From Gammaproteobacteria bacterium (lineage in GTDB: Bacteria; Pseudomonadota; Gammaproteobacteria; Thiohalomonadales; Thiohalomonadaceae), in NCBI GenBank assembly GCA_026196275.1, contig JAPHTQ010000003.1, positions 1 to 42,795 of the forward strand: a stretch of DNA of 42,795 nucleotides, read 5' to 3'. A model generated the notes under the pieces. The model was not told the origin of the DNA. It worked only from the letters and a program-made list of their open reading frames with translations, and ran no database searches. Positions 1 to 42,795 of this stretch are shown here, one piece after another (position 1 is the stretch's first letter; each line of letters opens with the position of its first letter). The translations under genes were made by a program, and so were the position numbers.

Positions 1-82
1 GCCAAGAAGCCAATGCCGCGTTGCACTCCTTGTAAAGGGCTCGCCATTCCCTGCGGAGTGCGCCTTGCCTTGGCTTCTTGGC
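1..82. repeat. Nested imperfect palindrome at the left window edge
   Basis: The outer arms GCCAAGAAGCCA (1-12) and TGGCTTCTTGGC (71-82) are perfect 12-base inverted copies. Inside them GCACTCC (23-29) pairs with GGAGTGC (55-61), and AGGG (36-39) pairs with CCCT (49-52) around a 9-base loop. The whole segment can therefore fold as one long three-step hairpin. No T-run follows, so it is not a standard terminator. It may extend beyond the window, and could be a REP/MITE-like repeat or a structured RNA. Confidence 0.6.
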
Positions 83-194
83 GGGGCTCTGAGTGTCACT
101 CTATTTTCCGCATGGCCCACTAGCGCAGATGGACGGTGTAGAATGTCAGGGACCATCTCATCTATCCTTGAGTGAAGCAAGCCGGAACGAGACC

Positions 195-842
195 ATGACC
201 CAGGAACAACTGTTAATCGCCAGCGTATTTGTCGCCTACTTTGTTCTGCACTCGCTGACCGCCTCGCTGTGGCTGAAGCAGCGGGTTGCCCGCTGCTGCC
301 CGGCCCTGCTGCCGTACTATCGCCTCAGCTACAACCTGCTGGCTGTCGTGCTGGCGTTGCCGCTGCTCTACCTTGCCTGGCGTTATCCGGGGGAGCCGCT
401 CTGGCAGTGGCGCGGTATCGGCGCCTACCTTGCCAACGGCATTGCCCTTATTGCCGCTATCACCCTGCTCTATTCACTGCGCCTCTACGACATGGGAGAG
501 TTTCTGGGGCTGCGTCAAGCCCGCGGCAAGGTGCATGAAATACGCGATATGGAACATTTCCAGATCTCCCCCTTCCACCGTTATGTGCGCCATCCCTGGT
601 ATTTTCTCATCCTGGTGATCATCTGGAGCCGTGATATTGCGACCAATCAGCTGCTGATCTACACCTTGGTGACCCTCTACCTGGTGATCGGCTCACGCCT
701 CGAGGAGCGCAAGCTCATCGCCTACCATGGTGAGGTCTATCAGGCGTACCGCCGGCGCGTGGCCGGCCTTATACCGCTGCCGTGGAAGATCCTCTCCAAA
801 GCCCAGGCAGAGGCGCTACTGGCCCGCTATCACCGGCGATGA
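195..842 (+). CDS. Integral membrane methyltransferase-like protein (NnrU/isoprenylcysteine carboxyl methyltransferase type)
   Basis: A protein of about 215 residues with several hydrophobic segments. Its C-terminal half carries the RHPWY motif followed by LEERKL and a conserved Tyr-rich stretch, the arrangement seen in ICMT, PEMT and MddA/NnrU membrane methyltransferases that bind SAM at the membrane face. The substrate cannot be told from sequence. An upstream in-frame ATG at 93 would add 34 residues with no membrane or family character, so the ATG at 195, where the hydrophobic N-terminus begins, is preferred; its ribosome site is weak. It stands alone, ahead of the sodium channel gene. Confidence 0.6.
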   Translation: MTQEQLLIASVFVAYFVLHSLTASLWLKQRVARCCPALLPYYRLSYNLLAVVLALPLLYLAWRYPGEPLWQWRGIGAYLANGIALIAAITLLYSLRLYDMGEFLGLRQARGKVHEIRDMEHFQISPFHRYVRHPWYFLILVIIWSRDIATNQLLIYTLVTLYLVIGSRLEERKLIAYHGEVYQAYRRRVAGLIPLPWKILSKAQAEALLARYHRR

Positions 843-881
843 TACGACGCCTTGTGAGATCGGTTCCTCTGCTCACGCCGG

Positions 882-890
882 TGATATAAT
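882..890 (+). promoter_or_regulatory. Extended -10 promoter element for the sodium channel gene
   Basis: TG-A-TATAAT is a perfect extended -10 box, 38 bases before the channel ATG. The region 17 bases upstream (GGTTCC) is a poor -35, which extended -10 promoters tolerate. Confidence 0.45.
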
Positions 891-928
891 CCGCGCCCAT
901 TGATCTTAACAGCTAATGAGAGAGTGAC

Positions 929-1753
929 ATGTCCACAGCAACACTACGGGGGCGGGCCGGCGAGTGGATCGAATCGGTGCCGGTACAAAGCTTCATTATC
1001 GCGCTTATCGTGATCAACGCGGTCATCCTCGGCCTGCAGACCTCCCGGGAGATCATGGCCAACGTCGGCGAGCTACTATTGTTGGCGGATCAGCTTATCC
1101 TCACAGTGTTCGTCATCGAGATTCTGATCAAGCTCTATGCCCAAGGAGGAGGCTTTTTCCGCCGCGCCTGGAACAACTTCGATTTCGTCGTCGTCGGTAT
1201 CGCACTGGTGCCCGCCAGCGGGCCGCTGGCGGTGCTGCGGGCACTGCGCATTCTGCGGGTGCTGCGGATGATCTCCATGGTCCCAAGGCTGCGCTTTGTG
1301 GTCGAGGCATTGCTGCACGCCATCCCCGGGATCTCCTCCATCGGCCTGCTGATGCTGCTCATCTTCTACGTCTTCGCGGTGATGGCCACCAGCCTGTTCG
1401 GCGGTGAGTTTCCACAGTGGTTCGGCTCTGTGGGCGGCTCGATGTACACACTGTTCCAGATCATGACGCTGGAGTCGTGGTCGATGGGCATTGTACGACC
1501 GGTGATGGAATCCTACCCCTACGCCTGGCTCTATTTCATTCCGTTCATTCTCATCGCCACCTTCACCATGCTCAATCTGTTTATCGGCATCATCGTCGAT
1601 ACCATGCAAACCATGCACCAGGAAGATCATGAAGAGCGTGAACACATCGAGCAGGTAGTGCATGAGGATACCGGCACACTGGCCGAGGAGCTTCGCGCGT
1701 TGCGCAAGGAGATCAGTGAACTCAGGCAACGGCTTCCCGCCAGGGCGGAGTAG
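929..1753 (+). CDS. Voltage-gated sodium channel, NavAb/NaChBac type
   Basis: A 274-residue single-domain six-helix channel subunit, expected to form homotetramers in the inner membrane and conduct Na+. S1 lies at about 20-38, S2 at 47-70, S3 at 83-97 and S5 at 136-157. S4 (101-122) carries arginines every third residue (R104, R107, R110, R113). The filter TLESWSM (180-186) is the Na+-selective sequence known from NavAb. S6 (198-226) is followed by an acidic neck and a heptad-like C-terminal coiled coil (about 250-270), as in characterised bacterial Nav channels. A purine-rich ribosome site (GAGAGAG) precedes the ATG. The gene is monocistronic and convergent with the next gene. Confidence 0.93.
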   Translation: MSTATLRGRAGEWIESVPVQSFIIALIVINAVILGLQTSREIMANVGELLLLADQLILTVFVIEILIKLYAQGGGFFRRAWNNFDFVVVGIALVPASGPLAVLRALRILRVLRMISMVPRLRFVVEALLHAIPGISSIGLLMLLIFYVFAVMATSLFGGEFPQWFGSVGGSMYTLFQIMTLESWSMGIVRPVMESYPYAWLYFIPFILIATFTMLNLFIGIIVDTMQTMHQEDHEEREHIEQVVHEDTGTLAEELRALRKEISELRQRLPARAE

Positions 1754-1778
1754 TACAAGGACTCAAAGCCGCCCTGGC
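1739..1778. terminator. Hairpin spanning the convergent gene ends
   Basis: GCCAGGGCGG (1739-1748) and CCGCCCTGGC (1769-1778) are perfect 10-base inverted arms with a 20-base loop. Each arm lies in the last codons of one of two convergent genes and both stop codons fall in the loop. There is no T-tract, so termination in both directions is inferred from position only. Confidence 0.4.
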
Positions 1779-2116
1779 AGATCGCCGAAGCCCCATACCA
1801 GGGTGCCCAACACCAGCATGTAGAGGCCATATTTTTCACTCAGCCAGCGACTGCGATGATCATCCTGCAGCAGATAGCGGCGCTCGGTGTTGGCCCAGTC
1901 ACGGCTGCACTGTGCCGAACTGCGCGCCCACAGCCCCAGTGTATGCATGTGCTCGATGATTTGGCGAGAGGTCAGGATGATGCCGTTCACGACCACCAGG
2001 GAACCGGAGCGGGCAAACCAGTCCCAATCGCCGTAACTGAGGCTGAGCACCACCCCTGCGATCAGGGTAAGGCCGGCGATGGAGTAGGATTTGATGGCAA
2101 AAAATCCATTTTTCAT
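1763..2116 (-). CDS. Small hypothetical inner-membrane protein
   Basis: About 117 residues with hydrophobic stretches near residues 10-30, 35-50 and at the C-terminus (YGLYMLVLGTLVWGF). A hydrophilic Arg/Trp-rich segment (RDWANTERRYLLQDDHRSRW) lies between them. No known family was recognised and no function is proposed. The start is the ATG at 2116; an in-frame TTG two codons upstream is less likely. It is convergent with the sodium channel gene, sharing the hairpin between them. Its coding status rests on the hydrophobic pattern and the open frame in GC-rich DNA. Confidence 0.55.
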   Translation of the reverse strand: MKNGFFAIKSYSIAGLTLIAGVVLSLSYGDWDWFARSGSLVVVNGIILTSRQIIEHMHTLGLWARSSAQCSRDWANTERRYLLQDDHRSRWLSEKYGLYMLVLGTLVWGFGDLPGRL

Positions 2117-2230
2117 CCCCAATATCTAGGCTAGAAAGGTGCTAAACACAAGCCGTTCAGCCACAGGGCAGTCACAGTGACTCGGCACCCGACTCACGGT
2201 CCGCTGTCACGCTGGCCGGAGAAGAGGGCA

Positions 2231-3412
2231 TCAGGAGCGGAGCCGTGCGCTCAGCAGGATATTGCGCGGGGTCAGTTCACGCTCGCAGAAGGTGCCGAGG
2301 GTGACCCGGTAACCATTGGCCTCCAGATAGCAGGCCAGGTCCAGCACCAGCCAAAGTTCAATGGCACGGCGAAAGGTGTGGCGCAGCAGCGACAGGCGCA
2401 TGGTCTCGCGCTGGCGCTGCCAGCCCCGTGCTGCATAGTATTCCCAGTCGATCGCCCCGGCGAGGCAAAGCCCTTCGCGCTCAGCCAGGGCGTGGCAGAA
2501 GCCGGCAAAGCCGAGCTTCAACCACTGCTTGTCGATGGGCCTGAGTGGGTGATAGTGAGGGTTGCCGGTCTGCGCACGGCGCATGTCCTCAAAGCCGAGC
2601 TTCCAGGCCATCTCCCGGTCGCGCAGGCGCACCTCACGCCCTACGGCGGTGACCGTCTCGGTCACCGCCAGGCGCAGGTCATCCCGCGCTAGTTCAAGTC
2701 GGGCTCCGGGAGTAAATGGCTGGTACTGCTCATCGCCATAGAGATGGAAACAGCAGGGGGCGATATCCAGCGCCGGCATCTCAAGTGCCGCCGCCCGCCG
2801 CACCAGGTTGCGATGCAGTTCACCGCAGGCGTGCAGCGCCACCGCATGGCGCCCGGACAGGTATGCCTCCACCGCATCATCCAAGACATCAGCGGTATGA
2901 AAATGCTGCGCCACATGCGCCCGCTCGGCCATTTCCTTGCCGGCCTCACAGAACTCTTGCTCTCGTTCCAGTGTCAGCACCGGCTGCTGCCACTGCAACG
3001 CCAACAGCCGCCCCAGATGTCCCTTGCCGCCGCACCACTCCAGCAGCGGCGCCCTCACCTCACCAAGCACGGCGCTGAAGGCGGTGATCTGTTGCCACTT
3101 GCGCCCTGGAATACCGGCGGCAAAGTGCGGCCCCGGCGACTCCAATTCAGCCGCTGACAGCTCCGTCAGGGCGGTCAGTGATGAGAGTTGAGCAAGTTTC
3201 GGCAGGTGTTCATTCAGTACGGCATTAAGTGCAGCGCTGTCTTGAGTCAACCGTGCCAGCTCCGCATCAGTGAGAGCAAGCAGCGTTGCGCACAGTTCTG
3301 GCAACTCTGCGCACCATGCCGGGCGCTCCTGTTTGAACGGCTGCGGCCGCCACAGCCTGACGTGCTCATCGAGCAACGCATCAAGCAGGTGAAAACGTCG
3401 CACGAGGCTCAT
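2231..3412 (-). CDS. GSTCD-like class I SAM-dependent methyltransferase
   Basis: About 393 residues. A helical N-terminal part precedes a methyltransferase core with motif I LEWCGGKGHLGRLLA (about residue 130) and an acidic strand end (LTLERE). The motif HACGEL follows, then APCCFH, both typical of the Methyltransf_32/GSTCD group whose members may act on RNA or protein. The C-terminal part (RHTFRRAIELWLVLDLACYL) also matches that group. The substrate is unknown. An open frame runs upstream to 3520, but the ATG at 3412 begins the conserved sequence. It lies 82 bases after thiC on the same strand, with a hairpin between. Confidence 0.65.
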   Translation of the reverse strand: MSLVRRFHLLDALLDEHVRLWRPQPFKQERPAWCAELPELCATLLALTDAELARLTQDSAALNAVLNEHLPKLAQLSSLTALTELSAAELESPGPHFAAGIPGRKWQQITAFSAVLGEVRAPLLEWCGGKGHLGRLLALQWQQPVLTLEREQEFCEAGKEMAERAHVAQHFHTADVLDDAVEAYLSGRHAVALHACGELHRNLVRRAAALEMPALDIAPCCFHLYGDEQYQPFTPGARLELARDDLRLAVTETVTAVGREVRLRDREMAWKLGFEDMRRAQTGNPHYHPLRPIDKQWLKLGFAGFCHALAEREGLCLAGAIDWEYYAARGWQRQRETMRLSLLRHTFRRAIELWLVLDLACYLEANGYRVTLGTFCERELTPRNILLSARLRS

Positions 3413-3457
3413 GGAATAGACGAAGGATGAAAGGGTAGGATTGGATGAAAGAATGGC

Positions 3458-3484
3458 AACCGACCCGTGGAGTCCGGGTCGGTT
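3458..3484 (-). terminator. Strong hairpin after thiC
   Basis: AACCGACCCG (3458-3467) and CGGGTCGGTT (3475-3484) form a perfect 10-bp stem with a 7-base loop, starting 10 bases after the thiC stop. On the minus strand it is followed by GCCATTCTTTC, a poor T-tract, so it may act as an mRNA 3' end rather than a strong intrinsic terminator. Confidence 0.5.
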
Positions 3485-3494
3485 ATAGGAGAGC

Positions 3495-5510
<2,016 letters not shown>

Positions 5511-5519
5511 TAACAGGTA

Positions 5520-5548
5520 AAGGTATATGAAAGCACCCTGTTTTTCAA
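5520..5548 (-). promoter_or_regulatory. Candidate thiC promoter
   Basis: On the minus strand TTGAAA (5548-5543) is followed by 17 bases and TACCTT (5525-5520), or by 15 bases and TATACC. It lies just upstream of the riboswitch, where the leader transcript should start. The match is moderate. Confidence 0.35.
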
Positions 5549-5739
5549 GTAAACGGTCAGATACCCTGACGCACAAAACCCCACAAAAACAAAGACCTTG
5601 AGGTTTGCAAGCACTCACATCCAATTCCCACCATCCCCTCTCACCCGCTTATACCGCTATCACGCCACCCGACCTTGTCTGCCTGCGGCAAAAGGCTTAA
5701 TCTCTGTCCTGTTTTTGGCTCATCAGCGGAGGAACAGAC

Positions 5740-6402
5740 ATGGCCGATATGAATATCGAAAAAGCGCGCCATAACATGGTCGAACAGCAGATACGTCCAT
5801 GGGACGTGCTGGACCAGCGGGTGCTGGACCTTGTCCTGCGCATCCCCCGCGAGGAGTTCGTACCGGCCGAGTACCGCAGCATGGCCTTCGTCGACATGCC
5901 GCTGCCTATCGGTCACGGTGAGGTGATGATGGAGCCCAAGCTGGAGGCACGCATGGTGCAGAGTCTGGCGATACAGCCCGGCGATAAAGTGCTGGAGGTG
6001 GGTACCGGCAGCGGCTATGTCACCGCCCTGCTGGCAGGTCTTGCGGCCGATGTGGTCTCGGTGGAGATCGAACCCGAGCTGCTGGAGCAGGCCCGTCAGC
6101 GTTTAACAACACATGGCATTAGCAACGCTGTTCTGGAGCAGGGGGATGCCGCCAACGGCTGGGACAAGGCCCAACCCTATGATGTGATAGCGGTCACCGG
6201 CTCGGTAGCCGCCTTGCCGCGGGAGCTCAAGGAGAACATGCAGGTGGGCGGCCGCATGTTTGTCGTTGTCGGCGAATCCCCAATCATGGAAGCGATGCTG
6301 GTGACCCGCATCAATGCCAACGAATGGCGTGAAGAGGTTCTCTTTGAGACGCTATTACCTCCCCTCAAGGGAGCATCGCAGGAGAAGCCGTTTGTTTTCT
6401 GA
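5740..6402 (+). CDS. Protein-L-isoaspartate O-methyltransferase family protein
   Basis: About 220 residues. Pcm enzymes methylate isoaspartyl residues in damaged proteins, using SAM. The N-terminal MVEQQIRPWDVLDQRVLDL and PREEFVP match the family. Motif I is VLEVGTGSGYVTALLA (about residues 84-99), followed by the acidic VVSVEIEPELLEQA strand. The conserved PLPIGHGEVMMEP segment corresponds to the Pcm Q/G-rich substrate loop, with variation from the usual GQTISQP, so substrate range may differ. GGAGG sits at good spacing before the ATG. It is about 200 bases upstream of the tolC-like gene on the same strand, a pairing I recall from other gammaproteobacteria. Confidence 0.8.
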   Translation: MADMNIEKARHNMVEQQIRPWDVLDQRVLDLVLRIPREEFVPAEYRSMAFVDMPLPIGHGEVMMEPKLEARMVQSLAIQPGDKVLEVGTGSGYVTALLAGLAADVVSVEIEPELLEQARQRLTTHGISNAVLEQGDAANGWDKAQPYDVIAVTGSVAALPRELKENMQVGGRMFVVVGESPIMEAMLVTRINANEWREEVLFETLLPPLKGASQEKPFVF

Positions 6403-6605
6403 TACGGCGGTGCGAAGAGTCACGCCACCAAGGGATCCATGCTGTACTGCCGCCGGCTGCCCCGCACAGGATATAAGTTCCTGCTAATGTTTGGCACGCA
6501 GAGCTTATGTCTTGGTAGTATACTGTCAAAATCTTATCGGAACCGACGCCGGTCCAGAGGGTCAAACCGGTCGGCTTGACCTCAATCGTAGACAAAGGAT
6601 GCACA

Positions 6606-7898
6606 ATGCAACGAGTTGCCCTTACCCTGTTCGCTGCAACCGCCATGCTGCTGGGCAGTGCGGCGAGTCACGCCGAGGACCTCCTCGACATCTACCGCTT
6701 TGCGCTGGAGAACGACCCGCAGCTACGGGCTGCCGAGGCAGCCAATCGTGCCGTCCAGGAGACCCGTGCCCAGAGTCGGTCCCCCTTGCTGCCACAGATT
6801 AATCTCAGCGCCAATATTACGGAAAACAGCGGGGATGTGTACGAGGGTACCGGTCAGGGCTATACCCTGAGTCTTAACCAGAGCCTCTACCACCACGACT
6901 ACTACGTGCAACTGCGCCAGACCGATGCCAACATCGCCCGGGCCGATGCCGAGTTCGAGGCCACCCGCCAGGGTACCCTGCTGCGTGCTGCCGAGGCCTA
7001 CTTCGATCTGCTGGCTGCGCAGGACAACCTGACCACCGCTGAAGCGAGCAAGCGCGCCATCAGCCAACAGCTGCGCCAAACCGAGCAGCGCTTTGAGGTC
7101 GGTCTCTCCGCCATTACCGATGTGCATGAGGCGCAGGCCGGTTACGATGCCGCCGTAGCCGCGGAGATCGGCGCACAGAACCAGCTCGATGTGGCCCGCG
7201 AGAACCTGCGCGCCATTATCGGCCAGGAGCCAATGGCACTGGCCACCCTGCAGGAGGAGATCCCCCTGCTGACGCCCGAACCGGCCGATATCGATCAATG
7301 GGTCAACATGGCACAACAACAGAATCTGGCTCTGCTGGCCGCCGAGTCTGCCTCCCGGGTCGCCGCCGAGGAGATGAACCGCCGCCAGGCGGGACACTAT
7401 CCGACCCTGGACCTGGTCGCCAACCATAACTACAGTGACACCACCGATTACGAGAGTGGCGGCAGTGAAACCGACACCAACCAGATCGGCCTCCAGCTCA
7501 ATGTACCGATCTACTCCGGCGGTCTGACCACGGCACAAACCCGCGAGGCACGTGAACTCTATAGCCAGGCGATGGAAAACCTTGAGCTGCAGCGCCGTAC
7601 CACCATCCGCGACACCCGTAGCGCTTATCTGGCAGTGACCACCGGTATCAGCCAGGTCAAGGCGCGGCGTCAGGCGCTCTCCTCCGCACAGACCGCCCTG
7701 GAGGCTACCCAGGCCGGTTTCGAGGTCGGCACCCGTACCGCCGTGGATGTGCTCAATGCCCAACAGGTGCGTTTCCAGGCCCAGAGCGAGTACTATCGGG
7801 CCCGCTACGACTATATCCTCGCTAGCCTGCAGCTCAGGCAGGCCGCAGGAAGCCTCAGTGAAACAGACCTGGCCGAGGTCAATAACTGGTTGAAATAA
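6606..7898 (+). CDS. tolC: TolC-family outer membrane efflux channel
   Basis: An outer-membrane trimeric exit duct for type I secretion and tripartite efflux pumps. The product has 430 residues. It begins with a signal peptide (MQRVALTLFAATAMLLGSAASHA, cleavage expected after residue 23), and mature DLLDIYRFALENDPQLRAAEA is typical of TolC. Two repeats of long amphipathic helices follow, with DVHEAQAGYDAA and DVLNAQQVRFQAQSEYYRARYDYILASLQLRQAAG at equivalent positions. The start at 6606 is set by AAAGGATG just upstream; an earlier in-frame ATG at 6576 would spoil the signal peptide. A possible promoter TTGGCA-N19-TAGTAT lies at 6491-6521. No pump genes are adjacent, so its partners are encoded elsewhere. 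Confidence 0.92.
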   Translation: MQRVALTLFAATAMLLGSAASHAEDLLDIYRFALENDPQLRAAEAANRAVQETRAQSRSPLLPQINLSANITENSGDVYEGTGQGYTLSLNQSLYHHDYYVQLRQTDANIARADAEFEATRQGTLLRAAEAYFDLLAAQDNLTTAEASKRAISQQLRQTEQRFEVGLSAITDVHEAQAGYDAAVAAEIGAQNQLDVARENLRAIIGQEPMALATLQEEIPLLTPEPADIDQWVNMAQQQNLALLAAESASRVAAEEMNRRQAGHYPTLDLVANHNYSDTTDYESGGSETDTNQIGLQLNVPIYSGGLTTAQTREARELYSQAMENLELQRRTTIRDTRSAYLAVTTGISQVKARRQALSSAQTALEATQAGFEVGTRTAVDVLNAQQVRFQAQSEYYRARYDYILASLQLRQAAGSLSETDLAEVNNWLK

Positions 7899-7907
7899 GG
7901 CGGTTTT

Positions 7908-7990
7908 AAGTTTCGAGTTTCAAGCTCAAAGTTTCTAGTTGGGTGCGTCGTGCCGGTAAACCCAAACCCGAAACTTGAAACTCGAAACCT
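7908..7990. repeat. Intergenic TTTCAAG-type inverted repeat, copy 1
   Basis: TTTCGAGTTTCAAG (7911-7924) is perfectly inverted at 7974-7987, with a 49-base spacer. The 22 bases at 7908-7929 match the reverse complement of 41403-41424 at 21 positions. It lies just after the tolC stop and is related to the elements at 34.9 and 41.4 kb. Confidence 0.7.
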
Positions 7991-8052
7991 GAAACCTTGA
8001 CCTAGCCACCCCCACTACCCATCGCCCCACAAGCCCTGATAAACTCGGGATC

Positions 8053-8595
8053 ATGACGACGCAAGATCCTTTTTTCCCCACCGCCGCGCCGGACTTCAGC
8101 GACCCGATAGGGTTGCTGCGCGCCTGTCATGAACGAATCTTCCAGCACTGCGATACGTTGGAGAGACTCGCCACCCACCTTTCCCGGCAGGGGGCGGATC
8201 AGGCGTTTCAGGAGGCAGCGGCAAAGATCGATCGCTACTTCTCTACGGCGGCCAAACACCACCACGACGATGAAGAGCAGGACCTGTTTCCACGCCTGGC
8301 ACGGCAGTCGCTGAAGCTGGCTGATGCGGTACACCACCTGCAACAGGAGCATGAACAGCTCGATGCGTTATGGCGCGAGATCGAGCCGATGCTCATCCGC
8401 CCCGCTGCCATCGATGACCCGGAGGCCTTTGCCGCACGGGTAAAGCGCTTTGCCAACACCTACCGCGCCCATGCCGCCAAAGAGAACGAGGATCTGTTCG
8501 CTATCGCCCAACATAGCTTGAGCCACGAAGAGCTCAGGGAGATGGGACGCAGCATGGCGGAACGCCGCGGCGTGGCGCTGCCGGCGACCTATTAG
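8053..8595 (+). CDS. Hemerythrin HHE cation-binding domain protein
   Basis: A cytoplasmic four-helix protein of 180 residues. The His/Glu ligand pattern of HHE domains is visible: LLRACHERIFQHCDTLERL (helix 1), KHHHDDEEQDLFPRL (helix 2), HLQQEHEQLDALWREI (helix 3) and YRAHAAKENEDLF (helix 4). The family binds a di-iron centre and takes part in oxygen, nitric oxide or redox sensing, or in iron-centre repair; which applies here is unknown. It starts at the ATG at 8053 and ends 8 bases before lpxL, so the two are probably cotranscribed. Confidence 0.85.
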   Translation: MTTQDPFFPTAAPDFSDPIGLLRACHERIFQHCDTLERLATHLSRQGADQAFQEAAAKIDRYFSTAAKHHHDDEEQDLFPRLARQSLKLADAVHHLQQEHEQLDALWREIEPMLIRPAAIDDPEAFAARVKRFANTYRAHAAKENEDLFAIAQHSLSHEELREMGRSMAERRGVALPATY

Positions 8596-8603
8596 CCGTT
8601 AAC

Positions 8604-9527
8604 ATGTCCCAAAGCGAGCCGCCCACTCCTGCCCGCTTCCTGACGCCTCGTTACTGGCCGACCTGGGCGGGACTCGGCCTGTTGCGCCTGAGCGTGCTGT
8701 TACCCTTCCCCGTCATGCTCTGGTCAGGTCGGCAACTCGGCAAACTGCTCTACATCCTGATTGGCAGCCGCCGCCACGTGGCACTGACCAATCTGCGCCT
8801 CTGCTTCCCTGACCTGTCGCAAAAAGAGCGGCAGAAACTGGCGCGTGAGAGCTTTATCTCTGCGGCTATCTCCCTGTTCGAGGGAGTATTGAGCTGGTGG
8901 GGCCGTGACTCACGGCTGAAAAAGCTATACCGCATCGAGGGACTGGAGCACCTGGAGTCTGCTCGCCGGGCCGGCAACGGGGTCATCCTGCTGGGCGGGC
9001 ATTACACCACCCTGGAGATCAGCGGCCGCTTTCTCGCCTACCACGTTGAGGGACTGCAGCCGATCTACAAACCGGCAAAGAATCCACTTTTCGAATTGGT
9101 CATGGCCAACGCGCGCAAACGCCTGTTCGATGACCTCGTACCAAGCCGTGACATGCGTCGTATCGTGCGTAACCTGAAACGGAACAAGGTCATCTGGTAC
9201 GCCCCGGACCAGGATTTTGGCCGCAAACAGTCCGTCTTCGCCCCCTTTTTTGGCGTCCCTACCGCCACATTGACCACCACCGCCCGCCTCGCCCGCCTCT
9301 CCGGCGCCCCGGTGGTTCCCTACTACTCTGAGCGTCTGCCGGGAAAAGAGGGATACCGGGTCAAACTGCTTCCGGCGCTGGAAGGTTTCCCCTGCGGCGA
9401 TGACCTCGTCGATGCCACCCGCACCAATCAGGTGCTTGAGAGACAGGTTGAACGAATGCCGGAGCAATACCTGTGGCTGCACAAGCGCTTCAAGACCCGA
9501 CCGAAAGGGGAGAAAGGTGTCTACTGA
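8604..9527 (+). CDS. lpxL: Kdo2-lipid IV(A) lauroyl/acyl transferase, LpxL/HtrB family
   Basis: Adds a secondary acyl chain to Kdo2-lipid IVA at the inner membrane, late in lipid A synthesis. The product has 307 residues. A hydrophobic N-terminal helix (about 25-50) precedes the acyltransferase core, whose H-x4-E motif is GGHYTTLE. YKPAKNPLFE, APDQDFG and a C-terminal QYLWLHKRFKTRP are family signatures. It overlaps waaA by 11 bases, coupling late acylation with Kdo transfer. It could be LpxP- or LpxM-like in acyl choice; sequence alone does not decide, but LpxL is the best fit. Confidence 0.88.
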   Translation: MSQSEPPTPARFLTPRYWPTWAGLGLLRLSVLLPFPVMLWSGRQLGKLLYILIGSRRHVALTNLRLCFPDLSQKERQKLARESFISAAISLFEGVLSWWGRDSRLKKLYRIEGLEHLESARRAGNGVILLGGHYTTLEISGRFLAYHVEGLQPIYKPAKNPLFELVMANARKRLFDDLVPSRDMRRIVRNLKRNKVIWYAPDQDFGRKQSVFAPFFGVPTATLTTTARLARLSGAPVVPYYSERLPGKEGYRVKLLPALEGFPCGDDLVDATRTNQVLERQVERMPEQYLWLHKRFKTRPKGEKGVY

Positions 9528-10767
9528 ACGCTCGCCACATGATCTGTGGCGCTATAACTGGCTGCTGCGGCTGCTGGCACTCCCCATCACACTCTACACC
9601 CTGTGGCAGGCACTGAAGGAGCGCGAACCGGGCTACCTGTGGCAGCGCCTCGGTATCTACCGCAAACCGGCACGCCGGCGTGTCGTGTGGCTGCACGCCG
9701 CATCGGTAGGCGAAGTCAACGCGGTACTACCCCTCATCAAGCAACTGCAACAGCATCAACCCGAACAGCCTTTACTGTTAACCACGGCGACTCCCAGCGG
9801 TGCCCGCGCCGCCCGCGCCAAGCTCCCCCCCGGCGTCGAACACGCTTACTTTCCCATCGATTGGCGACGCAGCGTTCGCGGGTTTCTGGCCGCCTATCGT
9901 CCACGCTGCGCCCTGATCATGGAGACCGAGCTGTGGCCAAACCTCTATTGTGAATGCCCACAGCGGGAGATCCCCCTGCTGCTGATCAACGGTCGACTCT
10001 CGGCCCGTACCTCAAGGGTCAGGCCCTGGCTTCGTCGCCTCTACAGCCTCTGCTTGCAGCAGGTCACCGCGGTGTTGGCCCGCTCCGAGCAGGATCGCGC
10101 CAGCTTCATCACCCTCGGTGCTCCGCGGGAGCGTTGCGAGGTGATCGGCAATATCAAGTTCTCTTCCGCACCGCGCACCGAGCGGGTCACCCCCACCGAG
10201 TTGGGCCGCCCCTATGTGCTGGCCGCCTCCACCCGCAGCGGAGAAGAGGCACTGGTCATGGAGGCCTGGCACCAGGCCAAAGCCGACGGCCACCTGTTGG
10301 TGATCGCACCGCGCCACCCGCAGCGGCGCGAGCAGATCCTGGCAACGCTCAAGGGCGAGGAGGTGGCGGTTCGCAGTCGGCAAGATGCGCTGAGTGCGAA
10401 GACCTCGGTCTACCTGGCCGACACCTTCGGTGAACTGCCGGGACTAATCGCCGGTGCCGAACTGGTCTTCATGGGCGGTTCACTGGTAGCCAAGGGCGGG
10501 CAGAATATCCTTGAGGCGGCAGCACTCGGACGGGCGCCGCTATTCGGTCCACACATGGAGAATTTTCGCACCGAGTCAGAGACCCTGCTCGACGGTGGCG
10601 GCGCCATTCAGGTGGAGGACAGTACCGAGTTGGCGAAGAAAATAGCTATGCTGCTGGCCGATGCCCCACTGCGCGAGCAGATGGGGGAGAGGGCCCGCCT
10701 CCTGGTCGACGAGCGCAGGGACATGGCCTCGCGCTATCGCGAGGCCATCAGTCGCTACTGCGAGTAG
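9517..10767 (+). CDS. waaA: 3-deoxy-D-manno-octulosonic acid (Kdo) transferase WaaA
   Basis: Transfers Kdo from CMP-Kdo to lipid IVA on the inner face of the inner membrane. The product has 416 residues (E. coli WaaA has 425). An N-terminal membrane-anchoring segment is followed by LHAASVGEVNAVLPLI, IMETELWPNLY, a second Rossmann domain, and the C-terminal donor motif GGSLVAKGGQNILEAAALG with GPHMENF. The more usual GGSLVPHGGHNPLEPA is altered at several positions, but the Glu is kept. The start is the GTG at 9517, inside the lpxL end, preceded by AGGGGAG; the longer open frame from 9400 merely reads through lpxL. Kdo kinase nearby suggests a mono- or phospho-Kdo core. Confidence 0.93.
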   Translation: MSTERSPHDLWRYNWLLRLLALPITLYTLWQALKEREPGYLWQRLGIYRKPARRRVVWLHAASVGEVNAVLPLIKQLQQHQPEQPLLLTTATPSGARAARAKLPPGVEHAYFPIDWRRSVRGFLAAYRPRCALIMETELWPNLYCECPQREIPLLLINGRLSARTSRVRPWLRRLYSLCLQQVTAVLARSEQDRASFITLGAPRERCEVIGNIKFSSAPRTERVTPTELGRPYVLAASTRSGEEALVMEAWHQAKADGHLLVIAPRHPQRREQILATLKGEEVAVRSRQDALSAKTSVYLADTFGELPGLIAGAELVFMGGSLVAKGGQNILEAAALGRAPLFGPHMENFRTESETLLDGGGAIQVEDSTELAKKIAMLLADAPLREQMGERARLLVDERRDMASRYREAISRYCE

Positions 10768-10987
10768 CGCTCCCGGCGAGGAGTTGCCGGCGATTTACCA
10801 GCCCCACCATAAAGACAACCAGGGCAATGACGTACGTATTGACGAAAGGGTTCCTCGACCACAGCCCCTCACTGAACCCAACTGCAGTGGTCTCATCAAT
10901 CATTATGTCAATTCCATCTTGGCTGAGACTGAACGCTCTCCAAGCCCGCCTGAGGGCTCCTGCTTTGAAATCAGTCTGCCCCGCCAT
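10748..10987 (-). CDS. Possible small single-pass membrane protein
   Basis: An open frame of 79 codons whose ATG (10987) overlaps the last codons of kdkA and whose end overlaps the last codons of waaA. The translation has one clear hydrophobic helix, FVNTYVIALVVFMVGL, followed by NRR, the inside-positive pattern of a membrane anchor. It fills the whole gap between the convergent waaA and kdkA genes. No family was recognised, and AGG/AGA codons are present. It could be a real coupled small gene, a relic of a longer membrane protein, or chance. Confidence 0.3.
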   Translation of the reverse strand: MAGQTDFKAGALRRAWRAFSLSQDGIDIMIDETTAVGFSEGLWSRNPFVNTYVIALVVFMVGLVNRRQLLAGSATRSSD

Positions 10988-11687
10988 AGCCGCGTAACAG
11001 GGCCTTCCAATCCTCATCATCAAAGGCAAAGTGTCGTTGCTGGCGTCGGAACTTCTCCAGTGAGCGCTTGAGCCGCTCCATATTGGCCCGTTGCCAGCTC
11101 TCGGCGGGGTTGCGCAGTTCCCCCCGGTCGAAGTCGATCAGGGTGACCTTGCCGGCCTCATCAAGCAAGATATTGCGGGCATTAAGATCGGCATGGAACA
11201 CCCCCTCATCGTGGAAACGGCGCAGGCACCGCCCCAGGCTTGCAAGGAGGGTCGAGGGGAGACGTTTTTTACCCAGCCAATCGGCCAGCGGCTCACCCTC
11301 TACCACCTCGGTGACAACATCGCCACGATAACTCAAACTATCCCGGCAAATGCGTGCCGCCACCGGACGGGGCACCGGAAGTCCTCGCTGGTAAAGCGCC
11401 TTCAGCAACTGCCACTCCCGCCAGGGGCGACTGCGCTCAATACCCAGCCAGAGGTAGCGGTCACGGCAAAGTTTCGCCGGCACCCCGCCGCGGTGGTAGT
11501 GGCGTAGCGCCAACACCTTGTCGCCATGCTTAACGAACACCGTAGTGCCGCGCCCCGGCAGCTCACGCAGCAACCGATGCTGTGCTGACCAGTGCTCCGG
11601 ATCGAAAAAAGCATCATCCACTTGGCCGATGTAATCGGCATCATATAGGATGTGGCACTTGTCTTTAGTGATATGGATCGAATTCAT
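10971..11687 (-). CDS. kdkA: 3-deoxy-D-manno-octulosonic acid (Kdo) kinase KdkA
   Basis: Phosphorylates Kdo at O-4 in the inner core of LPS, as in Haemophilus and Vibrio, where a single Kdo carries phosphate. The product has 238 residues with a protein-kinase-like fold. It has FVKHGDKVLALRHYHRGG (nucleotide-binding lobe), RPWREWQLLKALYQRGLPVP, the catalytic loop FHADLNARNIL (Asp as base) and the metal-binding LIDFDRGEL. It is divergent from the GT9 gene, with only 3 bases between start codons, so its promoter must lie in the opposite gene. It is convergent with waaA, its functional partner. Confidence 0.9.
   Translation of the reverse strand: MNSIHITKDKCHILYDADYIGQVDDAFFDPEHWSAQHRLLRELPGRGTTVFVKHGDKVLALRHYHRGGVPAKLCRDRYLWLGIERSRPWREWQLLKALYQRGLPVPRPVAARICRDSLSYRGDVVTEVVEGEPLADWLGKKRLPSTLLASLGRCLRRFHDEGVFHADLNARNILLDEAGKVTLIDFDRGELRNPAESWQRANMERLKRSLEKFRRQQRHFAFDDEDWKALLRGYGGAD
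11622..11649 (+). promoter_or_regulatory. Candidate promoter for the GT9-uxs unit, within kdkA
   Basis: TTGGCC (11622-11627), 16 bases, TATAGG (11644-11649). The spacer region contains the palindrome GCCGAT-GTA-ATCGGC (11625-11639). Because there is no intergenic space, a promoter for the plus-strand genes must be inside kdkA. The match is weak and the palindrome may simply be coding. Confidence 0.25.
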
Positions 11688-11690
11688 ACC

Positions 11691-12770
11691 ATGGCTCTGC
11701 CGTTAACCTCGCCACCGAAAAACCTCTGTCTGCTGCGCCTGTCAGCCATTGGCGACATCAGCCATACCCTGCCGCTGCTACGAACGCTGCAGAAGGTCTG
11801 GCCGCAGACACGGATAACCTGGGTCATCGGGAAGACGGAACATGCGCTGATCAGCGATATTCCGGGGGTGGACTTTATCATCTTTGACAAGTCACGGCGA
11901 TGGCGGGCGTATGCCGATCTCAAACACGCCCTGGCAGGGCGCCGCTTCGATGTCCTGCTGCACATGCAGATGTCGCTGCGGGCCAGTATTGCCAGCCTGC
12001 TTATCAGGGCCGATATCCGACTCGGCTTTGATCGGACACGGGCCAGGGATCTGCAGTGGCTCTTTACCAACCACACTATCGCGGCCAGAAAAAAGCAACA
12101 TGTCCTTGAGAGCTTTTTCGGTTTTAGCGAAGCGCTTGGCATCACACAGCAGGTACTTCGCTGGGATATTCCCATCCCTGAGGCGGAGCGGCGCAAAGTG
12201 GAACAATTGCTGCCCGACACATCCTTTATCGTCATCAGCCCCTGTTCCAGCATGGCCTATCGCAACTGGACCAGCGCCGGCTATGCCGCGGTAGCTGAGC
12301 ATGCGATAAAAAAACATGGCCTGAAGGTGGTACTTTGCGGCGGACCGAGCCGCCTGGAGTGGCAGTATGGGGCCGAGATCCACGGTCGCCTCGACGTCAA
12401 CGGCTGCAGTCACGCCCTGATCAACCTCATCGGCAAAACCAACCTGAAGCAGCTACTCGCCGTCCTGGAAAGAGCCGAGACCATTATCAGCCCCGATGCC
12501 GGGCCAGCCCATCTCGGGACCGCCGTCGGCACACCGGTGATCGGCCTCTACGCCTGCACCAACCCTGACCGGGCACGCCCCTACCTAAGCGGCCACTACG
12601 TGGTCAACCGTTACCCCGAGGCGGTACAGGCAAAATATGGCAAACCGGTGGCGGAGCTGCCCTGGGGCACGCGGGTGCGTGACGAAGGGACTATGGAGCG
12701 GATTCTGCACGGGGATGTCACCGCCATGCTCGACAAGGTCATGCACGACCTTAAGGCCCAGGCCGAATGA
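11691..12770 (+). CDS. Glycosyltransferase family 9, LPS heptosyltransferase-like
   Basis: About 359 residues, with the two-domain GT-B layout of ADP-heptose:LPS heptosyltransferases. The N-terminal motif [20 protein letters not shown] is the classical GT9 start. The middle carries [19 protein letters not shown], and the donor site is [23 protein letters not shown]. It is probably heptosyltransferase I-like (WaaC role), since waaF (HepII) lies at 21.9-22.9 kb, but this is inference. The ATG at 11691 is chosen because conserved sequence begins soon after; GTG 11652 and ATG 11673 are in-frame alternatives, and none has a clear ribosome site. It overlaps uxs by 4 bases (ATGA). Confidence 0.82.
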
Positions 12771-13735
12771 GTCCGGTAGAGCACAGGCCACACTACCTGC
12801 CCAAGCGAATCCTGGTCACCGGCGGGGCCGGCTTCATCGGTTCGCATCTGTGCGAGCGCCTGGTTCGGGAGGGGCACGATGTGGTCTGCCTGGACAACTT
12901 TTTCACCGGCAGCAAACTCAACATCGAACACCTGCTCGACAGCTCCCACTTCGAACTCATCGACCACGACGTCACCGAACCGATCTCGCTGGAGGTGAAC
13001 GAGATCTACAACCTCGCCTCCCCCGCCTCGCCGATCCACTACCAACGCGACCCGGTGCGTACCACCCGCACCTGCGTGCAGGGGGCGATCAACATGCTGG
13101 ACCTGGCCCACGCCACCGGCGCCAAAATCCTCCAGGCCTCCACCAGCGAGGTCTATGGTGACCCGCAGGTACATCCACAGCCGGAGAGCTACTGGGGCCA
13201 CGCCAACCCCATCGGCGTGCGCTCCTGCTACGATGAGGGCAAGCGCTGTGCCGAAACTCTCTTCTTCGACTACCACCGCCAGTACGGCACCCGCATCAAG
13301 GTCGCCCGTATCTTCAACACCTACGGCCCGCGCATGCACCCTGACGACGGCAGGGTAGTCTCCAACTTCATCGTCCAGGCACTTACCAACCACCCCATCA
13401 CCCTCTACGGCGACGGCCAACAGATCCGCGCTTTTTGCTATGTCGACGACATGGTCGAGGGGCTGGTGCGGCTGATGCACGCCCCTGACGAGTTTACCGG
13501 ACCGGTTAACCTCGGCAACCCACAAGGGCTCTCCATACTGGAGTTGGCGGAGCGGGTGATCGCACTCACCGGTTCCGACTCCACCATCATCCGCCACCCA
13601 CTACCACAGGATGATCCGCAACAGCGCGAGCCGAACATCTCCCTCGCCAACACGGTGTTGCAGTGGCAGCCGAGTGTGGCACTGGAGATGGGGCTACAAC
13701 AGGCTGTCGACTATTTTCGCTCCAAGCTTTGCTGA
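12767..13735 (+). CDS. uxs: UDP-glucuronate decarboxylase (UDP-xylose synthase)
   Basis: Converts UDP-glucuronate to UDP-xylose with NAD+, supplying xylose for a surface glycan. The product has 322 residues of the extended SDR type. It has the NAD loop [39 protein letters not shown] and the catalytic Y-x3-K in [12 protein letters not shown], preceded by [10 protein letters not shown]. The C-terminal RVFN-type segment ([21 protein letters not shown]) and the Arg-rich [16 protein letters not shown] are characteristic of UXS rather than of dTDP-glucose dehydratase. It is translationally coupled to the GT9 gene. No UDP-glucose dehydrogenase is in the window. Confidence 0.9.
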
Positions 13736-13908
13736 ATCCAGAGAAGCGCAGCGCCCACCATGCCGAACCTGGACAGCAGCATTTTACAGCACCACAAATA
13801 CGGCCCCTGACGCATACAGCCACTTGCTGCAGACAGCATGCCCAAACCATCATTCGAAGCTTTCATGCTAGAATGACCGCACAGTAGTCGTAGACGAGAT
13901 ATTCAGCA

Positions 13909-14664
13909 ATGCGATATGCATTTATAACCTCTACAGGAAGAACGGGGACCGACTTTTTCACCTACCTCTTCTCTGAGGTGATCCCCAACAGCTGGAGTCA
14001 GCATGAGCCAAAGCCGGCATTCCGACGTCGAAGCTACGCGTACCTGTCTCGCCAACCGAGCTGGTATGACGAGTGGTACTTTCGAACCTCACGCCAATGG
14101 TTCAATCTGGGCAAGGACAAGGATTGGTACATCGAAACCAACTATCACCTGTTCGATGCCACCCCGCTGATACGCAAGGTTTTCCCCGATGCACTGATAG
14201 TGCATATCGTGCGCGACGGCCGTCAGGTCGTGCGCTCCTGGCTCAATCGCAACCGCTATATCACCAATGACCACATCACCGCTTTCCACCTCCCCGGCGA
14301 TCCCGCCCAGGTGGTGTGGAACGACTGGAACCCCGTACAAAAGCTGGCATGGTACTGGAAGACCGTCAACCAACAGGCCAAACGACTGAAACCCGACCTC
14401 TATCTCCATTTTGAGGATATTTTCAAGGCGGAAGAGAGCGCAGTCTTTCAAATCCTCGATGCCATGCCCGGCATCCAGTACGACAGGGATGCGGTCATTG
14501 CGGCACTCGGCCACCGCGTCAACTCATCGCGCCGCGACTTTTTTCCCCACTTTGAAGAGTGGCCGACTCTTTGGCAGCAACAGTTCTGGGAAATCGCCGG
14601 TGAGGAGATGGTGGCGCAGGGCTACATTGAGCAGATTCCGGGAAGCGAAGAGCGCAGCGCATGA
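13909..14664 (+). CDS. Sulfotransferase family protein 1
   Basis: About 251 residues. Sulfotransferases move sulfate from PAPS to a sugar, lipid or protein hydroxyl. The 5'-phosphosulfate loop is ITSTGRTGTDFFTYLF at the N-terminus, and the 3'-phosphate motif is VHIVRDGRQVVRSWLNR (about residues 97-113). The middle is rich in Trp and Tyr. No signal peptide is seen, so it is probably cytosolic and acts on a lipid-linked or core sugar before export. It follows uxs after a 173-base gap and overlaps the next sulfotransferase by 4 bases (ATGA). It is the first gene of an accessory island within the LPS locus. The acceptor is unknown. Confidence 0.82.
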   Translation: MRYAFITSTGRTGTDFFTYLFSEVIPNSWSQHEPKPAFRRRSYAYLSRQPSWYDEWYFRTSRQWFNLGKDKDWYIETNYHLFDATPLIRKVFPDALIVHIVRDGRQVVRSWLNRNRYITNDHITAFHLPGDPAQVVWNDWNPVQKLAWYWKTVNQQAKRLKPDLYLHFEDIFKAEESAVFQILDAMPGIQYDRDAVIAALGHRVNSSRRDFFPHFEEWPTLWQQQFWEIAGEEMVAQGYIEQIPGSEERSA

Positions 14665-15353
14665 TCGTATCTCATCGCCACAAATTCATCTTCATAAAAA
14701 CCCAAAAGACCGCCGGCACCAGCATAGAGATTGCTTTGTCAAAATTCTGTGGCCCGGACGATATCATCAGCCGTATATCCTCTGTCGATGAAAAATTCAG
14801 AAAGTCACTGGGCTACCCTGGTGCACAAAATTGCTACAAACCCTTGCAAGAGTACAACAAGTCGGACTGGTACCGACAACTCATCAAGCTGCGTCGTCCG
14901 AAGAAATTTTACAACCACATGCCAGCATCACTCATCCGCCAATATGTAGGTAATGAAGTTTGGAACAGCTATTACAAGTTCTGTTTTGAGAGGAATCCAT
15001 GGGATAAGGCGGTGTCGATCTATTACTGGCGCAACACATCTGAAGATCGAATTAGCTTCACTGACTATTTAGAGCAATGTGAAGATAACGGTAAGCGACT
15101 GAGCGAATACAGGCTCTATACCATTGATGACAAGCTGGCCGTCGATAAGGTCTACAAATTCGAAGAGATAGATTCAGCGATGAACGATATTACAGAGAGG
15201 CTGCAGCTACCTGAGATACCTCTACTGCCTAAGACCAAGACTGTCACCAACAAGAGCAGGACCCACTATAGTGAGCTCTATAATGAAACAGCCAAGGCAT
15301 ATATTCAGCGAGAGTTCTCGCGGGAAATCAACCTGTTAAATTACAAGTTTTGA
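14661..15353 (+). CDS. Sulfotransferase family 2 protein (carbohydrate sulfotransferase type)
   Basis: About 230 residues. The N-terminal HKFIFIKTQKTAGTSIEIAL is the PAPS-binding motif of the Sulfotransfer_2 family, which contains chondroitin 4-O and heparan 2-O sulfotransferases. YYKFCFERNPWDKAVSIYYWR supplies the 3'-phosphate Arg and Ser. The C-terminal half is Lys- and Asn-rich and AT-rich in its DNA compared with uxs upstream. It is coupled to sulfotransferase 1 by an ATGA overlap and convergent with sulfotransferase 3, only 10 bases away. The acceptor is unknown; a cell-surface sugar is the likely target given the neighbours. Confidence 0.85.
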   Translation: MIVSHRHKFIFIKTQKTAGTSIEIALSKFCGPDDIISRISSVDEKFRKSLGYPGAQNCYKPLQEYNKSDWYRQLIKLRRPKKFYNHMPASLIRQYVGNEVWNSYYKFCFERNPWDKAVSIYYWRNTSEDRISFTDYLEQCEDNGKRLSEYRLYTIDDKLAVDKVYKFEEIDSAMNDITERLQLPEIPLLPKTKTVTNKSRTHYSELYNETAKAYIQREFSREINLLNYKF

Positions 15354-15363
15354 TAATACTACC

Positions 15364-16173
15364 CTACTCCCAGTCAAAGCGTTCACCAAGATAATCGAAC
15401 AACTCTTCATTAAACGGTTGATATAGTTTGACCAGTTGTTCATGGGTCTGTGGATCCATCCCTTTACTATAATTCCCGGTATTGTATTTCTTTTTTACCG
15501 GCAGGCTGATCGACTCCACGCCAAGAAATTCGAAAATCCTTGAGAAGGTGGTTTCCGGAGACTGCCAGAACTGCTCACTCTCAAGGATTAGCATTTGTTC
15601 CCGTGAAAAGTAGTTGAGCCAACGTTTAATTTGCTGAACATACATCCCTCTCTCAGCATAACTGAAGTGACGAAATTTCTTCGCGATGAATGCCGGATCA
15701 TGCAGCAACCTCTCTTTCTCTTCTGCCACACGCAACTCTTCCTGTGCAAGTGCCTCCTCAAAACTGAGTGTTTCCCTACCCGCTCGCACCTGATGCTGAT
15801 AACTGGAATAAGCGCGATATACCGGATTGCGCAGTAGTACGATAAGTTTTGCTTCTGGCAACATTGCTGCAGCCCGCTCCGGCACACAGGGATGTAGCAG
15901 ATAGGAAGGCGACGCCTCGTAACATAGTGTATTTTCCTCAACCACAGGAAAATTTGAACGATACCACTTTTCACCTTTGTCATAATTACTATCAAAAAAA
16001 TGCAGCTCTTTTGTGGTAATGCTTGGCTGTAGTGCATGATGCATAGAAAGATATTTAAACAGTGATGTAGTACCTGCCTTCTGTGCGCCGATAATAATGA
16101 AATCTGGCAATGGCCGACGTTCGGCCGTCAGCAGGCGGTATTTGTGTCGCAATTTACTGATAATATTTTTCAT
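15364..16173 (-). CDS. Sulfotransferase domain protein 3 (heparan sulfotransferase-like)
   Basis: About 269 residues. The N-terminal PDFIIIGAQKAGTTSLFKYL is the 5'-phosphosulfate loop, and KELHFFD follows. KLIVLLRNPVYRAYSSYQHQ is the 3'-phosphate-binding motif, and YEASPSYLLHP sits between. The arrangement is that of the Sulfotransfer_1 group near heparan N- and 3-O-sulfotransferases. A short basic N-terminus (MKNIISKLRHKYRLLTAERR) precedes the domain, with no signal peptide. Its DNA is AT-rich. It is convergent with the plus-strand pair and downstream of the transposase relic. The substrate is not predictable. Confidence 0.88.
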   Translation of the reverse strand: MKNIISKLRHKYRLLTAERRPLPDFIIIGAQKAGTTSLFKYLSMHHALQPSITTKELHFFDSNYDKGEKWYRSNFPVVEENTLCYEASPSYLLHPCVPERAAAMLPEAKLIVLLRNPVYRAYSSYQHQVRAGRETLSFEEALAQEELRVAEEKERLLHDPAFIAKKFRHFSYAERGMYVQQIKRWLNYFSREQMLILESEQFWQSPETTFSRIFEFLGVESISLPVKKKYNTGNYSKGMDPQTHEQLVKLYQPFNEELFDYLGERFDWE

Positions 16174-16285
16174 TCTGTGTCTTTTTCCAAACCGGATAAT
16201 CCTCTATATTCCCTGGTATTAATTAAATACGTACTCACACTAGCGCCCGAAATAATTATCTAATAAATTCAGTTGGTTATCAGGA

Positions 16286-16462
16286 TTATCGTTTTTCATT
16301 TTCCGGTCGCATTGTAAACCTCCCACCGTATTTGTCCCGCCACTTGTAAAAGGTGGCGCTGCTCATGCCGTGCTCCCGAAATAGCTCTGGCACCGATACG
16401 CCGGACTCGGCTTGTTAAAGGATCCTCAGAATTTGGTTGTCGCTGTACTTGGACTTTTTCAT
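16286..16462 (-). pseudogene. IS3-family transposase OrfA relic with an internal stop
   Basis: From the ATG at 16462 the minus strand reads MKKSKYSDNQILRIL, a TAA stop (in place of the usual Lys codon), then QAESGVSVPELFREHGMSSA and TFYKWRDKYGG. This is the helix-turn-helix N-terminus of IS2/IS911-type OrfA. After GG the reading diverges (RFTMRPENEK) and stops at 16286, so the leucine-zipper part and all of OrfB are missing. No terminal repeats were found. It is a dead fragment in the 373-base gap between sulfotransferase 3 and the Stf0 gene, and it marks past insertion activity in the island. Confidence 0.85.
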
Positions 16463-16546
16463 GCAGAATCTCCTTCGTCTCAGTGTGCGAGAAAATTCTA
16501 CTTTTGAGCATCGCCATTTTTCGGGGGGATTACCATTCGCAAAGCC

Positions 16547-17329
16547 TTAACGCGAAAGAATTCGAGAAATGAAGCTCTTATTTTCCGTGGAAAACAGCGA
16601 TTTTCCATCATGCTGAGTAATAAAACGCCGACACCACTCTTCAGCCATTTCGCCCCCCTGCTTCTTGGTAACTGGAAGTTCAGGAACATCCACATTATCT
16701 AGCGCCACATTCATAAATTCCGCAATATCGCGTATAGCTCCACCAAAGTCTGCCAGCAGATTCTCGTATTCCACCTCCATGTAGCTACAGCCTTTTGCCT
16801 CAAGAGAATAACGCCAGGCAGCATTATCGAGCGAGATCTCTCTCAAACACTTATCTATATGTTCGAAGTCATAGCGTGGTTCACTTTTAGCGTCTCCTTG
16901 ACCATGTATCCATCGCCCGGTCTGTCTTGCTATGCTGAGTGACACAGCCTGTTTAACAAGTGATTTTCTTGTTAACAAGACATAATGTGCTTGAGGAAAC
17001 AAACTTATAACATTATTAAAAGTGCCAAACTTACGAATATGTGAATAGTGCAATTTAATCCCAAACACCCCATTTGGTGAAGTGCGCCGGTGTTGCAGCT
17101 CCCGTATAACCATCTCCAGAGAATCCAGTTCCAGGAGGCGTTTCCACTCCTTCAGATTTGCTGGATTTGCATACTCAAGCGGAAAACCAAATACACCGGT
17201 CCTGTAAAGAGCATGCCCCAGCATATGACTTCCGGATCGCGGAGTAGAGGCAACCACCAGAACCTTCTCTGGTTTATCTACTGGCGGGAAGTCATGCTCC
17301 TCGAAAAACTGTTCAGAATACAGGGCCAT
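16547..17329 (-). CDS. Stf0-type sulfotransferase
   Basis: About 260 residues. VLVVASTPRSGSHMLGHALY is the PAPS loop of the Stf0 family, named for mycobacterial trehalose 2-sulfotransferase. It is followed by TGVFGFPLEYANPANLKEW, matching the family pattern of TG-x-x-G-x-P-x-E-Y. The 3'-phosphate region is YVLLTRKSLVKQAVSLSIARQTGRW. Some Stf0 relatives sulfate rhizobial LPS or glycolipids. The start is placed at the ATG at 17329; the frame continues six codons to a TTG. The C-terminal end lies next to the transposase relic but appears complete. Its DNA is AT-rich, and it probably forms one transcript with the next three upstream genes. Confidence 0.86.
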   Translation of the reverse strand: MALYSEQFFEEHDFPPVDKPEKVLVVASTPRSGSHMLGHALYRTGVFGFPLEYANPANLKEWKRLLELDSLEMVIRELQHRRTSPNGVFGIKLHYSHIRKFGTFNNVISLFPQAHYVLLTRKSLVKQAVSLSIARQTGRWIHGQGDAKSEPRYDFEHIDKCLREISLDNAAWRYSLEAKGCSYMEVEYENLLADFGGAIRDIAEFMNVALDNVDVPELPVTKKQGGEMAEEWCRRFITQHDGKSLFSTENKSFISRILSR

Positions 17330-17379
17330 ATAATTTACCACCACCAATGAAGACGTGTTTGTGGATACAGGAACACAAA

Positions 17380-18174
17380 CTACATTTTAGGGCTAAAGGG
17401 AAACGCTTCAATCAACCCCGTAACATTGAATTTTGCCTGAGGGTGTTCTCGCTCCAGGAAAATTGAGTCTGCAGATAGCGGCTCTATTGCCTCACGACCT
17501 GTACCCTCAAAGTAATCATCAAACTTGAAGTTTTGCCCAAGTAATCTATCAGAAAACTTGATCCAGTCGGCAGCGACACCGTAGGCCTCAGCCAATATAA
17601 TGCCATGCAACGATGATGAGATTACACGTTCACAAGAGAGAATTTCACTAATGAACTCCTCTGCAGGAAGAGCCACTGATATAACTTTGACTGCAGGATC
17701 GGATATAACAACTTCCTCACGGTCCATGTAATGCGGGATAACACCAAGACGATGCTTTTTTTTCACAACCTTTGCAGCAAGAAATCTCGGCAACAATATT
17801 GCCGGGTCACCATATACTTCCGGGCAGTCGACCCCACGCTTTAACAGCAGCTCTCTGGTTCTAGGCCCTCTAACTGCAGTCACGTGCAAGCGACGCGTCT
17901 TTATTTTCGTATCCTCACTGATACAGCCGGTACCCCATATTATGTCGCCAGCCCGCGCATAATGCATTAACGACCCGACCGCCAGAAGCTTGGGGTGCTC
18001 ACGCTTTTTTGCAGAAACAACCTCTCGCTCCGACAGCGCTGAGACTAAAAAAGGAGAGATAGCATCACCAACATTAGGCTTACCTGACCACCAATACATT
18101 TTCACCCTGGTGTGACTCAGAGCATAAGCTGGATTTGGAGCAACGAAATAACTTCCAAGCTGCTTAAAATTCAT
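17380..18174 (-). CDS. Polysaccharide pyruvyl transferase family protein
   Basis: About 264 residues, related to ExoV/CsaB-type ketalases that add pyruvate from PEP to sugar hydroxyls. VKMYWWSGKPNVGDAISPFL at the N-terminus, AVRGPRTRELLLKRG, YGDPAILLPRF and the C-terminal RVISSSLHGIILAEAYGVAADW are the family hallmarks. It may put an acidic ketal on the same glycan that the neighbouring sulfotransferases modify. It lies between two sulfotransferase genes on the minus strand. Some members of this broad family have other transfer roles, so pyruvylation is likely but not certain. Confidence 0.85.
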   Translation of the reverse strand: MNFKQLGSYFVAPNPAYALSHTRVKMYWWSGKPNVGDAISPFLVSALSEREVVSAKKREHPKLLAVGSLMHYARAGDIIWGTGCISEDTKIKTRRLHVTAVRGPRTRELLLKRGVDCPEVYGDPAILLPRFLAAKVVKKKHRLGVIPHYMDREEVVISDPAVKVISVALPAEEFISEILSCERVISSSLHGIILAEAYGVAADWIKFSDRLLGQNFKFDDYFEGTGREAIEPLSADSIFLEREHPQAKFNVTGLIEAFPFSPKM

Positions 18175-18254
18175 ATAATACCCAAACGAACAGAATCATG
18201 TATCAAAGACGCAACACTTCACCCTAACGCCCGCCCAGACAGGTAAGAATACTG

Positions 18255-19115
18255 TTAGGGCTCTTTAAATTTCTCATAGCTAGGCCACAATCCCTGAATA
18301 AAATCACGACCAAATCGTTCTGCAACAAACTCGAATGTGGGGCGATAATAGTCAAACACCTCTCTCTTAACATCGTCATCAATCAGATTGTTGGTGCGTG
18401 AGACATTCACCTTTCTACCAAAGTCTGGTTCAACATAGTCTATGCTTAGAAAGTCAGTAATTCCTCTAATGCTTCCCGGATCAAACAAGCGTTCGTAAAA
18501 CTCATAGTGCACATCATGACTATCAAAAACAGTTTCAATATTACGTATCGTTTTCTCGTACTGTGTGCGGATTTTATATATCGGTGTCTTGTAATTCTCA
18601 ATCAGGTCTTCAACTTCATCATTTTCTGGCGTGTTGGCAGCATTTCTACGTGTCATCCTCATCGAGGATATACACCGCTCAACCGGATCTCGCATGATGA
18701 ATAAGACCTTGACAGCAAACCCCCTATCCTCCAACTCTTTTTTGATTTTCACCAAGGCTTCAACTGGAAGACCGGCATAAGAGGGGGTAATGTCACCAGT
18801 TAGAGATATTGATCCGGCACCGTCAACGAGTGATGAAAAGTAATTAAAATAACAACTTATGTCTCGATAAAAACACCTGTACTTAAAAACCTCCTTCATT
18901 TTACTGATTTTGAAGACTCTCCATCTTCTAAACAACCTGTAAAAATCGGTGTTCCTGGACTTAAGGTGTGCAAACTCGGGAAGATAGAGAGCATCAAAAA
19001 CGTGATACTCCTTCTTGAATCCCATATTGGCAGCATGATGCATATTCAGGTAACGGTAGAGCCATGTCGTTCCGCCTTTCTGACAGCCTACCCCCAGGAC
19101 AAATGTCTTATTCAT
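18255..19115 (-). CDS. Sulfotransferase domain protein 5
   Basis: About 286 residues. FVLGVGCQKGGTTWLYRYL is the PAPS loop and KEYHVFD follows, as in heparan-type sulfotransferases. VLFIMRDPVERCISSMRM is the 3'-phosphate motif; GDITPSYAGLP is the central segment. The start is the ATG at 19115, with AAGGG upstream at good spacing; an in-frame TTG two codons earlier is unlikely. A 60-base sample at 18301-18360 has 26 G or C, against 41 in a sample inside accC (40021-40080). This supports different compositional origin. It stands between the pyruvyl transferase and the GT2 gene. Confidence 0.87.
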   Translation of the reverse strand: MNKTFVLGVGCQKGGTTWLYRYLNMHHAANMGFKKEYHVFDALYLPEFAHLKSRNTDFYRLFRRWRVFKISKMKEVFKYRCFYRDISCYFNYFSSLVDGAGSISLTGDITPSYAGLPVEALVKIKKELEDRGFAVKVLFIMRDPVERCISSMRMTRRNAANTPENDEVEDLIENYKTPIYKIRTQYEKTIRNIETVFDSHDVHYEFYERLFDPGSIRGITDFLSIDYVEPDFGRKVNVSRTNNLIDDDVKREVFDYYRPTFEFVAERFGRDFIQGLWPSYEKFKEP

Positions 19116-19169
19116 CACCAACCCTTACAAAGAGAACAAGTTCTGTGTTATTCCTGTTTAACTGAAGCA

Positions 19170-20048
19170 TCACAAACCTTTCTCTTGCAATTCACCATAA
19201 GTCACAGACGTCACGTCATCATAATCATCAAAATCGTTGACAACGCCTTTTTCACACCAGAACTCACCTTTTCTCGCTGCGATTTTCCTGTTTTCAAAAT
19301 AATCTTTATTTACTCTCTCGCCGGGAGCACGGTGTGGCGGGTGATATTGATGCAACGAATACTCGGAATCAAAAACATTCTTCCCTTGTATTCCAGCTGC
19401 ATAAAGTCGCCATCCAAGATCGTCATCTTCATGCCCCCAACCTTGATATCCTTCATCGAAGCCGTTGACCACCTCTATATCTGACTTGTAGATGGCACAA
19501 ATCCCTGACCTCAATTTAGGCCCAATTGGCCTAAGGTGCAGCTTATGCAACCACTCATAGATTTTCTCTTTCCGATACTGTTTCTTGACTTCCATTATCT
19601 GCTCGTCGCGCACCAGTGACGAGAAGTCACCTGACCGTATCATTTCCCTTCTGATTCCTGCAGACTGTTTCTCATCCAAACGCAACAGATAGCCGACAAG
19701 AAATTTACCTTTGCGCATATTCTTGCATAGATATTCAAAATACCCCGGCGTGAAGACAACATCCTGATCGGCAAAAATTATGATACCGTCATCTGCGGCG
19801 CGCACCCCGTTATTCCTGGATCTCGCTGCACGAAAGCCATTATCAGCCTGACGCACGTGGGTAATTGGCACGGACAACTCCTTTGAGAATTCCTCAAGAA
19901 TCTCCGCCGGGTCCTGCTCTGATCCATCATCAGCAATAATTATTCTGTTTACCTTTTGTGTTTGAATTGAGACTGATAACAAAATATTTCTCAACATCTC
20001 AATTCGATTATACATAGTAATAACAAGGGTAATATTCGTATCCATCAT
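19170..20048 (-). CDS. Glycosyltransferase family 2 with a galactosyltransferase-like C-terminal motif
   Basis: About 292 residues. The N-terminus is a GT-A domain: ITLVITMYNRIEMLRNILLS, IIIADDGSEQDP and the DxD motif in IIFADQDVVFTPGYFEYL. The C-terminal NGFDEGYQGWGHEDDDLGWR matches the Glyco_transf_7C motif of beta-1,4-galactosyl and N-acetylgalactosaminyl transferases and of bacterial chondroitin-type synthases. It probably adds Gal or GalNAc to the outer core; the exact sugar is inferred. AAGGAAG precedes two tandem ATGs (20048 and 20045); spacing favours the second. Its AT-rich DNA groups it with the sulfotransferase island. Confidence 0.87.
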   Translation of the reverse strand: MMDTNITLVITMYNRIEMLRNILLSVSIQTQKVNRIIIADDGSEQDPAEILEEFSKELSVPITHVRQADNGFRAARSRNNGVRAADDGIIIFADQDVVFTPGYFEYLCKNMRKGKFLVGYLLRLDEKQSAGIRREMIRSGDFSSLVRDEQIMEVKKQYRKEKIYEWLHKLHLRPIGPKLRSGICAIYKSDIEVVNGFDEGYQGWGHEDDDLGWRLYAAGIQGKNVFDSEYSLHQYHPPHRAPGERVNKDYFENRKIAARKGEFWCEKGVVNDFDDYDDVTSVTYGELQEKGL

Positions 20049-20097
20049 ACTTCCTTAGAGTCGTCTATTTTCACAACTCAAAACAGTTCTGACCTCT

Positions 20098-21123
20098 TCA
20101 CCTGTAATACAAGTCGATTATTCTCTGAGTAATTTTTTCCGGAACGTAGTCAAAAGCATCAACCTTTGCCTGCTCACTCAACTCCTTTCGCAGCGCCTCA
20201 TCGCGATACAAACGTTCTATTGCCTGTTCGAGTGCCTGGCTCTCACAAACCGGGACCAGTAAACCATTCCGCCCTTGATGAATAAGGTCAGGAATACCAT
20301 CCACATTACTGGCGACGACAGGCAGTTTCGCACGCATCGCATCAAGCAGGATCGAACCCAACCCTTCCTGCAAGGATGGGAAGGCGAACAGGTCAAACAC
20401 CTCCAGATAATCACCAACGTTGTCGACGAAGCCCTCAAAGGTGATGTTATCCAGTCCCTGCGCAAGCTCGCGAAACCACGCCTCGTCCTTACCCCGGCCA
20501 AGGAAGATGAAGTGCATCTGCGGGTATTTTGTCGCCAGCTTACGCGCCGCCTCAATGAGGTATTGCTGCCCCTTGTGGTAGTTGACCAGGGCGCCGATAT
20601 GGCCGATGAGGAACTTGCCGGCAAAGCGCTCGCGTAGCGCGTCGACTGCGGCCGCATTGACCGGCAACTGGGCCGACATGGAAGGTATGATCTGCACATT
20701 CAGCTCAGGGTTGTGCTGCAGCATGCTAGCCTTGATCGCCTGTGACAAGGCGATTACCGCCGTGGCATTGCGATAGACAGCACGGGTCAGTGGGTTGTTG
20801 CCAGGCACTCGGGGTACCCGACGGGTGATAACGTAGGGAATACCAAGAAGGCGCCTCACCCAGTAGGTGTACTGGCTCGCCTTGGCCTCATGAGCGTGCA
20901 GCAGGTCACAGCCGCGCGCGGCCCCCACGCCGAGGATATAGGGTTTGCAAATGCGCCGTATCTTCAACCCCTTGACATCAGCTAGCCTGTCACCCAGGTC
21001 CGACTCTTTGCGCACCACGGCGATCTGCTCAAAGCCGCGTGCTGACAGCTCGCGGATCAGCAGCTCGGTCTGGCGCTCACCGCCGCGGAAACCGGCCGCG
21101 AGATTGACATGGCCGATAATCAT
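20098..21123 (-). CDS. Glycosyltransferase family 4
   Basis: About 341 residues with a GT-B fold. The N-terminal MIIGHVNLAAGFRGGERQTELL gives the acceptor-side glycine loop. HAHEAKASQYTYWVRRLLGIP follows, and the nucleotide-sugar site includes IGHIGALVNYHKGQQYLIEAA and FAFPSLQEGLGSILLDAMRA (the E-x7-E motif). The role is transfer of a hexose or similar sugar to LPS core. The DNA is again GC-rich like the LPS core genes. Its start overlaps the end of the WaaE-like gene by 4 bases, so it belongs to the hldE-waaF operon rather than to the island. Donor and acceptor are unknown. Confidence 0.88.
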   Translation of the reverse strand: MIIGHVNLAAGFRGGERQTELLIRELSARGFEQIAVVRKESDLGDRLADVKGLKIRRICKPYILGVGAARGCDLLHAHEAKASQYTYWVRRLLGIPYVITRRVPRVPGNNPLTRAVYRNATAVIALSQAIKASMLQHNPELNVQIIPSMSAQLPVNAAAVDALRERFAGKFLIGHIGALVNYHKGQQYLIEAARKLATKYPQMHFIFLGRGKDEAWFRELAQGLDNITFEGFVDNVGDYLEVFDLFAFPSLQEGLGSILLDAMRAKLPVVASNVDGIPDLIHQGRNGLLVPVCESQALEQAIERLYRDEALRKELSEQAKVDAFDYVPEKITQRIIDLYYR

Positions 21124-21884
21124 TTATCCCCGCGCGCCTTCTGCTCGATCATCTCCAGCAGCTTGAGGTATTTGAAGTAGGTACGGAACACCGTGGTTAA
21201 GGTAACAGTGAGACCGTCCAGTCCCTGAAAAATACCGCCCTTGATAAAGAACTTGCGCATGAATGCAACCAGCGCATGGATCACCGGCGCTAAGCGTCCG
21301 GGACGTTTACCCTTGTCGTACATCGCCCAGGCATCACGCGAGGAGAGCTCGTTGATACGACTGACCCAGTGACTGTAGTCATTATAGGTGGTATGGATCA
21401 GATGAGCCGGTAGCCGTTCGACCCGCTTAGCCTCAACATAGGCGTGCCCTTTCTTCGGTACGTAGCCGGCTCGCTCGCGGTGGTAGAGCCGGATGACGTA
21501 GTCGGGATAGAAACCGGCAGCCTTGATCCAGTGTTTGCCCACGTAATTCTTGCGCCGCAGGGCATAGGCATCAGCACGGCGATTATCGAGATCGAGCGAC
21601 TCGATAGCTGCCACCGCATCTTCATCCAGTCGCTCGTCGGCATCGATGCTAAGGATCCAGTCGTAACTCGCCTGTGGCACAGCGAAAGCCTTCTGCGGAC
21701 CGTCACCCAGATAGGTCTGGTGAAATACCCGGGCACCCGTCTCCTCAGCCAGACGTGCGGTCGCGTCGGTCGTCTTGCTGTCGACCACCACCAGCACCTC
21801 ATTGCAGACCCGCTGCGCCGAGACGATACAGTCGACAATATTCTTTTCCTCGTTGAGGGCGATGAGGGTAGCCGTTATTTTCAT
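21120..21884 (-). CDS. WaaE/KdtX-like glycosyltransferase family 2
   Basis: About 254 residues. ITATLIALNEEKNIVDCI at the N-terminus and LSIDADERLDEDAV (DxD) belong to the WaaE/KdtX group, which adds glucose beta-1,4 to heptose I in the LPS inner core of Klebsiella and Serratia. The C-terminal HWIKAAGFYPDYVIRLYHRE, YSHWVSRINELSSRDAW and KGGIFQGLDGLTVTLTTVF segments are also typical. It is tightly coupled: one-base overlap with waaF upstream and ATGA overlap with the GT4 downstream. The inner-core role is inferred from similarity and position. Confidence 0.85.
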   Translation of the reverse strand: MKITATLIALNEEKNIVDCIVSAQRVCNEVLVVVDSKTTDATARLAEETGARVFHQTYLGDGPQKAFAVPQASYDWILSIDADERLDEDAVAAIESLDLDNRRADAYALRRKNYVGKHWIKAAGFYPDYVIRLYHRERAGYVPKKGHAYVEAKRVERLPAHLIHTTYNDYSHWVSRINELSSRDAWAMYDKGKRPGRLAPVIHALVAFMRKFFIKGGIFQGLDGLTVTLTTVFRTYFKYLKLLEMIEQKARGDK

Positions 21885-22912
21885 TACTGATTGCTCTCAA
21901 GTCGCGGCATCAGCGCCGCATGAACCTGCTTGACAGTGATTCCAGTTAGACAGTCGGTATGACCAAGCGGACAGTGTCGCTCGAAGCAGGGACTACACTC
22001 CAGTCTGCGGTAGAGTACCTCGGCCTTGCCAGAAAGTGGCGGTGTGTAGTCGGGAGTGGAGGAGCCGTAGATCGCCACCAGCGGTCGTCCGGTGGCCGCA
22101 GCCACATGCATCAGCCCCGAATCGTTGCTCACCACCGCATCGCAGGCCGCGATGAGATCCACTGCCTCTACCAGCGTGGTTCGTCCGCAAAGATTATGCA
22201 CCTGCTCGCCACCGCCCTCGACAATCACCTCACCGGCAGCCCGATCCTTCTCCGAACCGAATATCCAGACCTGATGCCCCGCCTCAACCAGGCCACGCGC
22301 CAGTCCGGCATAGTAGTCAAGTGGCCAACATTTGGCAGGGCCATACTCGGCACCAGGCATCAAACCGATCACCTTGCTGCCGCGATCCAGTCCCAGCGCA
22401 TCGGATAAGCGCTGCTGATTAGCCTCATCCACTACCAATTTTGGCTGCGGAATCGGCGGCGGCAGTGGCGCATTGTCCGGCAGAGCCAATGCCACATAGC
22501 GTTGCACCGTCTGCCGTAGCACCGATTTGTCCAGCATGCGCATATCATTGAGCAGCCCGTAGCGCAACTCGCCGCGATAACCGGTACGAATTCGCGCAGC
22601 GGCGAAAAACGGAATCAACGCAGCCTTCAGTGAGCGCGGGATCACGATCGCCTGATCGTAACGATTCTGCCGCAGCTTGCGGCCCAGCCGCCAGCGTTTA
22701 GCCAGACCCGCCTCACCGTGCGCAATCGGCACCGTGATCGCCGCATGCACCTCGGGCATCCGTTCGAGCAGCGGCACCGACCATGCCGGTGCCAACACAT
22801 CGATCTGTGCAGCCGGCTCGCGCTGTTTTATCGTCATAAACAGGCTCTGCGCCATCACCATATCCCCCACCCAGGCGGGGCCGGCAATGAGATAACGCTT
22901 CGTCCCGTTCAC
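21884..22912 (-). CDS. waaF: ADP-heptose:LPS heptosyltransferase II WaaF
   Basis: Adds the second L-glycero-D-manno-heptose to the LPS inner core, using ADP-heptose made by HldE, encoded upstream. The product has 342 residues (E. coli WaaF has 348). YLIAGPAWVGDMVMAQSLF is the N-terminal GT9 motif. MPGAEYGPAKCWPLDYYA and the donor-site AVVSNDSGLMHVAAATGRPLVAIYGSSTPDYTPP are WaaF signatures. The C-terminal CSPCFERHCPLGHTDCL carries the Cys-rich pattern usual in WaaF. It follows the aldo/keto reductase by 3 bases in a closely packed minus-strand operon. Confidence 0.95.
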   Translation of the reverse strand: MNGTKRYLIAGPAWVGDMVMAQSLFMTIKQREPAAQIDVLAPAWSVPLLERMPEVHAAITVPIAHGEAGLAKRWRLGRKLRQNRYDQAIVIPRSLKAALIPFFAAARIRTGYRGELRYGLLNDMRMLDKSVLRQTVQRYVALALPDNAPLPPPIPQPKLVVDEANQQRLSDALGLDRGSKVIGLMPGAEYGPAKCWPLDYYAGLARGLVEAGHQVWIFGSEKDRAAGEVIVEGGGEQVHNLCGRTTLVEAVDLIAACDAVVSNDSGLMHVAAATGRPLVAIYGSSTPDYTPPLSGKAEVLYRRLECSPCFERHCPLGHTDCLTGITVKQVHAALMPRLESNQ

Positions 22913-22915
22913 GGT

Positions 22916-23698
22916 TTACTTCCCCAGCACCCGTTCGACGATGGCGACGTTTTGCCGAAGGTGTTGCGGGTTGATAGTCCCCACCACCACCGAGTGTACC
23001 GGCTGCTCGAAAACGAAACGCAGTGCCTGCTCGACGCCGGAACCGCCGGCCGCCGAGTGGGCATGTCCGCTCTGCAGCCCCTTCTTGATCAGCACGCCCT
23101 TGCCGAGCTCCGCGGCACGCTCCAGTACCGGCAGCTCTTCGGTGTACACCGGGTTGTAGGTAGCCATCACCACATCCATGTTTTCTGCGCACCAGACGCC
23201 GCCCTCAACGGTCTTGGTGGACATACCCACCGCCTTGACCAGACCCTCGTGCTTGAGCTGCTGCAGGGTGTCACAGACCGCCTCGTTGTGGATGATATCC
23301 ATATCGTTGCCATCGGAGTGGACCAGCACTACATCGATCATGTCACGCCCCAGACGTTGAAGGCTCCGCTCCACGCTCCGGCGGGTATAGGCGGCAGAGA
23401 AATCAAAACGAGACTGGCCGTTTTCGAAGATCTCACCCACCTTGCCGACGATCACCCAGTCGTTTCTGTGCGGCAGCAGCTGGCCCAGCCGCTCCTCGGA
23501 GTTGCCGTAGGCCGGCGCGGTATCGAGGGTGTTAATGCCGAGCTCCCAGGCCAGGTCGAGCAGCTCACGTACCGCCTGGTCGTCGGGGATCTTGAAATCG
23601 GTGGGATATTTCACCTGCTCATCGCGGCCGATCTTCACCGTCCCCAGCCCCAGCGGACTGACCTTGATGCCGGTACTGCCCAGTGCCCTCAGCTCCAT
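22916..23698 (-). CDS. Aldo/keto reductase
   Basis: About 260 residues with an NADPH-dependent TIM-barrel fold. The catalytic tetrad is present: Asp and Tyr in LDTAPAYGNSEERLGQ, Lys in VIVGKVGEIF and His in VVLVHSDGND. The C-terminal SVVVGTINPQHLRQNVA binds NADP phosphate. The substrate is unknown. It starts inside the end of the FAD oxidoreductase gene (10-base overlap) and ends 3 bases before waaF. It is therefore coupled with LPS heptose genes, and a role in making or editing a sugar precursor is a reasonable guess, not shown. Confidence 0.87.
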   Translation of the reverse strand: MELRALGSTGIKVSPLGLGTVKIGRDEQVKYPTDFKIPDDQAVRELLDLAWELGINTLDTAPAYGNSEERLGQLLPHRNDWVIVGKVGEIFENGQSRFDFSAAYTRRSVERSLQRLGRDMIDVVLVHSDGNDMDIIHNEAVCDTLQQLKHEGLVKAVGMSTKTVEGGVWCAENMDVVMATYNPVYTEELPVLERAAELGKGVLIKKGLQSGHAHSAAGGSGVEQALRFVFEQPVHSVVVGTINPQHLRQNVAIVERVLGK

Positions 23699-24894
23699 CT
23701 TTGCTCCTCCTGCCAGGGCAGCGGGGCATAGCCCGGGTGCGGCCAGTGCGGAAGCTCACCTGCCGTCGTGGGCGGCACGCCACCCTGTTGGATCTTGTCG
23801 ATAACCACCGTGGCCAATCGCGGCGCGAGCGCCAGCTTGGTCGGCCAGGCGGTGATGATGCCGTCGGCCTCATCGGCAAAAACATTGTCCGGCCGGCTGC
23901 CGTCGCCCATCTTCGGTTCGGCCCGCTCAATGGGCAATGTGCCCCACTCGGCATCGCTCAGATCGAGCCAGGGAAAGAGAGCACCCAGCTCCTTTTTCGC
24001 CGCCGCGACCTGGGCCGTATGATCACGACCGACCCCCTCTTCGGCGATCTGGCCGCCGAGATACCAGACGGTACGGCCCTCGCTGTCGTAGTGGGTGGTA
24101 ATGGTAATGCGTGGATTGGCGCTGGGACCAAGGCAGTGGGCGTAGAGTTCGCCCGGCAGCGGATTGTCGCGGCTGCCGCGCAGCATCACCATCTGCAGCG
24201 GTCGCAGCTGCATCGTCGGTGTACGGCGACCGCACTTTTCCAGCAGGGCCGCATTGCCCTTGCCGGCGGCAAAGACCAGATGTTTTGCCTCGAGACAAAT
24301 ATCGCCTGCAGCGATCTGCCAACCGCGTTCGCTTCTGCTCAGCTGCATGGCATCCGGATTATTGAGTTTGATGAGCGCCTCACGCTGCGGTTCGGCCAGC
24401 GCCTGCACCAGTGAGGTGGTGTCAAGCACCGGCTCCTCCAGGCGATAGACCTGGCCGTGAAAGGCGGGATTGCGGAAGATCGCGGGCCGCTCGTCACCCT
24501 CCACCGTACGGGTTCGGCTGCGCATCAGCTTGCTGGCAAAAAAGCCGGCCATGCGCGAAGTAAGACTTTCGGTGGACCACATAAACTGGTTGGGCGAGAG
24601 CAGCTCAACCGCACTCAGATCCAGCTCCCCCTCGCCGGCGAGACAGGCACGCCAGATGGGGGGCATCTCTGCGATCGCCTCGGAGGAGCCGGTGAGCTTG
24701 CCGGTCAGCGCGTATTTGGTACCGCCATGGATGATGCCCTGGGCGTAGCGGGTCTGCCCGGCACCCAGCGTCTGCGACTCCAGCAGTACCGCACGGTAGC
24801 CTTCCTGACGCAATCGCGCCAGCAGCCACAACCCGGCGACACCGCCGCCGAAAATCGCGATATCGACCGGCGTAAGCTGAGCTTCGGTGGTCAT
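23689..24894 (-). CDS. FAD-dependent oxidoreductase, DAO superfamily
   Basis: About 401 residues. [19 protein letters not shown] is the FAD-binding Rossmann loop, followed by [22 protein letters not shown], similar to glycerol-3-phosphate dehydrogenases and L-2-hydroxyglutarate oxidases. The mid-region [13 protein letters not shown] and [17 protein letters not shown], and the C-terminal [14 protein letters not shown], close the fold. The substrate is unknown. Its ATG overlaps the hldE stop (ATGA) and its end overlaps the aldo/keto reductase start, so three products are probably made together. The reason for an oxidoreductase pair inside a heptose operon is unclear. Confidence 0.8.
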
Positions 24895-26339
24895 TCCCCG
24901 CCCGATTTCTTTTCCGAGGCGCGGATGGCACCGATGATGCCGGTGGTGGAGACGTTATCCACGTAACTCATCACCTCCACCCGGCCACCGGCCTCACGCA
25001 CACACTCGCCACCGGGGATCTTGTCCGGTTCGTTATCGCCGCCCTTAACCAGGATATCCGGCAAGACTCGGCAAATAAGACGAGTCGGAGTATCTTCGTC
25101 AAAACCCACCACCCAGTCGACACAGTCGAGAGCCGCCAGCACACGCATGCGCCTCTCCTGGGTGTTGACCGGGCGTTCCTCGCCCTTGAGGCGTTTTACC
25201 GAGGCATCGTCATTGACCGCAACGATGAGACGATCGCCCAGCCTGGCCGCTTCCTCCAGATAGGTCACATGACCGGCGTGCAGGATATCGAAACAGCCGT
25301 TGGTCATCACCACGGTTTCGCCGTGGGCCTTGGCCTCCTGCACCAGCGCCACCAGCTTGTCCTCATCCACCATCCCCTGCTCCATCTCATCCTGCTCGCG
25401 CATGGCACGGCGCAGTTCCGGGACACTGGCGGTGGCAGTCCCCAGCTTACCCACCACCACGCCGGCAGCGAGATTGGCCAGTACGGTGGACTCAACCAGC
25501 CCCTGGCCGGCGGCCAGTGCCGCAGCGAGTACCGAGACTACGGTATCACCGGCACCGGTGACATCGAAGACTTCGCGTGCCTTGGTGGGGATATGCAGTG
25601 GTTCGGCGTTCTCCTGCAGCAAGGTCATACCCTTTTCGCTGCGGGTGATAAGCAGCGCATCCAGCCGCAGCTGACGGCGCAGTTGCTCGCCCTTTACCAC
25701 CACCTCTTCGTCGTTGGCGCAGTGACCGACCACACCCTCGAACTCGCTCATGTTGGGGGTGATCAGGCTGGCCCCGGCATAGCAGGAGAAATCACTTCCC
25801 TTAGGGTCGACCACGACCGGTTTACCGGCGGTGCGGGCAATTGCAATCATCTCCCCGGCCTGGCGCAACGCACCCTTCTGGTAATCGGAGAGCACGACCA
25901 CATCACACTGCTCCAACTCGGCGCTAAAACGATCAAGCAGCCCACTGGCATCGTAGCCAGGGAAGCCGTCCTCGAAATCGAGGCGAATGAGCTGCTGGTG
26001 GCGACTCAGCACGCGCAGCTTGGTCACCGTGGGAAAGCCGGCCAAACGTTCGAAATGACAGGTCACCTCGTGGTTCTCGAGTGCACAGGCCAGCGCATCC
26101 GCCGCCTCGTCATCACCGGTCAAACCAACCACCGCCGCGCTAGCGCCCAACGCGGCGACATTGAGCGCCACGTTGCCGGCACCGCCGGCGCGCTCCTCGA
26201 CCTCGCCCACCCTGACCACAGGCACCGGGGCCTCCGGCGAGATACGCGAGGTATCACCGTGCCAGTAGCGGTCCAGCATCAGATCGCCGACAACCAGAAC
26301 ACGGGCAGCGCTAAAATCAGGTATCTGGATAATTTTCAT
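24891..26339 (-). CDS. hldE: Bifunctional heptose 7-phosphate kinase / heptose 1-phosphate adenylyltransferase HldE
   Basis: Makes ADP-heptose for the LPS inner core. The product has 482 residues (E. coli 477). Residues 1 to about 320 are a ribokinase-type kinase: [51 protein letters not shown] and the catalytic [20 protein letters not shown]. From about 345 there is a nucleotidyltransferase with [19 protein letters not shown] (HxGH) and [11 protein letters not shown] at the end. Both halves are fused and look intact. It heads the minus-strand operon hldE-oxidoreductase-reductase-waaF-waaE-GT4, starting after the terminator of the ilvE operon. AAGG precedes the ATG. Confidence 0.96.
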
Positions 26340-26465
26340 CGTGCCTTATCAATTACATACGCCGCCATATTCTACCGTTTTTCCACAGTAAATGGGGGAC
26401 TTCATTGGTATCAACGGTATCCTGTGCCGGTTTCACCGCCGGCATCAGACCATACAGAAAAGAAA

Positions 26466-26486
26466 GAGGGAGCCTCAGGCTCCCTC
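26466..26486. terminator. Bidirectional terminator with a stop codon in its loop
   Basis: GAGGGAGCC (26466-26474) and GGCTCCCTC (26478-26486) form a perfect 9-bp stem with a 3-base loop. The loop is the TGA stop of the minus-strand zinc-finger gene. On the minus strand TTTCTTTTC follows; on the plus strand TTCTTTTTT follows. It separates the glnE-ilvE-zinc-finger operon from hldE. Confidence 0.85.
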
Positions 26487-26684
26487 TTCTTTTTTGAGCG
26501 TGAACTCCGCCCCGCAGTAGGGGCACTTGGCATGGCCGCCGGTCTCAATATCGAGAAACACCCGCGGGTGCGAATTCCATAGGCTCATACCGTCCATCGG
26601 GCAGTGCAGCGGCAACTCCTCGCGCGTCACCTCGTAACGCGTGGCGGCGTTGGGGGTCTTGAGCTTGTCGGCCTGGTTGTCCAT
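26475..26684 (-). CDS. CHCC-type zinc-finger domain protein (NDUFS6-like)
   Basis: A 69-residue protein. LHCPMDGMSLWNSHPRVFLD and GHAKCPYCGAEFTL give the Cys-x..His..Cys-x2-Cys zinc-binding set of the zf-CHCC family, found alone in bacteria and as part of the complex I NDUFS6 subunit in eukaryotes. The bacterial function is not known to me. The ATG at 26684 has GGAGAG upstream; the longer open frame to 26729 overlaps ilvE. It lies 23 bases after ilvE and ends within the terminator stem-loop. Confidence 0.88.
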   Translation of the reverse strand: MDNQADKLKTPNAATRYEVTREELPLHCPMDGMSLWNSHPRVFLDIETGGHAKCPYCGAEFTLKKEEGA

Positions 26685-26707
26685 GTTCTCTCCTGCTTGG
26701 TACAGCG

Positions 26708-27631
26708 TTACTTCACGTAGGCGAGCCACTCCGGGTGCAAGTTGTGACGCCCGTGCACCACGTCGAAGTACATCGACTGCAGCTTCTCGGTGATGGGACC
26801 GCGTCGGCCCGGACCTATCAGGCGATTGTCCACTTCGCGGATCGGGGTCACCTCGGCGGCAGTGCCGGTGAAGAAGGCCTCATCGGCGATATAGACCTCG
26901 TCGCGGGTGATGCGCTTCTCCACCACCGGGATATCGAGCTCGGCGGCGAGGCGGAAGAGGGTGTTGCGGGTGATGCCGTCGAGCGCCGAGGTCAGCTCCG
27001 GGGTGTAGATGGTGCCGTTGCGCACGATAAAGATGTTCTCGCCGGAGCCCTCGGCGACATAGCCTTCGGGGTCGAGCAGCATCGCCTCGTCGTAGCCGGA
27101 GGCGACCGCCTCCTGCAGCGCCAGCATCGAGTTTATGTAGTTGCCGTTGGCCTTGGCCTTGGTCATGGTGATGTTGACGTGGTGGCGGGTGTAGGAGGAG
27201 GTGCGGATGCGGATCCCTTTCTCCATCCCCTCAGCGCCGAGGTAGGCGCCCCAGGACCAGGCGGCAATGATCACATGGACCTTCAGGTTGTCGGCGCGCA
27301 GCCCCATCCCCTCGGAGCCATAGAAGCACATCGGGCGGATATAGGCCGACTCGAGATTGTTCTCGCGCACTGCGGCGCGCTGCGCCGCGTTGAGTGTCTC
27401 CTTGTCGAAGGGCATCGCCATATTCATGATATGCGCGGAGCGGAACAGACGGTCGGTGTGCTCCTGCAGGCGAAAGATAGCCGGCCCCTTTTCGGTCTTG
27501 TAGGCGCGCACCCCCTCGAAGACACCCATGCCGTAGTGCAGGGTGTGGGTCAGAACATGGGTCTTGGCCTCGCGCCAGGGCACCATTTGGCCATCAAACC
27601 AGATGACACCATCACGGTCATCCATCGTCAT
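26708..27631 (-). CDS. ilvE: Branched-chain amino acid aminotransferase IlvE
   Basis: PLP-dependent last step of leucine, isoleucine and valine synthesis. The product has 307 residues. VIWFDGQMVPWREAKTHVLT and HYGMGVFEGVRAY open the fold. The PLP lysine is in TMTKAKANGNYINSMLA, and EGYVAEGSGENIFIVRNG, LDGITRNTLFRLA and EAFFTGTAAEVTPIREVD are family IV signatures. The start at 27631 has GAGGAGAG at good spacing; the frame runs further upstream without support. It lies 56 bases after glnE in the same operon, pairing nitrogen control with amino-acid transamination. Confidence 0.96.
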   Translation of the reverse strand: MTMDDRDGVIWFDGQMVPWREAKTHVLTHTLHYGMGVFEGVRAYKTEKGPAIFRLQEHTDRLFRSAHIMNMAMPFDKETLNAAQRAAVRENNLESAYIRPMCFYGSEGMGLRADNLKVHVIIAAWSWGAYLGAEGMEKGIRIRTSSYTRHHVNITMTKAKANGNYINSMLALQEAVASGYDEAMLLDPEGYVAEGSGENIFIVRNGTIYTPELTSALDGITRNTLFRLAAELDIPVVEKRITRDEVYIADEAFFTGTAAEVTPIREVDNRLIGPGRRGPITEKLQSMYFDVVHGRHNLHPEWLAYVK

Positions 27632-27687
27632 TACGCATCTCTCCTCAAGTACATACTGTAGCGGGCAACGCCACAAAAAGTCGGGGA

Positions 27688-30579
27688 TCACTCTTCCATC
27701 AGGGCCCGCCAGAGACGGGTCACCCCTTCGCGTTCGGCAACAAACTCCGTCTCATCCACCACGGCCTTCTGCTCCTGCAGGGTCAGGTGGTGGGCGCGAC
27801 GGCGATAGACACGGAAGGCATCGCACAGCAGAGCGGTATCGGCCTCGGCCATCAGGCCACACTCGGCGAAGCACTCCAACAGGCGAATGTTATCGCTGTA
27901 CTGCAGCAGACGGGGGTGTTCATGGGCCCATACCAAGACCCCATATTGCACCACAAATTCAATGTCGGCGATACCGCCAGGGTCCTGTTTCAGGTCAAAT
28001 TTTCCTGTCTCGGCCTTCGACAGCTGGCTGCGCATCTTCTCGCGCATCTCGCGCACCTCTCGGCGCAAGGGTGCCGGATCGCGTTGACGACTCAGGATCT
28101 CGCTACGCAGCTGTGTAAAGGCCTCGGCAATGCCCGCATCGCCGCTGATAAAACGGGCGCGCACCAGCGCCTGATGCTCCCAGGTCCAGGCGTGCTCCCG
28201 CTGGTAGTCGGCAAAGGCGTCAATATTACTTACCAGCAACCCCGAGGCGCCGCTGGGGCGCAGCCGCGTATCCACCTCGTAGAGGATGCCGGCGGGGGTG
28301 CGGGTGTTGAGGATATGGATCATCCGTTGTCCCAGGCGGGCGTAGAAAACCGCGTTGTCGATGGGTTTGTCGCCGGTAGTCTGGCGGCCGGAACTCTCTT
28401 CGCTGTGCAGGAACACCAGGTCGAGGTCCGAGCCGTAGCCAAGCTCGATGCCCCCCATCTTGCCATAGCCGATCACCGCAAAGCCGGTATCGCAGACCCG
28501 GCTGTCACCGCACAAGGGCCGGCCGTGACGCGCCACCAGGTGACGCCAGGCCAGGTCAAAGGCCGCCTCCACCATCACCTCGGCGATCTCGGTGAGGTGA
28601 TCGCTCACCACCATCAATGGCACCGCCTCCATTACATCGGCGGCCGCCACCCGCAACACCGCCGCCTGCTGTACTCGGCGCAACACATCCATCTGCGCCT
28701 CCAGGTCCTCCGGGTCGAGGTGCAGCAACCGCTGGCGCACCTCGTTGCGGATCGCATCCACCTGCGGCGGGGCGTAGAGACTGCGCGGATCGAGCAGCTC
28801 ATCGAGCAGCTGCGGATAGTGGCTGAGATGATGGGCGATCCATGGGCTGGCGGCGCACAGCCGTACCAGCTGGGAGAGCGCCATCGGATTCTCCACCAGC
28901 AGGGCGATGTAGGCACTACGCCGGCCGATCGCTTCGATCACCTGCAGCAGTCGCTGCAGGGTGCGGTCCGGGTTGGCCGTACCCCCCACCGCCCCCAGCA
29001 GCAGTGGGATGAACTGATCCATGCGTATCTTGCCCTGGGTACTCATATTGAGATAGGCGCGACTCTTGTGCTGCCTCTGCAGTAGTCGGTAGGTCTCTTC
29101 GGCCTCGGCAAAACCGGCCCGAGTGAGCGCTGCCAGCGCCTGCTCTTCATCCAGCGTCCCCTGCCACACCCCGGTCAAGTCCAGCTCGTCGCTCTCGGCG
29201 TGCTCGGTCTGCGGCGCGGCAAAAACCTGCTCGAAGTGCTCATGCACCCGGCGCATATGACCGCGCAGCACCTTCTCGAAGGCCGACCACTCCTCATAGC
29301 CCATACCGAAGGCCAGGCGCTGCCGACCAAGCTCATCATTGGGTAACAGATGGGTCTGCTGCTCGGCAAACTCCTGCAGGCGGTGTTCGGTATTGCGCAG
29401 GAAGAGGTAGGCGGTGACCAGCTCATCGACCACGAAGTCGGGGAGCAGGTCAAAACCGCGCAGCGCCTCCAGCACCGAGAGGATACGCCGCACCTGCAGG
29501 GTCGGTTCACGCCCGCCGCGAATGAGCTGGAAGGCCTGGCCGATGAACTCCACCTCGCGGATGCCGCCGGCGCCGAGCTTGACGTTGCTCTCCATCCCCT
29601 TGCGCTTGACCTCGCGGGCGATCATCGCCTTCATCTCACGCAGCGACTCAAAGGCACCGAAATCGACGTACTTGCGGTAGACAAAGGGCTTGAGCCGTTT
29701 CATCAGCACGGCGCCGGCCTGCTTATCGCCGGCCACCACCCGCGCCTTGATCATGGCGTAGCGCTCCCACTCGCGACCATGCACCTGATAGTAGTCCTCC
29801 ATCGCATCGAAGCTGGCCGCCAGTGCGCTGGATTCACCGAAGGGGCGCAGACGCATGTCCACGCGGAAGACGAAACCGTAGGCGGTATTGCTGTCGAGGG
29901 TGCGGATAAGCGCCTGGCTCAGCTTGATGAAGAACTCCTGGTTGGCGATGCTGCGTCGCCCGTCGCTAGTCTCTCCGTCCTCCGGATAGCAGAAGATAAG
30001 GTCCACATCGGAGGAGAAGTTAAGCTCGTGGGCACCAAGCTTTCCCATGCCGAGCACCACCAGCTGCTGCGGCACACCATCAGCGTCATGCGGCGTGCCC
30101 CACTGCTCACAGTGCCAGCGGTAGAGCAGCGCCAGGGCACTGTCGATAGCGGCGTCGGCCAGGTTCGAAAGATCGGCGGTGGTCTCCACCAGATCGGCAT
30201 GGCCGGTCAGGTCGCGCCAGGCAATGCGAACCATCTCCCGCCGGCGATAACGGCGCAACAGCTCACCCAGCTGCGCCTCATTAAGACAATCCTCCAGTCT
30301 GTCGCCCAGCACCCGACGGTAGTGAAGCTCATCGTACTGGCGATGCAGATCACCCGAATTCATCAACTCCGTCAGCAGCGCGGGCTCTCGCACCAGCGTC
30401 TGGGCGACAAAATCACTCAACGCCAGCACCCGCAGCAGCTCCCCCTCTGGGACGACGGCTGGCCCCGGCGGCGGCAATTTATCGCACAATTGCTGCCAAT
30501 GGTGCTCAACGCGGGAACGCAGCACCTCCGGAATGGAACTCAGAGAAGCAGGAGTAGAAGCGTTGGCAATTTCGGGCAC
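27688..30579 (-). CDS. glnE: Bifunctional glutamine synthetase adenylyltransferase/adenylyl-removing enzyme GlnE
   Basis: Controls glutamine synthetase by adding or removing AMP in response to PII and glutamine. The product has about 963 residues (E. coli 946). The two nucleotidyltransferase domains show their metal motifs: LNFSSDVDLIFCY (about residue 190) in the N-terminal removing half, and GYGSDLDLVFLHS (about 718) in the C-terminal adding half. GGIREVEFIGQAFQLIRGG and KQDPGGIADIEFVVQYGVL also mark each half. There is no ATG near the N-terminus. The GTG at 30579, with GAGAG seven bases upstream, is the best start; the open frame continues to a TTG at 30723 overlapping lpxA. It is divergent from lpxA and heads the ilvE operon. 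Confidence 0.94.
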   Translation of the reverse strand: MPEIANASTPASLSSIPEVLRSRVEHHWQQLCDKLPPPGPAVVPEGELLRVLALSDFVAQTLVREPALLTELMNSGDLHRQYDELHYRRVLGDRLEDCLNEAQLGELLRRYRRREMVRIAWRDLTGHADLVETTADLSNLADAAIDSALALLYRWHCEQWGTPHDADGVPQQLVVLGMGKLGAHELNFSSDVDLIFCYPEDGETSDGRRSIANQEFFIKLSQALIRTLDSNTAYGFVFRVDMRLRPFGESSALAASFDAMEDYYQVHGREWERYAMIKARVVAGDKQAGAVLMKRLKPFVYRKYVDFGAFESLREMKAMIAREVKRKGMESNVKLGAGGIREVEFIGQAFQLIRGGREPTLQVRRILSVLEALRGFDLLPDFVVDELVTAYLFLRNTEHRLQEFAEQQTHLLPNDELGRQRLAFGMGYEEWSAFEKVLRGHMRRVHEHFEQVFAAPQTEHAESDELDLTGVWQGTLDEEQALAALTRAGFAEAEETYRLLQRQHKSRAYLNMSTQGKIRMDQFIPLLLGAVGGTANPDRTLQRLLQVIEAIGRRSAYIALLVENPMALSQLVRLCAASPWIAHHLSHYPQLLDELLDPRSLYAPPQVDAIRNEVRQRLLHLDPEDLEAQMDVLRRVQQAAVLRVAAADVMEAVPLMVVSDHLTEIAEVMVEAAFDLAWRHLVARHGRPLCGDSRVCDTGFAVIGYGKMGGIELGYGSDLDLVFLHSEESSGRQTTGDKPIDNAVFYARLGQRMIHILNTRTPAGILYEVDTRLRPSGASGLLVSNIDAFADYQREHAWTWEHQALVRARFISGDAGIAEAFTQLRSEILSRQRDPAPLRREVREMREKMRSQLSKAETGKFDLKQDPGGIADIEFVVQYGVLVWAHEHPRLLQYSDNIRLLECFAECGLMAEADTALLCDAFRVYRRRAHHLTLQEQKAVVDETEFVAEREGVTRLWRALMEE

Positions 30580-30684
30580 AGGCAAACTCTCGGAATCGGC
30601 AAAAAGATATTGTAGCAACAAGCCGGGAAGGAGACGAAATGGCACCGACGACACGCCGGCGTACTCTTCACACCCCGCTGCCGC

Positions 30685-30690
30685 TATAAT
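30685..30690 (+). promoter_or_regulatory. -10 box for lpxA
   Basis: A perfect TATAAT, 32 bases before the lpxA ATG, in the divergent glnE-lpxA gap. No good -35 is seen at 16-18 bases upstream. Confidence 0.4.
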
Positions 30691-30722
30691 GCCCCTCACT
30701 TTGTCGGGAACGGAAAAGAGCA

Positions 30723-31505
30723 ATGAGCAATACCATCCACCCCACCGCCGTGGTCGCCGAGGGCGCGCGCCTTGGCAGCGGCAACCGCATCGGTCCCTTC
30801 GTGGTGATCGAAGAGGATGTCGAGATCGGTAACGGCAACACCCTCTATGCCGGTGCGGTGCTCCGCGCCGGGAGCCGTCTCGGCGACGGCAACCGCCTGC
30901 ACGAACACGCAGTGGTTGGCGGCGAACCGCAGGACCTTGGCTTCGACCCGGCGCTACAGACCTTCGCCATCCTGGGTAACGGCAATGTACTGCGCGAATC
31001 GGTCACGGTGCACCGCGCCAGCAGGGAGAAGATGGCGACCGAACTGGGCGACAACAACTACCTGATGGCCCAGGCCCACATCGCCCACGACTGTCGGCTG
31101 GGCAATAACGTCATTCTCGCCCCCAACGCCGCCATCGGCGGCTTCGTCACTGTCGACGACCGCGCCTTCATCTCCGGCGGGGTGATGATCCACCAGTTCG
31201 CCCGGGTGGGCCGGCTGGCGATGCTTGGTGGCAATACCAAGCTCACCCAGGACGCCCTGCCATTTATGATCACCGACGGCGTACCGGGCGAAGTACGCGG
31301 ACTCAATCTGGTAGGGCTCAAGCGGGCAGGGTTCAAACTCGAAGAGCTGCGTATATTGAAACAAGCCTACAAGTTGCTCTTTCGCTCCGGCCTCAGCCTG
31401 CAGGAGATCATCAGCCAGCTGCGCGCCCTCGACTCGCCCCCCGCCAGCCACCTGGCAGAGTTCATCTCCGACTCCAGGCGCAGTTTCCACCGCGCCCGGG
31501 AATGA
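30723..31505 (+). CDS. lpxA: UDP-N-acetylglucosamine O-acyltransferase LpxA (stand-alone copy)
   Basis: First step of lipid A synthesis: acyl-ACP to O-3 of UDP-GlcNAc. The product has 260 residues (E. coli 262). The left-handed beta-helix hexapeptides run from HPTAVVAEGARLGSGNRIGP to about residue 190. The catalytic His is H122 in MAQAHIAHDCRLGNN. The helical C-terminus includes GLNLVGLKRAGFKLEELRIL and AYKLLFRSGLSLQEII. LpxA normally sits with lpxD, fabZ and lpxB; here it is alone and divergent from glnE. It may be the only copy or a paralogue with different acyl or sugar preference. AAGAG precedes the ATG. Confidence 0.88.
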   Translation: MSNTIHPTAVVAEGARLGSGNRIGPFVVIEEDVEIGNGNTLYAGAVLRAGSRLGDGNRLHEHAVVGGEPQDLGFDPALQTFAILGNGNVLRESVTVHRASREKMATELGDNNYLMAQAHIAHDCRLGNNVILAPNAAIGGFVTVDDRAFISGGVMIHQFARVGRLAMLGGNTKLTQDALPFMITDGVPGEVRGLNLVGLKRAGFKLEELRILKQAYKLLFRSGLSLQEIISQLRALDSPPASHLAEFISDSRRSFHRARE

Positions 31506-31539
31506 TTGCTCACACCTGCCGTACCGCTATCGCTGAACC

Positions 31540-31619
31540 GGTGAACGCCACCTCACAGATGCCTCCGGTGCCGAGCCCGATGTTGCTCTCCCTCCCCTTG
31601 CACTTGACCTCGCGGGCGA
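31540..31619 (-). pseudogene. Decayed fragment copied from glnE
   Basis: These 80 bases align without gaps to glnE 29542-29621, with 69 identities (86%) by hand count, in the same orientation. On the minus strand they read REVKCKGRESNIGLGTGGIC, where glnE reads REVKRKGMESNVKLGAGGIR. The frame is kept, but charged and conserved residues are changed and a TGA follows about 13 codons later. Weak similarity may continue a few codons either side. It fills much of the 169-base gap between lpxA and the next gene. It could be the last trace of a second glnE or of a segmental duplication. Confidence 0.8.
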
Positions 31620-31674
31620 CTCGGACATGAGCAGCTTCAAGCATTAATCAAGACAACCCTTTTGTCGCAACGGC

Positions 31675-32523
31675 TCACTCGTCACTACAGATGTTGATAT
31701 CGAAACGGGCAACGCTAACATCACGCCCCACCAGCAAAGCCCTTACAGCTTTATTGGAAACAAGCCCCTGCAACAACGCCCGATTATCGGGAACATGATA
31801 GAGGAAAACGGGTAGCGTACCCAATAACTCCCTTGTTTCAGGGCCGTAAACAGGCTCATCAAGCGTGCCATAGGGCATACCCAGTACCGTGTGATCACCA
31901 AAATAGTAGGCCGCTTTATAGATGCTGGTGACAAAATGGGTCACCGGCCAGTTGTCTGGAGGCAGCTGGGCGTCCAGGATGGTGCGGAAACCGGCCTGAC
32001 GATAGTCCGTTAACATCAGTGGATTGACCCCCTCGATATAGAGGCGCTCCCGCAGCCCCCCTTCACTGGAGATGGCAGACAAGCGTTTGATCGCCTGCAC
32101 GGTCTGCGCCGCAGTCAAATCCCCCAGGTTTTTATAATCAAGCCAGAAATAGCCCTCACCCGAGACACCAACGGACTCGAACATCGCCTTCAGTGTCAGG
32201 TTATTACCGTTCTTGTCAGGGTGACCGTGACTGACAATGAACACCCCCTCGGCGGGCATAAAATAGATGTCAATCTCCACACCGCTTCCACCGAGGGCAA
32301 ACGCCCTTGCTACACTCGCCACACTGTTGCGCCCTACCCCCCCTTCTTTTTGGTAGATTCCTCGTGCAGCCCACACCTTGTGACAACTATCGTAGGCTGT
32401 TGTGTCGCTACGCTTGCCCAGCTGATAATCGACGTATAGGAATATCGAAAAATAGGCACTCAACGCGGTCAGGAAAAAACCAAGCAATAAAACAGCGCTA
32501 ACTTTAATGATCCGCTTAGACAT
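31675..32523 (-). CDS. Membrane-anchored PLC-like/GDPD-related protein lacking a catalytic His
   Basis: About 282 residues. A single N-terminal membrane helix (about 8-30) anchors a periplasmic domain that resembles glycerophosphodiester phosphodiesterases. It has ARG (53-55), NSVASVARAFALGGSGVEIDI (N66, E83, D85) and IVSHGHPD (H99). The usual first motif is HRG; here the His is replaced by Ala. Downstream are YFWLDYKNLG and LYIEGVNPLML strands. Hydrolysis by the normal mechanism is therefore doubtful; it may bind a ligand or use another residue. The ATG at 32523 is preferred over 32547, having GGAG 10 bases upstream. It lies alone between the glnE fossil and groEL. Confidence 0.6.
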   Translation of the reverse strand: MSKRIIKVSAVLLLGFFLTALSAYFSIFLYVDYQLGKRSDTTAYDSCHKVWAARGIYQKEGGVGRNSVASVARAFALGGSGVEIDIYFMPAEGVFIVSHGHPDKNGNNLTLKAMFESVGVSGEGYFWLDYKNLGDLTAAQTVQAIKRLSAISSEGGLRERLYIEGVNPLMLTDYRQAGFRTILDAQLPPDNWPVTHFVTSIYKAAYYFGDHTVLGMPYGTLDEPVYGPETRELLGTLPVFLYHVPDNRALLQGLVSNKAVRALLVGRDVSVARFDINICSDE

Positions 32524-32712
32524 GAGGAGTCTTCTCCTTTTAACCATAGCAATGTGATAACAGCTGGGTGGACAAAAGAACCAGTTGGACGATTGATGTC
32601 GTCTATGCTTTTAGCACAAACCGGGGATACTGCATGAGGGGCAGGGAAAGAGCCGTTGCTATCGGTTCATATCTGGCAGTCTACACCGGCATGAAGCCGG
32701 CAGACACAAAAA

Positions 32713-32730
32713 GCCCCGCCGAAGCGGGGC
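32713..32730 (-). terminator. Intrinsic terminator after groEL
   Basis: GCCCCGC (minus strand, 32730 onward) pairs with GCGGGGC around a TTCG loop, followed by TTTTTGTG. It starts 25 bases after the groEL stop. The A-run on the other side makes it able to act in both directions. Confidence 0.92.
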
Positions 32731-32755
32731 ATTTTTGTGCGTATGGGGCGCGGGC

Positions 32756-34411
<1,656 letters not shown>

Positions 34412-34449
34412 TTAAAATCATTGCTACACGTCGATACCGGGCAGGCCCA

Positions 34450-34740
34450 TCAGCCCTCGATAACACCCATGATGTCCTCTTCCCGCATCATCAGCAGCTC
34501 TTCACTTTCAACCTTGACGGTGCTGCCGGAGTACTGACCGAAGAGGACCTTGTCACCGACTTTCACGTCCATCGGACGGACATCGCCATTTTCGAGGATG
34601 CGCCCCTTGCCCACGGCGAGAATCTCACCCTGGTTGGGCTTCTCTGCTGCGGAACCCGGCAAGACGATGCCACCGGCGGTGGTGGTCTCCTCTTCCATGC
34701 GACGGACAAGCACGCGGTCATGCAACGGACGAATGTTCAT
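34450..34740 (-). CDS. groES: Co-chaperonin GroES (10 kDa)
   Basis: Heptameric lid of GroEL. The product has 96 residues. [20 protein letters not shown] at the N-terminus, the mobile loop [20 protein letters not shown] and [20 protein letters not shown] are standard. AAGGAG lies at ideal spacing before the ATG. It is the first gene of the groESL operon, with a leader of about 100 bases after the CIRCE operator. Confidence 0.98.
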
Positions 34741-34840
34741 TCTTTTCTCCTTAACAAGCGACTAAATATATAAACGACATCTCACCGCCCCACGGGAGTC
34801 AGGGCGGGCGGTGTGCCGCTTGGGGTGTGAAACAGCGCTG

Positions 34841-34867
34841 TTAGCACTCCCCTCACGTGAGTGCTAA
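34841..34867 (-). promoter_or_regulatory. CIRCE operator for HrcA
   Basis: A perfect TTAGCACTC-N9-GAGTGCTAA palindrome upstream of groES, exactly the known CIRCE consensus. The HrcA repressor binds it, and heat inactivates HrcA, so groESL is heat-inducible. hrcA itself is not in this window. Confidence 0.96.
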
Positions 34868-34894
34868 TAATAATCATCAAAACGGGATAGTCAA
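34867..34894 (-). promoter_or_regulatory. groESL sigma-70 type promoter
   Basis: On the minus strand TTGACT (34894-34889), 16 bases, TATTAT (34872-34867), with the CIRCE operator beginning at the last base of the -10 box. HrcA bound there would block the start of transcription. No clear sigma-32 promoter is seen. Confidence 0.7.
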
Positions 34895-34904
34895 GGGGAG
34901 GAAG

Positions 34905-35029
34905 ATTCAAAGTTCAAACTTCAAAGCTGGGGGTTCGCAGAGTTATCCGCCAGTATGGGCGCAGATCACGCAACCGAAGGCAGGTAGGGGAATGCGCCAC
35001 TTGGAGCTTTGAACTTGAAACTTTGAACC
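34905..35029. repeat. Intergenic TTTCAAG-type inverted repeat, copy 2
   Basis: The left arm (34905-34928, ATTCAAAGTTCAAACTTCAA then AGCT) and right arm (35005-35029) are inverted copies with small indels, spaced by 76 bases. The right arm read in reverse has AAGTTTCAAGTT, shared with the copies at 7.9 and 41.4 kb. With the CIRCE region it fills most of the 354-base gap between groES and fxsA; I see no gene in that gap. Confidence 0.7.
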
Positions 35030-35094
35030 GCCGCCTTACCCCCAAAAAAACTAAGGGCGATGAGCCATAACCAATTGAATTACCTTAACTTAAT

Positions 35095-35550
35095 TTAAAG
35101 ATCATCCTCGCGGCGATATTCGCCATCGAGAGTGCGCGGGCCATCATGGGGGTGATGGTGGCGAGACGCCGGGCCCATGGTCTGAATCATGCCGCCCTGT
35201 AGCAGTTTGAGAATCAGCCATTGACGCAGCGGCGGCACCAGGCCGAGAAAGCCCAGAGCGTCGGTAAAAAAGCCCGGTGTCAGCAACATCGCACCGCTGA
35301 TAAGCAGCACTACCCCCTCCAGCATCGCCAGCGTGGGCAACTCGCCGCGGGCCAGCGAGGCCTGTACCCTGGCGTAGGTGAAAAGCCCCTGATGACGAAG
35401 CAACAGGGCGCCGAGGACGGCGGTAAAGATCACCAGCAGCACGGTGGGCAGGGCGCCAATCGTGCCCCCCACCTTGATCAGCAGGTAGATTTCCAACAGG
35501 GGGATCAAAATAAAGAGTGTAAAGAGGATTCGAAACAATGTATTGGCCAA
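35095..35550 (-). CDS. fxsA: FxsA family membrane protein
   Basis: About 151 residues. An N-terminal LFTLFILIPLLEIYLLIKVG helix, then GALPTVLLVIFTAVLGALLL, and LEGVVLLISGAMLLTPGFFTD with the family's LTPGF-x-TD motif. A His-rich, acidic tail follows (RHHHPHDGPRTLDGEYRRED). FxsA is an inner-membrane protein that in E. coli lessens exclusion of phage T7 by the F plasmid PifA protein; its normal task is unclear. It often lies beside groESL, as here. Confidence 0.92.
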   Translation of the reverse strand: MANTLFRILFTLFILIPLLEIYLLIKVGGTIGALPTVLLVIFTAVLGALLLRHQGLFTYARVQASLARGELPTLAMLEGVVLLISGAMLLTPGFFTDALGFLGLVPPLRQWLILKLLQGGMIQTMGPASRHHHPHDGPRTLDGEYRREDDL

Positions 35551-35702
35551 TATCCGGTAAAGCTGGTTAGTATAACGCCCGTGTCCACCGCTATGACAAC
35601 CCGTTGCGACATCGGTTCACTGCACGGTTGCCCTGAGTGGTGCGATACCGCTAGGCTAGCGTACTGTATCGATCTTGGTGAAACAGTACACCATGAGGTT
35701 CC

Positions 35703-36026
35703 ATGACATACTGTCTTTTGCTCACAACCTGTCCCGATATGGCCGTTGCCGAGGCGCTGGCAGCCACCCTGGTAGGGGAAAAGCTCGCCGCCTGCGTCAA
35801 CATCCTGCCCGGTGCCCGTTCCGTCTATGAGTGGCAGGGACGTGTGGAGCGTGACGAGGAGTGCGTGCTGCTGATCAAAAGCCGCCTGGATCGTCTGGCA
35901 CAACTGGAGTCCCGATTGCTGGAGGAGCATCCGTACGAACTCCCGGAGCTGATTGCTGTCCCTATCAAGGAGGGTCTGGGACCTTACCTTTCCTGGATCG
36001 ACACACAACTGGATAAGAAAGAATGA
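35703..36026 (+). CDS. cutA: CutA divalent-cation tolerance protein
   Basis: A trimeric ferredoxin-like protein of 107 residues linked to metal tolerance. LLLTTCPDMAVAEALAATLV, EKLAACVNILPGARSVYEWQG and SRLLEEHPYELPELIAVPI are complete family motifs, including the conserved Cys and Glu-Trp. It is divergent from fxsA and its stop overlaps the dsbD ATG by 4 bases (ATGA), as cutA1-dsbD does in enterobacteria. Confidence 0.95.
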   Translation: MTYCLLLTTCPDMAVAEALAATLVGEKLAACVNILPGARSVYEWQGRVERDEECVLLIKSRLDRLAQLESRLLEEHPYELPELIAVPIKEGLGPYLSWIDTQLDKKE

Positions 36027-38251
36027 AAAAACTTCTCGCCATACTACTCCCCCTGTTCCTGTTAACCGGCTTCCAGGCCGCTGCCGAGGAGGAGGAGCTG
36101 CTGGAGCCATCGAAGGCCTTTGCCCTGAGCGTCGAGGTTATTGATGCACAGACCGTACAAGCCACCTGGAACATTGCCGAGGGGTACTACCTTTACCGCG
36201 GCAAGCTTCTCTTCGAGAGCGCCACTGACGGCATCACCCTGGGTGAGCCGGAGCTGCCGGCGGGAAAGGTTAAAAACGATGAATTCTTCGGTGAGGTGGA
36301 AACCTACCGGGGCTCGGTAACCGCGACCATCCCGCTACAGCGTGATGCCGGGGCCGGCAACACCCTGATACTCAAGACCACCTCTCAGGGATGTGCCGAT
36401 ATCGGCGTATGCTATCCCCCCCAGCGCCAGAACCACGAGCTGGACCTGCCCGCTGCCGACGCCATGGCGGCCCTGTCGGAGATGAGTGGCGATTTCGGCT
36501 TCGGCGCTGAAGATGAGGTGCTGGACCCCGAACAGGCCTTCCGCTTTGATAGCGAGGTGATCGACGGCAACACCCTGCTCGCCCGCTGGACAATCGCACC
36601 GGCACACTATCTCTACAAGGACAAACTCACCTTTGAGCTGCTTGATAACGACGGGGTCAGCCTGGGGCAGATAACCCTGCCCCAGGGTGAAGAGAAGGAC
36701 GATGAGTTCTTCGGTCGCATTGAGGTCTATCACGATCTGGTCGAAGCGCAGATCGCGCTGCAACGGGAAAATCTTCAGCCCACCACCGCTACACTCAAGG
36801 TCGGTTACCAAGGCTGCGCCGAGGTGGGGATCTGCTATCCGCCACAGAAAAAATCGGTAGCCCTTGAACTTCCCGCCGGCCAGCCCGGCAACGGCGCTGA
36901 GGTGACACAGACCTCCACACCTGCCGCCGCAACGGATGCCCCCCTGTCGGAACAGGATCAGCTGGCCGCCGCCCTGGCCGGTGGCGACACCGCCTGGACC
37001 ATCCTGCTGTTCTTCATAGCCGGGCTGCTACTGGCCTTCACCCCCTGCGTCTTCCCAATGATCCCGATCCTCTCGAGCATCATCGTCGGCCAGGGCGACA
37101 GCATGACCACCCGCAGGGCCTTCACCCTCTCCGTCGTCTATGTACTGGCTATGGCCCTGACCTATACCGTTGCCGGGGTCATCGCCGGGCTGTTCGGTGC
37201 CAACCTGCAGGCCGCGTTCCAGAACCCGTGGATCCTGGGCAGTTTCGCAGCGGTGTTCGTCGCCCTCTCCTTCTCCATGTTCGGTTTCTACGAACTGCAA
37301 CTGCCCTCGGCACTGCAGGGCAAGCTGACCGAGGTGAGCAACAAGCAGCAGGGCGGCACCCTCACCGGTGTCGCGATCATGGGCCTGCTCTCGGCGCTGA
37401 TCGTCGGCCCCTGCGTCGCACCACCGCTAATGGGCGCACTTATCTATATCGGCCAGACCGGTGATCCCTACCTCGGCGGCGCCGCCCTGTTCGCCCTCTC
37501 CATGGGTATGGGCGCACCGCTGGTAGCGATCGGCACCGCCGGCGGTAAATATCTGCCCCGTGCCGGTGGCTGGATGGATGCGGTCAAGGCCGTATTCGGC
37601 GTGCTGCTGCTGGCAGTGGCCATCTGGATGCTCGAGCGCATCCTGCCGGCCAGTATCATCCTGCTGCTGTGGGCCCTGTTGCTGATCATCTCCGCCGTCT
37701 ACATGGGCGCCATCGATGCCATCAGGGATGGCGCCAGCGGCTGGCGCAAGCTGTGGAAGGGCATCGGCCTGGTGCTACTGCTGCAGGGTGGACTGATGCT
37801 GGTCGGCCTTGCCGCCGGCAATACCGATCCGTTGCAGCCGCTCAAGGGGATCGGCTTTGGCGGCGCCGCCACCCAGCAACAGCACCTGAGCTTCAAGACC
37901 ATCAAGACCGTCGAGGATCTGGAGCGTGAGGTGGCTACCGCCAGTACCCAGGGCAAGACGGTGATGCTCGACTTCTACGCCGACTGGTGCATCTCCTGCA
38001 AGGAGTTCGAGAAGTACACCTTCAGCGATCCACAGGTAATCGCCGCCCTCGACAATACCGTGGTGTTGCAGGCCGACGTGACCGCCAACGATGAGGCCGA
38101 TCAGGCATTGCTGAAGAAATTCAAATTGATCGGCCCGCCGGGGATCATCTTCTACAACAGCCAGGGCGAGGAGCTTGTCTCCTACCGCATGGTCGGCTTT
38201 GTCCCGGCGGATGAATTTACCGCTCACATCAACCGTGCCTTCGGCAACTAG
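36023..38251 (+). CDS. dsbD: Thiol:disulfide interchange protein DsbD with duplicated N-terminal domain
   Basis: Carries electrons from cytoplasmic thioredoxin across the inner membrane to periplasmic DsbC/DsbG and cytochrome c maturation. The product has 742 residues, long compared with about 565 in E. coli. After a signal peptide (1-21) there are two tandem alpha domains: one at about 27-145 with C124/C130 (GCADIGVCYPP), the other at about 167-285 with C265/C271 (GCAEVGICYPP). The eight-helix beta domain follows (about 325-600) with C342 (FTPCVFPM) and C464 (GPCVAPP). The thioredoxin-like gamma domain has DWCISC (C656, C659). All six usual cysteines plus two extra are present. It is translationally coupled to cutA. 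Confidence 0.95.
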   Translation: MKKLLAILLPLFLLTGFQAAAEEEELLEPSKAFALSVEVIDAQTVQATWNIAEGYYLYRGKLLFESATDGITLGEPELPAGKVKNDEFFGEVETYRGSVTATIPLQRDAGAGNTLILKTTSQGCADIGVCYPPQRQNHELDLPAADAMAALSEMSGDFGFGAEDEVLDPEQAFRFDSEVIDGNTLLARWTIAPAHYLYKDKLTFELLDNDGVSLGQITLPQGEEKDDEFFGRIEVYHDLVEAQIALQRENLQPTTATLKVGYQGCAEVGICYPPQKKSVALELPAGQPGNGAEVTQTSTPAAATDAPLSEQDQLAAALAGGDTAWTILLFFIAGLLLAFTPCVFPMIPILSSIIVGQGDSMTTRRAFTLSVVYVLAMALTYTVAGVIAGLFGANLQAAFQNPWILGSFAAVFVALSFSMFGFYELQLPSALQGKLTEVSNKQQGGTLTGVAIMGLLSALIVGPCVAPPLMGALIYIGQTGDPYLGGAALFALSMGMGAPLVAIGTAGGKYLPRAGGWMDAVKAVFGVLLLAVAIWMLERILPASIILLLWALLLIISAVYMGAIDAIRDGASGWRKLWKGIGLVLLLQGGLMLVGLAAGNTDPLQPLKGIGFGGAATQQQHLSFKTIKTVEDLEREVATASTQGKTVMLDFYADWCISCKEFEKYTFSDPQVIAALDNTVVLQADVTANDEADQALLKKFKLIGPPGIIFYNSQGEELVSYRMVGFVPADEFTAHINRAFGN

Positions 38252-38261
38252 GGACGCCTTT

Positions 38262-38774
38262 ATGTTACGTCTACTTCCCATGCTATTGCTCGGCATTCTG
38301 CTGGCAGGCTGCAGCGAGGAGGCTCCCCAGCCACAGGTCGATAACGCCGCCAGCAGTGCGCACAACCTGCTTGAGTTCACACTCCCCGATCTGGAGGGCG
38401 AATCCCGCAAACTGGCTCAGTGGCAGGGCCAGGTAGTCATGGTCAATTTCTGGGCGCCCTGGTGCCCGCCCTGCCGCGATGAGGTACCCGCCTTTATCGA
38501 ACTACAGGAGAAATATGCTGACAAAGGGTTCACCATTGTCGGCATCACCGTCGATACCCATGAAAATGCACAAACCTTTGCCGACACCATGGGCATCAAC
38601 TATCCGGTGTTGATCGCCGAAGAGGAGGGGATCGAGATCGCCAAACGCTACGGCAACCGGGTCGGTGCCCTGCCCTACACCGCATTGCTGGACCGTCGGG
38701 GCAATATCGTCTTCACCCATCGCAGTGAACTGAGTCTGGAACAGGCGGAAGAGGCGCTGAAGGCGGCGCTGTAA
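38262..38774 (+). CDS. TlpA/ResA-like thiol-disulfide oxidoreductase lipoprotein
   Basis: About 170 residues. The signal has a lipobox, LLLGILLAGC, so Cys17 is probably acylated and the protein tethered to the membrane. A thioredoxin fold follows with NFWAPWCPPCRDEVPAF (active site WCPPC), GITVDTHENAQTFA and a cis-Pro in GALPYTALLDRRG. It probably takes electrons from DsbD, encoded 10 bases upstream, for cytochrome c or other periplasmic thiols. The ATG at 38262 is chosen as it opens the signal; the frame extends back into dsbD. Confidence 0.92.
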   Translation: MLRLLPMLLLGILLAGCSEEAPQPQVDNAASSAHNLLEFTLPDLEGESRKLAQWQGQVVMVNFWAPWCPPCRDEVPAFIELQEKYADKGFTIVGITVDTHENAQTFADTMGINYPVLIAEEEGIEIAKRYGNRVGALPYTALLDRRGNIVFTHRSELSLEQAEEALKAAL

Positions 38775-39036
38775 ACGCAGAGAGTCCGCACCATCCGAAA
38801 AATCCATTCAGGTGTGGTGAAGTACCTAAACGTGAACTGCATCACACCCCCGAACAGGGGGCAACTTGCAATCATCTTCGTTGAACACGCAGCTAACTCA
38901 TTGCTTCTGGACATTCCCGAAGCCATCGTGCAAAATGTGCCGACTCTGTAAACCCGCGCCAAAAGATCAATTAATTAGCGGGAAGCTACAATGAAAACTC
39001 TGCAATTGCAGCCAACGGTGAAATCGGGATAGCAAT
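38775..39036 (+). other. 262-base gap with an in-frame open stretch after tlpA
   Basis: After the tlpA TAA the same frame stays open for 58 more codons to a TAA at 38949-38951. This includes a possible GTG start at 38814 for a 45-residue peptide (VKYLNVNCITPPNRGQ then LAIIFVEHAANSLLLDIPEA). There is no convincing ribosome site. A CCCCC/GGGGG hairpin (38847-38861) lies inside without a T-run. This may be chance, a gene relic or a short gene. The last 85 bases should hold the aroQ leader. Confidence 0.3.
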
Positions 39037-39477
39037 ATGGCCAATCTGCTGGTGCTCAACGGTCCGAACCTCAATCTTCTGGGTATACGGGAACCGGGCC
39101 ACTACGGCACCGACAGCCTGGAGACGATCAACCAGCGCCTCATCGAGCAGGCGCAGACGGTCGGCCACCGGCTGGAGAGTTTTCAGAGCAATGCCGAACA
39201 TGAGCTGGTTGAGCGCATTCACCGTGCCCGGGAGGAAGGGGTCGCATGGATCATCATCAATCCAGCGGCGTTTACCCATACCAGTGTGGCGATTCGGGAT
39301 GCGTTGGCCGGTGTCGCCATCCCGTTCATCGAAGTGCATCTCTCCAATGTACATGCCCGTGAGCCGTTTCGCAGCCACTCCTACTTCTCTGACATTGCCG
39401 GCGGCGTGATCAGTGGCCTCGGTGCCCACGGTTACGAGCTGGCGCTGGCGGCGGTCATCCGTCGCCTTTCCGCATAA
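39037..39477 (+). CDS. aroQ: Type II 3-dehydroquinate dehydratase AroQ
   Basis: Third step of the shikimate pathway. The product has 146 residues. [21 protein letters not shown] carries the catalytic Tyr, [19 protein letters not shown] the conserved Asn and His, and [20 protein letters not shown] the second His and Arg. [20 protein letters not shown] closes the family pattern. It is a few bases upstream of accB (31-base gap), the usual aroQ-accB-accC order in gammaproteobacteria. Confidence 0.97.
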
Positions 39478-39508
39478 ACATCATCGATAACAACAGGTTT
39501 AGAGCACA

Positions 39509-39961
39509 ATGGACATTCGTAAAGTCAAAAAACTGATTGAACTGCTGGAAGAGTCCGGTATCGCCGAGATCGAGATCCACGAAGGCGAGGAGTCTGTTCG
39601 TATCAGCCGCAACAGCCCGGGCGCTCCGCAGTATGCCGCACCCGTTGCAGCACCGGCACCCGCCGTTGCCGCGCCTGCCCCGGCACCTGCAGCGGAAGCC
39701 GCAGAGAGCGGCTCCGCTATCCCCAGCGGTCACCAGGTCACCTCGCCGATCGTTGGTACCCTGTACCGCTCATCCTCACCGACGGCCAAACCGTTCGTTG
39801 AGGTCGGCCAGAACGTCAACGTCGGTGACACCCTCTGCATTATTGAGGCGATGAAGATCATGAACCAGATCGAGGCCGACAAGGCAGGCGTAATCAAGGC
39901 CATCCTGGCGGAAAATGGCGAACCGGTCGAGTACGGTCAGCCGCTGTTCATCATCGAGTGA
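39509..39961 (+). CDS. accB: Biotin carboxyl carrier protein of acetyl-CoA carboxylase AccB
   Basis: Carries biotin between the carboxylase and transferase parts of acetyl-CoA carboxylase. The product has 150 residues. An N-terminal helical domain (1-35) is joined by an Ala/Pro linker (about 40-70) to the biotinyl domain. EAMKIMN places the biotinylated lysine at K116, and the thumb loop [19 protein letters not shown] is present. It is cotranscribed with accC, 29 bases downstream. Confidence 0.98.
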
Positions 39962-39990
39962 TCTCCCTCTAAATAACAAGCAGAATTCCT

Positions 39991-41331
39991 ATGTTTGACA
40001 AGATAGTTATTGCCAACCGCGGAGAGATCGCCCTGCGCATCCTTCGCGCCTGCCGCGAGCTGGGCATCAAGACCGTTGCGGTCCACTCCGTGGCCGACCG
40101 TGACCTCAAGCATGTGCGCCTGGCTGATGAGTCGGTCTGCATCGGTCCGGCCTCATCTACCGAGAGTTACCTCAATGTACCGGCACTGATCAGTGCCGCC
40201 GAGGTCACCGACGCCATGGCCATTCACCCCGGCTACGGCTTCCTCTCCGAGAACGCCGACTTTGCCGAACGGGTCGAGGAGAGCGGCTTCGCCTTCATCG
40301 GTCCCCGCCCGGAAACCATCCGCCTGATGGGCGACAAGGTCTCCGCCATCGAATCGATGAAAAAGGCCGGTGTCCCCACCGTCCCCGGCTCAGACGGACC
40401 ACTGGGCGATGATGCCGATACCAATATCCGCATCGCCCGCGAGATCGGCTATCCGGTGATCATCAAAGCTGCCGGTGGCGGCGGTGGTCGCGGCATGCGC
40501 GTGGTTCACTCCGAGGCCAACCTGCTCAATGCCATCTCCCTGACCAAGAATGAGGCAGGCACCGTCTTCGGCAACGACATGGTCTACATGGAGAAATTCC
40601 TGGAAAACCCGCGTCACGTGGAGATCCAGGTACTGGCCGACACCCACGGCAACGCCATCCACCTGGGCGAGCGCGACTGCTCCATGCAACGCCGCCACCA
40701 GAAGGTGATTGAGGAGGCCCCGGCCCCCGGCATCAGTGAAGAGTTGCGCCAAAAGATAGGCCAGCGCTGCGCCGATGCCTGTGTCGAGATCGGCTACCGC
40801 GGCGCGGGTACCTTCGAGTTCCTCTATGAGGACGGCGAGTTCTACTTCATCGAGATGAACACCCGTGTCCAGGTGGAGCATCCGGTCACCGAGATGATCA
40901 CCGGTGTCGACATCGTGCGTGAGCAGATCCTGATCGCCGCCGGCGAGAAGCTCGGCTACAGCCAGGACGACATCCACATCAACGGCCACGCCATCGAATG
41001 TCGGATCAACGCCGAGGATGCCGAAACCTTCATGCCCTCGCCGGGCAAGATCGAGCGGGTTCACATGGCCGGTGGGCCCGGCGTGCGTGTCGACTCACAC
41101 ATCTATAACGGTTATGTGGTCCCACCCCACTACGACTCGATGATAGGCAAGCTCATTACCCACGGCCCGACCCGCGACATCGCCCTGGCGCGCATGCGCA
41201 CCGCGCTGGACGAGACCATCATCGAAGGGATCAAGACCAATATTGAACTGCACAAGAGACTGATCGACGACTGCGCCTTCCAGGCCGGCGGAACCAACAT
41301 CCATTACCTGGAGAAGAAACTCAGCCTGTAA
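39991..41331 (+). CDS. accC: Acetyl-CoA carboxylase biotin carboxylase subunit AccC
   Basis: ATP-dependent carboxylation of the AccB biotin, the first committed step of fatty acid synthesis. The product has 446 residues (E. coli 449). [20 protein letters not shown] starts the pre-ATP-grasp domain; [14 protein letters not shown] is the ATP lid; [20 protein letters not shown] and [19 protein letters not shown] are catalytic. [21 protein letters not shown] closes the fold. It ends just before a strong terminator. Confidence 0.99.
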
Positions 41332-41350
41332 CCGGCTCAACTCATCGGCA

Positions 41351-41374
41351 AGGGCGGCTTCGGCCGCCCTTTTT
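41351..41374 (+). terminator. Intrinsic terminator after accC
   Basis: AGGGCGGC (41351-41358), a TTCG tetraloop, then GCCGCCCT (41363-41370) and TTTTA. A perfect 8-bp GC-rich stem with a stable loop and T-tract, 20 bases after the accC stop. Confidence 0.95.
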
Positions 41375-41425
41375 AGTTCAAAGTTCAAGATGAAGCTCAA
41401 CCTTGAGCTTGAAACTTGAAACTTT
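41375..41425. repeat. Intergenic TTTCAAG-type inverted repeat, copy 3
   Basis: The left arm (41375-41400, starting AGTTCAAAGTTCAAG) and right arm (41403-41425, TTGAGCTTGAAACTTGAAAC then TTT) are inverted with mismatches and almost no loop. The right arm matches copy 1 at 21 of 22 positions. It directly follows the accC terminator. Confidence 0.72.
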
Positions 41426-41479
41426 CCTCCCAGAACCTCTGGTAAGATCCCACCTTCGATAACCCAATCCGAGAATCCT

Positions 41480-42355
41480 ATGCCCTGGCTGCAACTCACT
41501 TTCTATTCCAACAAGGACAAGGCCGAAGCCCTCGCCGATCTCCTCTCCGAGACAGGTGCGGCAGCCGTGAGTATGCAGGACGCAGCCGACCAGCCGCTGT
41601 ATGAGCCACCACCCGGCGCTACCCCGTTGTGGCAACTGACCAATGTAGTCGCTCTGTTCGATGAGAACAGCGATGGCGGCGGGGTGATTGAGCAACTCAA
41701 GGCGGCGTGGCCGGAGGCGCTGCCTGAATACCGCAGCGAGATACTGGCGGATCAGGACTGGGAACGTGCCTGGATGGACGACTTCAAACCGATGAAGTTC
41801 GGCGAGCGGCTGTGGATCGTTCCCAGCTGGCACGAGGCGCCGCAGCAGGACGGGGTCAACATCCTGCTCGACCCGGGACTCGCCTTCGGTACCGGCACCC
41901 ATCCGACCACACGGCTCTGTCTGGAGTGGCTCGATGGTCAGGCACTGCATGCAAAGCGCGTGATCGACTACGGTTGCGGCTCGGGTATTCTTGCCATTGC
42001 CGCCGCGCTGCTCGGCGCCGCTTCGGTGATAGGCGTGGATAATGACCCGCAGGCACTGGTTGCGACACAGGACAATGCACAACGCAACGGAGTCTCCATT
42101 CTGACCTCCCTGCCCGCAGAGGTACCGCAAAACAGCGTCGATATCCTGTTGGCCAACATCCTGGCCGGTCCGCTCATCGAACTGGCGCCGAAACTTGCCG
42201 CACTGGTCAAACCTGGTGGTCTGATTGCCCTCTCCGGCATCCTGCCGGATCAAGCAAATGGGGTGCGGCAGACCTACGCCCAGTGGTTTAACATGGAGGC
42301 ACCGGTTGAGGTCGACGGCTGGATCCGGCTTGAAGGAAAAAAGCGAACTGATTAA
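41480..42355 (+). CDS. prmA: Ribosomal protein L11 methyltransferase PrmA
   Basis: Trimethylates ribosomal protein L11. The product has 291 residues. The N-terminal L11-binding domain includes LPEYRSEILADQDWERAWMD and PMKFGERLWIVPSW. The SAM domain has LDPGLAFGTGTHPTTRLCLE, VIDYGCGSGILAIAAALLGA (motif I) and VDILLANILAGPLIELAP with the NPPY-type NILA motif. The accC-prmA order is conserved in many gammaproteobacteria. Confidence 0.97.
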   Translation: MPWLQLTFYSNKDKAEALADLLSETGAAAVSMQDAADQPLYEPPPGATPLWQLTNVVALFDENSDGGGVIEQLKAAWPEALPEYRSEILADQDWERAWMDDFKPMKFGERLWIVPSWHEAPQQDGVNILLDPGLAFGTGTHPTTRLCLEWLDGQALHAKRVIDYGCGSGILAIAAALLGAASVIGVDNDPQALVATQDNAQRNGVSILTSLPAEVPQNSVDILLANILAGPLIELAPKLAALVKPGGLIALSGILPDQANGVRQTYAQWFNMEAPVEVDGWIRLEGKKRTD

Positions 42356-42507
42356 GCCCTCGGCGACAGGTCTGCCGCCTTCCATCCTGCTCCCCTCGGT
42401 GCCGTCACAGTCACCGAAAACCGCTTGGAACCGGTATAGAATTAGGCTAACTTGCTCTCTTCATTCGCCGAAAGTGACCCACGGACACCAAGACGCCATA
42501 CTCCCTC

Positions 42508-42795
42508 ATGCTTAGCCAATGTCCAGAGTGCAGAACCGTCTTTCGCGTCAGGCCCGAACAGCTTGAGGCGGCCGGGGGCAAGGTGCGCTGCAGTCGCTGC
42601 CATGCGGTCTTTCTCGCCTCGGCACACCAGTTCCACCTTCCCCCATCGGTGAACAGCGGGCAGGCTGCTCAGGAGAACGAAGCGCTTTGGGAAGGGGCTG
42701 AGACGCCTCTGGAGGGAGCCTCCGAGTCCACGTTTAAACCCCGATTCGAGCCAGAACCCGAACCCGAGCCAGAACCCGAACCCGAGCCAGAACCC
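42508..42795 (+). CDS. Zinc-ribbon (MJ0042/DUF3426-type) protein, cut by the window edge
   Basis: The first 96 codons are seen; the 3' end lies outside. MLSQCPECRTVFRVRPEQLE and KVRCSRCHAVF give the two CxxC pairs (C5, C8, C27, C30) of the MJ0042 zinc ribbon that starts DUF3426 proteins. The family usually continues with an acidic linker and a membrane helix. Here the linker becomes a run of Glu-Pro repeats, encoded by an 18-base tandem repeat (42747 onward). It follows prmA by 152 bases, a common neighbour. The ribosome site is not clear. Confidence 0.85.
   Translation, partial: MLSQCPECRTVFRVRPEQLEAAGGKVRCSRCHAVFLASAHQFHLPPSVNSGQAAQENEALWEGAETPLEGASESTFKPRFEPEPEPEPEPEPEPEP

Follow-up and report, generated by a model that had tools for sequence, protein, structure and literature searches.

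To our knowledge, sulfation of lipopolysaccharide (LPS) is known from few cases, mostly involving single enzymes. Five intact sulfotransferase (ST) genes and one polysaccharide pyruvyl transferase gene were identified from open reading frames and Pfam profiles at positions 13909-19121 of the window, which is the whole analysed stretch of 42,795 nucleotides (contig C54 of a 2.54 Mb assembly with 88 contigs and 99.2% completeness). With a probability of about 0.6, the STs and the pyruvyl transferase decorate the core of LPS or lipooligosaccharide with sulfates and pyruvate, by way of an acquired cassette.

Gene content and origin of the block

The block was surrounded by an LPS inner-core frame, tolC-lpxL-waaA-kdkA-GT9 on one side and waaF-hldE-ilvE-glnE on the other (Table 1), and the conserved order of waaA, kdkA, the heptosyltransferases and hldE at its flanks is that of an LPS core biosynthesis locus. 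On the plus strand, ST1 and ST2 overlapped by 4 bases and were co-directional with GT9 and uxs, meanwhile ST3, ST4, the pyruvyl transferase, ST5 and GT2a shared the minus strand with GT4, GT2b and waaF; ST2 and ST3 were convergent with a gap of 10 bases.

Table 1. Features of the ST block and its neighbours in the window
Feature	Positions	Strand	Evidence and remarks
lpxL-type lipid A acyltransferase, frame gene	8604..9527	+	PF03279; kept in relatives
waaA, Kdo transferase, frame gene	9400..10767	+	PF04413
kdkA, Kdo kinase, frame gene	10971..11687	-	NCBIfam PRK01723, 275 bits against cut-off 142
GT9, heptosyltransferase-type glycosyltransferase	11652..12770	+	top NCBIfam models are heptosyltransferases, all under their cut-offs
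uxs-like nucleotide-sugar epimerase/decarboxylase	12767..13735	+	family-level match only; 67-71% identity in core loci of relatives
ST1, Sulfotransfer_3	13909..14664	+	Pfam 38.8 bits; motifs RTGT, RDGRQVVRS
ST2, Sulfotransfer_2	14661..15353	+	Pfam 26.6 bits; homologues in other multi-ST core loci
ST3, Sulfotransfer_1, heparan 3-O-sulfotransferase-like	15364..16173	-	Pfam 70 bits; PDB relatives
IS3-type orfA transposase remnant	16300..16462	-	recognised from translation; in-frame stop
ST4, Stf0 family (PF09037)	16547..17347	-	Pfam 80 bits; PDB 1tex; first ATG at about 17329
Polysaccharide pyruvyl transferase	17380..18174	-	PF04230, 55 bits
ST5, Sulfotransfer_3/1	18255..19121	-	Pfam 40/36 bits; first ATG at 19115, in agreement with the original prediction
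GT2a, GT2-family glycosyltransferase	19170..20048	-	low GC; homologues in core slot of relatives
GT4-family glycosyltransferase	20098..21123	-	profile match
GT2b, GT2-family glycosyltransferase	21120..21884	-	profile match; comparison with relatives
waaF-type heptosyltransferase, frame gene	21884..22912	-	PF01075, 229 bits
hldE, frame gene	24891..26339	-	PF00294 and PF01467

The original prediction had named five STs from at least three families, each with visible 5' and 3' PAPS motifs, together with a pyruvyl transferase, between waaA/kdkA/GT9/uxs and the waaF side. All of this was borne out. In profile searches against sulfotransferase families each of the five exceeded at least one Pfam curated cut-off, with four Pfam families represented (Sulfotransfer_3, Sulfotransfer_2, Sulfotransfer_1 and Stf0), and inspection of all five found both the 5'-phosphosulfate loop and the 3'-phosphate-binding motif. 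The pyruvyl transferase was recovered by its Pfam profile and the flanking genes by Pfam and NCBIfam, with hldE and others beyond waaF. No membrane-anchor-like segment was present in any of the five STs (maximum 19-residue hydropathy 0.7-1.1).

Artefactual reading frames were rejected, since profiles, motifs and homologues argue otherwise. Gene duplication was also rejected as the source of the five STs: in pairwise comparison the sole significant match was between ST3 and ST5 across 37 residues, so the mutually almost unrelated proteins represent four Pfam families and not one duplicated gene. That 5.2 kb out of 2.5 Mb should hold five of the STs detected is no chance event. Two more ST domains were observed on other contigs (C56:13764-14426 and C84:11394-11999), where they end long open frames of 590-621 aa, possibly TPR fusions.

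ST3 could be aligned over residues 15-223 with human heparan sulfate 3-O-sulfotransferases of the PDB (1t8t and others; E 1.6e-28), and its catalytic domain carries the Glu/His/Asp site residues. In this alignment of about 200 residues KELHFFD was paired with AEPHFFD and the Glu-x-His-x-x-Asp pattern was retained, but the Lys of EKTPSYF is replaced by Ala in ST3 (EASPSYL), and a heparan-type polymer is not indicated. In ST2, the motif residues K16, G19, S21, R111 and S119 were invariant among 12 sequences. An alignment of ST2 against viral contigs gave 202 confirmed matches, 80 of which were retrieved, all distant (26-36% identity); a scan of viral contigs with ST1 gave no match. A single-sequence AlphaFold2 model of ST1 (pLDDT 46) was too poor for use.

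The genes from ST2 to GT2a had a GC content of 41-47%, whereas those on either side had 56-62%; GC3 was 0.42-0.56 in the block and about 0.7 in the flanks, and ST1 was intermediate with 55% GC. An IS3-like orfA remnant sits between ST3 and ST4. Because of the low gene GC relative to the flanks and the transposase remnant, the block looks acquired. A scan of genome contigs with ST3 found one relative (Candidatus Theseobacter exili, 41%) and no donor.

The core slot in relatives and in other families

Regions downstream of waaF were retrieved from 17 genomes, 12 of them in the same family. Relatives whose contigs span the locus largely shared the order thiC-pcm-tolC-hem-lpxL-waaA-kdkA-GT9-[variable]-GT4-GT2b-waaF-AKR-DAO. 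Upstream of thiC, a TPP riboswitch was observed in the window at 5390-5515 on the minus strand. In the genome with the most similar waaF (G005) the slot was filled by GT9, GT4 and GT2 glycosyltransferases, two FkbM methyltransferases, a UDP-glucose dehydrogenase and a PF00884 protein. The gene of the latter (L042:14310-16259) encodes a sulfatase/phosphoethanolamine transferase fold, and it is probably a core phosphoethanolamine transferase.

No ORF in the slots of relatives matched the five STs, and among the 25 most frequent families of 48 ORFs in the slots of other relatives, the level to which families were listed, no ST family appeared. The Sulfotransfer_3 matches of relatives were located outside the slot except in G001 of the same family, where one such gene lies between kdkA-GT9 and a GT2a homologue. 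In relatives the slot is filled by glycosyltransferases, FkbM methyltransferases and UDP-glucose dehydrogenase, so it is the species-variable region of the core locus, and STs are one type of its content. The block itself would then be a horizontally exchanged decoration cassette in this variable part of the LPS or lipooligosaccharide core locus. Elsewhere in the same family, a cluster on contig C14 of G010 (L065) comprised three STs in tandem and a further ST, together with a PF00953 glycosyltransferase and an APS kinase; it is likely a sulfated exopolysaccharide or O-antigen locus.

A search for similar clusters, which the original prediction had proposed for related genomes, revealed comparable multi-ST core loci in several gammaproteobacterial genomes. 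In three further families of the class, loci whose 3-5 STs represent two or three Pfam families adjoin waaA, kdkA, hldE or glnE, and at least two STs beside core genes were present in five families, the family of the window included. In G378, the order was glnE-ilvE-zf-CHCC-Sulfotransfer_1-ST2-GT4-ST2-GT4-Sulfotransfer_3-GT4-Sulfotransfer_2-hldE (five STs), with GT9-kdkA-waaA-lpxL-tolC-pcm further along the same contig, and in G283, which belongs to that genus too, the stretch between ilvE and hldE held four STs together with a protein of O-antigen-ligase type. In G108, waaA-GT9-kdkA was followed by Sulfotransfer_2, Sulfotransfer_3, Sulfotransfer_1 and ST2 within 8 kb, and a fifth ST (Sulfotransfer_3) lay 6 kb beyond these four. 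Five ST genes adjoined hldE in G140, one of which was recognised solely as an ST2 homologue; three followed waaA and hldE in G254; and G377 combined kdkA-waaA-lpxL-tolC-pcm with two genes of the Sulfotransfer_2 family, a protein of ligase type and a homologue of GT2a.

ST2 homologues (35-40% identity) were present in all six of these loci, meanwhile ST1, ST4 and ST5 had no close counterpart there. As judged by sequence similarity, the ST2 subfamily is the common element of the multi-ST core loci and the partner STs differ. Across the class, the number of genomes with an ST2 homologue was at least 22 out of 369, a lower bound given by a concatenated query (ST1, ST2, pyruvyl transferase and ST5) with at most two candidates scored per genome, which is uninformative on ST1. 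The six loci resemble the block in having 3-5 STs (two in G377) adjoining waaA, kdkA, hldE or glnE, but the remaining STs there come from different subfamilies, with GT4 genes interspersed. The multi-ST arrangement at core genes is thus recurrent and not unique to the window.

A proposed sulfated core and its sulfate donor

From the gene context and from what is generally known about LPS assembly, a most likely mode of action can be proposed for the block. The frame genes make Kdo-lipid A, KdkA phosphorylates Kdo, and heptose and further core sugars are added on the cytoplasmic side of the inner membrane. Provided that all five STs are active and that PAPS is supplied in this organism, these soluble enzymes would each move sulfate from PAPS onto sugars of the growing core in the cytosol, probably each at a position of its own. 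A pyruvate ketal would come from the pyruvyl transferase, and flipping and export of the molecule would follow. This would yield a strongly anionic core that bears several sulfates along with pyruvate and phosphate. Five different enzymes are not proof of five different sites.

There is good support for a link to the LPS core, both from synteny within the family and from the multi-ST loci that other families have at these frame genes. The original prediction had spoken of a sulfated outer core or O-chain; the core part gained from this synteny and these loci, but the O-chain part is unsupported in the core block, as neither Wzx, Wzy, ligase, ABC exporter nor initiating transferase was detected with Pfam and NCBIfam among the genes of the core block (8604-24894), which does not have the make-up of a sulfated capsule or O-antigen cluster. 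It is unlikely, though to be given some weight, that the STs act on another polymer (capsule, exopolysaccharide or O-antigen) with their position in the core locus being incidental. Clustered STs are known for sulfated capsules and O-antigens (PMC11641403, PMC11766843). Pyruvyl transferases are typical of polysaccharides, the PF00953-type cluster of G010 combines an APS kinase with at least four STs, and the O-antigen-ligase-type proteins in the core loci of G283 and G377 point to a polymer attached there. However, the block lacks an exporter, a polymerase, an initiating transferase and a ligase, and STs are repeatedly paired with core genes in separate families.

That some of the five target small molecules, lipids or proteins instead of LPS is rather improbable. 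ST4 belongs by its sequence to the Stf0 Pfam family, whose founding member sulfates the small molecule trehalose, and the loci that were examined held nothing closely homologous to ST1; but ST4 is not a trehalose 2-sulfotransferase equivalog, being far under the cut-off of that NCBIfam model (65.6 against 400 bits), and the neighbours of the STs are all glycan genes.

STs depend on PAPS, the product of ATP sulfurylase and APS kinase. ATP sulfurylase (Sat) was present in the genome and so was aprA, cut at the end of contig C74 (contigs C16, C74 and C61), meanwhile APS kinase, CysH and CysD were not found in the assembly, the sole APS kinase profile match being FtsY, which was rejected. With these three absent from the assembly there is no known PAPS source, which stands against a sulfated core. 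The organism would appear to oxidise sulfur and to lack assimilatory sulfate reduction, and sulfur oxidisers with Sat and AprA have APS at hand. APS kinase and Sulfotransfer_3 genes co-occurred among 56 genomes; among the 40 that were at least 95% complete, 20 of the 21 ST-positive genomes had APS kinase, the exception being the genome of the window (Fisher p = 1e-4, with relatedness uncorrected). An assembly gap is the likely cause of the missing gene and, for a single genome, the simplest explanation. No APS kinase was detected in 4 of 20 other genomes with relatives of block proteins, and these four include G378 and G283 (one genus, 99-100% complete; L108, L117 and L118), which carry 4-5 core-locus STs; genomes of the G108 and G140 types do have the enzyme. 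Since none was detected in a second genus either, a biological explanation is worth testing. There is a slim chance that in some gammaproteobacteria the LPS core is heavily sulfated from a donor independent of known APS kinase, through an unrecognised kinase acting on APS or a non-PAPS donor.

It is quite improbable that the acquired cassette is functionless here for want of PAPS: the foreign composition and the transposase remnant would fit a recent and idle block, as would the position of this genome as the sole ST-positive one without APS kinase among the 40 of at least 95% completeness, but all five reading frames and motifs are intact, cysC may simply be missing from 88 contigs with genes cut at their ends such as aprA, and decay would not predict the intact multi-ST loci kept by G378 and G283, in which APS kinase was not detected either.

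If these loci work in the proposed way, exchangeable ST sets build an LPS core that is poly-sulfated and pyruvylated in several lineages of gammaproteobacteria. This would offer a genetic handle on how these bacteria adjust their surface charge, the bridging by cations, phage reception and contact with hosts, and new carbohydrate STs could be drawn from such loci. For sulfate activation in these cells, the lack of a detected APS kinase provides a sharp and cheap test case.

Comparison with known sulfation systems

The original prediction knew of no such ST set. This claim is weakened, as sets of 3-5 STs at LPS-core genes recur; what stands is that no paper describing them was found. A full-text literature search gave no account of multiple STs in an LPS core locus, and as it left out most subscription journals this is weak evidence of novelty.

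Gene clusters for sulfated capsules have been described in Vibrio sp. KMM 8419 and Cobetia marina KMM 1449 (PMC11641403, PMC11766843). These marine gammaproteobacteria resemble the present case in having STs clustered with glycosyltransferases, and in Vibrio sp. KMM 8419 one ST lies among O-antigen genes. However, their clusters are of capsule or O-antigen type with PAPS-synthesis genes, whereas the block has no PAPS genes and an LPS core frame, and the three STs of Vibrio sp. KMM 8419 are spread across a large locus, unlike the compact block. The surface polysaccharide cluster SMb21237-SMb21249 of Sinorhizobium meliloti also has three STs in one polysaccharide cluster and is co-regulated with lpsS, but it is not a core locus and is activated jointly with the sulfate-activation genes nodP2Q2 (PMC5498481).

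Already known are thus sulfated capsules from multi-gene clusters with PAPS genes and LPS sulfation by a single enzyme (PMC11641403, PMC11766843, PMC5498481). The latter is LpsS of S. meliloti, an LPS sulfotransferase (Cronan and Keating 2004, cited in PMC5498481), which is like the present enzymes in modifying LPS; by its description in the citing paper it is a single enzyme, whereas the block combines five STs of four Pfam families with a pyruvyl transferase in a core locus.
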